Positions 1 to 58,219 of a stretch of 58,219 nt of DNA are shown in pieces. Position 1 is the stretch's first letter; every line of letters starts with the position of its first letter. The position numbers were made by a program, and so were the translations under genes. Source of the stretch: Alphaproteobacteria bacterium (GTDB taxonomy: Bacteria; Pseudomonadota; Alphaproteobacteria; CADEGL01); assembly GCA_026400755.1 (NCBI GenBank), contig JAPLOM010000013.1, positions 1 through 58,219 on the forward strand, in the 5' to 3' direction. The notes under the pieces were generated by a model, which had not been told where the DNA came from, ran no database searches, and saw only the letters and a program-made list of their open reading frames with translations.

Positions 1-150
1 GGATATCAGGGCGGATTGCGGCGTCCATCTCTGGCCAGACGTCGTTTGCGACTTTCGGATTTTCCGCGTTCGGTCGGGAAATTAGTCGAGGCTTTCCGCC
101 TTGTCCAGGAACACCTCCCCCGCCAGAACGCCGCTTCGCCCGCAAAACCC

Positions 151-870
151 TTATTTCACAGGGGTGATCACCACTTCGGCCTCGACAGTGACCCGCACCG
201 TCTCCTCGCCGGCCTCGGCCGCGGGCGCCTGCATGGGGGCCGCGGCCATGCGGGATTCCATCATCTTCGGCATGGGCATCGGCGGCCGGTAGCCGGAAGG
301 TTCACCCACGCGGATGACGCGGAAACGGATCACGGAGGAATCGGCCGCCTTGGCCAGGGCCCGGCCACGCGCCACGGCCTTGGTCACGGCCTCGGCCTCC
401 AGCTCGTCCTTCAGCTTTTGATAGGCCTCGGGCGTCAGGTCGAAACCCATGCCGGACATCAACAGGCCGCTGGATTGCAGGTCGCGGGCGACGGCCAGCA
501 CGGCGTCGAAATCGGTCGAGACGACCGAGACGAACTGCGAGCCGCGCCACTGGGTATTCTTGTTCTGGTCGACGAAGGAATAGATCGAATAGCCGCCGGT
601 TTCGGCCTTCACGCCAGACGCCGCGCGGGCGCGCTCCAACGCCTTGTTCATGCGCTTGTTGATCTCGGCCTGGACCTTGAGCGGGTCGGCGTCCGTCACC
701 TCGGCGCGTAGGGTGGCGCGCAGCCGGTCGCGCGGCACCACGCGCTCGGCGGCGGCGGAAAGCTGCAGCACCGTCTTGTCCTTATCGTCCTTGTTCTTGT
801 CGTCTGCGTGGGCGGCCGGGGCGAGGGAGAGCAGGGCGGCGGCGAACAATGCGAGGGCGGCGAGGCGCAT
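151..870 (-). CDS. SIMPL (DUF541) domain protein, exported
   Basis: 239 aa. Residues 1-22 form a clear Sec signal peptide ending in AHA, followed by a charged D/K-rich linker and a SIMPL/DUF541 domain (about residues 33-235), so it is probably periplasmic. Members of this family are poorly understood; some have been linked to oxidative-stress tolerance or outer-membrane integrity. The C-terminal part carries a Pro/Met/Ala-rich insertion (about residues 195-220) before the last beta strand. The ATG at 870 is preceded by a strong AGGAGG on the minus strand. It lies 54 nt after hpnE on the same strand and may be read from the hopanoid operon, but its own ribosome site suggests independent translation. 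The family call is firm; the function is unknown. Confidence 0.8.
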   Translation of the reverse strand: MRLAALALFAAALLSLAPAAHADDKNKDDKDKTVLQLSAAAERVVPRDRLRATLRAEVTDADPLKVQAEINKRMNKALERARAASGVKAETGGYSIYSFVDQNKNTQWRGSQFVSVVSTDFDAVLAVARDLQSSGLLMSGMGFDLTPEAYQKLKDELEAEAVTKAVARGRALAKAADSSVIRFRVIRVGEPSGYRPPMPMPKMMESRMAAAPMQAPAAEAGEETVRVTVEAEVVITPVK

Positions 871-924
871 GGAAACCTCCTGGGTTTGACGCGGCGCTGG
901 GTATCGCGGACCGGCGTGGCGAAA

Positions 925-2175
925 CTATGGCGCCAATGCGAGGTCGGCGGCGCTGAAGCCGGAGCGCAGCGTTCCCTCGATGGAAGCGGGTAGGCCGGTA
1001 TTGATCCAATCCCCAGCCAGAAAAAGGTTCCGCCATTGCGTGCGCGGGCTGGGGCGCAGGGCCACTTGGGAGGGGATTTGGGCAAAGGTGGCGCGCTTTT
1101 CCTTCACGATGCGCCACAGCGGCAGGGGCGCGTCGCCAAGGGCCAAGGCCTTGGCCGTGTCCTTCCACAGGATCGCGGCCACTTCCTCGTTCGGCTTCTC
1201 GGCCAGTTCGTCCGCCGCGCTGACCGTGATCGAGGCGATGTCACGGCGCAGGAACAGCCAATGGGCGGTGCCGCCGATCAAGCCCAGGAAGGGCATGCCG
1301 TCTTCTTCCATCGCGCGCGGCAGGCGGAAGTGGGCGTTGACGATGGCGCGTGTCGCCTCGGGCCCCTTGATCTCGGGCAAAAGCGCCATGGTGGGCATCG
1401 GCGGGATGGCCAGGACCACGCGGTCGTCCGGGCCGATCACGATGCGCTCGCGCACCAGATCCAGCGCGGTGACGCGATCGCCATCGCGTTCGATCTCGCG
1501 CAGGCGTTGGTTGAAGCGCACCGTGGCGCCCGCGCGATCGAGCAGGCGCAGGGCGGGTTCGATAAAGCTTTGGCTCAACCCTTCGCGTGCGATCAGCGGC
1601 CGGGACGCCTTGGCGCCTTTGCCGAAAATTTCGGTCATCACCGGCCACAGCAAATTGGCCGAAGCTTCTTCGATGCCGGCGTTCAGCACGGCGATGGTCA
1701 GTGGTTCCCAGAAATTGTGACGGGCCGCGCGCGAAACATTCAGGCAGTCGGCCACGGTGTCGTCCTTGCCCGCGCGCGCGAGGCGCAGCGCAGCCAGATA
1801 GTCGCCGGGCGAGGTGCCCGGCACGCGGCGTGACGGCGCGAAGATCCACCAGGGTAGGCGGCCTGCGTTGGGGCGCACGGCCCAGCGCGCGCCGGTCGCC
1901 AGGTCGACGAAGGGGATGACGGGGTCCTGCGGCCCAACCAGGCTGTCGCGGCTGCCGACCGCGTCGAGGAACTCCATGACCGTGAAGTTGCCCGACAGAA
2001 GCAAGTGATTGCCGTTGTCGATCACACGGTCGAGCGTCTCGTCGTAGAACGAGCGGCAACGCCCGCCCGCATGGCCCGCGCTTTCGTGCAGTGCCACGCG
2101 CACGCCGTGGGTCGTCAGGCGCACGGCCGCGCCCAGCCCCGCAAGGCCCGCGCCAATGATATGGACGGTCTTCAC
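925..2175 (-). CDS. hpnE: Hydroxysqualene dehydroxylase HpnE
   Basis: 416 aa FAD-dependent amine-oxidase/desaturase-like protein. In the HpnCDE route it reduces hydroxysqualene to squalene, the precursor of hopanoid membrane lipids. An N-terminal Rossmann FAD motif (IIGAGLAGLGAAVRL, about residues 6-20) is followed by an acidic ribose-binding region and the glycine/arginine-rich GGRCRSF stretch, as in HpnE. The C-terminal FAD signature (FLAGDWINTGLPASIEG) is typical of the superfamily. The start is a GTG at 2175, 16 nt after the hpnD stop. It is the fourth gene of a tightly packed hpnC-B-D-E set. Length and neighbours fit the family well. Confidence 0.92.
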   Translation of the reverse strand: MKTVHIIGAGLAGLGAAVRLTTHGVRVALHESAGHAGGRCRSFYDETLDRVIDNGNHLLLSGNFTVMEFLDAVGSRDSLVGPQDPVIPFVDLATGARWAVRPNAGRLPWWIFAPSRRVPGTSPGDYLAALRLARAGKDDTVADCLNVSRAARHNFWEPLTIAVLNAGIEEASANLLWPVMTEIFGKGAKASRPLIAREGLSQSFIEPALRLLDRAGATVRFNQRLREIERDGDRVTALDLVRERIVIGPDDRVVLAIPPMPTMALLPEIKGPEATRAIVNAHFRLPRAMEEDGMPFLGLIGGTAHWLFLRRDIASITVSAADELAEKPNEEVAAILWKDTAKALALGDAPLPLWRIVKEKRATFAQIPSQVALRPSPRTQWRNLFLAGDWINTGLPASIEGTLRSGFSAADLALAP

Positions 2176-2191
2176 GCGTTGCCTGCTGTTT

Positions 2192-3061
2192 TCAAAAGAG
2201 ACCGTGGCGAAGGGCGATCCAAAGCTTCGCCGGTTTGGAGAGACTCGCGCGCTGGTCGAGTGTGCGCCAGCCCCGGCGGCGCAGCGCGACCAGAATGCCG
2301 TGATAGACGTGCATCATCACGACGGCGGGGCGCATGGGGCCGCGGGCGCATCGGGCGATGGCGTGGCGCGCATTGGCGAAACGCTCCTCGGCCTTGACTG
2401 CGATTGTGTCGCACACGGCGGCCAAATTCGGATGGGCCAGGACCTTGTTGGGATCGCGCTCGCGGATGCCGGCTTCGTCCAGCAATTCGCTTGGCAGATA
2501 GAGGCGGCCGCGCTCGGCGTCTTCCTTCAGGTCGCGCAGGATATTGGTGAGCTGCAGCGCCTGTCCGAGATGAAGCGCCACGTCGCGCGCCTCGGGCTCC
2601 GTCGCGCCGAAGGCACGCACGGACAGACGGCCGACGGCGCTGGCCACCCGGTCGCAATAGAGTTCAAGTTCGGCCATGGAGGGCGCCGAAAAATCGTTGG
2701 CGTCCATCTCCATGCCGTCGATCAGGGCGATGAAATCTTCCCGCGCCAGGCCATAGGCGCGGACGGGGCCCTGTAAGGCGCGAGAGGTCGGCCATTCGGG
2801 CTTGCCGGCATAGAGGCGGTCGATCTCTTGCCGCCATTCGGCCAGGCGGCGGCGCTTTTCCTCGATGGGAAGCGGGTCGTCGGCGATGTCGTCGACCTCG
2901 CGGCAGAACGCGTATATGGCGAACATGGCGTCGCGCCGCGCTTCGGGCAGCAGGCGCATGGCCCAAAAGAAAGACGTGCGCGAGCCGGTCACGACCTTTT
3001 GCACATGATCGCGCGAGGCTTGGTCTAGGCTGTTCGCCGCCCCGACAGCACCGCTGTTCAT
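2192..3061 (-). CDS. hpnD: Presqualene diphosphate synthase HpnD
   Basis: About 289 aa trans-isoprenyl-diphosphate synthase of the squalene/phytoene synthase fold. HpnD condenses two farnesyl diphosphates to presqualene diphosphate. The two Asp-rich Mg-binding motifs are visible: REVDDIADD (D57/D58 and D61/D62) and NILRDLKED (D177 and D181). I chose the ATG at 3061 because it overlaps the hpnB stop as ATGA, the usual sign of translational coupling; an in-frame start 42 nt upstream inside hpnB is less likely. The product is passed to HpnC and then HpnE, both encoded in this operon. Confidence 0.93.
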   Translation of the reverse strand: MNSGAVGAANSLDQASRDHVQKVVTGSRTSFFWAMRLLPEARRDAMFAIYAFCREVDDIADDPLPIEEKRRRLAEWRQEIDRLYAGKPEWPTSRALQGPVRAYGLAREDFIALIDGMEMDANDFSAPSMAELELYCDRVASAVGRLSVRAFGATEPEARDVALHLGQALQLTNILRDLKEDAERGRLYLPSELLDEAGIRERDPNKVLAHPNLAAVCDTIAVKAEERFANARHAIARCARGPMRPAVVMMHVYHGILVALRRRGWRTLDQRASLSKPAKLWIALRHGLF

Positions 3062-4197
3062 GTGTAGGTCCGCCCCTTCCACGCGCCGCCTCGTCCCGCC
3101 CAATGGGCGCGCGCCGAATCGACCGTCATCAGAACATAGAAGATCGCGGCGACGGGCAGCAACAGAGCCTCCCAGGCAGGCCGTCTATAGAGATCGAGCG
3201 TGGGCTTGTAGCACACGGCCATTGTCGCCCAGGCGGTCACGCCCAAAAGCGCGAGGAGCGCATGGTTATCGAAAAGCCCGTCGAGCGCGGCCCAGGGCGG
3301 CACGATGTAGAGAAGCAGCATGCCCAACACGCAACCCGCCAACAGGGCGGTGGAATAGCGAAGCTGGTTGAAGGCCGAACGCGCGACCATGCGCCAGATG
3401 CCACCGAGCCCGCCGTACGGACGCAGGCTGCGTGCGTCGGCGGACAGCCCGAGCCAGATCGGTCCACCGGGTTTGATCGCGCGCGCCAGCGCGCAGTCGT
3501 CGATGATCTCGCCTTTGATGGCAGCCATTCCGCCGATGCGTTCCAGCGCCGTGCGCCGCACCAGCATGCAGCCGCCGGCGGCACCCGCCATGCGGTGGCT
3601 GGGGTCGTTCACCAACGGGAAGGGATAGAGCTTCTGGAAGAAGAAGACGAAGGCGGGAATGAGCAGCCGCTCCCAGAAGGTCCGGGCCTCAAGCTTGACC
3701 ATGAGTGAGGTCATATCGAGCCGGTTGGCTTCGGCCTTGGCCACCAGCCGGCGCAAATGGTCCGCCGGGTGCTCGATATCGGCATCGGTGAACAGGATAT
3801 AGCGTGCGTTGGGCATCCGTCGCATGGCTTCGGCCGTGCCCGCCGCCATGGCGGCGACCTTGCCGGCCCAGCCATCGGGCAACGGCGGTGCGGTCACGAT
3901 GGTCAGCCGCGTGTCATCTCCAGCCTCGCGCGCAACGGTGGCGGTCGCATCGGTGCTGCGGTCGTCGACCACGAAGACGTGAAAGGCACCGGGATAATCC
4001 TGCGCCATATGCGAGGCCACGGCGCGGCCGATCACGTCGGCCTCGTTGCGCGCCGGGATCACGACGGCGATAGAGGGCCATTCGGTGGGTCCGGCGATGA
4101 TGTCGTCTAGACGCTGATCGCCGCGCCAGAAACGGCCGTGGCGGAATGCAAGATAGAGCCACGCCGCGCACGCCAGCAGCGCCAGAAGCGTGAGCAC
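3058..4197 (-). CDS. hpnB: Hopanoid-associated glycosyltransferase HpnB
   Basis: 379 aa family 2 glycosyltransferase of the membrane-anchored hopene-associated type. One N-terminal membrane segment (about residues 1-18) precedes a GT-A catalytic domain with VVIPARNEADVIG, the metal-binding FTDADIEHP and an acceptor-site IIDDCALARAI segment. Two to three hydrophobic helices lie at the C-terminus (about residues 285-360). HpnB is found with squalene-synthesis genes in hopanoid producers and is thought to act on hopanoid head groups; its exact reaction is not settled. It starts with GTG 2 nt after the hpnC stop and overlaps hpnD by 4 nt. Its place between hpnC and hpnD is slightly unusual, since hpnCDE are often contiguous. 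Confidence 0.88.
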   Translation of the reverse strand: MLTLLALLACAAWLYLAFRHGRFWRGDQRLDDIIAGPTEWPSIAVVIPARNEADVIGRAVASHMAQDYPGAFHVFVVDDRSTDATATVAREAGDDTRLTIVTAPPLPDGWAGKVAAMAAGTAEAMRRMPNARYILFTDADIEHPADHLRRLVAKAEANRLDMTSLMVKLEARTFWERLLIPAFVFFFQKLYPFPLVNDPSHRMAGAAGGCMLVRRTALERIGGMAAIKGEIIDDCALARAIKPGGPIWLGLSADARSLRPYGGLGGIWRMVARSAFNQLRYSTALLAGCVLGMLLLYIVPPWAALDGLFDNHALLALLGVTAWATMAVCYKPTLDLYRRPAWEALLLPVAAIFYVLMTVDSARAHWAGRGGAWKGRTYT

Positions 4198-4199
4198 GG

Positions 4200-5075
4200 T
4201 CAGCGACGCTTCGGCCGCGGCGACAACAGCACGCCGACGGCGCCCACCGCGCAGCAGCCCATGAATTGCAGCTTGGTGAGTTGAACACGCCCTGCCACGG
4301 GATCGCGCGCTTGCAACGCGCGGGTCAGCTTGGTCGCGATGCGCACGATGGCGGCCGATTCCATGGCCAGGCGGCTGTCATGCAACGCCCCGGGCAGCTT
4401 GCGCGCCTCAACCAGCAGGCCCTCGGTCGCGGTCAGGCAGCGGTCGATCACCCGGCGCAGCCCTGGGCTCGATTGCGTTCCGTCTAGTTCCTCGACCGTG
4501 GCGCCCTCCGCGCGCATCCAATCCTGCGGCAGGTAGACGCGGTCGAGCGCGCGATAGTCGGCCTGGCAATCCTGCAAATGATTCAGCACTTGGAGCGCGT
4601 TGCACAGCGCGTCGGAAAACGGATAGTCCGAGCGATCTTCGCCATGCAGGTCGAGCAGATACCGCCCAACCGGCGAGGCCGAGAGATAGCAGTAGCCCAT
4701 CAGGTCGTCCCAGTCGTCGTAGCGCGGCTTGATCGCGTCCTGCTTGAAGGCGGCGACCAGATCGAGGCAATGCTGGGGGGTGACGCCGGTTTCCAACAGG
4801 CTGGCGCGGCTGTGATGGGCGGTGACGTAGCGCGGGTCGTTCGCGTGGCTGCCTTCGATGGCCTCGGCGAAACCGGTCAGGCGCGCGATCTTGTCCTGGG
4901 GCTCAAGCTCCGGATTGTCGGCGATGTCGTCGATCGCGCGGGCATAGGCATAGAAGCGCGCGACGTGCGGGCGCAGGCGCGCCGGCAGCAGGAACGAGCC
5001 GACCGGAAAATTTTCGTCGCCCGAGCCTTTGCCCGACGGGGTCTCGACCGATGCGCTGACGCCGCTGGTGGACAC
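4200..5075 (-). CDS. hpnC: Hydroxysqualene synthase HpnC
   Basis: 291 aa squalene/phytoene-synthase-fold protein. HpnC converts presqualene diphosphate (from HpnD) to hydroxysqualene. The family's ENFPVGSFLLP segment (residues 21-31) and the first Asp motif, AIDDIADN (D49, D50, D53), are present. The second motif region reads HLQDCQADY, again typical of HpnC and different from HpnD, which supports separate roles for the two paralogs. The predicted start is GTG at 5075, 4 nt after the yhhQ stop; the upstream SD is weak, so translation may depend on coupling to yhhQ. The first about 20 residues are Ser/Thr-rich and not conserved. Confidence 0.92.
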   Translation of the reverse strand: MSTSGVSASVETPSGKGSGDENFPVGSFLLPARLRPHVARFYAYARAIDDIADNPELEPQDKIARLTGFAEAIEGSHANDPRYVTAHHSRASLLETGVTPQHCLDLVAAFKQDAIKPRYDDWDDLMGYCYLSASPVGRYLLDLHGEDRSDYPFSDALCNALQVLNHLQDCQADYRALDRVYLPQDWMRAEGATVEELDGTQSSPGLRRVIDRCLTATEGLLVEARKLPGALHDSRLAMESAAIVRIATKLTRALQARDPVAGRVQLTKLQFMGCCAVGAVGVLLSPRPKRR

Positions 5076-5079
5076 GGAC

Positions 5080-5772
5080 TCAGGTGGTGACGGCGAAGGG
5101 GTTGAAGCGCGTGTCGTGGTCGTAGGTGTCCACGCCCTCCTTCCGCTTCAGGTAATTGACGACAAGATAAGTCAACGGCGTTGCCGCGGTCTCGTAAAGG
5201 CACTTCGCGATCCACTGCGTCGCGACGATGCCGACGATCGCCGAGACCGGAAACTTTCCGGCGAAGGCGATGGTCACGAAGATGGCGCTGTCGCAGGCCT
5301 GGCCGACGACGGTCGAGCCGATCGTGCGTGTCCACAGCCAGCGGCCGCTTGTCATGATCTTCATCTTGGCCAGGACATAGGAATTGACGAACTCGCCGAG
5401 CAGGAAGGCCAGGAACGATGCCGCCAGGATGCGCGGCGCTTGGCCCAGGATCTGGTCATAGGCCGACTGATGCTGCCAGAAGCCGGGCGCGGGCATGGCG
5501 CCCGCGATGGAGGCTGCGACCACGAACAGAAGGTTGGCGCCGAAGCCGAGCCAGATCACGCGCCGCGCCGCGGAATAACCGTAAACCTCGGTCAGCACGT
5601 CGCCGATCACATAGCTGATTGGGAAGATCACGATGCCCGCCGGCAGCACGAAGCCGGCCACGTCGACAAGCTTGGCGCTGATCACGTTGGCTGTGATCAG
5701 GCAGGCCACGAAGGTCGCCGCGACAGCGACAAAAAGGCCCGAATAGCGGGCTTCGGCGGGGCGAACGGTCAT
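5080..5772 (-). CDS. yhhQ: Queuosine precursor transporter (YhhQ/VUT family)
   Basis: 230 aa integral membrane protein with about six hydrophobic segments. The YhhQ/VUT signatures are visible: [13 protein letters not shown] near residue 25, [17 protein letters not shown] near residue 50, [14 protein letters not shown] and [11 protein letters not shown]. coli YhhQ imports the 7-deazaguanines preQ0 and preQ1. It sits back-to-back with queA, so the job fits. It may also head the hpn operon, since hpnC starts 4 nt after its stop. Its presence matters because queF, which turns preQ0 into preQ1, is damaged here; import of preQ1 would bypass that step. Confidence 0.88.
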
Positions 5773-5834
5773 GGCTTTCCTCGGGTATGGACGGATCGTC
5801 TGGCCACGGGGCTTCGTGTAAGTTGCCGCCGATC

Positions 5835-8041
<2,207 letters not shown>

Positions 8042-8073
8042 CCATGCAAGGTCTCGCCGCGTAGTCTGCCGCC

Positions 8074-8431
8074 ATGCCCAAGACGCCACGCCTGACCCAG
8101 TTCGGAGTTCACCTCGCTGTGCCCCATGACCGGCCAGCCGGACTTCGCGCATCTGGTGCTGGATTACGTGCCGCGCGCGCGGCTGGTTGAAAGCAAGTCG
8201 CTGAAGCTCTACTTGGCGTCTTATCGCAACCACGGCGCGTTCCACGAGGACTGCACGGTGGCGATCGCAAAGGCGCTGGAGCAGGCAATGAAGCCGCGCT
8301 GGCTTCGCATCGGCGGCTATTGGTATCCGCGCGGAGGGATGCCCATCGATGTCTTCTATCAAAGCGGCGCCTCGCCCAAGGGACTCTGGATCCCCGACCA
8401 GGGTGTCCCGCCCTATCGCGGCCGCGGCTGA
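8074..8431 (+). pseudogene. queF: NADPH-dependent preQ0 reductase QueF, internal deletion and frameshift
   Basis: The C-terminal two thirds of QueF is clear: from 8096 the frame reads EFTSLCP then [24 protein letters not shown] and [17 protein letters not shown], ending with the family's [12 protein letters not shown]. The 5' end at ATG 8074 reads MPKTPRLTQ, which looks like a QueF N-terminus but is in another frame. About 35-40 codons that normally lie between these two parts are absent, and the conserved frame has a stop at 8093-8095. The first ATG in the conserved frame (8126) lies after the catalytic Cys codon (8120-8122), so a protein begun there would lack the nucleophile. QueF reduces preQ0 to preQ1. 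Either the gene is truly dead or the assembly lost about 110 nt. Confidence 0.8.
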
Positions 8432-9536
8432 CGCGGACCCGCGCCGGTCGATCCGCGACCTGGCGCTGGCGCAGGGCTTCGACGCGGTCGGCTTCGCGCG
8501 CGCGGAAAGCTCCGCCGCCGCGAAGCAAGGGCTGGCCGACTACCTGACGCAGGGCTTTCACGGCGACATGGGCTGGCTGGCGGCGAACGCCGACCGGCGC
8601 GCCGATCCCCGCGCTATGTGGCCCGAGGCGCGCACAGCGGTTGTCGTCGGACTCAACTACGGGCCCGACCGCGATCCGCTGGAAGGCCTGGCCGACAAGG
8701 CGGGCGGCAACGTCTCGGTCTATGCGCGCGGGCGCGACTATCATGACCTGATCAAGAAGCGCTTGAAGGCGCTGGCGCGCGAGATCGTGGCGCGGCACGG
8801 CGGCGCGGTGAAGGTGTTCGTCGACACCGCACCCTTGATGGAAAAGCCGCTGGCTATGCGTGCGGGCGTCGGCTGGCAGGGCAAGCACACGAATCTCGTC
8901 TCGCGCGAACTCGGTTCATGGTTCTTCCTCGGTTCGGTGTTGACGACCTTGGAGATCGCACCCGACGCGCCGGAAACCGATCATTGCGGCCAATGCCGCC
9001 GCTGCCACGACGCGTGCCCGACCAATGCGTTTCCCGCGCCATATAGGCTCGATGCGCGCCGCTGCATCTCGTACCTGACCATCGAGCACAAAGGGCATAT
9101 CCCGCGCGAATTCCGCGTGCCCATGGGCAACCGCATCTATGGTTGCGACGATTGTCTGGCGGTCTGTCCCTGGAACAAGTTCGCCTCCGCCACGGACGAG
9201 GCGAGCTTCGCCGCGCGGCCAGGTTTGGAGGCGCCACGTCTCGCCGATTTGGCGCGGCTCGACGATGCGTCCTTTCGCGTGCTCTTCGCGGACTCGCCGA
9301 TCAAACGCATCGGACGAGACCGCTTCGTGCGCAACGTGATCATCGCGCTTGGCAACAGCGGCGATCCGACGGCGGTCGGAATTGTCGAAGGCTTGCTGGG
9401 TGATTCTTCGCCACTGGTGCGCGCCATGGCCGTGTGGGCGCTGGGGCGTCTCGCGCCTCATGCTTTGCCGGCCGCCCGCGCGAAGCATGGAGCGGCGGAG
9501 GTCGATGCCGACGTGCGCGCGGAATGGAACTCGTGA
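8403..9536 (+). CDS. queG: Epoxyqueuosine reductase QueG
   Basis: About 377 aa cobalamin- and iron-sulfur-dependent enzyme that makes queuosine from epoxyqueuosine in tRNA. The [12 protein letters not shown] segment holds the proposed catalytic Asp. Eight Cys in [13 protein letters not shown] and [10 protein letters not shown] would ligate two [4Fe-4S] clusters. The C-terminal region ([19 protein letters not shown], then a second [13 protein letters not shown] unit) forms the HEAT-like repeats seen in QueG. I chose GTG at 8403, which overlaps the end of queF by 29 nt; longer in-frame starts lie fully inside queF. Translation was thus probably coupled to queF. Confidence 0.92.
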
Positions 9537-9606
9537 GAAAAATTCAATGGCCTTGGCCGCGGAATTGAGCCACTACGGGCGGCAGCGAATAAAAAGGGGA
9601 TTTTGA

Positions 9607-10440
9607 ATGATGCGCACATCCCGCATGGCGGTTCTTGGATTGGTCTTCGCGGCTTTCGGCATGGGCTCGGCGCCCGCCATGGCCGACGATCCCGGCTATG
9701 CGAAGCTGCGCGCCTTGATCGATGGGCCGCAGCGCAGCGAGCGCAATCGCGTGCGCGATCCCTATCGCCATCCGCTGGAGACGCTGACCTTCTTCGGCCT
9801 GCGCGACAATATGCGCGTGGTCGAAATCTGGCCGGGCGCGAACGGCTACTGGCTAGAAATCCTAGCGCCCTATCTGAAGGACAGCGGTACCTACTACGCC
9901 GCGGGTCCAGAAAAGACCACGACGTCGGAGGAACTGCAGCACGATCTGAGCGGCTTGGCCGCCAAGATCACCAACGACCCAAACGTCTATGGCAAGGTCG
10001 TGGTCACGGAATTCGCCGGCGACAAATACGAGATCGCGCCGCCGGGTTCGGCCGACATGGTCCTGACCTTCCGCAACCTGCACAACTGGGTGAAGAACGG
10101 CGAGGCCGATGCGGCGCTGCGCGCATTTCACAAGGCGCTCAAGGTTGGCGGCATCCTGGGCATCGAGGGCCATCGCGGTCCCAACGATCAGCCGCAGGAC
10201 CCGACGGTCAAGAGCGGCTATCTGCGGGAAGATTTCGCCATCGCGCTGGTCGAGAAGGCCGGTTTCAAGCTGGTCGAGAAGTCCGAGGTGAACGCCAATC
10301 CCAAGGACACCAAGGATTACGCCGAAGGCGTTTGGACCTTGCCGCCGACCTATCGTTTGAAGGACCAGGACCGCGCCAAGTATGCGGCCATCGGCGAGAC
10401 CGATCGCTTTACCCTCAAGTTCGTGAAGGTCGCGCCCTAG
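9607..10440 (+). CDS. Exported methyltransferase-like protein (COG4798 type)
   Basis: 277 aa. Residues 1-27 form a Sec signal peptide ending in PAMA, so the mature protein should be outside the cytoplasm. The rest has a class I methyltransferase outline: motif I is the altered VVEIWPGANGYWLEIL (about residues 60-75), with VLTFRNLHNW and a post-motif GILGIEGHRG. These proteins are usually called predicted methyltransferases, yet SAM is not expected in the periplasm, so another function is possible. Two adjacent ATGs (9607, 9610) follow an AAGGGGA. It stands alone between queG and the racemase-like gene. Confidence 0.75.
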   Translation: MMRTSRMAVLGLVFAAFGMGSAPAMADDPGYAKLRALIDGPQRSERNRVRDPYRHPLETLTFFGLRDNMRVVEIWPGANGYWLEILAPYLKDSGTYYAAGPEKTTTSEELQHDLSGLAAKITNDPNVYGKVVVTEFAGDKYEIAPPGSADMVLTFRNLHNWVKNGEADAALRAFHKALKVGGILGIEGHRGPNDQPQDPTVKSGYLREDFAIALVEKAGFKLVEKSEVNANPKDTKDYAEGVWTLPPTYRLKDQDRAKYAAIGETDRFTLKFVKVAP

Positions 10441-10530
10441 GCGCGGATTCCCGTCCCTCGCGGCGATTGCGTCGGCTGGCGGGATCGCCCAGTATCGTGC
10501 CCCTTTTTGCCGCGATTGACGGAGACGTGA

Positions 10531-11694
10531 ATGGGCCCGCTGGCCGGACTAAAAGTTGTTGAATTGGCGGGCATCGGCCCTGGTCCTTTCTGCGCCATGC
10601 TTCTTTCGGACATGGGCGCGGAAGTGCTGCGTGTCGACCGCACCCAGCCCTCGGGCCTGGGTGTGGAGCGTCCGGCGAAGTTCGACCTTTTGAACCGTGG
10701 CCGCCGCTCCATCGCCGTCGACCTGAAGCACAAGCAAGGCGTCGAAACGGTCATGCGCCTGGTCGAAAAGGCCGATGCGCTGATCGAACCGTTCCGGCCG
10801 GGCGTGGCCGAACGGCTGGGCGTGGGGCCCGACGACTGCTTCAAGCGCAATCCCAAGCTGATCTACGCGCGCATGACCGGCTGGGGCCAGGACGGTCCCT
10901 TGGCCCATGCCGCCGGTCACGACCTCAACTACATCTCGATCTCCGGCGCGCTCAACGCCATCGGCCCGGCCGATACGCCAGTGCCGCCCTTGAACCTGGT
11001 CGGCGATTTCGGCGGTGGCGCGCTCTACATGGCCTTCGGCATCGTGTGCGGCGTGTGGGAAGCCCAGCGTTCCGGCAAAGGCCAGGTCGTGGACGTCTCC
11101 ATGGTCGAGGGCGCGGCAGCCCTGGCCACCGGTTTCTACGGCATGATGGCCGCCGGCATCTGGCAGGACAAACGCGCGGTCAACATCCTGGACGGCGGCG
11201 CGCATTTCTACGGCGTCTATGAGGCGAAGGACGGACGGCACATTTCGCTCGGCGCCATCGAGGCCAAGTTCTACGACCTGATGCTGGAGAAGCTGGGCAT
11301 CCCCAAGGATGGATTGCCCAAACAGTTCGACCGCTCGCAATGGCCCGCCATGCGCAAGCGCATCGCGGATGTCGTCAAGACAAAGACGCAGGAAGAGTGG
11401 TGCAAGATCATGGAAGGCACCGACGTGTGCTTTGCGCCCGTCTTGTCGTTCCTCGAGGCGCCGAGCCATCCGCATAACAAGGCGCGCGGCTCATTCGTCG
11501 AGGTCGAGGGTGTGGTGCAGCCGGGCCCTGCGCCCAAATTCAGCCGCACCAAGCCCAAGGTGCAACGACCGCCGTCGAAGCCCGGCCAGCACACCGAGGA
11601 AGCGTTGAAGGATTGGGGTTTTGCGGTCGGCGACATCGCCGAACTGAAGAAGCAAGGCGCCATCGGCTGGCAATCCAGCGAGGCGGCGGACTGA
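10531..11694 (+). CDS. Alpha-methylacyl-CoA racemase-like CaiB/BaiF family enzyme
   Basis: 387 aa class III CoA-transferase fold. Features of the racemase branch are visible: ELAGIGPGPFCAMLLSDMGAEV near the N-terminus, NRGRRSIAVDLK, and the catalytic pair of that branch, GHDLNY (H130) and VGDFGGG (D159). The branch epimerises the alpha carbon of branched acyl-CoA thioesters, which makes racemase more likely than CoA transfer. An M24 protein follows 42 nt later and a regulator after that, so the three may be one operon. Why a racemase would sit with amine-catabolic genes is unclear; an acyl-CoA synthetase is encoded at 55.3 kb. Confidence 0.85.
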   Translation: MGPLAGLKVVELAGIGPGPFCAMLLSDMGAEVLRVDRTQPSGLGVERPAKFDLLNRGRRSIAVDLKHKQGVETVMRLVEKADALIEPFRPGVAERLGVGPDDCFKRNPKLIYARMTGWGQDGPLAHAAGHDLNYISISGALNAIGPADTPVPPLNLVGDFGGGALYMAFGIVCGVWEAQRSGKGQVVDVSMVEGAAALATGFYGMMAAGIWQDKRAVNILDGGAHFYGVYEAKDGRHISLGAIEAKFYDLMLEKLGIPKDGLPKQFDRSQWPAMRKRIADVVKTKTQEEWCKIMEGTDVCFAPVLSFLEAPSHPHNKARGSFVEVEGVVQPGPAPKFSRTKPKVQRPPSKPGQHTEEALKDWGFAVGDIAELKKQGAIGWQSSEAAD

Positions 11695-11736
11695 CGCGGC
11701 ATTGGGCCGCGAGTGAGAGATTGCGGGAGGGGACCC

Positions 11737-13038
11737 ATGATCACGTCCAAGGACGTCAAGATGATCCAGCACGACCGGCTGGCATTCTCGCTGGGTGAAT
11801 ACCGCCGCCGCTTCGACGCCGTGCTGAACGCGATGGGCGAAAAAGGTATCGACGTGCTGCTGGTGCGCACGCCGGAAAACATTGCCTACCTGACCGGCTA
11901 TGTGACGCCCGGCTATTACGGCTATCACTGCCTGATCGTCGCGCGCGATCAGGCGCCCACCCTCGTCGTGCGCTATCTCGAGCAGACCAACGTGTTCGAG
12001 TATTCCTGGCTGTCGGATTCGGTGCCGGTCACCGATGATCGCATTCCATACGAAGTCACCATCGAGACGCTGCGCAAGCGTGGCTTGGCCGATCAGCGGG
12101 TGGGTGTCGAGAAGACGTCGTTCTTCTCGACCATCGAGGAATACGAAGGGCTGCGTGGCAAGCTGCCGGAGGCTCGCTTCGTCGATGGCTCCGGTATCGT
12201 GGAGTGGGTGCGGGTCATCAAGTCAGCCGAGGAAGTCGCGCTGATGAAGCGCTGCGCCAAGATGCTGGACCACGGCTCGCGCGCGGGCCTCGATGCATTG
12301 CGCGCGGGCACCACGGAAGACGCCATCGCGGCCGAGATCCACCGCGAGCTAGTCGGACGCGGCAGCGAATATCCCGGCCTGCCCCATTTCGTCGTCTCGG
12401 GTCCGCGCATCTCGGTGACGCACGCCACCTGGGAAGGCCGTAAGATCGCCAAGGGCGATCCGGTCTTCTACGAATTGTCGGCCACCAAGCACCGCTATAC
12501 CTCGGCCATCATGTTCACGGCCTGCGACGGCGAGCCGAAAAAGCGCGTGCGCGCCATGGCGGACGCTTCGTTGGCGGCGCTGCATGCCGGCATGGCTGCG
12601 CTTAAGCCCGGCGTGCCCTGCGAAGAAGTCGACCGCGTCGTCCATGGCGAATGGGTTAAGGCGGGCTTTGGCGAATACCATCGCCACCGCGCGGCCTATT
12701 CCATCGGCATGTGTTTCCCGCCCGATTGGGGCGAGGGACAGATTCTGTCGCTCAAGAAGGGCGAGAAGCGGCTGGTCCAGAAGGACATGATCTTCCATAT
12801 GGTCCCGGCGGCCTTCATCTATCGCGAGACCGGCGTGGGCTTCAGCGCGACCTTGCACGTGACCGCGAATGGTTGCGAGCCGCTGTCCATGTTCCCTGGT
12901 GAGCTGATCGTGAAGAATGCGGGCGGTGCCAAGCGCGCCGCGGCGAAGAAGGCTAGCGCCAAGTCGGCTAAGACAGCCAAGGCAAAGCGCAAGCCCGTCC
13001 AGAAGACCGCGAAAAAGAAAGCAAAGCGTAAGACGTGA
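11737..13038 (+). CDS. M24 creatinase/ectoine-hydrolase-like protein with Lys/Ala tail
   Basis: 433 aa. A creatinase N-like domain (about residues 20-160) is followed by a pita-bread M24 domain ending near residue 395. The two Asp metal ligands of metallo-M24 enzymes are replaced (E246 and A257 in VFYELSATKHRYTSAIM), while the catalytic-site H317 remains, as in metal-free creatinase and ectoine hydrolase. The GYVTPGYYGYH and FPPDWGEGQ segments are shared with the paralog at 17714. Residues 396-433 are an extension made almost only of K, A, R and T, like a histone H1 tail. ATG 11737 follows GGGAGGGG; an upstream GTG (11713) is less likely. Its substrate is unknown; a cyclic amidine or amidino compound is an inference. 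Confidence 0.82.
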   Translation: MITSKDVKMIQHDRLAFSLGEYRRRFDAVLNAMGEKGIDVLLVRTPENIAYLTGYVTPGYYGYHCLIVARDQAPTLVVRYLEQTNVFEYSWLSDSVPVTDDRIPYEVTIETLRKRGLADQRVGVEKTSFFSTIEEYEGLRGKLPEARFVDGSGIVEWVRVIKSAEEVALMKRCAKMLDHGSRAGLDALRAGTTEDAIAAEIHRELVGRGSEYPGLPHFVVSGPRISVTHATWEGRKIAKGDPVFYELSATKHRYTSAIMFTACDGEPKKRVRAMADASLAALHAGMAALKPGVPCEEVDRVVHGEWVKAGFGEYHRHRAAYSIGMCFPPDWGEGQILSLKKGEKRLVQKDMIFHMVPAAFIYRETGVGFSATLHVTANGCEPLSMFPGELIVKNAGGAKRAAAKKASAKSAKTAKAKRKPVQKTAKKKAKRKT

Positions 13039-13045
13039 CGGTGAG

Positions 13046-13642
13046 ATGACGACGAAACCACCACAGGCCGGACGAATCGGTAAAACCGGAACGCGTGTCG
13101 TGCGCCCTGCGGGGGGCGCCGGCACTGGCGTGCGTATCAAGCTCGACGCCATCGACCTCAAGATCCTGGCGGCGCTCCAGCGTGACGGACGCCTGACCAA
13201 GATCAAGCTGGCCGAGGAGGTCGGTCTTTCCGTCAGTCCGTGCCTGCAGCGCATGCGGCGGTTGGAGAAGGCCGGTTTCATCCGCGGCTACAATGCCGAG
13301 ATCGACCTGTCGAAGCTGTTGTCGGCCTCGCGCGTGTTCGTCGAGATCACGCTGGGCGGCCACACGGCGGCGGACTTCGAACGGTTCGAGACGGCCATCG
13401 AGGCCGTGCCCGAGGTGGTCGAATGTCACGCCATCGGCGGCGGCATGGATTACCTGATGAAGGTCGTGGCGACCGACATCGACCACTACCAGCAGGTCAT
13501 CGAGGAGCTGCTGAACGCGAATATCGGCATCGCGCGCTATTTCACCTACATCGTCACCAAGCCGGTGAAACGCGCGCAGGGCTATCCGATCCAGCATCTT
13601 TTGACGCGCGCCAAGCAGCGCCGGACGACGGAGCAGACCTGA
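13046..13642 (+). CDS. Lrp/AsnC family transcriptional regulator
   Basis: 198 aa. An atypical basic N-terminal arm (residues 1-32) precedes the AsnC-type winged helix (LDAIDLKILAALQRDGRLT, with recognition helix SVSPCLQRMRRLEKAGFI) and a RAM ligand-binding domain to about residue 180. The start is 7 nt after the M24 gene stop. In ectoine-utilisation clusters the regulator DoeX/AsnC is of this family and is encoded next to an M24 hydrolase, so the pairing is suggestive. The 160-nt gap downstream, before ald, is the likeliest target. The ligand could be an amino acid or a cyclic amidine; this is not shown by the sequence. Confidence 0.88.
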   Translation: MTTKPPQAGRIGKTGTRVVRPAGGAGTGVRIKLDAIDLKILAALQRDGRLTKIKLAEEVGLSVSPCLQRMRRLEKAGFIRGYNAEIDLSKLLSASRVFVEITLGGHTAADFERFETAIEAVPEVVECHAIGGGMDYLMKVVATDIDHYQQVIEELLNANIGIARYFTYIVTKPVKRAQGYPIQHLLTRAKQRRTTEQT

Positions 13643-13705
13643 GGGCGGCAATAGTTTCTGTTCAGCCGAACTCTCAACGCATTATTTCCCGGCCCCATCA
13701 CTACT

Positions 13706-13728
13706 TTCGGTCGCTCACGCCGCCCGAA
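13706..13728. promoter_or_regulatory. Imperfect palindrome upstream of ald
   Basis: In the 160-nt gap between the Lrp/AsnC gene and ald there is a dyad with arms TTCGGTCG and CGCCCGAA (seven of eight positions pair, 7-nt centre). It lies about 75 nt before the ald ATG and is a possible operator for the adjacent regulator. No promoter box could be assigned with confidence. Confidence 0.3.
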
Positions 13729-13802
13729 ACTTGATAGCTCATCGTCCCTGAACCGCGCTCTCCGCGCGGCGTTCATAAAAAGCAGCGATGGGGAGTTTCG
13801 CG

Positions 13803-14921
13803 ATGCTGGTCGGCGTTCCGAAGGAAATCAAAACGGAAGAGCATCGCGTGGGCATGGTGCCCGGCGGCGTGCGCGAACTGACGTCGCGCGGCCATCAGGT
13901 CCTGGTCCAAACGGGCGCGGGCGCCGGCATCAACTGCGATGACGCGGAATATCAGGCGGCGGGCGCACGCATCGCCAAGGATGCCGCCGAAGTTTTCGCC
14001 GCCGCCGACATGATCGTGAAGGTGAAGGAGCCGCAGGCCGTCGAGTGCGCCATGTTGCGTCCTGGCCAGGTTCTGTCCACCTATCTTCATCTGGCGGCGG
14101 ATGCGGCCCAGAAGGAAGGGCTGCTTAAATCCGGCGGAATCGCTATCGCCTACGAGACGGTGACAGGACCGACAGGTGGATTACCGCTCCTGGCTCCTAT
14201 GTCCGAAGTTGCGGGTCGGATGAGCGTGCAAGTCGGCGCCCATTGCCTTGAGAAGGCGCATGGCGGGCGCGGCATGCTTTTGGGCGGCGTGCCGGGCGTT
14301 GAATCGGGTCATGTCGTCGTCATTGGCGGTGGCATCTCCGGCCTCAACGCGGCCCGCATGGCCATGGGGCTCGGCGCGCGCACGACCGTGATCGACAACT
14401 CGATCAACAAGCTGCGCGAGATCGACGCGCTGTTCGACGGCCGTATTCAAGCGCTCTATTCGACTCGCGACGCCATCGAGCGCCAGGTGCGGGACGCGGA
14501 TCTTGTGATCGGGGCCGTGCTGGTGCCGGGTGCGACCGCACCCAAGCTGGTCGACCGTAAGACCATCGCCGCCATGCGGCCGGGTTCGGTGGTTGTCGAC
14601 ATCGCCATCGACCAGGGCGGCTGCTTCGAGACCAGCAAGCCCACGACCCATTCCAAGCCCACTTACGAGGTCGATGGCGTGGTGCATTACTGCGTCACGA
14701 ATATGCCGGGTGCCGTGCCGCGCACCTCGACCTACGCACTGACCAACGCGACGCTGCCGTTCGTCCTGGCGTTGGCGGACAAAGGCTACAAGAAAGCCCT
14801 GACCGACGATGTCCATCTGGCGCTCGGCCTCAACGTCCACAAGGGCGTGCTGACGCACCCCGAGGTGGCGCGCGCCTTCAACGAAAAATTCGTTCCGACG
14901 CCACAGGCCCTTGCCGCCTGA
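13803..14921 (+). CDS. ald: Alanine dehydrogenase
   Basis: 372 aa. It interconverts L-alanine and pyruvate plus ammonia with NAD. The N-terminal MLVGVPKEIK..EHRVGMVP (R15), the substrate Lys in IVKVKEPQ, the catalytic His in LSTYLHLAAD, the nucleotide-binding VVVIGGGISGLNAA and the catalytic Asp in DIAIDQGGCFE are all present. ATG 13803 follows GGGGAG at a good distance; an in-frame ATG 15 nt upstream lacks an SD. It lies 160 nt after the Lrp/AsnC gene, a common regulatory pair, and is followed by an aldehyde dehydrogenase 43 nt on. Confidence 0.94.
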   Translation: MLVGVPKEIKTEEHRVGMVPGGVRELTSRGHQVLVQTGAGAGINCDDAEYQAAGARIAKDAAEVFAAADMIVKVKEPQAVECAMLRPGQVLSTYLHLAADAAQKEGLLKSGGIAIAYETVTGPTGGLPLLAPMSEVAGRMSVQVGAHCLEKAHGGRGMLLGGVPGVESGHVVVIGGGISGLNAARMAMGLGARTTVIDNSINKLREIDALFDGRIQALYSTRDAIERQVRDADLVIGAVLVPGATAPKLVDRKTIAAMRPGSVVVDIAIDQGGCFETSKPTTHSKPTYEVDGVVHYCVTNMPGAVPRTSTYALTNATLPFVLALADKGYKKALTDDVHLALGLNVHKGVLTHPEVARAFNEKFVPTPQALAA

Positions 14922-14964
14922 TCGAACGGGAGTCGTGAGAAGCCGGGGAAAAGAGGAGACGGCC

Positions 14965-16467
14965 ATGCCGTACGACAACGACCTCTTCCGGATGCTCAAG
15001 GACGCATCGCTTTTCCGCCAGCAGGCGTATCTCGACGGTGCGTGGTGCGGCGCCGATTCAGGCGCGACCGAAGCCGTGGAGAATCCGGCGAATGGCAGCC
15101 GGATTGGTGCGGTGCCGAGCATGGGCGAAGCCGAGACGCGCCGCGCGATCGCGGCGGCTTCGGCGGCGTTCGGCGGCTGGCGCGGTCTGACGGCCACCGA
15201 GCGCGCCCGAGCCTTGCGCCGCTGGAACGATCTGATCCTGGCCAACCGGGACGATCTGGCGCTCATCATGACTCTGGAGCAGGGCAAGCCCTTGGCCGAA
15301 TCGCTTGGCGAGATCGACTATGCCGCCAGTTTCGTCGAATGGTTCGCCGAGGAAGGCAAGCGCGCCTATGGCGATGTCATCCCGAGCCACCTGGCGGGCC
15401 GCCGCCTGATCGCGACGCGCGAGCCGATCGGCGTCGCGGCCGCCATCACGCCATGGAATTTTCCCTCCGCCATGATCACCCGGAAGGCGGCTGCGGCGCT
15501 GGCCGCCGGCTGCCCGATGATCGTGCGCCCCGCGATGGAAACCCCGTTCTCCGCTCTGGCGCTCGCGGTCCTGGCGGAGCGCGCGAACATCCCGCGCGGC
15601 GTATTCCAGGTCGTGACCGGCAAAGCCACCGCGATTTCGAACGCGCTGATGGCGAGCCCAGAGGTGCGCGCGGTCTCCTTCACCGGCTCGACCGAAGTGG
15701 GGCGCATCCTGCTCGCGGGCGGGGCCGCGACGGTCAAGAAAATGTCCATGGAGCTGGGTGGACACGCGCCGTTCATCGTCTTCGAGGACGTCGACGTGGC
15801 GGCGACGTCGGCGGACGCCATCGGCGCCAAGTTCGTGACGACCGGCCAGGATTGCCTGGCTGCCAATCGAATTTTTGTCCACGAGCGCGTGTATGAGGAG
15901 TTCGCGGCGGATTTCGCCGCGCGCGCCGCTGCGCTCAAGGTCGGCGACGGGCTGGAGCCAGGCGTTGAGCTAGGGCCGCTGATCGACGAGCGTGCGGTCG
16001 AGAAACTCGAAAGGCAGGTGGCCGACGCGTTGGCCAAGGGCGCGCGGCTTTTGGCCGGCGGCAAGCGCCACGCCAAGGGCGGGCGGTTTTTCGAACCCAC
16101 TGTCCTGGCCGACGCGACACCGGAGATGGAGATCTTCCGCGAGGAAACCTTCGGTCCGGTTGCGGCCCTGTTCCGTTTCCGCGACGAGGACGCGGTCGTG
16201 CGGCAGGCCAACGATTCGATCTATGGGCTCGCGGCCTATGTCTATAGCGCCGACTTGGCCCGTGCCTGGCGCGTGGGCGAGCAGCTGGATTACGGCATGG
16301 TCGCCTTCAACGGCGTGAAGATGACCGGCCCGCCGATTCCCTTCGGCGGGATGAAGCAATCGGGCCTCGGGCGCGAAGGCTCGCGCCACGGCCTCGACGA
16401 GTATATGCAGCTCAAGTATTTCTGCGTGGCCGGGATCGATCGCCCGGTTTTGAAGCAAGCCGGTTGA
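14965..16467 (+). CDS. NAD(P)-dependent aldehyde dehydrogenase, succinate-semialdehyde type
   Basis: 500 aa. Closest by eye to GabD/succinate-semialdehyde dehydrogenase. Catalytic C297 (TGQDCLAANR) and general base E263 (MELGGHAPFIVF) are present, as is the ITPWNFPSAMITRK cofactor segment. The conserved Lys of the KPA..TP motif, which contacts the cofactor ribose, is Arg here (R188). ATG 14965 is chosen because AGGAG lies just upstream. If a ureohydrolase such as the one at 30157 yields 4-aminobutyrate, a semialdehyde dehydrogenase would complete the route, but this link is an inference. Confidence 0.88.
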   Translation: MPYDNDLFRMLKDASLFRQQAYLDGAWCGADSGATEAVENPANGSRIGAVPSMGEAETRRAIAAASAAFGGWRGLTATERARALRRWNDLILANRDDLALIMTLEQGKPLAESLGEIDYAASFVEWFAEEGKRAYGDVIPSHLAGRRLIATREPIGVAAAITPWNFPSAMITRKAAAALAAGCPMIVRPAMETPFSALALAVLAERANIPRGVFQVVTGKATAISNALMASPEVRAVSFTGSTEVGRILLAGGAATVKKMSMELGGHAPFIVFEDVDVAATSADAIGAKFVTTGQDCLAANRIFVHERVYEEFAADFAARAAALKVGDGLEPGVELGPLIDERAVEKLERQVADALAKGARLLAGGKRHAKGGRFFEPTVLADATPEMEIFREETFGPVAALFRFRDEDAVVRQANDSIYGLAAYVYSADLARAWRVGEQLDYGMVAFNGVKMTGPPIPFGGMKQSGLGREGSRHGLDEYMQLKYFCVAGIDRPVLKQAG

Positions 16468-16487
16468 TCGCATTGGCTGGGGGGCGA

Positions 16488-17549
16488 ATGACGGTAACGG
16501 AACGTCCATCGCGGATTCTCGATGCCGGCACGCTGCGCCGGTTTGCCGCCGATCTTCTGGTCGCGGCCGGCTGTTCGCGTGAAGACGCGGTGGCATCGGC
16601 CGAAGTGTTTGTCGAGGCCGATCTGCGCGGCTTCGCGGGCCAGGGCGTCGATTATCTGCCCTACATGGTCCATTACCTGCAGGGCGGCAAAATCGACCCG
16701 AAGGGGAAACCCGAGATTTTGCGCGATCTGCCCGCCGCGGTGCTGATCGACGGCCATAAGGGGCCGGGCCACGCCGCGGCCTTCCTGGCTTGCGATATCG
16801 CCGCAAAGAAGGCGAAGGCCGCGGGCTGCGCCACGGTGGCGCTGGCCAACTCCGCTGACATCTACATGATCGGGTATTACGCCGAGCGGCTGGCGCGCGC
16901 CGGTGTCGTCGGCATGGTCGCGACCTCCGGCCCGCCCCTGGTCCATCCGCCGGGCGGTATGGAGCGGGTGTTGTCCACCAATCCGATCGCCTTCGCCTTT
17001 CCGCTCGATGGGCCCGATCCGTTCGTCGTGGATATGGCGATGAGCACGATGTCGCGTTCTCACGTTCGTCTTGCGGCCTATCACAAGGAGCAGGTTCCGC
17101 CCGGCACAGGCATCGGTCCTGACGGTCATTCTTCGACCGACGCGGTCACGGTGATGGCGGGCGCGCTCAGCACCTTGGCGGGTCACAAGGGTTTTGGGTT
17201 GGCCCTGTCGGTGGCGCTTCTGTGCGGTCCCTTGACCACGAGCGAGGCTGGCCCCGCGCTAGCGGGGTGGCAGGACGAGGGCAAGGTCGGGCGCCACGGC
17301 CACTTGTTCGTCGCTATCGACCCGGCCGCGTTCGGCTCACTGGACGAATTCCGCGCGGCCGCCCGCGCGCACATCGCCGAGATCAAGAATTCAAAAACGG
17401 CGCCTGGCGCGGCCGGAATTCGTATCCCGGGAGAGCGCGGCTTCGCCGAACGCGCGGAGCGGTTGAAATCGGGCGTGCCGGTATTGGACGCCACGTGGGC
17501 GGCTCTTGGCAAAATCGCCGAGGAGTTGAAGGTGAAGATGCCGGTATAG
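16488..17549 (+). CDS. Ldh2/MDH2 family oxidoreductase with both conserved His residues replaced
   Basis: 353 aa member of the malate/L-lactate dehydrogenase type 2 family, whose enzymes reduce 2-oxo acids or cyclic imino acids with NAD(P)H. The fold outline is complete (LSTNPIAFAFP, VVDMAMST, HKGFGLALSVALL). However, the usual RG..SHG motif reads RGFAGQG (Q52 where the catalytic His is expected) and the usual NS.HFG motif reads NSADIYM (D124 where His is expected). It may therefore catalyse something else or use different residues. ATG 16488 follows a G-rich SD, 20 nt after the aldehyde dehydrogenase; a TTG in the preceding stop is less likely. Confidence 0.8.
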   Translation: MTVTERPSRILDAGTLRRFAADLLVAAGCSREDAVASAEVFVEADLRGFAGQGVDYLPYMVHYLQGGKIDPKGKPEILRDLPAAVLIDGHKGPGHAAAFLACDIAAKKAKAAGCATVALANSADIYMIGYYAERLARAGVVGMVATSGPPLVHPPGGMERVLSTNPIAFAFPLDGPDPFVVDMAMSTMSRSHVRLAAYHKEQVPPGTGIGPDGHSSTDAVTVMAGALSTLAGHKGFGLALSVALLCGPLTTSEAGPALAGWQDEGKVGRHGHLFVAIDPAAFGSLDEFRAAARAHIAEIKNSKTAPGAAGIRIPGERGFAERAERLKSGVPVLDATWAALGKIAEELKVKMPV

Positions 17550-17713
17550 GAACCGCCCAGCCTGCCTTCCGTCGGTGGGGCAGGCATGGGATTTGTAAAG
17601 CCGATGCGAGGCCGCTAGGCTTCGTTCGTTTCGTACCGCGGGGCCCGCGCGACACGCATCGCGGCCGTGTGGCGGCAGGTGCGAAATGAAGAACCAACCA
17701 TCAGGGGACCCCC

Positions 17714-18898
17714 ATGGCCAAACCTGGCTTCAAGCTCAAGTTCGTTGAGCATGAACGGCTCAACTTTACGCCTGCCGAATATCGCCGCCGCTACGACCTC
17801 GTCACCGCGATGATGAAAAAGGAGGGCATCGACGTCCTCCTGGTCCGTGGCCCGGAAAACCTCTGCTATCTGACCGGCTACGAAACGCCGGGTTACTACG
17901 GCTACCACTGCCTCGTCCTGTCGTTGCAGGACCAGCCGGTGATGGTCATGCGCAGCTTCGAATCGCTGAACGTCTACGAATACACCTGGCTCGACGGCTT
18001 CACCGAGATCAAGGACTACATGGTGCCGGCCGACGTGACGGCTTCGGTGATCCAGAAGCTCGGCCTCGGTAACAAGATCATCGGCGTCGAGAAGCGCGGC
18101 TGGTTCTTCAACGTCTTCGAATACGAAAACCTGAAGAGCCACTTCCCCAAGGCGAAGATCGTCGATTCGACGCACATCGTCGAGGAAGCGCGCCTCATCA
18201 AGTCGGACGAAGAACTGGACACGATGCGCAAGGCCGCGCGCATCCTGGATCGCGCCGTGCAAGCCGGTATCGACAAGGTGGCCGGCGGTGTGACCGACAA
18301 CGACGTGGCCGCCGAGGTGGAGCGCGTTCTGACCACCAACGGCAGCCAGTATCCAGGTCTACCGCCCTTCATCCTGTCGGGCGCGCGCACCTGCCTGCCG
18401 CACCAGACTTGGCGCAACGAGGTGATCCAGGAAGGCGACCCCGTCTATTTCGAGGTCTCCGCCAACATCAACCGCTACACGGCGGCGATCATGCGCTGCT
18501 GCAACGTGGGCGAGCCGCGTCCCATCGTGCGCAAGATGGCTGATGCCGTCATCGGCGGCCTGGAAGCGGCTATCGATAAGATCAAGCCGGGCGTCACCTG
18601 CGAAGCGGTGGACAAGGCCGCGCGCGGCGTGGTGGAGAAGGCGGGCTTCGGCGAATTCTTCCGCCACCGCACGGGCTATTCCATCGGTATCGCGTTTCCG
18701 CCGGACTGGGGCGAGGGGCAGATCCTCTCCTTGAAGCCGCGCGAAACGCGGAAGCTCGAAACCAACATGACGTTCCACATGGTGCCGCTGACGCTCAAGT
18801 ATCGCGACTGCGGCATCGGCTTCAGCGCGTCGGTCCGCGTTACCAAGACCGGCTGCGAGGTGCTGAACGGTCTTCCGCGCAAACTGATCATCAAGTGA
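17714..18898 (+). CDS. M24 creatinase/ectoine-hydrolase-like protein
   Basis: 394 aa, with no tail. Strongly similar to the protein at 11737 over the whole pita-bread region (YLTGYETPGYYGYHCL, RHRTGYSIGIAFPPDWGEGQ). The metal-ligand Asp positions are E247 and A258 (VYFEVSANINRYTAAIM), so a metal-free, creatinase-like mechanism using the His of FRHRTGYSIG is expected. Ectoine hydrolase DoeA has a comparable pattern, but the aspartoacylase-type DoeB that normally accompanies it is not in the window. A terminator-like hairpin follows at 18945. Substrate unknown. Confidence 0.82.
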   Translation: MAKPGFKLKFVEHERLNFTPAEYRRRYDLVTAMMKKEGIDVLLVRGPENLCYLTGYETPGYYGYHCLVLSLQDQPVMVMRSFESLNVYEYTWLDGFTEIKDYMVPADVTASVIQKLGLGNKIIGVEKRGWFFNVFEYENLKSHFPKAKIVDSTHIVEEARLIKSDEELDTMRKAARILDRAVQAGIDKVAGGVTDNDVAAEVERVLTTNGSQYPGLPPFILSGARTCLPHQTWRNEVIQEGDPVYFEVSANINRYTAAIMRCCNVGEPRPIVRKMADAVIGGLEAAIDKIKPGVTCEAVDKAARGVVEKAGFGEFFRHRTGYSIGIAFPPDWGEGQILSLKPRETRKLETNMTFHMVPLTLKYRDCGIGFSASVRVTKTGCEVLNGLPRKLIIK

Positions 18899-18944
18899 TC
18901 TGACTTTGCGAATCCGCGCCGGTGGGCGCGGAGAACAGTGGTCC

Positions 18945-18990
18945 AAGGGGCCCCATCCCGAACGGATCGAGGGTGGGGCCCTTCTTGCTT
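18945..18990 (+). terminator. Rho-independent terminator-like hairpin
   Basis: Arms at about 18945-18959 (AAGGGGCCCCATCCC) and 18971-18983 (GGGTGGGGCCCTT) pair with two one-base bulges around an 11-nt loop, followed by the T-rich CTTGCTTT. It would separate the M24 gene from the M20 hydrolase gene, which has its own SD just downstream. Confidence 0.55.
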
Positions 18991-19007
18991 TGGAGCGGAG
19001 ACGGAAC

Positions 19008-20255
19008 ATGGCTGCCTGGGAATCCCTGCGCATCGACATCGCGCGGCTGCGCAACGACATCGAGACCCTGTCCAAGATCGGCCGCGCGCCGGATGGTGCT
19101 TTGACGCGCCACGCCTTCGCGCCCGCCTATGAAGAGGCGCGGCGCTGGTTCAAGGGCCGGATGGCCGAGGCCGATATTCCCGCCCGCGACGACGAGGCCG
19201 GCAACACGATCGGCCATGTGGGTGCGGCGGAAGGGCCCGTGGTGATGTCGGGCTCGCACATCGATACCGTGCCCGATGGCGGGCCGCTGGATGGCGCCTT
19301 CGGCGTTCTGTCGGCGCTCGAATGCGCGCGCGTCATCCGTGCCGCGAACCTCGGCGCGCCGCGCGGCTTCGAACCCGTCGCCTTCATCGACGAGGAAGGC
19401 CGCTTCCTCGACTGCATGGGTTCCAAGGCCATGGCCGGGCGGCTGGACATGAACGAGGTCGCCCACGCCAAGGACCCGAACGGCGGTTCGCTCGGCGACG
19501 CCATGCGTCAGGCCGGGTTCGATCTTGAGAAGATCGGCAGGGCCAAGCGCAAGAAGGGCGACATCGCCGCCTATGTCGAACTGCACATCGAGCAGGGACC
19601 GGTGCTGGAAGCCAAGGGCATGCCCATCGGCGTGGTCGAGGGCATCGTCGGAATCGATCATTCCGACTTCACCTTCACGGGCGAGCCGGACCATGCGGGC
19701 ACGACGCCCATGGACATGCGCAAGGATGCCTTCACGGGCGCGGCCGAGTTCGCTTACAAAGCGCGTCGGATGGCGCTCAAGCGCGGCACGCCGTTGACGC
19801 GAATCACCTACGGCATCGTGAAGTCGAAAACGGCGGCGGCCAACATCGTGCCGCCCGAGATGTACATGCGTCAGGAGCTGCGCGACATCGACCAGAAGCT
19901 GTTGAAGCGGCTGGTCAAGGCCACATACAAGCTGGCTGATAAAGTCGCGGCCGAGCACCGGCTTACCGTCAGCCACGAACACATCTCTGGCAACACCTCG
20001 GCGCTCATGGCGCCGCGGGTGCAGGACACGATCGAGGGCGCGGCCAAGGCGCTGGGGCTCGGCAGCCACCGGATGCCGTCGGGCGCCGGCCACGACGCCC
20101 AGGTCATGGCGCGCGTGGCCGACGCCGGCATGATCTTCGTGCCTTCGGAAGGCGGGCGCAGCCACCGGCGTGACGAATGGACCGACTGGAAGCTGCTGGA
20201 GCAAGGCGCCAACGTGCTGTTGCAGTCGATCCTGCGCCTGATGCACGTGGCCTGA
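19008..20255 (+). CDS. M20 family N-carbamoyl-amino-acid hydrolase / allantoate amidohydrolase type
   Basis: 415 aa di-zinc amidohydrolase. Metal and catalytic residues are visible in SGSHIDTVPDGGPLDGAFG (H84, D95), FIDEEGRF (E129/E130) and ELHIEQGP (H193); PDHAGTTPMDMRKDA and the C-terminal GRSHRRDEW are typical of the carbamoylase branch. These enzymes split ureido groups of N-carbamoyl amino acids, allantoate or ureidoglycolate, releasing ammonia and CO2. ATG 19008 follows TGGAGCGGAGA. A GTG-started membrane-protein gene follows 16 nt later. With the nearby M24 and ureohydrolase genes it suggests breakdown of amidino or ureido nitrogen compounds. Confidence 0.87.
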   Translation: MAAWESLRIDIARLRNDIETLSKIGRAPDGALTRHAFAPAYEEARRWFKGRMAEADIPARDDEAGNTIGHVGAAEGPVVMSGSHIDTVPDGGPLDGAFGVLSALECARVIRAANLGAPRGFEPVAFIDEEGRFLDCMGSKAMAGRLDMNEVAHAKDPNGGSLGDAMRQAGFDLEKIGRAKRKKGDIAAYVELHIEQGPVLEAKGMPIGVVEGIVGIDHSDFTFTGEPDHAGTTPMDMRKDAFTGAAEFAYKARRMALKRGTPLTRITYGIVKSKTAAANIVPPEMYMRQELRDIDQKLLKRLVKATYKLADKVAAEHRLTVSHEHISGNTSALMAPRVQDTIEGAAKALGLGSHRMPSGAGHDAQVMARVADAGMIFVPSEGGRSHRRDEWTDWKLLEQGANVLLQSILRLMHVA

Positions 20256-20271
20256 GGCACAGGGGCGCGGC

Positions 20272-20895
20272 GTGGAGGCTGTGGTCCGTTACTGGCAGAC
20301 GCCCTGGTTGCGGGCGGGCCTGATGTGCGGCATCGCGGGCTTCGTCGACGCGGTGGGCTATGTCGATCTGGGCGGCGTCTTCGCCGCCAACATGACGGGC
20401 AACACCGTGTTGCTGGCCATGTCGTTCGCGCACGGCAACTGGACGAACATGCTGGTCTACGTGATCACGCTGGCCAGCTTCTCCGCCGGGGTGGCCTTCG
20501 CTTACCTATTAGAGGCCAAGCACCTGCGTGTGCCGCTCTTGGTCGAAGCGCTTTTGATCACCATTGTGGCGCTGACCGCGCCCGGCAAGACGGTCTCGCT
20601 CATCCTGCTGGCGGGCGCCATGGGGCTGCAGGCGGCCAGCATGACGCGCTTCGGCACGGTCACGATCTCGACCGTGGTGGTCACCTCGGTCATCGTCCGC
20701 ATCGTCGAGGGCGGCGTTTCGAAGCGGCCGCCGCCCGACATTCGGCTCACCATACCGGTGCTGGCGGCGGCGTGGTCGGCCTATGCGATCGGCGCCGCGG
20801 CCAGCGTGGCGGCCTCGCCCCTGGGCGATGCCATCCTGCTGGTGCCGGTCGCGGTGCTGCTTCCCTTCATCTTCGAGAAGCCGCACCACACCTAA
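20272..20895 (+). CDS. DUF1275 (YoaK-like) membrane protein
   Basis: 207 aa, with about six hydrophobic segments. The family signature GFVDAVGYVDLGGVFAANMT then GNTVLLA (about residues 22-47) is clear. DUF1275 proteins are inner-membrane proteins of unknown function. The start is GTG at 20272, 16 nt after the M20 gene. The stop overlaps the stop of the convergent epimerase gene by 4 nt (CTAA read both ways). It is the only polytopic protein of the catabolic island apart from DgcB, so a transport role is possible but not supported by family knowledge. Confidence 0.85.
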   Translation: MEAVVRYWQTPWLRAGLMCGIAGFVDAVGYVDLGGVFAANMTGNTVLLAMSFAHGNWTNMLVYVITLASFSAGVAFAYLLEAKHLRVPLLVEALLITIVALTAPGKTVSLILLAGAMGLQAASMTRFGTVTISTVVVTSVIVRIVEGGVSKRPPPDIRLTIPVLAAAWSAYAIGAAASVAASPLGDAILLVPVAVLLPFIFEKPHHT

Positions 20896-21740
20896 GGACG
20901 GAGCCGCCGCCAATCCCGGTGTGGCGCGAAGCCCAGTCGCTCTTGCGCACGGGCGATGGAGAACACGCCCGCGTGCGGGTCACGCTTGTACAACTCCGGC
21001 TGTCGCACCTCCGGCAGTTTGCCGTAATAGATCCGCAACAGATCGAGCGTCGGCGTGTCCGAAAGCGTGTTCGGCGCGCTGATGAAGAAGACATCATAGG
21101 GGTCGCCCTTTCGTCCCAGCGCTAGGCGATAGGCCTCGGCCACGTCCTCGGGATCGGCCCAACCCCACAGGTCGATGTTCTTCGGGTCCGTTCCCAACGC
21201 GCCGAGCTTGGGCGCGATGGTTTCGGTCGCGACCAGCGTCGGGCGGATGACCGTGACCGTCATGCCGCCGCGCAGCGCGAACATTTTGGCGATCTCCTCG
21301 CTCATCGCCTTGCTCGTGCCGTAGGGCTCGGCGGGATGCAGCGGATGATCCTCGTCCACCGGCAAATAGAGGGGCGGACGCGAGGGGTCGGCGAAGACGA
21401 CGCCGGTCGCCGTCTCGCTCGACGTGTGGACGAGCTTGCGCACGCCGGCCTCCTCGGCGGCGGCGAAGACGTGCCAGGTGCCCATCACGTTCGTGCGGAC
21501 GAGCAACTCGCCCGGCAATTTGTGCGCCACCAGTGCGGCCGCCAGGTGGATGACGGCCTCTTGTCCGCGCATCGCGTGCTTCACGGCGTCGAAATCCAGG
21601 ATGTCGCCCTGGATATGGTGGCGCGCGCCCACCACTTCGCCCGCCTTGGCGTCAAAGGCGGTGACCTCGCACGTCTTGGCCAAGAGGGCGACGATGCGCC
21701 GCCCCAGCCGTCCGCTGGCGCCGGTGACTAGGACCTTCAT
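20892..21740 (-). CDS. NAD-dependent epimerase/dehydratase (extended SDR)
   Basis: 282 aa. The N-terminal MKVLVTGASGRLGRRIVALL carries the TGxxGxxG cofactor motif; catalytic residues of the SDR family are seen in HTSSETATG and YGTSKAMSEE (Y and K). Substrate not predictable. The ATG at 21740 overlaps the stop of ridA (ATGA), so it is the last gene of a coupled three-gene minus-strand operon with a RidA protein and a D-amino-acid-dehydrogenase-like flavoprotein. Confidence 0.85.
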   Translation of the reverse strand: MKVLVTGASGRLGRRIVALLAKTCEVTAFDAKAGEVVGARHHIQGDILDFDAVKHAMRGQEAVIHLAAALVAHKLPGELLVRTNVMGTWHVFAAAEEAGVRKLVHTSSETATGVVFADPSRPPLYLPVDEDHPLHPAEPYGTSKAMSEEIAKMFALRGGMTVTVIRPTLVATETIAPKLGALGTDPKNIDLWGWADPEDVAEAYRLALGRKGDPYDVFFISAPNTLSDTPTLDLLRIYYGKLPEVRQPELYKRDPHAGVFSIARAQERLGFAPHRDWRRLRP

Positions 21741-22174
21741 CGCGCATGCTCCACGCGTGGCGCGCCCAGATGCTTGGCCGGATCGAACTTGCGCACGCGC
21801 GCGACGAAGTCGATCTCGATCTTGCAACCGTTCAACAAGTTGGCCACGCCCACGCAAGTGCGTGCTGGCGTCTCGCCCGGCGGAAAGAACGACCCATAGA
21901 CGATGTTCATGCGGGCGAACTCCGAAAGGTCAGTCATGAAGACGCGCGCCTGCATCACATCGGTGAAATCCAGGCCAACGGACTTCAGGGCCGCCCCCAG
22001 AAGCTCCATAGCCGTGCGCGTCTCGGTTTCGATGTCGCCCAGGACGGGCGGGGGATTCGTACGGTCGGAGGCCAACTGCCCCGCGATGAAGACATAGTCG
22101 CCGTCGAAGACGACGTGGCGATAGACCTTGGCGGCCTTCGATTCGGGAATGTCGTGGCGCCGTATGTCGTTCAT
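21737..22174 (-). CDS. RidA family reactive-imine deaminase
   Basis: 145 aa. RidA proteins hydrolyse 2-imino/enamino acids released by amino acid oxidases and PLP enzymes. The conserved Arg that binds the substrate carboxylate is R105 (TPARTCVGV), and the VFIAGQLASD and VMQARVFMTDL strands match the family. ATG 22174 has a GAGGAGAA SD and overlaps the stop of the upstream flavoprotein gene (ATGA). Coupling to an amino acid dehydrogenase that yields imino acids makes metabolic sense. Confidence 0.9.
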   Translation of the reverse strand: MNDIRRHDIPESKAAKVYRHVVFDGDYVFIAGQLASDRTNPPPVLGDIETETRTAMELLGAALKSVGLDFTDVMQARVFMTDLSEFARMNIVYGSFFPPGETPARTCVGVANLLNGCKIEIDFVARVRKFDPAKHLGAPRVEHAR

Positions 22175-23343
22175 GGCGTTCTCCTCAGGCGGGCGGGCGA
22201 AAACGTGGCGGGGGTGACGCCGCGCGCGGTCAGGAGCGCGGGCCATTCGGTTTCCAGGATGAGGCTGGCGGCTGCCTGCGACAACCCGGCGGAGGTCTGG
22301 ATGCCCGCGCCGCCCTGGCCAGCCAGCCAGAAGAAACCTTCGGCCTGGGGGTCGAAACCGAACACGGGCGTGCGGTCGGGAACGAAACTGCGCAAGCCTG
22401 CCCAGCTTCGCTCCACGCGGCGCACCTTGAGGGTCGTGGCGCGCTCGATGCGGTCGACGGCAACGGCGATGTCCATCTCGTCCGGTTGCGCATCGGTCGG
22501 CTGCGAGGGCGTCTCGTCCGATGGCGAGAGGAGGAGCTTGCCGGCCTCGGGCTTCAGGTAGAATTCGTCACTCACATCGTCGAGCTCGGGCCAGCCCGAG
22601 ACGTCCACGCCGTCCGGCGCTGCTATGATCATGGCCGTGCGCCGCTTGGGCACGAGGCCGATGGGCTGCACGCCGGCCAGGCGCGCCGTCTCGTCGGCCC
22701 ACGCGCCACTTGCATTCACCAGCACGTCCGCCTCGTAGGAGCCCGCTTTCGTCTCGACGCGCCAGACGCCGCGCTGCCTTTGCGCCGTCAGGGCCTCGGC
22801 ATTGGTGACGAGCGTTCCGCCTTGGGCGCGCAGGCCCCGCAGATAGCCCTGCAGGATGGCGTCGACGTCCAGGTTGGCGGCCTCGGGTTCCAAGAAGGCT
22901 TGGGCGACATAGGCGCGGTTGAGCAGGGGAAACAGCGTCACTGCCGCATCGACGTCCACCACCTCGATGGCGGGGCAGGAGGCGCGCGCTTCGGCAAGCT
23001 GGGCTTCGAAGGTTTCACGCTGGTCCGCCCGCGCGACAACCACCCATGGCCGGCGCTTCAGCAGCGGCGTGTCGGTGAAGCCCTGGGGCGGCGTTTTGAA
23101 GAAGGGACGAGAGAGGGCGGTCAGCGCGCGGATCGGCCGCGTGCCCAAATTTTCCGACAGGCCCGCGGCGGAGCGGCCGGTCGAGTGGTACCCGGGCGCC
23201 GTCTCGCGCTCCAACACGATCACGCGCCGGTGCGGCGCCAAGCGGTAGCCCAGAGATGCGCCGGCGATGCCGCCGCCGACGATCACGACCTCGCACCGGA
23301 CTGTTTCAGCCACCGCTTTTACCCCGCTTGACCGCGCCGTCAT
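22171..23343 (-). CDS. FAD-dependent D-amino acid dehydrogenase, D-arginine dehydrogenase-like
   Basis: 390 aa DAO-family flavoprotein. The sequence runs close to what I recall of Pseudomonas Dau[72 protein letters not shown] and FFWLAGQGGAGIQTSAG. DauA oxidises D-arginine and other cationic D-amino acids to imino acids that hydrolyse to 2-oxo acids; a RidA gene is coupled directly downstream. The ATG at 23343 gives a 16-residue leader before the FAD motif. A 14-nt perfect palindrome lies 15 nt upstream. The exact substrate is inferred from family likeness only. Confidence 0.82.
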   Translation of the reverse strand: MTARSSGVKAVAETVRCEVVIVGGGIAGASLGYRLAPHRRVIVLERETAPGYHSTGRSAAGLSENLGTRPIRALTALSRPFFKTPPQGFTDTPLLKRRPWVVVARADQRETFEAQLAEARASCPAIEVVDVDAAVTLFPLLNRAYVAQAFLEPEAANLDVDAILQGYLRGLRAQGGTLVTNAEALTAQRQRGVWRVETKAGSYEADVLVNASGAWADETARLAGVQPIGLVPKRRTAMIIAAPDGVDVSGWPELDDVSDEFYLKPEAGKLLLSPSDETPSQPTDAQPDEMDIAVAVDRIERATTLKVRRVERSWAGLRSFVPDRTPVFGFDPQAEGFFWLAGQGGAGIQTSAGLSQAAASLILETEWPALLTARGVTPATFSPARLRRTP

Positions 23344-23354
23344 GTCTTGCTTAA

Positions 23355-23370
23355 TTTAGGCCGATCGGCC
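23355..23370. promoter_or_regulatory. Palindromic operator candidate, site 1 (dauA-like/aldolase)
   Basis: TTTAGGCCGATCGGCC, containing the perfect 14-nt palindrome AGGCCGATCGGCCT (23358-23371). It lies in the 161-nt gap between the divergent D-amino acid dehydrogenase operon and the class II aldolase run. Two similar sequences occur upstream of fhs (51255) and a PhyH gene (53890): the three share 11 of 16 positions. Confidence 0.5.
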
Positions 23371-23504
23371 TGGAATTTGGCCGGCCTTCCCCGGGGGAAA
23401 TGCTCGCGACGACGGCCGGCCCTGACAAGAGGTATTTCCGACCGTATCGTTGCTAGGATATCGCTCCGGGCGCGGGGGACGCGCCGCGAAAATGGGAGGC
23501 GGGC

Positions 23505-24266
23505 ATGACGGGCAACGTGGTGCGGATCGACGAGAAGGCCGATCCGGTCTGGCGCGCGCGGGTCGATCTGGCGGCGGCGCATCGCCTCGCGCACCGCTTT
23601 GGCTTCGACGACGGGATATGGAATCACTTTACGCTGATGGTGCCGGGCACCAAGGACCGTTTCTTCGTGAAGCCCCACGGCGTGTTGATGTCCGAGGTCA
23701 CGGCGTCCAACCTGATCGTCTCGGATTTCGACGGCAACATCGTGGAAGGGCGCGGCAAGATCGAACAGTCGGCGCTGTGCATCCATGCCTCGTTCCACAA
23801 GCTCGGGCCGCATGCGGCCTGCGTGCTGCATTGCCATCCGGTTTATACGACGTGGCTGACGATGACCAAGCCGGGCCGCCTCTTGATGGTCCACCAGGAC
23901 GCGCTGCGCTTCTGCGACCGCATCGCCTACGACGATCATTTCGGTGGCCTCGGCACATCCTTCGAAGAGGGCGGGCGCATGGCCGCGTCGCTCGGCGACA
24001 AGCCGCTGCTTCTTTCCGCCAACCACGGCGTCACGGCCGTGGGCGCGAACGTCTCCCAGACCTGGTACGACCTCTATTACCTGGAGCTGGCCTGCAAGCA
24101 GCTTCACCTGATCAAGGAGTCGGGTGAGGAGGCACGCGAGGTGCCGCAACAGATCGCGCAGTTCACCCGCAGCCAGTTGGACGACGAATGGGAGGAGAGC
24201 GCGGCCTTGAGCTACGAGGCGCTGAAGCGTGACCTCGACCGCGAAGAACCCGACTACAAGAGCTGA
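23505..24266 (+). CDS. Class II aldolase/adducin domain protein
   Basis: 253 aa. Metal-binding His residues are seen in VLHCHPVY (H109, H111) and SANHGVTAVG (H174), with the phosphate/carboxylate-binding region around WNHFTLMVP and KPHGVLMSE. Family members are sugar-phosphate aldolases or epimerases (fuculose-, ribulose-phosphate types), but this non-sugar-like branch also includes decarboxylases and uncharacterised proteins. It begins a plus-strand run; the first PhyH gene follows 8 nt later. The start ATG has GGGAGG upstream. Confidence 0.85.
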   Translation: MTGNVVRIDEKADPVWRARVDLAAAHRLAHRFGFDDGIWNHFTLMVPGTKDRFFVKPHGVLMSEVTASNLIVSDFDGNIVEGRGKIEQSALCIHASFHKLGPHAACVLHCHPVYTTWLTMTKPGRLLMVHQDALRFCDRIAYDDHFGGLGTSFEEGGRMAASLGDKPLLLSANHGVTAVGANVSQTWYDLYYLELACKQLHLIKESGEEAREVPQQIAQFTRSQLDDEWEESAALSYEALKRDLDREEPDYKS

Positions 24267-24274
24267 GACGCGCG

Positions 24275-25111
24275 ATGGGCAAGGCACTGACGGACAGCGA
24301 GATCGCGGCCTACCGCGCGAACGGCTTTCATACGCCGTTCCGGGTGATGTCCGAGGAAGATGCGCTGGAATACCGGCGTCATCTGGAGCGTTTCGAGGTC
24401 GAACGGCCGGAGAGCCTCAACAAGCTCGACCTCAAGTGCAATCTTCTGTTGCCGTGGGCCGACCGGCTGACCCGCATGCCGCGCATGTTGGACGTGCTGG
24501 AGGACATCCTGGGTCCCAACCTTCTGTGCTGGAATTCCAGCGTGCGGAACAAGAAGGCCAAGAGCCCGACCTACGCGGGCTGGCACCAGGACACGCGCTA
24601 CATCACGATCCGGCCGACCGGCACGATCGCCTTTCTGGCCCTGTCGCCCACTAACACCGACAGCGGCACGGTCAGCGTCATCCCCGGCTCGCACAAATGG
24701 GACGTGCTGCCCCACGAAGATACCCAAGACAAGAACAGCATCCTGACGCGCGGCCAGTACATCACCGCCGACTTCGACAAGGCCAACATCACGCCCTTGC
24801 AGCTGCAGCCGGGCGAATGCGGCTTCTTCGACCACAACGTCGTCCACAGCTCGGGCCCCAATCACACGGGCGACCGGCGGCTGGTCATGCTGATGGGTTA
24901 TTTCGCGACCGGCTCCAAGCCGATGGACGACCGGCGCGTCTCAGCCTTCGTCGTGCGCGGTACCGACGAGCATCGGTATTTCGACCCCGACCCCGTACCG
25001 GTGGAGGAGTTCGGCCCGGGCGAGTTGGCCGCCCACCGCGAGGCCGTGGAAGTGCAGGCCAAGAAAATTCTCTACAAGGACAGCGACCGCCAGGCGATCG
25101 CATTGAGCTGA
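24275..25111 (+). CDS. PhyH family Fe(II)/2-oxoglutarate dioxygenase (1 of 3)
   Basis: 278 aa. The double-stranded beta-helix metal triad is visible: H104 and D106 in AGWHQDTRY and H191 in VVHSSGPN, with R201/R202 available to bind 2-oxoglutarate. VIPGSHKWDVLPHEDTQD is the family's conserved loop. PhyH-type enzymes hydroxylate phytanoyl-CoA, ectoine, proline-like and betaine substrates. It is followed 10 nt later by a paralog with the same length and layout, implying a duplication or two sequential oxidations. In this setting a methylated or cyclic amino compound is a reasonable substrate guess. Confidence 0.88.
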   Translation: MGKALTDSEIAAYRANGFHTPFRVMSEEDALEYRRHLERFEVERPESLNKLDLKCNLLLPWADRLTRMPRMLDVLEDILGPNLLCWNSSVRNKKAKSPTYAGWHQDTRYITIRPTGTIAFLALSPTNTDSGTVSVIPGSHKWDVLPHEDTQDKNSILTRGQYITADFDKANITPLQLQPGECGFFDHNVVHSSGPNHTGDRRLVMLMGYFATGSKPMDDRRVSAFVVRGTDEHRYFDPDPVPVEEFGPGELAAHREAVEVQAKKILYKDSDRQAIALS

Positions 25112-25121
25112 AGGAGACACC

Positions 25122-25958
25122 ATGGCGCCTAAATTCGGACTGACCAAGGACCAGCTTGCCGCTTACGAGCGCGATGGTTACCTCGCGCCGATCCCGATCT
25201 ACACCGAGGCCGAGATGGCCGAGATCCGGGGCAAGCTGGAGGACCTCCAGGCGCGCTATCCCGAAGCGACCAAGAAGATCGACCTGAAGGCGCACTTGGT
25301 CTGCCCGTGGCTCGACGAGATGATCCGCCACCCGCGCATGCTCGATGTGGTGGAAAGCATCTTCGAGACGCCGGACATCCTGTGCTGGACCAGCTCGTTC
25401 CGCTTCAAGAAGCCGAACAGCCCGTCCTATGCCGGCTGGCACCAAGATACGATGTACATCAAGATCGAGCCGGCCGTGACCTTCTGGCTGGCCTTCACCC
25501 CGGCCAATGAGGCCAACGGCGGGATGAAGATCATTCCCGGTTCGCACAAGGGACCGTTGCTGCCGCATGAGGACACCCAGGACGCGAACAGCATCCTGAC
25601 GCGCGGCCAGTACATCACCTCCAAGGTCGACGACTCCAAGGCCATCTCGGTCGACCTCAAGGCGGGCGAGGCCGCCATCTTCAACCACAATCTGATCCAC
25701 GGGTCGGGCCCGAACTTCGTGGACCGCTGGCGCATCCTATTCCTGCCCAGCTACATGCCGACCTCCGCGGTCAACAAGGGACCGCGCGACTGTGCGGCCG
25801 TCGTGCGCGGCCAGGACCGCCATCACAATTTCGATCCGGAACCGCCCTGCCATGGCGAGATGACACCGGAGGCCATCGAGGCGCATCGCCTCGCGGTCGA
25901 GTACAGCGCGGCCACCATGTACAAGGACGCGCAGCACAAGCCGGTCGCTTTGTCCTAA
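25122..25958 (+). CDS. PhyH family Fe(II)/2-oxoglutarate dioxygenase (2 of 3)
   Basis: 278 aa paralog of the preceding gene. The triad is H107 and D109 (AGWHQDTMY) and H193 (LIHGSGPN), with R202 following. It shares the PHEDTQDANSILTRGQYIT stretch almost exactly with its neighbour and diverges in the substrate-side N-terminal third. AAGGAGA precedes the ATG. The two are surely co-transcribed with the aldolase. A third, more divergent copy lies at 53012. Confidence 0.88.
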   Translation: MAPKFGLTKDQLAAYERDGYLAPIPIYTEAEMAEIRGKLEDLQARYPEATKKIDLKAHLVCPWLDEMIRHPRMLDVVESIFETPDILCWTSSFRFKKPNSPSYAGWHQDTMYIKIEPAVTFWLAFTPANEANGGMKIIPGSHKGPLLPHEDTQDANSILTRGQYITSKVDDSKAISVDLKAGEAAIFNHNLIHGSGPNFVDRWRILFLPSYMPTSAVNKGPRDCAAVVRGQDRHHNFDPEPPCHGEMTPEAIEAHRLAVEYSAATMYKDAQHKPVALS

Positions 25959-26006
25959 GGCGATAGGGTCGCTTCCCGTGCCGCGCGCGGCTATGCTGCG
26001 CGCCGC

Positions 26007-26864
26007 ATGGATGCCGTCTCCGACCCGAGCGCCGAGGAGCGTCTGCGCCGTCTGCCGATCTGGCCGGCCGCGCCGGTGGTGACGCGCCTGTCGGTCGGGC
26101 GCACCAACATTAACTATCGCGTGGATGCGGGCGGCCAGCGCTTCTTCGCGCGGGTTGCGGCCGATCTGCCCCACCACGGCATCGTGCGCAGCCGCGAGGC
26201 GTTGTGCGCGTCGCTGGCGGCCGATTTGGGCGTGGCGCCGCCCGTCGTTCATGCGCGCGATGGCGTGCTGGTGCAGCGTTTCATGGACGGCGAGACGCTG
26301 CGGCAGGGCGAAGCGCTGTCGCCCGTACGGCTGGATCGCATTGTCGATGTCCTGCGCCGCGTCCACGAAGGCCGTTTGCCCGCCGACACACCCGACGCCA
26401 ATCCTGTCGCTTGGTCACGCACCTACCTTGCGCGCCTTGCCCCCGGCACGCTTCCGCCCGCCCAGCGTGCACGCATCGAAGCTATTTTGAATGCCGCGCC
26501 CGCGGGCGAAAGGCGCGGGCTGACCCACACCGACCTGATCCCGGAAAACTTCATCGACGACGGCCGGAATATCTGGTTGATCGATTGGGAATATGCGGGG
26601 CTCGGCGATCCGGCGACCGATCTGGCTAACCTAGCCATGAACTTCGCCCTCGACGGTGCGGTTCTGGAATGCGCGGTGAAGCGCCATGGCGGCGTGGACC
26701 GTGCGACGGTCGATGGTCTCAAGGACGCCGTCGTGGTGCGTGAAGCGCTCTGGTGCCTGGCCCAGATCCAGGCCGAGGGCATCCGTGGCGATCTGGCCGA
26801 CTACACACGCCTGTGTCTTGGAAGGCTCCGCATCGATCCCTCCGGCGTCCGGGGGATCGGCTGA
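26007..26864 (+). CDS. APH/choline-kinase-like phosphotransferase
   Basis: 285 aa eukaryotic-like kinase fold. The Brenner-type catalytic loop LTHTDLIPENFI (D176, N181) and the metal-binding LIDWEYAGLGDPATDLANL (D193) are intact; the N-terminal lobe has LSVGRTNINYRV as the nucleotide loop. Family members phosphorylate choline, ethanolamine, methylthioribose, homoserine or aminoglycosides. The layout resembles the choline/ethanolamine branch, which would fit a betaine/choline setting. Its stop overlaps the ATG of a GlpA-like dehydrogenase (TGATG), so the phosphorylated product may be that enzyme's substrate. Confidence 0.82.
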   Translation: MDAVSDPSAEERLRRLPIWPAAPVVTRLSVGRTNINYRVDAGGQRFFARVAADLPHHGIVRSREALCASLAADLGVAPPVVHARDGVLVQRFMDGETLRQGEALSPVRLDRIVDVLRRVHEGRLPADTPDANPVAWSRTYLARLAPGTLPPAQRARIEAILNAAPAGERRGLTHTDLIPENFIDDGRNIWLIDWEYAGLGDPATDLANLAMNFALDGAVLECAVKRHGGVDRATVDGLKDAVVVREALWCLAQIQAEGIRGDLADYTRLCLGRLRIDPSGVRGIG

Positions 26865-28237
26865 TGGCGGATTACGATGTCGCCATCATCGGCGCGGGTG
26901 TCGTGGGTTGCGCGATCGCGCGCGAGTTCTCGCGCTATCACCTGCGCGCGATCCTGCTCGAAGCCAACAGCGACCTGTGCGACGAGGCCAGCAAGGGCAA
27001 CACGGCCACCTTGGCCACGGGCAACGACACACCGGTGGGATCGCTGGAGCGCAAGCTGGTCGTGCGCGGACATCAGCGTTATCTGGCCGAAGGGCCGTCG
27101 CTTGGCCTGCCGATCCGCATGGTCGGCGCCATGACGGTCGCCTTTGATGAGGCCGAGGCACGGGTGGTGAGCGAGGAAGTGCGGTCCTCGCGCGCGGAAG
27201 GCTTTGCCTCGGTCGAACTGTTGAACGCCGACGGCATCTATGCCCGCGTGCCGCATTTGGCACCTGGCGCCGTGGCCGCGGCCTGGGCGCCGGACGAAGG
27301 CATCGTGGATGGTTTCTCCACGGCCTATGCCTATGCGCTGGACGCCGTGGTGAACGGCGTGGACTACCGGGATTCGGCGCCCGTCACCGCCGCCCATCGC
27401 CGCGACGGCGTCTGGACGCTGACGACGCCGGGCGGCGCGGTGTCCGCGCGGCTCGTGATCAACTGCGCGGGCCTGCGCGCGGACCATGTCGAGGCGCTGG
27501 CGGGTTACCGCGACCTGACGGTCAAGCCGCGGCGCGGCCAGTACATCGTCTATGACAAGCGCGCGCGGCGGCTGGTGGACGTGATTCTGCGGCCCGCGCC
27601 CACACCCACCACGCGCGGCGTCTATATCGCGCCGTCCATCTTCGGCAACGTGCTTCTGGGCCCGACGGCCGAGGAGGTGCCCGATCCTGACGACCGGCGC
27701 GTGACGCCGGAAGGGATCGCGCAGCTCACAGCCGCCGCGCGGCGCATGCTGCCCGCCTTGCTCGACGAGCCGGTCGCCGCCATGTACGCGGGCATGCGGC
27801 CAGCCACGGAGAAACCGGAGTACCGCATCATCCCGCGCTTCGCCGACGGCTGGCTCACCTGCGCGGGCATCCGCTCCACCGGTCTTTCGGGCGCGCTTGG
27901 CATCGCCGAATACGTCGCGGGCCTCGTGGTGCCCGAGGTCGTGAAGGCGGCGCGCAAGGAGGCGATCAAGCCAGCGCGCGTGCCGAGCCTTGCCGATCCG
28001 AACATCGCGCGCCCCTGGACGGATGCCGCGCGCGTCGCCGCCGATCCGTTTTATGGAGAGATGGTCTGCCATTGCGAGCGGGTCAGCGTGGGCGAAATCC
28101 GCGACGCCCTCTCGGGTCCGATCCCCGTCCATTCCCTCAAGGCGCTCAAGCGCCGCACGCGCGTGATGATGGGGCGGTGTCAGGGTTTCTTCTGCGGCGC
28201 GCGGGTCGAAAGCATGCTGCGGACGGGGAAGCCATGA
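26864..28237 (+). CDS. GlpA-like FAD-dependent dehydrogenase with C-terminal BFD [2Fe-2S] domain
   Basis: 457 aa. DAO-type FAD domain (VAIIGAGVVGCAIARE, residues 6-21; SKGNTATLATGN) followed by a BFD-like [2Fe-2S] domain at about residues 400-455 with Cys in MVCHCERVS and GRCQGFFCGARV. This layout is that of anaerobic glycerol-3-phosphate dehydrogenase GlpA and its relatives. The ATG at 26864 overlaps the kinase stop, and its own stop overlaps the next gene (ATGA). In several bacteria GlpA-like proteins are paired with a second flavoprotein and a DUF1667 protein; here the second flavoprotein is present but DUF1667 is not. Confidence 0.85.
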   Translation: MADYDVAIIGAGVVGCAIAREFSRYHLRAILLEANSDLCDEASKGNTATLATGNDTPVGSLERKLVVRGHQRYLAEGPSLGLPIRMVGAMTVAFDEAEARVVSEEVRSSRAEGFASVELLNADGIYARVPHLAPGAVAAAWAPDEGIVDGFSTAYAYALDAVVNGVDYRDSAPVTAAHRRDGVWTLTTPGGAVSARLVINCAGLRADHVEALAGYRDLTVKPRRGQYIVYDKRARRLVDVILRPAPTPTTRGVYIAPSIFGNVLLGPTAEEVPDPDDRRVTPEGIAQLTAAARRMLPALLDEPVAAMYAGMRPATEKPEYRIIPRFADGWLTCAGIRSTGLSGALGIAEYVAGLVVPEVVKAARKEAIKPARVPSLADPNIARPWTDAARVAADPFYGEMVCHCERVSVGEIRDALSGPIPVHSLKALKRRTRVMMGRCQGFFCGARVESMLRTGKP

Positions 28238-29472
28238 ACCCTACGGTCGCCATCGTGGGGGCGGGTCCGGCCGGGCTTGCGGCGGCAGCGGCGCTGACCG
28301 CGCGCGGCGTGCGCGACATCGCCGTCTTCGACCGCGACGATACGGTCGGCGGTCTGCCGCGCTATTGCGGCCATCTGGGCTTCGGTTGGGAGTATTCGCA
28401 CCGGCTGGAGAAAGGCTCGGCCTTCATCCGCCGGTTGATCGGCGAGACGGATCTTTCCCGCGCGGCGCTGTATCCGCGCACCACGGTGCTGGAGATGGCG
28501 CCGGGTCCCGTATTGCGCGTGGTGGGGCCGGAGACGGGCCTGCGCGAAATCCGGCCCAAGGCCGTGCTGGTCGCGACCGGCGTGCGCGAACGGCCGCGCG
28601 CGGCGCGCCTTGTGCCGGGCGCACGACCCGAGCGCGGCGTGCTCACAACCGGCGCGTTGCAGCAGATGGAGACGCGCGGCATTCCCATGCCCGGCCCGCG
28701 CGCGGTCGTGATCGGTTCCGAGCACGTGGCCTTCTCGGTCCTTCTGACGGCACGCCATTGTGGCCTCAAGATCGTGGCCATGGCCGAGCCGGGCAACCGC
28801 GTGTTGTCGCTGGCCGTCGCGCGGCCTATCGCCCGCGTCGTGTTCGGCGTGCCCGTGTTTCTCAACACCGAGATCGAGGAAATCCAAGGCCGCGCCACGG
28901 TTGAGGCTATCGTCCTGCGCACGCCCGAAGGGCTGCGCCGTATTCCATGCGATTGCGTGATCTTCTCAGGCAGTTTCGTGCCCGACGCTCCTTTGTCGGA
29001 GGAAGCCGGCCTCGCGATCGATCCGCGCACGGGCGGCCCGGTCATCGACCAGTTCATGCGGACCAGCCAGCCGGGCGTGTTCGCGGCCGGAAACCTACTA
29101 CGCCCGGTGGAATCAAGCGGCGTCGCGGCGTGTGAAGGCGCGCGGGCGGGGGCCTGCATCGCGGCGTTCCTGGCTGGCCATCTGGACGGCACGCAGGCGG
29201 CATCCGTATTCGGTCTGGGAGAGGGCGTGCGCTATCTCGTGCCGCAACGATGGGCAATGGATGCCGTCGATCTGCGCGATGCGCGTCCCTTGCGACCCAG
29301 CCTGCGCGTCTCGTCTGACATGGAGGCCGCCCGCGTGACCCTAGCCACCGACGGCGCAGTCGTTTGGCAGGGCAGGCGACGGAGGCTGTTGCGCGAGCGG
29401 CGCATTGCCATCAATCTCGACGCCCTGCCAAGCGGTCGCCCGGCCGCGCCCCGGGTCGATCTCGTCGCGTGA
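28234..29472 (+). CDS. NAD(P)/FAD-dependent oxidoreductase, partner of GlpA-like subunit
   Basis: 412 aa pyridine-nucleotide-disulfide-like oxidoreductase. It has an N-terminal FAD motif (VAIVGAGPAGLAAAAALTARG), a GGLPRYCGHLGFG segment, an ATGVRERPR stretch and a second nucleotide region near RAVVIGSEHVAFSVL. It resembles the flavin subunits that take electrons from GlpA-like or opine/HcnC-like partners, and the overlapping start with that gene argues for a complex. No quinone-binding membrane subunit is adjacent, so the final electron acceptor is unclear. Confidence 0.82.
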   Translation: MNPTVAIVGAGPAGLAAAAALTARGVRDIAVFDRDDTVGGLPRYCGHLGFGWEYSHRLEKGSAFIRRLIGETDLSRAALYPRTTVLEMAPGPVLRVVGPETGLREIRPKAVLVATGVRERPRAARLVPGARPERGVLTTGALQQMETRGIPMPGPRAVVIGSEHVAFSVLLTARHCGLKIVAMAEPGNRVLSLAVARPIARVVFGVPVFLNTEIEEIQGRATVEAIVLRTPEGLRRIPCDCVIFSGSFVPDAPLSEEAGLAIDPRTGGPVIDQFMRTSQPGVFAAGNLLRPVESSGVAACEGARAGACIAAFLAGHLDGTQAASVFGLGEGVRYLVPQRWAMDAVDLRDARPLRPSLRVSSDMEAARVTLATDGAVVWQGRRRRLLRERRIAINLDALPSGRPAAPRVDLVA

Positions 29473-29477
29473 CGCGC

Positions 29478-30152
29478 ATGGCCGTCGATTTCATCTTCAT
29501 GCTGACCCGCGACGACATGACGGTCGAGAATTGCCTCGAGGTCTTTGAGGAAGCCGCGCCCATCGGATTGGCTCATGTCGGCTTTAAGGACGTGGGCGTC
29601 TCGCTTCAGACGCTGCGCAAGCTCAACCAAGCTATCCAAGCCACCGGCGCCACCTCCTATCTGGAGGTCGTCAGCACCTCACCCGAGGCATGCTTGCGCT
29701 CGGCGGCCAAGGCGCTGGAGATCGGCGTCGATTGCGTGCTGGGCGGTAAAGACATCGAGGCCATGCTGACGGCGCTCAAGGGCGGCAAGGCCACTTATAT
29801 GCCCTTCGTCGGCCGCACCATCGGCCATCCCACGCGCTTGGGCGGCAGTCCCGACGACATCGCGCAAGGCGCCGCGCGGGCGCTGGCTCTTGGCTGCGTT
29901 GGCGTGGACCTTCTGGCCTACCGGGCGACGGAGGCTCAGCCGCTCGACCTGATCCGCGCCGCGCGCGCGGCCATGCCGACGGGCCAACTGGTTGTCGCGG
30001 GCAGCATCGATTCGCCAGAGCGCGTGGATGCGGTCGCGGACGCGGGCGCCGACGCCTTTACCGTGGGCACGGCGGTCTTCGACCGCATCTTCGCGCCCGA
30101 GGACCGCACGCTGGCCGGCCAGCTTAGGGCGATCCGCGCGGCCTGCGCGTAA
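29478..30152 (+). CDS. TIM-barrel phosphate-binding protein, function unknown
   Basis: 224 aa. The (beta/alpha)8 phosphate-binding pattern at the C-terminal end is visible: VVAGSIDSPERVDAVADAG (G175/S176), then AFTVGTAVF (G197/T198), as in HisA, TrpC and KDPG-aldolase-type enzymes. Other recurrent pieces are AHVGFKDVGV, YLEVVST, DCVLGGKDIE and CVGVDLLAYRA. I do not recognise a named family. ATG 29478 lies 5 nt after the flavoprotein stop. As the last gene of the kinase/GlpA-like/flavoprotein set, it may cleave or rearrange the oxidised phosphorylated intermediate. Confidence 0.7.
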   Translation: MAVDFIFMLTRDDMTVENCLEVFEEAAPIGLAHVGFKDVGVSLQTLRKLNQAIQATGATSYLEVVSTSPEACLRSAAKALEIGVDCVLGGKDIEAMLTALKGGKATYMPFVGRTIGHPTRLGGSPDDIAQGAARALALGCVGVDLLAYRATEAQPLDLIRAARAAMPTGQLVVAGSIDSPERVDAVADAGADAFTVGTAVFDRIFAPEDRTLAGQLRAIRAACA

Positions 30153-30156
30153 GGCG

Positions 30157-31125
30157 TCAGTCGCGGTACGGCACGCCCGGCAGGACGCACAGCATCTCGA
30201 ACAGAAGATTCGCGCCGACCAGGGCCGTGTTGCCCGTCGCATCGTAGGGCGGCGAGACCTCGACCAGATCGCCACCGATCACCTCGAGCCCGCGGCAGCC
30301 GCGCACGATCTCTTGCCCCTGCGCGCTGGTCAGGCCGCCGATCTCGGGCGTGCCGGTGCCGGGGGCAAAGGACGGGTCCAGCCCGTCGATGTCGAAGCTG
30401 ATATAGACCGGCCCCTTGCCCAAATGCTGGCGCACTTCGGCCATGAGCGGCGCCAGCGACTTGTTCCAGCATTCGGTCGCCTGCACGACGCGAAAGCCTT
30501 GACGTTGGGGCCAGTCGAAATCCTCGGCCGTATAGCCCGAGCCGCGCAGGCCGATCTGCACCACGCGCTTGCCCTCGATCAGCCCTTTCTCGACGCAGCG
30601 GCGGAAGGGCGTACCGTGGGCGATCTTCTCCCCAAACATGGTGTCGTTGATGTCGGCATGGGCATCGATGTGGACGAGGCCCACCGGCCCATACTTCTTT
30701 TTGATCGCGCGCAGGATGGGTAGGGTCACCGTATGGTCGCCGCCCAAGGTCAGCGGCTTGCAGTTATGGGCCAGGATCTTCTTTTCGTAGAACTCCTCGA
30801 TGATCCGCACGCTGTCGAGCAGGTTGTAGGGATTCACCGGCACGTCGCTGATGTCGGCCACCTGCAGCGCGTCGAACGGGGCCGCCCGGGTCACCACGTT
30901 GTAGGGGCGCAGAAGCGACGATTCGGCCCGGATATAGCGCGGGCCCATGCGCGTGCCCGAGCGGTTGGAGGCGCCCCAGTCCAGGGGAATACCGACGAAA
31001 CAGGCATCGAGCCCCTTGGCGTCCTGTTGCATGGGCAGGCGCATCATGGTCGCAGGCCCGCCCGCGCGGGGCATGTCGTTGCCGCCCATCGGCATGTTGA
31101 GGGTGCGTTTCGGAGCCTCGGCCAT
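30157..31125 (-). CDS. Guanidinobutyrase-like ureohydrolase (agmatinase family)
   Basis: 322 aa binuclear-manganese ureohydrolase. Ligands are visible in LGGDHT (H131), HIDAHAD (D154, H156, D158) and SFDIDGLDP (D245, D247). The N-terminal region PLGGN-type MGGNDMPRAGGPATMMRLP and the SGTRMGPRYIR segment match guanidinobutyrase/guanidinopropionase (GbuA/GpuA) rather than SpeB. It would release urea from a guanidino acid such as 4-guanidinobutyrate, a product of D-arginine oxidation followed by decarboxylation. Transcription converges with the TIM-barrel gene, with only 4 nt between stops. No urease is seen in the window. Confidence 0.87.
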   Translation of the reverse strand: MAEAPKRTLNMPMGGNDMPRAGGPATMMRLPMQQDAKGLDACFVGIPLDWGASNRSGTRMGPRYIRAESSLLRPYNVVTRAAPFDALQVADISDVPVNPYNLLDSVRIIEEFYEKKILAHNCKPLTLGGDHTVTLPILRAIKKKYGPVGLVHIDAHADINDTMFGEKIAHGTPFRRCVEKGLIEGKRVVQIGLRGSGYTAEDFDWPQRQGFRVVQATECWNKSLAPLMAEVRQHLGKGPVYISFDIDGLDPSFAPGTGTPEIGGLTSAQGQEIVRGCRGLEVIGGDLVEVSPPYDATGNTALVGANLLFEMLCVLPGVPYRD

Positions 31126-31224
31126 TGGTGTCCTCCCGTTTGGACGAACGGCTTAATCCCAGAAGCCTAACTTTCGCCTGGAGACGTTGCAAAGCATGGC
31201 CGCCGATGTTGGAATGCGTGCGGC

Positions 31225-31241
31225 CCGGTCGACGGGACCGG
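31225..31241. promoter_or_regulatory. Short palindrome upstream of the second RidA gene
   Basis: CCGGTC and GACCGG arms separated by GACGG, 22 nt before the RidA start, in the gap between this gene and the divergent ureohydrolase gene. Possibly an operator or a hairpin in the leader; unrelated in sequence to the TAGGCC-type sites. Confidence 0.3.
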
Positions 31242-31263
31242 ACAGATTTCTAAGGAGATGAGA

Positions 31264-31740
31264 ATGGCTAAGAAGAAGGCAGCCGCCAAAAAGAAGGCCG
31301 GCAGCAAGCGTCAGGCCGCCCGCAAGGCGCCGGCCGCGCGCCGCGCGGCGCCGAAGGTGACGAAGAAAGTGATCGGTGGTCCGATCGTCGTGAACGGCAA
31401 CCAGATTCCGATCTCGAAGGGAATCCGCCTCGGCGATTACGTCGTCCTGTCCGGCCAGGTGCCGTTCAAGGACGGTGTGCCGATGACGACGGGCACGATC
31501 GAGGAGCAGACTGAAGTCACGCTGGAGATGATCAAGGGCCTCCTGAAGGAAGCCGGCGCGTCTCTGTCCGACGTTTTCAAGGTCACGGTGTGGCTGCGCG
31601 ATAAGGCCGATTTCCTTGGCTACAACCGCACCTACGCCAAGTACTTCTCGAAGGATCCGCCGGTCCGCTCGACGGTCCAGTCGACCCTCATGGTCGATGT
31701 GCGCATCGAGATCGAAGTGACGGCCTTTTCGCCGCGCTGA
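31264..31740 (+). CDS. RidA family protein with Lys/Ala-rich N-terminal extension
   Basis: 158 aa. Residues 1-36 are nearly all K, A and R (starting MAKKKAAAKKKAGSKRQAAR), like a histone H1 tail; residues 40-158 are a standard RidA domain with R135 (PPVRSTVQSTLM) at the substrate site. The ATG at 31264 is six nt after TAAGGAG; an in-frame ATG at 31258 is too close to that SD. A good terminator follows, so it is a single-gene unit. Enzymes of this fold deaminate reactive imines; the tail suggests nucleic-acid or polyanion binding, which is an inference. Confidence 0.87.
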   Translation: MAKKKAAAKKKAGSKRQAARKAPAARRAAPKVTKKVIGGPIVVNGNQIPISKGIRLGDYVVLSGQVPFKDGVPMTTGTIEEQTEVTLEMIKGLLKEAGASLSDVFKVTVWLRDKADFLGYNRTYAKYFSKDPPVRSTVQSTLMVDVRIEIEVTAFSPR

Positions 31741-31765
31741 TTTTCGGTTTCGGCTTTAAACGGGC

Positions 31766-31799
31766 AAGGGCGGCGCCTTGGCGCCGCCCTTCTTGTTTG
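31766..31799 (+). terminator. Rho-independent terminator
   Basis: A perfect 11-bp stem (AAGGGCGGCGC with GCGCCGCCCTT) and a CTTG loop are followed by a T-rich TTCTTGTTT. It ends the RidA unit and separates it from the sox operon, whose first ATG is at 31849. Confidence 0.85.
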
Positions 31800-31848
31800 T
31801 ACCCGGCGCGGGGGTGCCATAACATCCGCGTAACACGCCGGGAGCCCT

Positions 31849-33153
31849 ATGGTTCTGAAACCGCCGCCCCGCCTCGGGGGCTATCCGCTCAAGCGGACCA
31901 TGCAGACCTATTCGATCCGGTCGCTCGCCCGGAACGCCCGCGCGTTCCACGAGAACTGGTCCGAAGCCTGGCGCAGCCCCGAGCCCAAGCCGGCCTATGA
32001 CGTCATCATCATCGGCGGCGGCGGACACGGCTTGGCCACGGCCCACTATCTGGCCAAGAACCATCGCATCAACAACGTGGTCGTGCTGGAAAAGGGCTGG
32101 ATTGGCGGCGGCAATACCGGCCGCAACACCACCGTCGTCCGCTCCAACTATCTGTGGGACGAAAGCGCGGCGCTCTATGAAAAGTCGCTGCAGCTCTATG
32201 AGGGCCTGTCCCAGGAGCTGAACTACAACGTCATGCTGAGCCAGCGCGGTCTCATGCTGCTGTGTCACAGCCAGCACGAGCTGCATGACGCCCACCGGCG
32301 CGCCCACGCCATGCGGCTGAACGGCATCGATTCCGAATTCATCGACCGCGAGAACGTTCTTCGCATGGTGCCGTTCCTGGATGGCTCGCCGACCGCGCGC
32401 TATCCGCTCTGCGGCGGATTGCTGCAACGGCGCGGCGGCATCGCGCGACATGACGCGGTGGCTTGGGGCTTCGCGCGCAGCGCCGACGCCTTCGGCGTCG
32501 ACATCATCCAGAATTGCGAGGTCACGGGCATCCGGCGCGATGCGACCGGCAAAGTCGTGGGCGTCGACACCACGCGCGGCGCGATCGACGCGCCCAAGGT
32601 GGCCATCGTCGTGGCCGGTCACACCAGCGTCCTAGCCGCCATGGCGGGAATCCGCTTGCCGATCCACAGCCATCCGCTTCAGGCTCTGGTTTCCGAACCG
32701 ATCAAGCCGATGTTGAACGTGGTGGTGAACTCGACCCAGGTGCACGTCTATGTCAGCCAGTCCGACAAAGGCGAGCTGGTCATGGGCGCGGCGCTGGACC
32801 GTTTTCAGTCCTACGGCCAGCGTGGCAGCCTGCCGATTATCGAGGACCAGATGGCGGCCATCGTGCGGCTCTTTCCGATCGTCAGCCGTCTGAAGATGCT
32901 GCGCCAATGGGCGGGCATCGTGGATATCTGCCCGGACGCCAGTCCGATCATCGGGAAAACCTCGGTGGAGGGCCTCTATATCAATGGCGGTTGGGGCACG
33001 GGCGGCTTCAAGGCCACGCCCGCGTCGGGCTTCTGCTTCGCCCATACCATCGCCAAGGACCAGCCGCATCCGCTGACGGCGCCGTTCAATCTCGACCGCT
33101 TCTCGGGCGGCCGCCTGATCGACGAAACCGCCGCCGCCGCGATCGCGCACTAG
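31849..33153 (+). CDS. soxB: Sarcosine oxidase beta subunit-like (first copy)
   Basis: 434 aa DAO-type flavoprotein. SoxB carries the active site and covalent FMN of heterotetrameric sarcosine oxidase. The FAD motif IIIGGGGHGLATAHYL, the NTTVVRSNY stretch and the ARHDAVAW segment containing the FMN-linking His (H201) are present, and WGTGGFKATP is typical. A GGGAG SD supports ATG 31849; the internal ATG 31900 matches the usual SoxB N-terminus (YSIRSLARNA) and is an alternative. The next gene is a second SoxB, an uncommon arrangement. Confidence 0.88.
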   Translation: MVLKPPPRLGGYPLKRTMQTYSIRSLARNARAFHENWSEAWRSPEPKPAYDVIIIGGGGHGLATAHYLAKNHRINNVVVLEKGWIGGGNTGRNTTVVRSNYLWDESAALYEKSLQLYEGLSQELNYNVMLSQRGLMLLCHSQHELHDAHRRAHAMRLNGIDSEFIDRENVLRMVPFLDGSPTARYPLCGGLLQRRGGIARHDAVAWGFARSADAFGVDIIQNCEVTGIRRDATGKVVGVDTTRGAIDAPKVAIVVAGHTSVLAAMAGIRLPIHSHPLQALVSEPIKPMLNVVVNSTQVHVYVSQSDKGELVMGAALDRFQSYGQRGSLPIIEDQMAAIVRLFPIVSRLKMLRQWAGIVDICPDASPIIGKTSVEGLYINGGWGTGGFKATPASGFCFAHTIAKDQPHPLTAPFNLDRFSGGRLIDETAAAAIAH

Positions 33154-33155
33154 GG

Positions 33156-34418
33156 ATGACGATGCGCCGCTATTCGATCTGGAGTCTTCTGCGCAACGCC
33201 CGGTCCTACCATGAGGGCTGGCCCGAGATGTGGCGCAGCCCGGAGCCGAAGCCCGAATACGACGTCGTCATCATCGGCGCGGGTGGGCACGGATTGGCGA
33301 CCGCCTATTACCTGGCCAAGGAGCATGGCGTCACCAATGTGGCCGTCGTCGAGAAGGGTTGGCTGGGCGGCGGCAATGTCGCGCGCAACACCACCATCGT
33401 CCGTTCGAACTATCTCTCGCCGGAAAGCGCGTTCCTCTACGACAAGGCCATGGAGTTGTGGCCGGGCTTGAGCCGCGAGCTGAACTACAACGTCATGTTC
33501 AGCCCGCGCGGCCTGATCAACGTGGGTCATAGCCGTGAGGACATGATCGAGCTGCGTCGCCGCGTGCGCGCGCTCCAGCTAAACGGCATCGAATCCAGCA
33601 TGCTGACGACGGCTGAGATCGCGAAGAAAGCGCCGATCCTGGATTGCTCGCCCACGGCGTCCAATCCCGTGCTGGGTGGCTCATGGCAGGCCAAGGCCGG
33701 CATCGCGCGCCACGACGCGGTGGCCTGGGGCTATGCCCGCGCGGCGGACGCGCGCGGCGTGGACATGCTCCAGAACTGCGAAGTCACCGGCATCCGCCGC
33801 GAGGGTGGGCGGGTGACGGGCGTGGAAACCGCGCGCGGCACGATCCGCGCCAGGAAGGTCGCCATCGTCACGGCTGGCCATTCGGGTGTGGTCGCGGCCA
33901 TGGCCGGGTTCCGTCTGCCGCTCACGGCCTACACCATGCAGGCCTTCGTCTCCGAGCCCATGAAACCGATTCTGGACACGGTGGTGATGTCGTCAAAGCT
34001 GGTCTCGGTCAGCCAATCCGATAAGGGCGAGCTGGTCATCGGCATGAGCACGGAGCCCTACGCCTCGTACAGCCAGCGCGGCAGCCTGCCCGAGGTCGAA
34101 CGCGCGGCGCAGACGATGACCGAGCTGTACCCCTGCACGCGGCGGCTGCGTATGCTGCGCAAATGGGGCGGCACGGTGGACGTGCCCGTCGACGCCAGCC
34201 CGATTATGGGCAAGACTCCGGTGGAGAATCTCTTCATCAACGTGGGCTGGGGCACCGGCGGATTCAAATCCATTCCCGGCTCCGGTTTCGTGTTCGCTCA
34301 CACCATCGCGACCGGCGAGCCCCATCCGCTGGTTGCGCCGTTCGGCCTGGACCGCTTCGCGTCCGGCCGGCTCATTTCCGAACACGGCGCGACCGGCGCG
34401 CTGGTTCACGGTGAATAG
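33156..34418 (+). CDS. soxB: Sarcosine oxidase beta subunit-like (second copy)
   Basis: 420 aa paralog of the preceding gene, 2 nt after its stop. It starts at the canonical SoxB N-terminus (MTMRRYSIWSLLRNARSYHEG). FAD motif VIIGAGGHGLATAYYL, FMN-linking H186 in ARHDAVAW and GWGTGGFKSIPG are intact, so both copies should bind FMN and FAD. The substrate-side regions differ (for example around residues 115-175), so they may serve different N-methyl amino acids while sharing the alpha, gamma and delta subunits. Confidence 0.9.
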   Translation: MTMRRYSIWSLLRNARSYHEGWPEMWRSPEPKPEYDVVIIGAGGHGLATAYYLAKEHGVTNVAVVEKGWLGGGNVARNTTIVRSNYLSPESAFLYDKAMELWPGLSRELNYNVMFSPRGLINVGHSREDMIELRRRVRALQLNGIESSMLTTAEIAKKAPILDCSPTASNPVLGGSWQAKAGIARHDAVAWGYARAADARGVDMLQNCEVTGIRREGGRVTGVETARGTIRARKVAIVTAGHSGVVAAMAGFRLPLTAYTMQAFVSEPMKPILDTVVMSSKLVSVSQSDKGELVIGMSTEPYASYSQRGSLPEVERAAQTMTELYPCTRRLRMLRKWGGTVDVPVDASPIMGKTPVENLFINVGWGTGGFKSIPGSGFVFAHTIATGEPHPLVAPFGLDRFASGRLISEHGATGALVHGE

Positions 34419-34450
34419 GTTTTGGGCCGAGTAGGCTTCGGGAGACGACG

Positions 34451-34762
34451 ATGCTCTTGATCAACTGCCCCTGGTGCGGTCCCCGCGACGAGATCGAGTT
34501 CAATTGCGGCGGCGAGGCGCATATCGCCCGCCCGGCCGACCCGGCCGCGCTGTCCGATGCCGAGTGGGCGGAGTATCTCTTCATGCGCAAGAATCTGAAG
34601 GGGCTGCATTACGAGCGCTGGCACCATTCCTATGGCTGCCGCCAGTGGTTCAACGCCGCGCGCGACACCGTGACCCATGAGATCCATGCCACATACAAAA
34701 TGGGCGAAACACCGCCCGTGGTGGCGGGCGCCGACGGGATCGTGAAGGGGAGCAGCTCGTGA
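34451..34762 (+). CDS. soxD: Sarcosine oxidase delta subunit
   Basis: 103 aa, the family's normal length. The zinc-binding Cys/His set is visible: INCPWCGPRDE (C6, C9), H59 and C63 in HSYGCRQWFNAARDT. SoxD is a small structural subunit of the heterotetramer. Its stop overlaps the GTG start of soxA. The order B-D-A-G is the classic one. Confidence 0.95.
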   Translation: MLLINCPWCGPRDEIEFNCGGEAHIARPADPAALSDAEWAEYLFMRKNLKGLHYERWHHSYGCRQWFNAARDTVTHEIHATYKMGETPPVVAGADGIVKGSSS

Positions 34763-37700
34763 AGCGCAGTGAAGCCCGGCTGGATACGGGCGGCCGCGTC
34801 AACCGCGACCGTGTCCTCAACTTCACCTGGAACGGCAAGCCGTATAAGGGGCTGGAGGGCGACACGCTGGCGTCGGCGCTGTTAGCCAACGGCATTTCGC
34901 TGATTGGGCGCAGTTTCAAATACCACCGGCCGCGCGGCATCTTCTCCGCGGGCGCGGAAGAGCCCAACGCCATCGTGCAGTTGGAGGCGGGCGCCTACAC
35001 CCAACCCAATGTGAAGGCCACGCAGATCGAGCTTTACGAAGGGCTCGAGGCGCGCAGCGTCAATTGCTGGCCGACCGTGGAGTACGATTTCGGCGCGGTC
35101 GCCAATCTGTGCGCGAAAATCCTGCCGGCGGGCTTCTACTACAAGACCTTCATGTGGCCGTCGCGCTTCTGGCTGACCTACGAGTATTTCATCCGCCGCG
35201 CCGCGGGTCTGGGCCGCGCGCCGAAAGAGGCCGATCCCGACATCTACGACAAGGCGCATGCCCATTGCGATGTGCTGGTTGTGGGCGGCGGGCCAGCAGG
35301 GCTGGCCGCGGCACTGGCCGCGGCGCGCACCGGCGCGCGCGTCATCCTGGCCGATGAACAGAGCGAGTTCGGCGGCGATCTTCTCGGCCGTCGCGATGTG
35401 ATGGACGACGCGCCTGCTGTGGAATGGGTGCGGAAAGTGGTGGAAGAACTGGCGTCCTTTTCCGAGGTGCGCCTGCTGCCGCGCTCGACCGTGTTCGGTT
35501 ATTACGACCACAACTATCTGGCCATCGCCGAGCGGCGCACGGACCATCTGCATCCCAAGGACGGTTTGGGCAAGCCGCGCCAGCGCCTGTGGAAGGTCCG
35601 TGCCAAGCAGGTGGTGTTGGCCACGGGTTCGATCGAGCGGCCGCTGGTGTTCGCCGACAACGACCGGCCCGGCGTGATGCTGGCCGAATCGGCGCGCACC
35701 TATCTCAATCGCTATGGCGTGAAGGCCGGCCGCCGCGCCGTCATCTTCACCAACAATGACAACGCCTATGCCGCCGCCATCGACCTGGCTGACGCGGGCG
35801 TGGAGATCGGCGCCATCGTCGATCTGCGTCCGGACGTGCAGGGGCCGTTGCCGCAGAAGGCGCGCGCGCGCGGGCTGGAGATCCTGGCGGGCGAAGCCAT
35901 CGTCGCGACTCATGGCGGCAGGCGCGCGCAGTCGGTCGAGGTCATGCTGCTGAGCCCCGAGGGCGACCATGTCCACGGTACCGCGCGCAAGATCGATTGC
36001 GATCTGGTCTGTGTCTCGGGCGGCTGGAGCCCAACGGTGCACCTGTTCTCCCAATCCGGCGGCAAGCTGACTTATGACGCTGGGCGCGCCTGCTTCGTGC
36101 CGGCCAAGTCCAAGCAGGCTGAGCGTTCCGCCGGCGCCTGCCATGGCACCTTCGGCGTGGCCGATTGTCTGGATGAAGGCTTCGCGGCCGGCCTTGCCGC
36201 CGCGGGCACCGCGGGTTTCGCCACGGCCGGTATTTCGCTGACGGCGCCCGCTGTGGAGCAGCCGGGCGAGGCGGGTTTGCGCGCCCTGCCCATCGTGCCG
36301 GGCAAGACCGCGGTCGGCCACGGCAAGGCCAAGCATTTCGTCGACCTGGCCAACGACGTGACCGCCGCCGACGTGCGGCTGGCCGCGCGCGAGGGCTATC
36401 GCTCAGTCGAGCACACGAAGCGCTACACCACGCTTGGCATGGGCCCCGACCAGGGCAAGACATCGAACGTGCCCGGCCTCGCCATCCTGGCCGATGCGTT
36501 GGGCAAGGAGATCCCGGACGTTGGCACCACCACCTTCCGTCCGCCCTACACACCGGTTTCCTACGGCCTGCTGGCTGGGCGCGACGTGGGCGAGATGTCG
36601 GACCTCACGCGCACGACGCCCATCCACGAATGGCACGCCATGACGGGTGGCGTGTTCGACGACGCGGGGCAGTGGCGGCGGCCCTGGTATTACCCGCGCG
36701 CGGGCGAGGACATGACGGCCGCGGTGCGGCGCGAGTGCCGCGCGGTGCGCGAAAGCGTCGGCATCATGGATGCCTCGACGCTGGGCAAGATCGAGCTCGT
36801 CGGCCCGGACGCGGTCAAGGTGTTGAACCAGGTCTATGCCAACGCCTGGGACAATCTGGCCGTGGGGCGGTGCCGCTACGGCCTGATGTTGGGCGAGGAC
36901 GGCATGGTCTTCGGCGACGGCGTGACCGCACGCCTCGGCGAGCATCGCTACTTGATGACGACCACCACCGGCGGCGCAGCGCGCGTCTTCGGCTGGATCG
37001 ACGATTGGCTCCAGTGCGAATGGACCAACTGGAAGGTGTTCATCACCTCCGTCACCGAGCAGTGGGCAACCGTGTCCATCGCGGGCCCGCGCGCGCGCGA
37101 CCTAGTGCGCGAGCTGGCGGTCGGGACAGACGTGTCGGCAGACGCCTTTCCGCACATGGCCATCCGCGAAGGAAAGGTGGCTGGATTCCCGGGCCGCATC
37201 GCGCGTATCAGCTTCACGGGCGAGCTGGGCTTCGAGCTCAGCGTGCCGGCGAGCTACGGCATGGCGTTGTGGACGGCCTGCGTCACCGCGGGCGCCAAAT
37301 ACGGTCTGACGCCCTTCGGCACCGAGGCCGTGCACGTCCTGCGCGCGGAGAAGGGCTTTATCGTCAACGGCCACGAGTTCGACGGCACGGTCACGCCCCA
37401 AGACCTCGGCATGGCGTGGGCCGTGAACGCATCCAAGCCCGACTTCCTCGGCCGCCGTTCGCTCGAGCGCTCGGACATGAAGCGCGCGGACCGCAAGCAG
37501 CTCGTGGGGCTGCAGGTGCAGGACGCGACCGCGGTGCTGCCCGAGGGCAGTCAGGTGGTCGAGCGGGTGCTCAAGGCGCCGCCGATGCCCATGATCGGCC
37601 ACGTCACGTCCAGCTACTGGAGCGAGACGCTCAAGCGCGGCATTGCCCTCGCTCTCGTCGCGGGCGGCCATGCGCGCATGGGCCAGACCGTCCACATCCC

Positions 37701-37779
37701 GCTCGAGGACAAGGTGCTCGACGCGGTCGTGGTCTCGCCCGTGTTCTACGATCCGGAAGGGAAGCGTCTCCATGGCTGA
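34759..37779 (+). CDS. soxA: Sarcosine oxidase alpha subunit
   Basis: 1006 aa. An N-terminal 2Fe-2S-ferredoxin-like fold without obvious cluster Cys (residues about 15-105, with RSFKYHRPRGIFSAG) is followed by an NAD-binding flavoprotein-like domain (VLVVGGGPAGLAAALAAARTG, near residue 172) and a C-terminal GcvT-like folate domain (about 620-1000). The folate domain converts the methylene released by SoxB to 5,10-methylene-THF. GTG start inside the soxD stop. Length fits SoxA; an 8-nt overlap with soxG shows coupling. Confidence 0.94.
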   Translation: MKRSEARLDTGGRVNRDRVLNFTWNGKPYKGLEGDTLASALLANGISLIGRSFKYHRPRGIFSAGAEEPNAIVQLEAGAYTQPNVKATQIELYEGLEARSVNCWPTVEYDFGAVANLCAKILPAGFYYKTFMWPSRFWLTYEYFIRRAAGLGRAPKEADPDIYDKAHAHCDVLVVGGGPAGLAAALAAARTGARVILADEQSEFGGDLLGRRDVMDDAPAVEWVRKVVEELASFSEVRLLPRSTVFGYYDHNYLAIAERRTDHLHPKDGLGKPRQRLWKVRAKQVVLATGSIERPLVFADNDRPGVMLAESARTYLNRYGVKAGRRAVIFTNNDNAYAAAIDLADAGVEIGAIVDLRPDVQGPLPQKARARGLEILAGEAIVATHGGRRAQSVEVMLLSPEGDHVHGTARKIDCDLVCVSGGWSPTVHLFSQSGGKLTYDAGRACFVPAKSKQAERSAGACHGTFGVADCLDEGFAAGLAAAGTAGFATAGISLTAPAVEQPGEAGLRALPIVPGKTAVGHGKAKHFVDLANDVTAADVRLAAREGYRSVEHTKRYTTLGMGPDQGKTSNVPGLAILADALGKEIPDVGTTTFRPPYTPVSYGLLAGRDVGEMSDLTRTTPIHEWHAMTGGVFDDAGQWRRPWYYPRAGEDMTAAVRRECRAVRESVGIMDASTLGKIELVGPDAVKVLNQVYANAWDNLAVGRCRYGLMLGEDGMVFGDGVTARLGEHRYLMTTTTGGAARVFGWIDDWLQCEWTNWKVFITSVTEQWATVSIAGPRARDLVRELAVGTDVSADAFPHMAIREGKVAGFPGRIARISFTGELGFELSVPASYGMALWTACVTAGAKYGLTPFGTEAVHVLRAEKGFIVNGHEFDGTVTPQDLGMAWAVNASKPDFLGRRSLERSDMKRADRKQLVGLQVQDATAVLPEGSQVVERVLKAPPMPMIGHVTSSYWSETLKRGIALALVAGGHARMGQTVHIPLEDKVLDAVVVSPVFYDPEGKRLHG

Positions 37780-38377
37780 CAGCTATTTCCGCCAGACGGC
37801 GCTGGCGCCGCTCGGCCTCGCCGCCAAGGCGACCGACGCGCCCGGCGAGGCGGGCGTCCTCCTCTCCGAGCGGCCCTTGGCTGGGCAGGTCAACCTGCGC
37901 GGCGACGGCGGATCGGTGGAATTTCTTCAGGTCGTGCGCACCACCCTCGGCTATGCGCTGCCCACGGAGCCGAATACGGTCACGCAGGGCGCAAACAGCC
38001 GCGCTTTGTGGCTCGGACCGCACGAGTGGCTCCTGGTGGCGCCCTTGGAGGCGGCCCTCGTGCCAACGCTCGAGCAGGGCCTGACCGGGCGCGCTTTCGC
38101 GGCGACGGAATTGGGCGATGCGCGCGCCGTGATTGGCCTTTCCGGCCGCAACGCCCGCGACGTGCTGGCCAAAAGCTGCCCGCTCGACCTGCATCCCAAA
38201 TCCTTTGGCCCCGGCCGCTGTGCCCAGACGAAATTGTCCAAGATCGCGGCCATCATCGAGCAGCGTGACGACGCGCCCAGCTACGAGATTTATGTTGCCC
38301 GCAGCGTGGCGCGCTACGCTTGGCGCTGGCTGGAAGACGCGGGCAGCGAGTACGGCGTCGCCGTCATCGCCGGCTAA
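37772..38377 (+). CDS. soxG: Sarcosine oxidase gamma subunit
   Basis: 201 aa. Gamma subunits are poorly conserved; recognisable segments are ALWLGPHEWLLVAP, ARAVIGLSGRNARDVLAKSCPLDLHP and YVARSVARYAWRWLEDAG. The gamma subunit helps form the folate site with SoxA. The ATG at 37772 overlaps soxA by 8 nt. Last gene of soxBBDAG; the next gene is 92 nt on and has a GTG start. Confidence 0.9.
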   Translation: MADSYFRQTALAPLGLAAKATDAPGEAGVLLSERPLAGQVNLRGDGGSVEFLQVVRTTLGYALPTEPNTVTQGANSRALWLGPHEWLLVAPLEAALVPTLEQGLTGRAFAATELGDARAVIGLSGRNARDVLAKSCPLDLHPKSFGPGRCAQTKLSKIAAIIEQRDDAPSYEIYVARSVARYAWRWLEDAGSEYGVAVIAG

Positions 38378-38469
38378 TTTATATTCGATTGAACGATCAA
38401 GAAGACGGCTGGTCCGCTTGCGGGCCGGTGCTATCGTGCGGGCATTAGCCGGATAGCGGAGCGAATGCC

Positions 38470-40509
38470 GTGGGACAGTACGACGCTCTTCTCAAGCCAC
38501 TGCGGATCAAGAATCTCACCATCCGCAACCGCGTGATGTCGACCAGTCATGCGCCGGGTTACGCCCGCGATGGGCAGGTGACGGATCGCTACATCCGCTA
38601 TCACGAGGAAAAGGCCAAGGGTGGCGTCGGCCTGACGCAATTCGGCGGCGCCACCGCGACCTCCATCGAAAACTCGATCGATTACGGCCAGTTGAACGGC
38701 GCCGACGATTCGATCATCGCGGGCTACCGGCGCATGGCCGACGCCATTCACCGCCACGGCGCCGCCTGCATGGTCCAAATCCGCCATGGCGGCCGGCGCG
38801 AGCGGTGGGATATCGCCAACTGGCTACCGGTCTACGCGCCGTCTGCCATGCGCGAGCCCGTGCACCGTTCCTTTCCGGCCGCGATGGACGCGCACGATAT
38901 CAAGCGCGTGCAGAACGACTACGTCCAAGCCGCGCGGCGCGCGAGGGACGGCGGGCTCGACGGCGTCGAGGTGTCCTGTGCCAACCAGACCTTGATCGAC
39001 CAGTTCTGGTCGCCCGATGTGAACCATCGCAGCGACAAATACGGTGGCAGCCTGGAAAACCGTATGCGCTTTGGGCTCGAGATCCTGGAGGGTGCGCGCA
39101 AGGCGGTGGGTGTTGATTTCGTCATGGGCATCCGCATGAGCGGTGACGAGATGATCAAGCAGGGCCTATCCCAGGACGACTGCATCGCCATCGCGCGCGC
39201 CTATGTGAAAAGCGGCTTGATCGATTTCGTCAGCGTGATCGCCGCGCAAGGGCGCGACTATCGTTCCAATGCCATCAGCTATGTCGGCATGGACGCGCCG
39301 CCCGCGGCCCATCTGCATCTGGCCAGCGCGATCAAGGCCGAGATCGACCTGCCCGTCTTTCATGCGTTGCGCATCACCGATCCGGCCACCGCCAACCGCG
39401 CGCTGGAGGAAGGGCACGTGGACATGGTGGGCATGACGCGCGCGCTCATCTCCGACCCGCACTTCGTCAACAAGCTGCGCGAGGGGCGGGACGACGACAT
39501 CCGTCAATGCGTGGGCGCTGTCTATTGCATCGACCGCGTCTTGCAGGCGAAGGACGCACTGTGCATTCAGAACCCCTCCACCAGCCGCGAGGGCGCGCTG
39601 CCCCATAACGTGGCGAAGGCCCCGCGCAAGCGCCGCGTCGTCGTCGTGGGGGCCGGTGTGGCGGGCTTGGAAGCCGCGCGGGTGTCTGCTGAACGTGGTC
39701 ACGAGGTCGTGTTGTTCGAGCGCGAGGCGCAGACCGGCGGCCAGGTGAACCTGGCGACCAAGGTGGCTTGGCGCGAATCCCTCTCCGGTATTCCGCGCTG
39801 GCTCGACGACCAGGTGCGCAAGCTGGATGTCGATCTGCGCCTGTCGGCAGCGCCCACGGCCGATCAGGTGCGTGCGGAGAAGCCGGACGTGGTCGTCATC
39901 GCCACCGGCGGCCGGCCTAATCCGGGCCATTTCAAGGGTGCGGAGCTGGCAACCACCACTTGGGACATCCTGTCGGGTCGCGTGGCGCCGGCCGAGCGCG
40001 TGTTGCTGGTGGACGACCATGGGGCCGACCAAGCGCCTTCGGTTGGCGAGTTCATGGCCGAGCGTGGCGCGCAGGTCGAAATCGTGACGCCGGAACGCCA
40101 AATCCTTTCCGAAGTTGGCATGATCAATTTCTCGGCCTATCTGCGCCGGCTCTATGCCCGTGGTGTCGTCATCACGCCGGATACGGGCGTGGTCGAGGTT
40201 TATCGCGAAGGCAACACGCTGGTCGCCGTCCTGCGCAATGAATTCACGTTGCAGGAGGAGGAGCGGGTGGTCGACCAAGTGGTGGCCGAACACGGCACGC
40301 TGCCGAACGACGAGTTGTACCAAGCCTTGCGGCCCCATTCCTCGAACGACGGCGAAATCGACATGCGAGCGCTGGTCGATGGAAAGGTCCAGGCCATCCG
40401 CCATAATCCTGAGGCCGTGTTCCAACTCTTCCGCGTGGGCGATGCCTGGACCAGCCGCAACATCCACGCCGCGATCTACGATTCGCTGCGCCTTTGCAAG
40501 GATTTGTAG
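38470..40509 (+). CDS. DgcA-like dimethylglycine/N-methylproline demethylase (first copy)
   Basis: 679 aa trimethylamine-dehydrogenase-type flavoenzyme: an old-yellow-enzyme TIM barrel with FMN (residues 1-340), an iron-sulfur segment, then an ADP/FAD-binding domain starting at VVVVGAGVAGLEAARV (about residue 391). The expected fourth Cys of the CxxCxxCx12C cluster motif is Ala: C347, A350, C353, C365. The Cys that forms 6-S-cysteinyl-FMN in TMADH is not present near residue 30. DgcA with DgcB and ETF N-demethylates dimethylglycine in Pseudomonas. GTG start. A full-length paralog follows, so substrates may differ. Confidence 0.87.
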   Translation: MGQYDALLKPLRIKNLTIRNRVMSTSHAPGYARDGQVTDRYIRYHEEKAKGGVGLTQFGGATATSIENSIDYGQLNGADDSIIAGYRRMADAIHRHGAACMVQIRHGGRRERWDIANWLPVYAPSAMREPVHRSFPAAMDAHDIKRVQNDYVQAARRARDGGLDGVEVSCANQTLIDQFWSPDVNHRSDKYGGSLENRMRFGLEILEGARKAVGVDFVMGIRMSGDEMIKQGLSQDDCIAIARAYVKSGLIDFVSVIAAQGRDYRSNAISYVGMDAPPAAHLHLASAIKAEIDLPVFHALRITDPATANRALEEGHVDMVGMTRALISDPHFVNKLREGRDDDIRQCVGAVYCIDRVLQAKDALCIQNPSTSREGALPHNVAKAPRKRRVVVVGAGVAGLEAARVSAERGHEVVLFEREAQTGGQVNLATKVAWRESLSGIPRWLDDQVRKLDVDLRLSAAPTADQVRAEKPDVVVIATGGRPNPGHFKGAELATTTWDILSGRVAPAERVLLVDDHGADQAPSVGEFMAERGAQVEIVTPERQILSEVGMINFSAYLRRLYARGVVITPDTGVVEVYREGNTLVAVLRNEFTLQEEERVVDQVVAEHGTLPNDELYQALRPHSSNDGEIDMRALVDGKVQAIRHNPEAVFQLFRVGDAWTSRNIHAAIYDSLRLCKDL

Positions 40510-40587
40510 GCCGGCGCGTATTGTCGGCCTGATCCGTTCGTGCGAACGTAGCCGCGATTTTTTCCGAGCGCCCCGGAGAGACCAGCG

Positions 40588-42627
40588 ATGGGTCAATACG
40601 ACGCGCTGTTGAAGCCGTTGACGATCAAGAACGTCACCTTCCGCAACCGAGTCTTCAGTTCCAGCCATTCCCCTGGCTATGCCAAGGGCGGTCATATCAC
40701 CGACCGCTATCTGCGCTATCACGCGGAAAAGGCCAAGGGTGGCATCGGCCTGACTCAGTTCGGCGGCGCCACGGGCGTCTCGATCGAGAACTCCTATCAT
40801 TACGGCCAGGTCAACGGCTCCGAGGATTGGATCATCCCGGAGTATCAAAAGATGGCGGCCGGCATTCATAAGCACGGCGCCAAGTGCACGGTGCAGCTGA
40901 CCCATGGCGGCCGGCGCGAGCGCTGGGACGCCGAGAACTGGTTCCCGGCCTACTCGCCATCCTGCCGCCGTGAGCCGGTGCACAAGGCGTTCCCGGCGGA
41001 GATGGAAGACCACGACATCCGCCGCATCGTGAAGGATTACGGCCAGGCTGTGCGGCGCGCGAAGGAAGGGCACCTGGACGGCGTCGAGCTCTCCTTCCAG
41101 GCGGGCACGCTGATCGAGCAGTTCTGGTCGCCGGCCATGAACTTTCGCACCGACAGATATGGCGGCAGCGTGGAGAACCGGGTCCGTTTCGGCCTCGAAG
41201 TGCTGGAGGAAGTGCGCAAGGTCAACGGCGACTATCTCGTCGGCATCCGCATGCCGGGTGATGAGATGTTGAAGGACGGTTTGAATCAGCGCGATTGCAT
41301 CGAGATTGCCAAGATCTACGCCAAGTCCGGCATGGTGGATTTCATCAGCATCGTTGCCGCGCAGGGCGCGGATGCGGTGTCTAGCGCGTTGATCTGGCCG
41401 ACCATGTGGGTGCCGCCCGGGGGCTGGCTGCCGCTGGCCAGCGCGGTGAAGGCGGAAGTGGACGTGCCTATCATCCACGCGGCGCGCATCGCCGACCTGC
41501 CGACCGCCAATCGCGCGGTCGAGGAAGGCCATGTCGACATGGTCGGCATGACGCGTGCGTTCCTGGCCGATCCGCATCTCCTGAAGAAGGCGATGGAGGG
41601 TCGCGAGGACGATATCCGGCAGTGCGTGGGCGCGGGCTACTGCGTCGACCGCGTCATCTCCGGCCACGACACGCTGTGCATCCAGAACGCGGCCATGAGC
41701 CGCGAAGCGGCCATGCCCCACGTGATCGCCAAGACCGCGAACGGCGTGAAGCGCGCCGTGGTGGTGGGTGCGGGGCCGGGCGGCCTGGAGGCCGCGCGCG
41801 TGCTCGCCGAGCGCGGGCACAAGGTGACGCTGTTCGAGCGCGAGGCTGAAACCGGCGGTCAGGTGAATATCGCGGCCAAGGCGCCGTGGCGCGTCTCGAT
41901 CCAGGGTGTGCAGCGCTGGCTCGACGGCCAGGTGCGCAAGCTGGGCGTGGATATCCGCACAGGTGTCGAGGCGAAAGCGGACGACGTGATGGCGCTGAAG
42001 CCCGATGTGGTGATCGTCGCCACGGGCGGGCATCCTAACAAAGGCTGGTACACGGGCAGCGACCTGGCCGTTTCGACCTGGGACATTCTGTCAGGGAAGG
42101 TCGAGCCCGCCGATAACGTCTTGCTGTTCGACGAGAGCGGTGCGCAACAGGGCGCGTCCACGGCGGAATTCATCGCCAAACGCGGCTCCAAGGTCGAGAT
42201 CGCGACCACCGACCGCACGATCTGCATGGAGCTGGGCGACACCAACGCCGCCGCGTTTCTGAAGGAGCTGTATCAGGCCGGAGTCCTCATCTCGCCCGAC
42301 CTGCGCCTGACCAATATCTATCGCGAGGGCAACCAGCTTGTCGCGGTGCTGGCCAACGTCTTCACCCAACAAGAAGAAGAGCGGGTTGTTGATCAGGTGG
42401 TGGCTGAGTGCGGCACCATGCCGAACGACGCGCTCTATTTCGCCCTCAAGCCCTTGGCCAAGAACTTGGGCGAGGTCGATCTGCGCAGCGTGGCCGACGC
42501 CGGACCCAGCGCGCTGGAAGTGAATCCGAATGGCGCGTTCCAGTTGTTCCGCGTGGGCGACGCCTGGGCCAGCCGCAACATCCACGCGGCCATCTACGAC
42601 TCCCTGCGTCTGTGCAAAGACATTTGA
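40588..42627 (+). CDS. DgcA-like dimethylglycine/N-methylproline demethylase (second copy)
   Basis: 679 aa, exactly the length of the preceding paralog and alike along its whole length. The iron-sulfur region again has three Cys with Ala at the usual second position (C346, A349, C352, C364). Differences are marked in the barrel loops (for example residues 260-290, where SSALIWPTMWVPPGGW replaces a SNAISYVGMDAPPAAH stretch), close to where substrate sits, arguing for a different N-methyl substrate. ATG 40588 with CGGAGAGACC upstream. dgcB follows 10 nt after. Confidence 0.88.
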   Translation: MGQYDALLKPLTIKNVTFRNRVFSSSHSPGYAKGGHITDRYLRYHAEKAKGGIGLTQFGGATGVSIENSYHYGQVNGSEDWIIPEYQKMAAGIHKHGAKCTVQLTHGGRRERWDAENWFPAYSPSCRREPVHKAFPAEMEDHDIRRIVKDYGQAVRRAKEGHLDGVELSFQAGTLIEQFWSPAMNFRTDRYGGSVENRVRFGLEVLEEVRKVNGDYLVGIRMPGDEMLKDGLNQRDCIEIAKIYAKSGMVDFISIVAAQGADAVSSALIWPTMWVPPGGWLPLASAVKAEVDVPIIHAARIADLPTANRAVEEGHVDMVGMTRAFLADPHLLKKAMEGREDDIRQCVGAGYCVDRVISGHDTLCIQNAAMSREAAMPHVIAKTANGVKRAVVVGAGPGGLEAARVLAERGHKVTLFEREAETGGQVNIAAKAPWRVSIQGVQRWLDGQVRKLGVDIRTGVEAKADDVMALKPDVVIVATGGHPNKGWYTGSDLAVSTWDILSGKVEPADNVLLFDESGAQQGASTAEFIAKRGSKVEIATTDRTICMELGDTNAAAFLKELYQAGVLISPDLRLTNIYREGNQLVAVLANVFTQQEEERVVDQVVAECGTMPNDALYFALKPLAKNLGEVDLRSVADAGPSALEVNPNGAFQLFRVGDAWASRNIHAAIYDSLRLCKDI

Positions 42628-42637
42628 AGGCGCGGCG

Positions 42638-44530
42638 ATGATTCCGCTTCAGTGGCTGATCGGGATTTGCGTGGTGGTGGGCGCGGTCTGCGCCCTATGG
42701 CGCGCGCGCCGCTGGTTCCGTGGACAGCCCGCGAAGGTCGATTTCGTGCGCGGCCTCATGCGCTATCCGCGCAGTTATTTCGTCGACCTGCACCATATCG
42801 TCGCGCGCGATCCCTATACCGCGCGCATGCACATGATGGTGGCGGGCGGCTTCACGGCTGCTTTGTTGCTCACGCTCGCGGTCCATCTGTTCAATATCGA
42901 TTCGCGCGTGCTGGCGTGGCTGCTGCTCGTGTTCCTCGCGTTGATGGGGGTGGGCGCGGCCTTTGTCGCCATGCGTCGCAGCCCCAAGCGCGCGCGCCTG
43001 TCCGCGGGTGGCTTCAGCCGCCTGCCCTGGAGTCTGTTCGCCTTCGCGGCCGCTTTCTTCCTGGCCACCTTACCCAAGGCCGGTTTGGTCGCGTCCTTCG
43101 CGGCGCTTTCGGTACCCGGCATCGTGGTGCTGTTGCTGGCCGCCTGGGGCTGCGCCGAGATGGTGGCGTTCCTGCCGCTCGGGCCGATGAAGCATTCCTT
43201 CGCGGGGGCCATGCACCTGATCTGCCACCCGCGCTTCGCGCGTCTGGGCGCGGCGCGGCCCGATTCGGGTTTGAAGCCGCTTGATCTCAGCGCGCCAAAG
43301 CTCGGCGTCGAGACGCCGGCCGACTTCAAGTGGAACCAGTTGCTGGGCTTCGACGCCTGCGTGCAGTGCGGGCGCTGCGAGGTGGTGTGCCCGGCTTTCG
43401 CGGCCGAGCTGCCGCTCAATCCCAAAAAGTTGATCCAGGATTTGGCGCGTGCGGTCGATCCCGGCGGCAACGACCTGGCGTATGCGGGCAGCTCTTATCC
43501 GGGCCGCTCCGTGGGCCACGCCCATGGCGGGCCTTCACAGCCGATCATCGGTGATGGCGCGATGATCCATCCCGACACGCTGTGGTCTTGCACCACATGC
43601 CGTGCGTGCGTGCAGGAATGCCCGATGATGATCGAGCATGTCGACGCGATCATCGATCTGCGCCGTTTTCAGGCACTGGAGAAGGGCGCGGTGCCCGGCA
43701 AGGCGCCGCTGGTGCTAGCCGAGTTGCGCGCGACTGACACGCAGAGCGGCGCCGCGCTGGCCAGCCGCCTCGACTGGGCGGCTGATCTATCGCTGCCGCT
43801 TATTTCCACCAAGGGCGAATGCGACGTGCTTCTGTGGCTGGGCGAGGGGGCGTTCGACCTGCGCAACCAGCGTACGCTGCGCGCGCTCGTGCGTCTGATG
43901 CGCCACGCCAAGATCGACTTCGCGGTCTTGGGCGAGGAAGAACTGGATACAGGCGATCTGGCCCGCCGCCTGGGCGACGAAGCCACGTTCCAAGACTTGG
44001 CAAAGCGCAATGCGGCCACGCTGGCGAAATACCGCTTTCGCCGCATCGTCACGGCCGATCCGCATGTCTTCCATAGCCTGCGGAACGAATATCCGGCGTT
44101 CGGCGCGCGTCATGAGGTGCTGCACCACACGATGCTGCTCGACGAGCTGATGACCAATGGCGCCTTGCCCAAGACCAAGGCGCAGCCGACGAAGACCACC
44201 TATCACGATCCCTGCTATCTGGGCCGTTACAACGGCGAGATCCGCGCGCCGCGTGCGATCCTGGATGCGATCGGGGTGGAACGAGTCGAGATGGAGCGTT
44301 CGGGTATGCGCTCCATGTGCTGCGGCGGCGGGGGCGGCGCGCCGGTCACCGACATCGCGGGTAAGAAGCGCATTCCAGACGTGCGCATGGAGCAAGCGCG
44401 TGAAACAGGCGCAGCGGTCGTCGCTGTGGCCTGCCCCAACTGCGCCGTCATGCTGGAGGGTGTGGTGGGGCCGCGGCCGGAAATTTTCGATGTGGCTGAG
44501 CTTCTTCTTCAGGCGGTGGAGGCGGCATGA
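42638..44530 (+). CDS. dgcB: DgcB-like membrane iron-sulfur electron-transfer protein
   Basis: 630 aa. Five hydrophobic segments occupy about residues 4-20, 67-84, 92-112, 130-146 and 152-182. Two ferredoxin-type [4Fe-4S] motifs follow (C241/C244/C247/C251 and C318/C321/C324/C328), then CCG-type Cys-rich segments (DPCYLGRY, MCCGGGGGAP, ACPNCAV). This matches DgcB, which works with DgcA and an ETF; the membrane part should pass electrons to the quinone pool. ATG 42638 is 10 nt after the second dgcA; the stop overlaps etfA (ATGA). Confidence 0.9.
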   Translation: MIPLQWLIGICVVVGAVCALWRARRWFRGQPAKVDFVRGLMRYPRSYFVDLHHIVARDPYTARMHMMVAGGFTAALLLTLAVHLFNIDSRVLAWLLLVFLALMGVGAAFVAMRRSPKRARLSAGGFSRLPWSLFAFAAAFFLATLPKAGLVASFAALSVPGIVVLLLAAWGCAEMVAFLPLGPMKHSFAGAMHLICHPRFARLGAARPDSGLKPLDLSAPKLGVETPADFKWNQLLGFDACVQCGRCEVVCPAFAAELPLNPKKLIQDLARAVDPGGNDLAYAGSSYPGRSVGHAHGGPSQPIIGDGAMIHPDTLWSCTTCRACVQECPMMIEHVDAIIDLRRFQALEKGAVPGKAPLVLAELRATDTQSGAALASRLDWAADLSLPLISTKGECDVLLWLGEGAFDLRNQRTLRALVRLMRHAKIDFAVLGEEELDTGDLARRLGDEATFQDLAKRNAATLAKYRFRRIVTADPHVFHSLRNEYPAFGARHEVLHHTMLLDELMTNGALPKTKAQPTKTTYHDPCYLGRYNGEIRAPRAILDAIGVERVEMERSGMRSMCCGGGGGAPVTDIAGKKRIPDVRMEQARETGAAVVAVACPNCAVMLEGVVGPRPEIFDVAELLLQAVEAA

Positions 44531-45882
44531 GCGAGGAACGCATCCGCCGTGACCCGCGCGCCGAACGCGAGACACGCCGCGCCCGCGCGGTAGAGGCCGA
44601 GGAAGCGCTTGCTCCGGCGGCAAGCGAATCTCCATCCGGCCGCATCCGCCGCGATCCCCGTGCCGAGCGTGCCGCGCGCACGGGCCGCGCCGCGGAACCA
44701 GTGGCTGCCCAGCCTTCTGCCGTCCCCGAATCCGAATCGGGTCGCGTTCGCCGTGATCCGCGCGCAGAACGTGCCTCACGCACCGGCCGCGCGACTCCCG
44801 TTGCGCCTCAACCGGCAACGCCTGTGCCTAGCGGCCGCGTGCGTCGTGATCCAAGGGTGGACAGGACGGCGCAGCGGCAGGCCACGGCCGCGCGGGCCGA
44901 GGCCGCCGCGCCGGTCAAGACGGTGGCCGATCCGAAATTCCTGATCTTGGCCGTCCCCGATCTGGAGGATGCGCGCCTGTCGAGCCACGACAAGGATGTC
45001 ATCGGCGCGGCGCGCGGCCTGGCCGATGCGGGTGGGGGCGCGGTCGTGGTGCTGGCTTTCACCGGACCTGAGGGCGTGAAGGACGGTTTGGGCGAGGCGG
45101 GCGCCGACCGGATGCTGCGCTTCGCCGATGCGTCCTTCGCCGGCTATGCGCCCGAGCGGCGCGCCGCGGCGGTGCTGGCCGCGATCCAGGCTCTCAACCC
45201 CCAGCACGTTCTATTCCCCGATACGGGCGTGGTCGGCGGCGACGTCGGCCGCCGCGTGGCCGTGGCGCTCGGCGACCGTGCGGCGAGCAACGTGCAGCGC
45301 GTGGCGCCCGACAGGATCACGCGCCGGGGCCGAGGCGGTCGCGCCGATTTCGCGCTGGCGCCGCCGCGCGTGCTGTTGGTCGCGGCGGAAGCGGCCGATC
45401 CCGTCATCGACGAACGCTACGAGGCGCGCGAGCTGCCCGCGCCGCGCACCGAGGCGGTGCCGCGCGTCAAGGATCGCGGCTTGGCCGCGACCGATCCCGC
45501 GACCGTGCCGATGGCCGAGGCCGACTTCATTGTCAGCGCGGGCAATGGTGTGCACGACTGGGACGCGTTTCATCGCGTGGCCGCGGCGCTGGGCGCCAGC
45601 GAAGGCGGCAGCCGTCCGGTGTGCGACGCCGGGCACCTGCCGCGCCATCGTCAGGTCGGCGCATCGGGCACATTGGTCGAGCCGCGCTGCTATGTGGCGC
45701 TCGGCATCGCGGGCGCTCCCCAGCATTTGCAAGGTATCTCGAAGGTCGAGCGGGTGGTGGCGATCAACGCGGATGCCCATTGCGACATGGTGAAGCGCGC
45801 CGATTTGGCCGTGGTGGGCGATGTGCAGGCCCTGATGCCGGCGCTGGAACGCATTGCCAAGGAGCGCCGTCATGGCAATTGA
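44527..45882 (+). CDS. etfA: Electron transfer flavoprotein alpha subunit with N-terminal RRDPRAER repeats
   Basis: 451 aa, longer than usual because residues 1-130 are an Arg/Ala/Pro-rich region with four copies of R(I/V)RRDPR(A/V)(E/D)R (residues 5-14, 39-48, 73-82, 104-113). The ETF-alpha domain follows, ending with the FAD-binding stretch LGIAGAPQHLQGISKVERVV and INADAHCDMVKRADLAVVGD. As far as I recall, ETF-alpha proteins of the dgc type carry a single RRDPRAE-like motif at the N-terminus; here it is multiplied. Overlaps dgcB by 4 nt and etfB by 11 nt. It would accept electrons from the DgcA demethylases. Confidence 0.87.
   Translation: MSEERIRRDPRAERETRRARAVEAEEALAPAASESPSGRIRRDPRAERAARTGRAAEPVAAQPSAVPESESGRVRRDPRAERASRTGRATPVAPQPATPVPSGRVRRDPRVDRTAQRQATAARAEAAAPVKTVADPKFLILAVPDLEDARLSSHDKDVIGAARGLADAGGGAVVVLAFTGPEGVKDGLGEAGADRMLRFADASFAGYAPERRAAAVLAAIQALNPQHVLFPDTGVVGGDVGRRVAVALGDRAASNVQRVAPDRITRRGRGGRADFALAPPRVLLVAAEAADPVIDERYEARELPAPRTEAVPRVKDRGLAATDPATVPMAEADFIVSAGNGVHDWDAFHRVAAALGASEGGSRPVCDAGHLPRHRQVGASGTLVEPRCYVALGIAGAPQHLQGISKVERVVAINADAHCDMVKRADLAVVGDVQALMPALERIAKERRHGN
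44539..44865 (+). repeat. In-frame tandem repeat encoding four RRDPRAER units
   Basis: Copies encode residues 5-14 (44539-44568), 39-48 (44641-44670), 73-82 (44743-44772) and 104-113 (44836-44865) of EtfA. Periods are 34, 34 and 31 codons. Cores differ at synonymous positions, so the repeat is old rather than a recent slippage product. Linkers are Ala/Pro/Glu-rich and likely unfolded. Confidence 0.85.
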
Positions 45883-46645
45883 CGTCGCGGTGCTGGTTTC
45901 CGTCGGACGTCACCCCGTCTCGGGCCGCGCGCGCCGCGCCGACGCCGACGCGCGTGCGGTAGAGCTGGCGCTCAGCATCGCCGGCGCGAACGTGCGGTTG
46001 ATCCATGCGGGCGATCCGGGTGAGCCGGCGTTGCGCGACTATCTGGGCATGGGCGCAAACACGATGACGGTCTTGCGCATGGCGCCCGAGGCCGATCCCG
46101 TGCTGCCCTTGAGCGCGCATCTATCATCCATGCGGCCGCAAATCGTGCTGATGGGCACGCGGGCCGAGGGCGGCGAGGATAGCGGCCTTGTTCCCTATCT
46201 GGTGGCTCAAGCGCTGGAAGTCCCTCTGGTCCCCGGCATCGTCAGCCTGTCGCTCGCGGGTGAACGGGCGGAAATGCTGCAGGGTCTGCCGCGCGGACGT
46301 CGCCGCTCGCTGGCTGCGTCGCTGCCGCTGGTCGCGACCGTGCCCGTGATGGCGCCCGCGCCTCGCATGAGCGCGTTCGGCCTTGCCCGGCGGGGCACGA
46401 TCGAAGTGAAGGATGTAACTGCGGCTGCCGACGAAGCGCGCGCGGCTTGGACCGAAGGCCCGGCGCGCCGCCGGCCCAAGCGCATTAAGGTGATGAAGGC
46501 GGCCAGCGCCGCCGACCGCGTGCGCGCGGTGACCGAGATGGCCGCCGGTAAGGGCAAGGTCTTGCAGAACCTGCCGCCCGACGAGGCCGCCAAGGCCATT
46601 TTCGACTACCTGGTCGCCGAAGGAATCGTCCAGGCGAAACCGTAA
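45872..46645 (+). CDS. etfB: Electron transfer flavoprotein beta subunit
   Basis: 257 aa. ETF-beta outline: an N-terminal VAVLVSVGRHPVSGRARRADADARAVELAL segment (nucleotide-domain start), LMGTRAEGGEDSGLVPYLVAQALEVPLVP near residue 95, and a C-terminal KVMKAASAADRV segment. It is the divergent dgc type rather than the fatty-acid-oxidation type. ATG 45872 lies inside the end of etfA with GGAGCG upstream. Last obvious gene of the sox/dgc run, since the next gene has its own SD 20 nt later. Confidence 0.87.
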   Translation: MAIDVAVLVSVGRHPVSGRARRADADARAVELALSIAGANVRLIHAGDPGEPALRDYLGMGANTMTVLRMAPEADPVLPLSAHLSSMRPQIVLMGTRAEGGEDSGLVPYLVAQALEVPLVPGIVSLSLAGERAEMLQGLPRGRRRSLAASLPLVATVPVMAPAPRMSAFGLARRGTIEVKDVTAAADEARAAWTEGPARRRPKRIKVMKAASAADRVRAVTEMAAGKGKVLQNLPPDEAAKAIFDYLVAEGIVQAKP

Positions 46646-46675
46646 TCCACGTTTGCAGATACCGGAGGGGCGGCC

Positions 46676-47500
46676 ATGACGCGATCGCAGGCGGAAAAAG
46701 GCGCGGCCTTCAAAGCGCTGCACGAGCGCCCCGGCTGCTTTGTGATGCCCAATCCCTGGGACGCGGGTTCCGCGCATCTCTTGGCCGGTCTTGGCTTCGA
46801 GGCGCTGGCCACGACCAGTGCGGGTTTCGCATTCTCCATCGGGCGGCGGGATGGTGAGGGCAAGCTCAGCCGTGACGATGTGCTGGAGAACGCCCGCGTC
46901 ATCATCGGTGCGACGGATTTGCCGGTCAGCGCCGACTTGGAAGGCGGCTTCGGCGACGCGCCGGAGGCAGCCGCGAAGACAATCACCGAGGCGGCGCGCG
47001 CGGGGCTCGTCGGTGGCTCTATCGAAGACGCTACCGGGTGCAAGGATGCGCCCATTCACGATTTCGGCTTGGCGGTCGAGCGAGTGAAGGCCGCGGTGGC
47101 CGCGGCCCGCGCGCTGCCGTTCCCCTTCACGCTGACGGCCCGTGCCGAAAACCTTGCCTATGGCCGACACGATATGGCCGACACGATCCGGCGCTTGCAA
47201 GCCTATCAGGGCGCGGGAGCCGACGTGCTTTTCGCGCCCGGGCTGAAGTCCGAAGACGATATCCGAACGATCACGCGCGCGGTGGACCGGCCGGTGAACG
47301 TGGTCATCGGCCTACACGCTGCGTCATGGACGGTCGAAAAATTGACCGCGCTGGGCGTCAAGCGCATCAGCCTCGGGTCGAGCTTCAGCCGCGCCGCGCT
47401 CGGCGCTTTCTTGCGCGCGGCCGAGGAGGTCAAGGAACGCGGCTCCTTCTCCTTCGTCAGCGCCGCGATTCCCTACGGCAAGATCAATGGGCGCTTTTAG
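46676..47500 (+). CDS. Isocitrate lyase/PEP mutase superfamily protein
   Basis: 274 aa TIM barrel. Family hallmarks are PNPWDAGSAHLLAGLGFEAL, the metal-binding LPVSADLEGGFGD (Asp and Glu), GGSIEDATG and LTARAENLAYG. Members include methylisocitrate lyase, oxaloacetate decarboxylase and phosphonomutases; this short branch is common in proteobacteria and mostly uncharacterised. It follows etfB by 30 nt and converges with the third M24 gene. A role in handling an oxo-acid product of the island is possible but not shown. Confidence 0.82.
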   Translation: MTRSQAEKGAAFKALHERPGCFVMPNPWDAGSAHLLAGLGFEALATTSAGFAFSIGRRDGEGKLSRDDVLENARVIIGATDLPVSADLEGGFGDAPEAAAKTITEAARAGLVGGSIEDATGCKDAPIHDFGLAVERVKAAVAAARALPFPFTLTARAENLAYGRHDMADTIRRLQAYQGAGADVLFAPGLKSEDDIRTITRAVDRPVNVVIGLHAASWTVEKLTALGVKRISLGSSFSRAALGAFLRAAEEVKERGSFSFVSAAIPYGKINGRF

Positions 47501-47509
47501 CGCGCAGGG

Positions 47510-48718
47510 TCATGCGACGATCATTTTACGGTCGAGTTTGGACAGGATCTCCAGGCCGTTCGGCGTCATCAGCAGCATATCGATATAGCTGCCGCCGTTT
47601 CCGCCCGGCCAGTCTTCCATGACGTCGAACACGTTCTCGTAGTTCGTCGTCATGCCGGGTTCGAAATCGACCGCTTCGAAGCCAAGGCCACTGTGGAATG
47701 TGTGGCCGACCCAGTCGGGTGGGATCGCGATGCCCATGTCGTAGCCGCCCACCAGCCAGGCGTATTTCTTCAAGCCAACGGATTCGATGTAGGCGTTGGC
47801 CACCTCGTGCAGCCGGGTCATGGAATCGCCCGGTTTGATCTCGCGGACGACGATCTCGATGCTTTTCGAGGCCTTCTCGTAGAGGTTGGTCCAGCGCTTG
47901 TCCGGCTCGCCGATCGAGAAGATGCGCGCCAGGTCGGCGTGATAGCGGTGATAGGAGCCGGAGAAGTCGACCCAGACGATATCGCCCTGCTGAATCTTGC
48001 GGCGGCTGGGCGGGACATGATGCACGCAGCCGCGCGGACCCGTGCGCACGGTGCTACGGATCGCGGGCTCCTCGCCGCCATGCTGCGCCATGACGTAGTG
48101 GGCTAGGCCCTGGATGTCGATTTCGGTCATGCCGGGCTTCAGCGCCTTTTGCACTTCAATCATGGCCGCATCGGCGATGGCCTGGGCCTTGCGCATGCAG
48201 GCGATCTCGGCGGGCGACTTGTTCATCTTCACCCGGTCCACCAGCCAAGAGCCGTCCACGGTTTTGGCGCCGGCCGCTTCCATGCGCTGCTCGATGGCGG
48301 TCAGCACGATGCCGTGGGGCGCCAGGCTCCAGCGTTCGACGGCGGCCGTGCCCTTGAGCCAGCCGCGTACCTTGAGCGTGTCGACGATCAGCTCGACGGC
48401 TGGTTCGTATTTGCGTCGCGAGACGAAGACCGCGTCGTCGAAGCGGCCGGTGCCGCTCTTGACCAGGTCGGCATGGGATTCCGAATCGACGAACAGCGTC
48501 TTGTCCTGGTCGGCCCGGATGAACAGGCCGGTGGGCGTCGTGCGCCGGTACCAGATCGAATCGTAGCCCGTCAGATAGGTGATATTGGGCGGGGAGGAGA
48601 CGAACAGCAGGTCGATCTTCCGCGCCGCCATGGCGCGGCGCACCTTGGCCAGGCGCTCGGCATACTCGGCGGCCGGGAAGGGAGGGCCCCATGCGGTGCC
48701 GTCCTGGGTGTTTTTCAT
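47510..48718 (-). CDS. M24 family peptidase/hydrolase retaining both Asp ligands
   Basis: 402 aa. Creatinase N-like domain then M24 domain. Unlike the two paralogs at 11737 and 17714 it keeps both metal-ligand Asp residues (D251 and D262 in VWVDFSGSYHRYHADLAR), but the ligand His is replaced (L322 in WLVGGYDMGIAIPPDW), as judged by alignment to the IPPDW motif. It therefore sits between metallo- and metal-free M24 types. ATG 48718 is preceded by AAGGGGA and lies 10 nt after the dehydrogenase gene, so the two form an operon. Substrate unknown; an N-substituted amidino or Xaa-Pro-like compound is possible. Confidence 0.82.
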   Translation of the reverse strand: MKNTQDGTAWGPPFPAAEYAERLAKVRRAMAARKIDLLFVSSPPNITYLTGYDSIWYRRTTPTGLFIRADQDKTLFVDSESHADLVKSGTGRFDDAVFVSRRKYEPAVELIVDTLKVRGWLKGTAAVERWSLAPHGIVLTAIEQRMEAAGAKTVDGSWLVDRVKMNKSPAEIACMRKAQAIADAAMIEVQKALKPGMTEIDIQGLAHYVMAQHGGEEPAIRSTVRTGPRGCVHHVPPSRRKIQQGDIVWVDFSGSYHRYHADLARIFSIGEPDKRWTNLYEKASKSIEIVVREIKPGDSMTRLHEVANAYIESVGLKKYAWLVGGYDMGIAIPPDWVGHTFHSGLGFEAVDFEPGMTTNYENVFDVMEDWPGGNGGSYIDMLLMTPNGLEILSKLDRKMIVA

Positions 48719-48728
48719 GCTGTTCCCC

Positions 48729-51143
48729 TTAAGCGCGCAGCTTTTCGTTCTTCGGGTCGTAGAGCGCGCCCTCGCACACGGTCGCGGAGTGCAGGTCGCC
48801 TAGAATCTCCACCTGCAGCTTCGTGCCCGGCGCGGCGAGGTTTGGCGCCACATAGGCCAGCGCGATGCTCTTCTTCACGCTGTGGCCATAGCCGCCCGAG
48901 GCGACCACGCCCGCGTAAGTTCCGTTGGCGAAGATCGGACCATTGGTGAAGGCGTCCGAATCCTTGGCGTCCACATCCAGCACCACCAGCTTCCACTTCG
49001 GGTCGGCCTTGCCGGCCGCTTCCAGCGCGCCACGACCGATGAAGTCGCGGCTTTCCATCTTCACCAGCCGGTCCAGCCCGGCCTCCAGCGGCGTGACTTC
49101 GGCCGTCAATTCGGTGCCGAGCGCGCGGTAGGCTTTCTCCAGGCGCATCGAGTTGGTCGCGCGCATACCGAAATTGGCGATGCCGAATTCTTTTCCGGCC
49201 TCCATCAGCGCGTCGTAGAGGCGCGCCTGATAGGCCACGTTGTGATGCAGCTCCCAGCCCAATTCGCCCACGTAGCTGACGCGCAAGGCACGCACGGGCA
49301 CATTGGCGACCTCGATCTCTTGCGCGCTCATCCATGGGAAGGCGCCGTTCGATAGATCGGCCCGGGTGAGCTTGTCCAGCACCGCGCGCGATTTCGGCCC
49401 GGCCAGCACCAGGGCGCCGTCGCGCAAGGTGACGTCCTCCAGGCACACGCCGCCGTCCTTCGGCATGTGCCGCTCCAGCCAGTCTCGGTCGATCAGATGG
49501 GTGATCGCGGCCGTGACCAGGTAGAAACGCCCCTCGCCCAGCCGCGCCAGGGTGCCTTCACCCGCGATGCGCCCCTTGGGCGTCAGCATCTGGGTCAGAA
49601 TGACGCCGCCGATCTTCTTGGGTGGGCGGTTGGCGCAGAGCCGGTCGAGAAAGGCGTAAGCACCCGGGCCGGAAATCTCGAACTTGGAGAAGCCCGAAAG
49701 ATCGAGCAGGCCCACGCGCTCGCGCACCGCCTTGCATTCCGCGGCCACGTGCTCGAAGGCCTCGGTGCGGCGGAAGGTCAGGCTCTCCTTCGCGCCCTTG
49801 GGCGCGAACCATGACGCGCGCTCCCAGCCGAAGCGGGCCTCGAACACGGCGCCCTGCGCTTTCAAGCGGTCGTAGATCGGTGTCTGTTTGGCAGGGCGGC
49901 CCGCCGGACGTTCTTCGCCTGGGTAGGTGACGGCGTACATATATCTGTACACCTCGCAGGCGCGCTCGACCGTGTAGTCCAGCGTGGCGTAGGGGCCGAA
50001 GCGCCGCGGGTCGAACTCGTACATGTCCATCTCGGGCTCGCCGTCCACGATCCAATCGGCCAGATACTTGCCCGCGCCGCCGCCCTGGGCGATGCCGACG
50101 CTGAAGCCGCATTGGCACCAATAGTCGGGCAGGCCCGCCACGGGGCCGATCAACGGGTTGCCATCGGGCGTGTGAGGTATGGGGCCGTTGACCACGCGTT
50201 TGATACCGGCTTTGGCCAGCATCGGAGCACGCTCTATCGCCATGTCCACGATGGCTTCGATGCGGTCGATGTCGGGCGGCAAAAGATCCGCGCCAAACTG
50301 GGCCGGGATGCCGTCCACGGCCCATGGCCGGCCTTCCGGTTCGTAGGGGCCGAAGATCACGCCTTTGTTTTCCTGGCGCATATAGAAGGACGCATCAGGG
50401 TCGCGCAGGACTGGGAACTCGCGGCCGTATTCGATCACCTCGGGGATGTTCTCCGTCACGAGGTATTGGTGCTCCATCGAAACGATGGGCAGGTTGCGAC
50501 CGGTCATCTTGCCGACATCGCGCGCCCAGGTGCCGGCCGCGTTCACCAGGATTTGGCAGCGGATCGAACCTTTGTCGGTTTCGACCACCCATTCTCCAGA
50601 CGGCGTTCGGTGCATCCCCGTGACTTTGGTATGGCGATAGATTTCGGCGCCGCCGTCGCGCGCGCCCTTGGCCAGGGCGTGCGTAACGCTGGAGGGATCG
50701 ACATACCCGTCGGCCGGCGTGTGCGCAGCGGCGATGACGCCCTTCAAGTCGATCAGGGGGTGGTGCTGCTTGATCTCCTGCGGCGTCAGGACCTGGAAGG
50801 GCAGGTCGATATTCTTGGCCTGGCCGGCCAGATGCTTGAATTGATCCACCCGGCCTTTGGTCTTCGCGAGGCGGATGGAGCCCACTTTGTGAAAGCCCGT
50901 AGCCTGGCCTGTTTCCGCCTCCAGCCGCTCATAGAGCTCGGTCGAGTATTTGTGAATACGGCTCAGATTCAGGCCGACTTCGAAATGCGGTGTCAGGCCC
51001 GCTGCATGCCAGGTGGAACCCGACGTCAGCTCGGCTTTTTCGATCAGGACGACGTCGCGCCAGTCGCGTTTGGTCAGATGGTAAAGAAGACTGCAGCCCG
51101 CGATGCCGCCGCCGACGATGACCACGCGCGCATGGGTCTTCAT
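48729..51143 (-). CDS. Dimethylglycine/sarcosine dehydrogenase-like flavoprotein with folate domain
   Basis: 804 aa. DAO domain ([17 protein letters not shown], residues 8-24) with the STWHAAGL segment that carries the His for covalent FAD in mitochondrial DMGDH/SARDH; the central FAO and C-terminal GcvT-like folate domains (about residues 420-800) contain [17 protein letters not shown]-type [26 protein letters not shown] and [11 protein letters not shown]. It would oxidise an N-methyl group and pass the C1 unit to THF. ATG 51143 is chosen as the start next to the FAD motif. It is followed by an M24 gene and faces fhs across a 187-nt gap. Confidence 0.9.
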
Positions 51144-51254
51144 AGAGCGCCCCCGTATCGAGTTTCGTCGACTATGGAAGCGCGCGCGCGGGCCGGTCAA
51201 CTCGTCGCGCTTTTGCGCTGCACAGTGGCCCCGTTGTCAGGGTTACCAAACTCG

Positions 51255-51270
51255 TGTAGGCCGTTCGACC
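51255..51270. promoter_or_regulatory. Operator candidate, site 2 (fhs/DMGDH-type gap)
   Basis: TGTAGGCCGTTCGACC, 60 nt before the fhs ATG and inside the 187-nt gap between fhs and the divergent dehydrogenase/M24 operon. It matches sites 23355 and 53890 at 11 of 16 shared positions, though its own dyad symmetry is weaker. Confidence 0.4.
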
Positions 51271-51330
51271 GAATGTGGGGAGCCGAAAGACGGCCGGTTC
51301 GCGGGCGTCGGCATCCGAGGGGGCGACGCC

Positions 51331-53010
51331 ATGGCCGCGGTAAGAAGCGATATCGAGATCGCGCGCGACGCGCGTATGAAGCCGATCGCCGAGATTGGCG
51401 CGAAACTGGGCATCCCCGAAAAAGCGCTGCACCCCTATGGCCACGACAAGGCCAAGATCGGGCTCGATTTCATCGAAGGGCTGAAAGACCGGCCCGATGG
51501 CAAGCTGATCCTGGTCACCGCCATCTCGCCCACGCCCGCGGGCGAGGGCAAGACGACCACCACCGTGGGTCTTGGCGACGGGCTCAACCGCATCGGCAAG
51601 AAGGCCGCCATCTGCCTGCGCGAGCCGAGCCTGGGTCCGTGCTTCGGCGTGAAGGGTGGCGCGGCCGGCGGCGGCTATGCCCAGGTCGTGCCGATGGAAG
51701 AGATCAATCTTCATTTCACTGGGGACCTGCACGCCATCGGCGCGGCCAATAATCTTCTGGCCGCCCTGATCGACAACCACATCTATTGGGGCAACGAGCT
51801 GGAGCTCGACGCGCGCCGCGTCACCTGGCGCCGGGGCCTGGACATGAACGATCGCGCCTTGCGCTCGATCGTGAACTCGCTGGGCGGCACGGCCAACGGA
51901 TTCCCGCGCGAGGACGGCTTCGACATCACTGTCGCATCCGAGGTGATGGCCATCTTCTGCCTGTCGACCGGCTTGGCTGATCTGCAGAAGCGCTTGGGCA
52001 ACGTCATCGTCGGCCAGACGCGCGACCGTCGCTTCGTACGCGCGGAGGAGCTGAAGGGCGCGGGTGCTATGGCCGTCTTGCTGAAGGACGCGCTGATGCC
52101 GAATTTGGTGCAGACGTTGGAGAACAACCCGGCCTTCGTCCATGGCGGGCCGTTCGCCAACATCGCCCATGGCTGCAATTCGGTGCTGGCGACCAAGACC
52201 GCGCTGAAGCTGGCCGACTATGTCGTGACCGAGGCCGGTTTTGGCGCCGATCTGGGCGCCGAGAAGTTCTTCGACATCAAGTGCCGCAAGACGGGCCTCA
52301 AGCCTTCGGCCGCCGTCATCGTGGCCACCGTGCGCGCGCTCAAGATGCACGGCGGCGTCGAGAAGGCGAACCTGGGCAAAGAGAATCTCGACGCGCTCCG
52401 TGCCGGTGCCGCCAACCTGGCGCGCCATGTGGAGAACGTGCAGGGCTTCGGCGTGCCCGCGATCGTGGCCATCAACCGCTTCGTCTCGGACACCGATGCC
52501 GAGATCAAGGTGATCGAGGAGATCTGCGCGGGTCTCGGCGTGAAGGTCGTGCCCTGCACCCATTGGGCCGAGGGCGGCAAGGGCACCGAAGCGCTGGCGC
52601 GCACCGTGGTGGAGACGGTCGAGGCGGGCAAGGCGGACTTCCGCGTTCTGTACCCCGACGACATGCCGCTGTGGGACAAGGCGCGCACGATCGCCCAGCG
52701 CATCTACCGCGCCAAGGACATCACGGCCGACAAGACGGTCAAGGACCGCTTCGCCGAATATCAGAAGGCCGGTTTCGGCAATTACCCGATCTGCATGGCC
52801 AAGACCCAGTACAGCTTTTCGACCGACCCGAACGCGAAGGGCGCACCCACGGACCACATCGTGCCGATCCGCGAATTGCGCTTGTCGGGCGGCGCCGAAT
52901 TCTTGGTCGCAGTCTGCGGCGAGGTGATGACGATGCCCGGCCTGCCGCGCGTGCCGGCCGCCAACTCGATCTACATCAACGACAAGGGTCAGATCGAAGG
53001 GCTGTTCTGA
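51331..53010 (+). CDS. fhs: Formate-tetrahydrofolate ligase
   Basis: 559 aa, the normal family length. It makes 10-formyl-THF from formate, THF and ATP, or runs in reverse to release ATP and formate. The P-loop [19 protein letters not shown], the [20 protein letters not shown] segment, [20 protein letters not shown] and [17 protein letters not shown] are all diagnostic. ATG 51331 is the conventional start, with GAGGGGGCG upstream. Its location among three demethylation systems that load methylene groups onto THF fits a C1-balancing role. Confidence 0.96.
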
Positions 53011-53011
53011 A

Positions 53012-53866
53012 TTAGACTTGGTTCCGCGGCTTGCCGGTGAGGGCTTCCGGCGTGCGGTCGGAGCCGGCGTAGAAGGTTGCCGTCACGGCTTCCACCGCCT
53101 TGCGATGCCGTTCGCGTTCGGCGTCGCCGAAATCCTCTGCCGGCAGGATTTCGTGGTCGAAATGGTCCCATTCGTCGTGGCCGTGCACCAGCATGGCGGA
53201 CTCGCGGCCGTTCAGCTTCACGCCGCTGGCCGGCACCATATCGATCAGCATTCCCATGCGCCGGTCCTGGGTCAGGTTGGGGTCGGAGGCGTGCAGCACG
53301 GCGGTGTCGATCAGGATGCCTTCGCCTGCCTTCAACGTCAGATAGGTAGCGCCCGACTTGTCGAACTCGGTCGAGACGTAGTGGCCGCGCGTCAGCATGC
53401 TGTAGGGATCGACCTTCTCTTTGTGGGGCATGTCGCCCCACTTGTGGGAGCCGGGGATGATCTTGAGGCAACCGTTCTCGACCGTGGCGGGCGTCAGCGC
53501 CAGCCAGCAGGTGATGATGCGCGGTTCGAACTTCAGATAGACCGTGTCTTGGTGCCACGAGACGTAGGTTTTGTTGTCGGGCGCCTTGTTGCGGAAGCCC
53601 ACGTTCTCGCACATCACGTTGGGACCGATCAGCGGCTCCATCGCGCGCATCAGCGTCTCGTTGCGGGTCAGCCGGTCGATCCAGCGGAACAAGAGGTTGG
53701 CCTTCATATCGATCAGGCCGACTTCGTCGGGATGGGCGCGCTCGAAGGCCTCCAACTCCACCCGGCAGGCTGCCGCGTCGTCTTCCGAGATGATGCGGAT
53801 CGGCGCGACATAGCCCAGCCGCTCGAACCGGTCCTTGATCTCGCGGTCGGATGGTAGGCTGAACAT
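53012..53866 (-). CDS. PhyH family Fe(II)/2-oxoglutarate dioxygenase (3 of 3)
   Basis: 284 aa. Triad H105 and D107 (SWHQDTVY) and H192 (VLHASDPN), with R202 nearby. It resembles the tandem pair at 24275 and 25122 through the middle (IIPGSHKWGDMPH, SMLTRGHYVS) but has HASDPN where they have H(S/G)SGPN, so it probably has a different substrate. Converges with fhs, one nt between stops. An operator-like sequence lies 24 nt upstream of its ATG, matching one upstream of the dauA-like/aldolase pair, which suggests shared control with the other PhyH genes. Confidence 0.87.
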   Translation of the reverse strand: MFSLPSDREIKDRFERLGYVAPIRIISEDDAAACRVELEAFERAHPDEVGLIDMKANLLFRWIDRLTRNETLMRAMEPLIGPNVMCENVGFRNKAPDNKTYVSWHQDTVYLKFEPRIITCWLALTPATVENGCLKIIPGSHKWGDMPHKEKVDPYSMLTRGHYVSTEFDKSGATYLTLKAGEGILIDTAVLHASDPNLTQDRRMGMLIDMVPASGVKLNGRESAMLVHGHDEWDHFDHEILPAEDFGDAERERHRKAVEAVTATFYAGSDRTPEALTGKPRNQV

Positions 53867-53889
53867 GGGCGCTCTCCACGGCTGCGTCG

Positions 53890-53909
53890 TTTAGGCCAAT
53901 CCACCTAAA
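53890..53909. promoter_or_regulatory. Operator candidate, site 3 (PhyH gene)
   Basis: TTTAGGCCAATCCACCTAAA: TTTAGG and CCTAAA are perfect inverted arms with an 8-nt centre. It lies 24-43 nt before the PhyH ATG on the minus strand, where it could cover the promoter. Its first 16 nt match the sites at 23355 and 51255. Confidence 0.5.
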
Positions 53910-54047
53910 AAGCGTAGGGCGGTTCGGAACCGCGCGCAACCCGGAGAACGGCGAAGCGTGCCAAGGCTTGCCTGACATTGAAACTGGGTGCAAATAGCGG
54001 CGCCTGGCTCATGGACGGGCAAGTCGAAACGGCGGAGAGAAACGCAT

Positions 54048-54698
54048 ATGTCCAAGCTTCGCGTGAACTGCTTCTCGCTGTCGCTCGACGGCTTCGGCGC
54101 TGGTCCGCACCAGGGGCTGGATAATCCGTTGGGCGTGGGCGGCATGGGCCTGCACACGTGGTTCGTGCCCACGCGCACATTCCGAAAGATGTTCGGCCAG
54201 GAATCAGGGACCACCGGCGTAGATGACGATTTCGCCGCGCGCGGATTCGAGAACGTCGGCGCCTGGATTCTCGGGCGCAACATGTTCGGCCCCGTACGAG
54301 GCGGCTGGCCCGACGAAAGCTGGAAAGGCTGGTGGGGCGAGAACCCGCCCTACCATTCGGATGTCTTCGTGTTGACCCACCATGCCCGTAAGCCCATCAC
54401 GATGGAGGGTGGCACGGTCTTCCATTTCGTGACGGATGGAATTCGCTCGGCGCTCGACAAAGCCAAGGCATCCGCCAAGGGCCGGGATGTCAGACTCGGT
54501 GGCGGCGTCAACACCGTTCGCCAATATCTCGAAGCCGGCCTGGTCGACGAGATGCATCTCGCCGTGAGCCCGGTTCTTCTTGGGGCAGGAGAGCATCTCT
54601 TGAGGGGCCTCGACCTGCCCGCCCTCGGCTATGAGATGGCGGAATACACCGGCACGCCCGGCGCGGCGCACTACGTTCTGACGAAGAAACCGCGCTGA
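54048..54698 (+). CDS. Dihydrofolate reductase/RibD C-terminal family protein
   Basis: 216 aa. The fold signature is visible: N-terminal LRVNCFSLSLDGF, AWILGRNMFGP (nucleotide loop region), DVRLGGGVNTVRQYLEAGLVDE and LAVSPVLLGAGEHLL. These YyaP/YwjB-like proteins are NADPH-binding reductases of unknown substrate; only some act on folate or deazaflavin-like compounds. ATG 54048 follows GGAGAGAAA. It stands apart between the PhyH gene (divergent, 181-nt gap) and a tRNA. A link to the C1 enzymes upstream is possible but the general family is common in resistance and stress settings. Confidence 0.82.
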   Translation: MSKLRVNCFSLSLDGFGAGPHQGLDNPLGVGGMGLHTWFVPTRTFRKMFGQESGTTGVDDDFAARGFENVGAWILGRNMFGPVRGGWPDESWKGWWGENPPYHSDVFVLTHHARKPITMEGGTVFHFVTDGIRSALDKAKASAKGRDVRLGGGVNTVRQYLEAGLVDEMHLAVSPVLLGAGEHLLRGLDLPALGYEMAEYTGTPGAAHYVLTKKPR

Positions 54699-54706
54699 GA
54701 AGGAAA

Positions 54707-54782
<76 letters not shown>

Positions 54783-54929
54783 CCGTGAATGGCTGGGAGT
54801 ATACAAGCGCCGCGCCACCCTGGAAACGAAGCGTGCCATGCGATGGCCAGCCGTTGACAGGAAGCGAAGCCGGACGGCAATTTTCCCGCGCTGTCCGGGC
54901 CCTCGGGCGGCGGAACCCTGGAGGTGGCG

Positions 54930-55262
54930 ATGATCTATGAGTATCGCGTCTATGTGGCGGCGCCTGGGCGCATGCCCGAGGTCGGCAAGCGCTTTCGCGA
55001 AAAGACCATGACCATGTTCGCGAAACACAAGTTCCGCGTCGTGGGCTTCTGGGAGCCCGTGGTCGGCGACACCTCCGAGTTGCACTACATCCTCGAGTGG
55101 GACGACATGGCCCACATGGAGAAAACCTGGGCCGGCTTCCGCGTCGATCCGGAGTGGGTCGAGATCCGCCGCCAGACCGAGGCCAACGGCGCCATCGTCG
55201 ACAAGATCAAGAGCCAGATTTGGCGTCTCGCAGACTATTCCCCCAAGCCCCGCGCCTCCTGA
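54930..55262 (+). CDS. NIPSNAP family protein
   Basis: 110 aa ferredoxin-like alpha/beta barrel. Typical features are the N-terminal IYEYRVYVAAPGRMPEV, VVGFWEP and the central LHYILEWDDMAHMEKTWAGFRVD. Bacterial NIPSNAP proteins are small, cytosolic and of unknown role, often next to catabolic dehydrogenases or acyl-CoA genes. ATG 54930 is 5 nt after GGAGG, better than the in-frame GTG at 54924. The acyl-CoA synthetase gene follows 7 nt later, so they form an operon. Confidence 0.85.
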   Translation: MIYEYRVYVAAPGRMPEVGKRFREKTMTMFAKHKFRVVGFWEPVVGDTSELHYILEWDDMAHMEKTWAGFRVDPEWVEIRRQTEANGAIVDKIKSQIWRLADYSPKPRAS

Positions 55263-55269
55263 GGTCCCA

Positions 55270-56913
55270 ATGAGTCCCGACAGCGCTCCCGCGCGCCCGT
55301 TCCAGGAATACGAATCCGAAAAGTTGATGCGGCGCATCGAGCGGGAGAAGCTGCCGGCCAATGTCGGCGCGCTGCTGAAAAGCGCCGCGGAAAAGTACGG
55401 CGACCAGCCGGCGCTGTACTTCTTCGACGACGACGTGACGGTGAGCTACCGCGAGCTCGAGGCGCGCACGCGCAAGCTGGCCTCGGCCTTCGCCAAACTG
55501 GGCATCAAGCACGGCACTCATGTCGGCATCATGGTCTACACGTCCGACGTGTATCCCACCACGTGGCTGGCGCTGGCGCGGCTCGGTGCCGTCACGGTGG
55601 CCATCAACTACAACTACACGCCGCGCGAGTTGAACTACATGCTCTCGGACGGCAAGGCCGAGTATCTCGTGATGAGCCACGAGCTTCTGCCGACCTTGGA
55701 AGGCATGGAGACTCATCCCGTGCCCAAGGACCGCGTCATCATGGTGGGCGCGGACGTGCCGGGTTACCCGCTCCGCTGGGAAACCGTCATGGCGTCAGGC
55801 ACCGAGAACTTCACGCCGGCGAAAGAGCCCGTTCTCGACGACCTGATGAACATCCAATACACCTCGGGCACCACGGGCATGCCCAAGGGCGCCATGCAGC
55901 CGCAGCGCTATTGGCTCACCTTCGGCCGCGTCGGCGCGGCGCAGTTTCAGGACAAGCTGAAGCGCATTCTTCTGGCCCAGCCGTTCTATTACGTCGACGG
56001 CCAGTGGCTGTGCCTGGTCACGATCTTCCAGGGCGCGACCCTTTACGTCGCGCGCAAGCAAAGCGCCTCGCGCTTCTTGGGCTGGCTGAAGCAGTTCAAG
56101 ATCAACTATTGCAACTTCCCCGAGGTCGTCTCCAAGCAGCCGGAATCTCCGGACGATAAGGACAACGACCTGATCGTCATGTCCGCCTACAGCCATAGGC
56201 GTGAAAATTACCGCTGGTACGAAAAGCGCTACGGCTGCCTCGCGCGCCAGGGCTTCTCGATGACCGAGGTGGGCTGCGCGATCTATGTGCCGATGGAAGC
56301 CGATCACATGACCGGCTCCGGCACCGTCGGCACGCCGGTCGCGTTCCGCGAGGCCATGGTGGCTGACGCCGAGGGCAATCCCGTGCCGCGCGGCGAGGTG
56401 GGCGAGTTGTGCCTCCGCGGCGCCGGCATCCTGCAGGGCTATTTCAACAAGCCCGAAGCCAACGCCAAATCGTTCTATCCGGGCGGCTGGTTCCGCACCG
56501 GCGACACGGCGCGCCACGATCCCGACGGCTGGCTCTATTACCTGGGCCGCATCAAGGACATGGTGAAGCGCAGCGGCGAGAACGTCTCGGCGGTCGAGGT
56601 CGAGGGCGTCCTGCGCGGCGTGGACGGCGTCATGGAGGCAGCGGTGCTGCCCGTACCGGACGAGCTACGCGGCGAAGAGGTGAAGGCGTATCTGCTGCTG
56701 ACGCCGGGCAAGACGGCCAAGGACGTGACGCCCGAAGAGGTGGTTGCCCACTGCGAGAAGAACCTCGCGAAATTCAAAATCCCGCGCTACCTGGAATACG
56801 TCACCGAGTTCCCGCGCACGCCGAGCTTAAAAATCAAGAAGTCGGCGCTGATCGCCGCCAAGTCCGATCTGCGCGTGGGCTCCTACGATCGAGCGGAGAA
56901 GACCTGGCGCTGA
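55270..56913 (+). CDS. Acyl-CoA synthetase (AMP-binding, ANL superfamily)
   Basis: 547 aa. It would activate a carboxylic acid to an acyl-adenylate and then a CoA thioester. The P-loop-like YTSGTTGMPKGAM (about residue 200), the A5 region GFSMTEVG, the A7-A8 FRTGDTARHDPDGWLYYLGR and KDMVKRSGENV, and the C-terminal catalytic Lys in TPSLKIKKS are in place. It resembles the crotonobetaine/carnitine-CoA ligase and long-chain types; the substrate cannot be read from sequence. It could feed the CaiB/BaiF racemase-like enzyme at 10.5 kb, although they are far apart. Confidence 0.88.
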   Translation: MSPDSAPARPFQEYESEKLMRRIEREKLPANVGALLKSAAEKYGDQPALYFFDDDVTVSYRELEARTRKLASAFAKLGIKHGTHVGIMVYTSDVYPTTWLALARLGAVTVAINYNYTPRELNYMLSDGKAEYLVMSHELLPTLEGMETHPVPKDRVIMVGADVPGYPLRWETVMASGTENFTPAKEPVLDDLMNIQYTSGTTGMPKGAMQPQRYWLTFGRVGAAQFQDKLKRILLAQPFYYVDGQWLCLVTIFQGATLYVARKQSASRFLGWLKQFKINYCNFPEVVSKQPESPDDKDNDLIVMSAYSHRRENYRWYEKRYGCLARQGFSMTEVGCAIYVPMEADHMTGSGTVGTPVAFREAMVADAEGNPVPRGEVGELCLRGAGILQGYFNKPEANAKSFYPGGWFRTGDTARHDPDGWLYYLGRIKDMVKRSGENVSAVEVEGVLRGVDGVMEAAVLPVPDELRGEEVKAYLLLTPGKTAKDVTPEEVVAHCEKNLAKFKIPRYLEYVTEFPRTPSLKIKKSALIAAKSDLRVGSYDRAEKTWR

Positions 56914-56914
56914 A

Positions 56915-57619
56915 TCAGCCGGTCTTGGCCGCCCGCCGCTGGCGGGTGGCCTCGTAGAGGGCGATCGCGGCCGCGTTCGACATGTTCAGGTCGGCCACCG
57001 GCCCGTCGGTCGGCAGGCGCGCCAGAAAGTCGCAGGCCTCGCGGGTCAGGCGGCGCAACCCGGCTCCTTCGGCCCCGACCAGCAGGGCGACCCGGCCCTT
57101 AAGGTCGATGGCGTCTAGTGGCTTGTCCGCCTCGCCGGCCAAGCCGACGCACCAGACATTGGCCTCCTTCATCTCGTCCAGGGCCCGGGCCAGGTTGGTC
57201 ACCATGACCAGGGGGACTAGCTCCAGGGCGCCCGAGGCGGCCTTGGCCAAGGTGCCCGTGACGGACGGGGCATGATCCCGAGGCAGGATCACCGCCATGG
57301 CCCCAAAGGCGGCGGCGGAGCGCAATACCGCCCCTACATTATGGGGGTCGTTGGCCCGGTCTAAGATCACGAAGATGGCATCCGGGCCGGACGCCGCCAG
57401 GAGAGAGGTCAAATCCTGCTCCGGCAAAGGCTCGGCGCGTAGTCCAATACCCTGATGGACGACGCCGGGGGGCAGCAGACGGTCGATCTCTTCCCGCCCC
57501 ATGATTTCGGGCTGGGGCGCGCCTGGGGGCGGCGCCAGTTCGGCCAGGGTGTCCCGGGTGACCACCAGACGCATGCAATGTGGATAGTTCTTGGTTTTTA
57601 AGGGCTTGCGTCGGCTCAT
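56915..57619 (-). CDS. rlmB: SpoU family rRNA methyltransferase RlmB, short N-terminus
   Basis: 234 aa from ATG 57619 (253 aa from an upstream ATG at 57676). The SPOUT knot motifs are intact: VILDRANDPHNVGAVLRSA, LLVGAEGAGLRRL and PTDGPVADLNMSNAAAIALYE, which fit 23S rRNA Gm2251 methyltransferase. The family's N-terminal GxHAV..AL helix of the L30e-like substrate domain is not found; the sequence begins directly at what should be the following strand (RLVVTRDTLAEL). So the substrate domain seems trimmed by about 15-20 residues. Converges with the acyl-CoA synthetase gene, 1 nt between stops. Confidence 0.87.
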   Translation of the reverse strand: MSRRKPLKTKNYPHCMRLVVTRDTLAELAPPPGAPQPEIMGREEIDRLLPPGVVHQGIGLRAEPLPEQDLTSLLAASGPDAIFVILDRANDPHNVGAVLRSAAAFGAMAVILPRDHAPSVTGTLAKAASGALELVPLVMVTNLARALDEMKEANVWCVGLAGEADKPLDAIDLKGRVALLVGAEGAGLRRLTREACDFLARLPTDGPVADLNMSNAAAIALYEATRQRRAAKTG

Positions 57620-57784
57620 GCTGGTTCTTATTATGCCACGAAATTTGGCGCTTAAGCGAGCCGTGCGGCGTCGCATTCACAAGATGTGACGTCACTACGG
57701 CTGTTTGCGTCTTTCACCGAGATACGGAGAGAAATCAGGTCACGGTCGCGGGTCCGCCGCCTCGAATGGCCATTGGACTGATGC

Positions 57785-57870
57785 GGAGGGGTGCCCGAGT
57801 GGCTAAAGGGGACGGACTGTAAATCCGTTGGCGCACGCCTACGTTGGTTCGAATCCAACCCCCTCCACCA
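57785..57870 (+). tRNA. tRNA-Tyr (anticodon GTA)
   Basis: 86 nt with encoded CCA and a long class II variable arm. Acceptor GGAGGGG/CCCCTCC, anticodon stem-loop CGGACTGTAAATCCG (GTA), TPsiC GGTTCGAATCC. Its G34 would be a queuosine target of the Tgt encoded here. It is followed by tRNA-Gly and tuf, a widespread bacterial arrangement. Confidence 0.96.
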
Positions 57871-57906
57871 ACCAGGCATCGGGGAAGGCGCGATACGGGA
57901 TGGAAG

Positions 57907-57981
<75 letters not shown>

Positions 57982-58088
57982 GCCTGCGATTGGAGCGACG
58001 AAGACGAAGAATGTGGCTCGGGCCGATGCCCTGACGGGCGGCCCGGGTTTGAAACGAGACGTTAACGCCAGCTAGGGAAGTCGGGAAC

Positions 58089-58219
58089 ATGGCGAAGGCG
58101 AAGTTTGAGCGTACGAAGCCGCACTGCAATGTGGGGACGATTGGCCACGTTGACCACGGCAAGACGTCACTGACGGCGGCGATCACGAAGGTTTTGGCTG
58201 AGTCTGGCGGCGCGACGTA
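58089..58219 (+). CDS. tuf: Elongation factor Tu, 5' part
   Basis: The first 43 codons are present; the gene runs off the window. [20 protein letters not shown] followed by [16 protein letters not shown] gives the G1 P-loop (GHVDHGKT) of EF-Tu, the GTPase that brings aminoacyl-tRNA to the ribosome. The tRNA-Tyr/tRNA-Gly genes just upstream match a conserved bacterial tuf context. AAGTCGGGAAC precedes the ATG. Confidence 0.96.

Follow-up and report, generated by a model that had tools for sequence, protein, structure and literature searches.

The etfA gene at the center of this analysis belongs to an operon inside a methylated-amine demethylation island (positions 31849–53010) of the window, by which we mean the whole stretch of 58,219 nucleotides that was analyzed (alphaproteobacterial assembly GCA_026400755.1, contig JAPLOM010000013.1). 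The genes of this island and the repeat units within EtfA are the following:

31849–33153: sarcosine-oxidase-like gene, DAO
34759–37779: sarcosine-oxidase-like gene, alpha
37643–38377: sarcosine-oxidase-like gene, SoxG
38470–40509, plus strand: DgcA paralog 1 (Oxidored_FMN and Pyr_redox)
40588–42627, plus strand: DgcA paralog 2, 63% identical to paralog 1
42638–44530, plus strand: DgcB, membrane iron-sulfur protein (DUF3483, 4Fe-4S, and CCG), single copy in the genome
44527–45882, plus strand: EtfA, ETF alpha, with a repeat-bearing N-terminal tail of ca. 130 residues and a normal ETF core (Pfam, NCBIfam)
44539–44568, plus strand: unit 1 of EtfA, RIRRDPRAER (residues 5–14)
44641–44670, plus strand: unit 2, RIRRDPRAER (residues 39–48)
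44743–44772, plus strand: unit 3, RVRRDPRAER (residues 73–82)
44836–44865, plus strand: unit 4, RVRRDPRVDR (residues 104–113)
45872–46645, plus strand: EtfB, ETF beta (NF051844 with 300 bits, below the cut-off of 350)
46676–47500: PEP-mutase-like gene
47510–48718, minus strand: M24/creatinase-like gene
48729–51200, minus strand: DAO and GCV_T dehydrogenase
51103–53010: formate-tetrahydrofolate ligase-like open reading frame (assigned by inspection only)

The etfA reading frame is intact and encodes 451 residues, with a start codon that overlaps the stop codon of dgcB (ATGA) and a GGAGG sequence just upstream. Because the ETF domains recognized by Pfam begin only at residue 148 (PF01012 at residues 148–301 and PF00766 at 329–404), the first ca. 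130 residues are an addition to the ETF core. RRDPR starts at residues 7, 41, 75, and 106 of this tail (nucleotides 44545, 44647, 44749, and 44842), so that successive units are spaced 34, 34, and 31 residues apart. With 22% alanine, 21% arginine, no aromatic residues, and a net charge of +10, the tail falls on the disordered side of a Uversky plot and the core on the folded side, as predicted from composition. AlphaFold2 with two-sequence alignments yielded a mean pLDDT of 33 for EtfA and 35 for DgcB, values too low to be read structurally even over the cores. Searches with the tail gave no sequence match among PDB chains at E-values up to 10 and none in Pfam, where the tails of two relatives produced sub-threshold matches only (E 0.036 and 3.6). 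A twin-arginine export signal was ruled out by inspection, given that no hydrophobic stretch follows the arginine pair.

A first-pass annotation of this DNA had described four R(I/V)RRDPR(A/V)(E/D)R units with this spacing in an EtfA extension of ca. 130 residues, and its description holds both on the intact reading frame and against shuffled sequences. Among 100,000 composition-preserving shuffles of EtfA residues 1–135, one RRDPR arose in 633 and two or more in 0, so the four-unit tail is not a product of chance. Units 1 and 2 match in 10 of 10 residues but in only 24 of 30 nucleotides; a recent tandem duplication of the DNA was ruled out because synonymous sites differ between units. All four units are also present in the nearest relative, L008, which appears to be the same MAG contig as G001 and whose EtfA is 91% identical to that of the window and differs from it by 4 linker indels. 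Residue changes between the two proteins affect 2 of 40 positions in the units, 22 of 90 in the linkers, and 17 of 321 in the core (units versus linkers, Fisher p 0.007). With 21 synonymous codon differences alongside these few residue changes, the units, unlike the linkers, are constrained at the protein level about as strongly as the core. Unit 4 is the most diverged of the window's four.

The best NCBIfam match of the window's EtfA is NF051845, and its 361.8 bits, below the curated cut-off of 600, make it a relative of this equivalog rather than a strict member; alphaproteobacterial EtfA generally score under this cut-off. It otherwise has the properties of a dgc-type EtfA, namely PF01012 together with PF00766, the gene order DgcA-DgcB-EtfA-EtfB, and RR(D/N)PR units (four in this case), and it is the single dgc-type EtfA of its genome.

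EtfA sequences were collected with NF051845 at the level of the phylum, the class, and several sub-groups, and neighborhoods were fetched around the matches. The resulting survey set contains 78 distinct EtfA that adjoin DgcB and have a readable N-terminus, while 30 ordinary ETF-alpha of the same class, among them the second ETF-alpha of the window's genome, served as controls. At least one unit is present in 77 of the 78 DgcB-linked EtfA compared to 0 of the 30 controls, which all begin straight at the ETF core, and the expected tie of the motif to the dgc context was thus borne out. Unit A was scored four times in 3 sequences, three times in 1, twice in 64, once in 9, and not at all in 1; the third "unit" of L142 is a pattern artefact (LDPRPRLDRS). 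The first-pass annotation had given dgc-type EtfA one similar RRDPRAE motif, which is inexact in that two is the common state.

A draw of 397 genomes contained 38 with DUF3483/DgcB, and these are exactly the 38 with a dgc-type EtfA (Fisher p about 6e-54, uncorrected for relatedness). The EtfA profile used here is slightly biased, with the N-terminus lying inside it, and the DUF3483 search is independent of this profile; several EtfA matches, the window's included, aligned only from about profile position 37–56 onwards. In nearly all loci the order DgcB-EtfA-EtfB is constant with DgcA adjoining, and in nearly all members the first unit lies close to the N-terminus. Across relatives we found one to four units at spacings of 31 to 47 residues. 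The first unit of the 77 sequences has an invariant R at −2 and P at +1, followed in conservation by D (96%), R at +2 (95%), and E at +4 (87%), with drifting flanks. L152 (G970) is the only DgcB-linked EtfA without a clear unit. Its tail (L152/L178) is long and divergent, and the DgcA-like gene of this locus lies downstream of EtfB and not upstream of DgcB. No description of the EtfA tail or of PA5400/PA5401 was found in the open literature, and the repeat-bearing tail is a general and apparently undescribed feature of DgcB-linked ETF-alpha.

Beyond the RRDPR unit (element A), to which the initial description of the module had been confined, a second conserved element (B) of the KRIDRSG or RLRLDRS type belongs to the module and is present in many tails. 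A relaxed expression matched B in 65 of 76, though this loose pattern is less certain than the one for A. The Pseudomonas tail reads IIRRDPRAEW...VIRKNPH...GPNGIKRIDRSG, many alphaproteobacterial tails follow the layout RRDPRxER...RPRFDL...RRDPRAE...RLRLDRS, and Burkholderia-like members have a compact form, KRIDPRRPF...GLKRI. The modules are most often about 33–36 residues apart. Judging from the Pseudomonas and alphaproteobacterial layouts, the ancestral tail seems to have been built of two modules in which an arginine-DPR element (A) is paired with a basic-hydrophobic-D element (B).

The Pseudomonas-type dgcAB-etfAB (fixAB) operon has been described in the context of dimethylglycine demethylation (PMC12093977). 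Its EtfA resembles that of the window in gene order, ETF family, and the N-terminal RRDPRAE unit, and has a weaker second unit (IRKNPH) about 35 residues after the first. Whereas Pseudomonas combines two units and GPNGIKRIDRSG with one DgcA, the window has four RRDPR units, no clear KRIDRSG element, and two DgcA.

The four-unit tail is an enlarged variant, in the window's lineage, of a feature that is general to DgcB-linked ETFs. Within the window's family, four A units are present in the window's genus (G001). The tail of G004 combines four A with three B (RRDPFAER...GRKRIDRT), that of G003 comprises no fewer than three A-B pairs up to the point where its contig ends, and G002 has two A units only (RRDPH). 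Outside this family, no EtfA of our sample exceeded two true units. The EtfA start at L155 (G004) and L156 (G003) is a clear A-B tandem array of alternating RKDPFADR and GRKRIDRT. Genomes of the family encode 6–9 close DgcA paralogs and one DgcB; in the window's genome, six close paralogs (at least 55% identity) are distributed over four places, two of them in the window, again with one DgcB. The DgcA paralogs outside the window, on contigs C61, C10, C2, and C37 of G000, include four close (55–60%) and two distant ones (34–35%), with no second DgcB there. At locus L180 of G003, three DgcA-like genes lie in tandem ahead of dgcB, compared to one in most operons.

DgcB of the window is homologous to EtfD (PDB 9ojn, E 1.6e-69) and shares with it the membrane region, the 4Fe-4S domain, and the CCG domain. 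In mycobacterial EtfD, a membrane ETF:quinone oxidoreductase, repeats are interspersed along a disordered tail, which is where AlphaFold 3 places the contact with ETF, a contact that rests on this model since the EtfD structure was solved without ETF; DgcB is without such a tail (PMC13083937). The window's DgcB likewise stops about 20 residues past the CCG domain and has no EtfD-type disordered C-terminal tail; the repeats are found on the membrane protein in mycobacteria but on the ETF in the window. Another peptide element, the recognition loop of ETF beta in human and Methylophilus ETF, anchors partner dehydrogenases; it is a single copy in the folded beta subunit, in contrast to the repeated, disorder-like N-terminal tail on the alpha subunit of the window.

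We propose, and consider about as probable as all other readings taken together, that the units are docking peptides in a disordered arm of EtfA which bind redox partners of the ETF, most likely DgcB. Conserved short motifs embedded in a disorder-like, faster-changing linker are what characterizes a docking arm, and the window's tail has this form. DgcB is favored as the partner because the presence of the tail tracks DgcB exactly and because its homologue EtfD has a repeat tail modeled onto ETF that is absent from DgcB; linkage of genes cannot single out the partner, since DgcA, DgcB, and EtfB are all neighbors. Two further observations speak against a docking arm: The number of units does not closely follow that of DgcA, as in G002, and L152 is without a clear unit. 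Mechanistically, the EtfA tail would be an intrinsically disordered arm of a dedicated ETF, with disorder judged from composition, and each unit (RR-D-P-R-A-E, joined in most relatives by a second element such as KRIDRSG) would be a short linear motif that recognizes one of the proteins of the demethylation chain. The docked arm could hold reduced ETF close to the iron-sulfur clusters of DgcB while the flavin domain moves back and forth between DgcA-type demethylases and DgcB, and multiple copies on flexible linkers would give the arm a higher effective affinity and a wider reach. Its lengthening in the window's family, from two modules, the usual number, to about four, is seen in genomes whose many DgcA paralogs would share one ETF and one DgcB, a many-to-one wiring that agrees with docking. 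A more far-reaching version, which we regard as possible but speculative, is a multivalent shuttle arm whose A/B motifs dock one ETF on DgcB as well as several DgcA; DgcA-rich bacteria would then lengthen the arm, and mycobacteria would have placed the repeats on the opposite partner, EtfD.

The units could instead bind DgcA-type demethylases, with additional copies enabling one ETF to carry several of them, which is the tether of the first-pass annotation. This reading, which we find rather unlikely, draws on the abundance of close DgcA paralogs in the unit-expanded family and on the two or three tandem DgcA that precede DgcB there (by comparison, G055 has one DgcA, and G361 and G830 have two, with two, one, and two units, respectively). 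Elsewhere, one adjacent DgcA accompanies one or two units, two being the number in the usual operon with its single DgcA, which does not fit well. In G002, an EtfA with two units is accompanied by two adjacent DgcA among 8 in the genome; a strict matching of one unit per DgcA fails in this genome, and the first-pass notion that four copies correspond to the two DgcA paralogs of the window is weakened accordingly. The co-occurrence of many DgcA paralogs and a long tail is suggestive, although it is seen in one family only and fails in G002, and its confinement to one bacterial family makes the expansion of units and DgcA about one evolutionary event.

It is still less probable that the tail is a structural arm which folds back onto either ETF subunit and stabilizes or gates the heterodimer. 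Such an arm would agree with the position of the first unit near the N-terminus and with the divergence of the ETF pair that the tail accompanies (EtfB gave no match in Pfam, and both subunits score under their NCBIfam cut-offs), but the variable number and spacing of units fit independent peptide sites better. We see little likelihood that the basic tail adsorbs to the anionic inner membrane and concentrates the ETF at DgcB with little sequence specificity: DgcB is a membrane protein and the tails examined have net charges of +8 to +13, but charge alone requires neither the invariant D-P nor the conserved E, and exact RRDPR is kept while linkers vary. Least probable of all is neutral growth of low-complexity, GC-rich sequence in which two units work and the others drift, as could be suspected from the Ala/Pro-rich linkers with indels, the different copy numbers within the family, and the divergence of unit 4. 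Against it, the window and L008 share all four units with a conservation as tight as that of the core, while the frequency of changes in the linkers is more than four times that in the units and synonymous sites have diverged.

A short, conserved motif confined to ETFs whose genes adjoin DgcB makes the way in which ETF finds membrane oxidoreductases of the DgcB/EtfD type testable by point changes. Units that vary naturally in number and can be deleted offer a precise handle on ETF docking, and docking by these units would explain the role of an unannotated conserved extension on a common enzyme.
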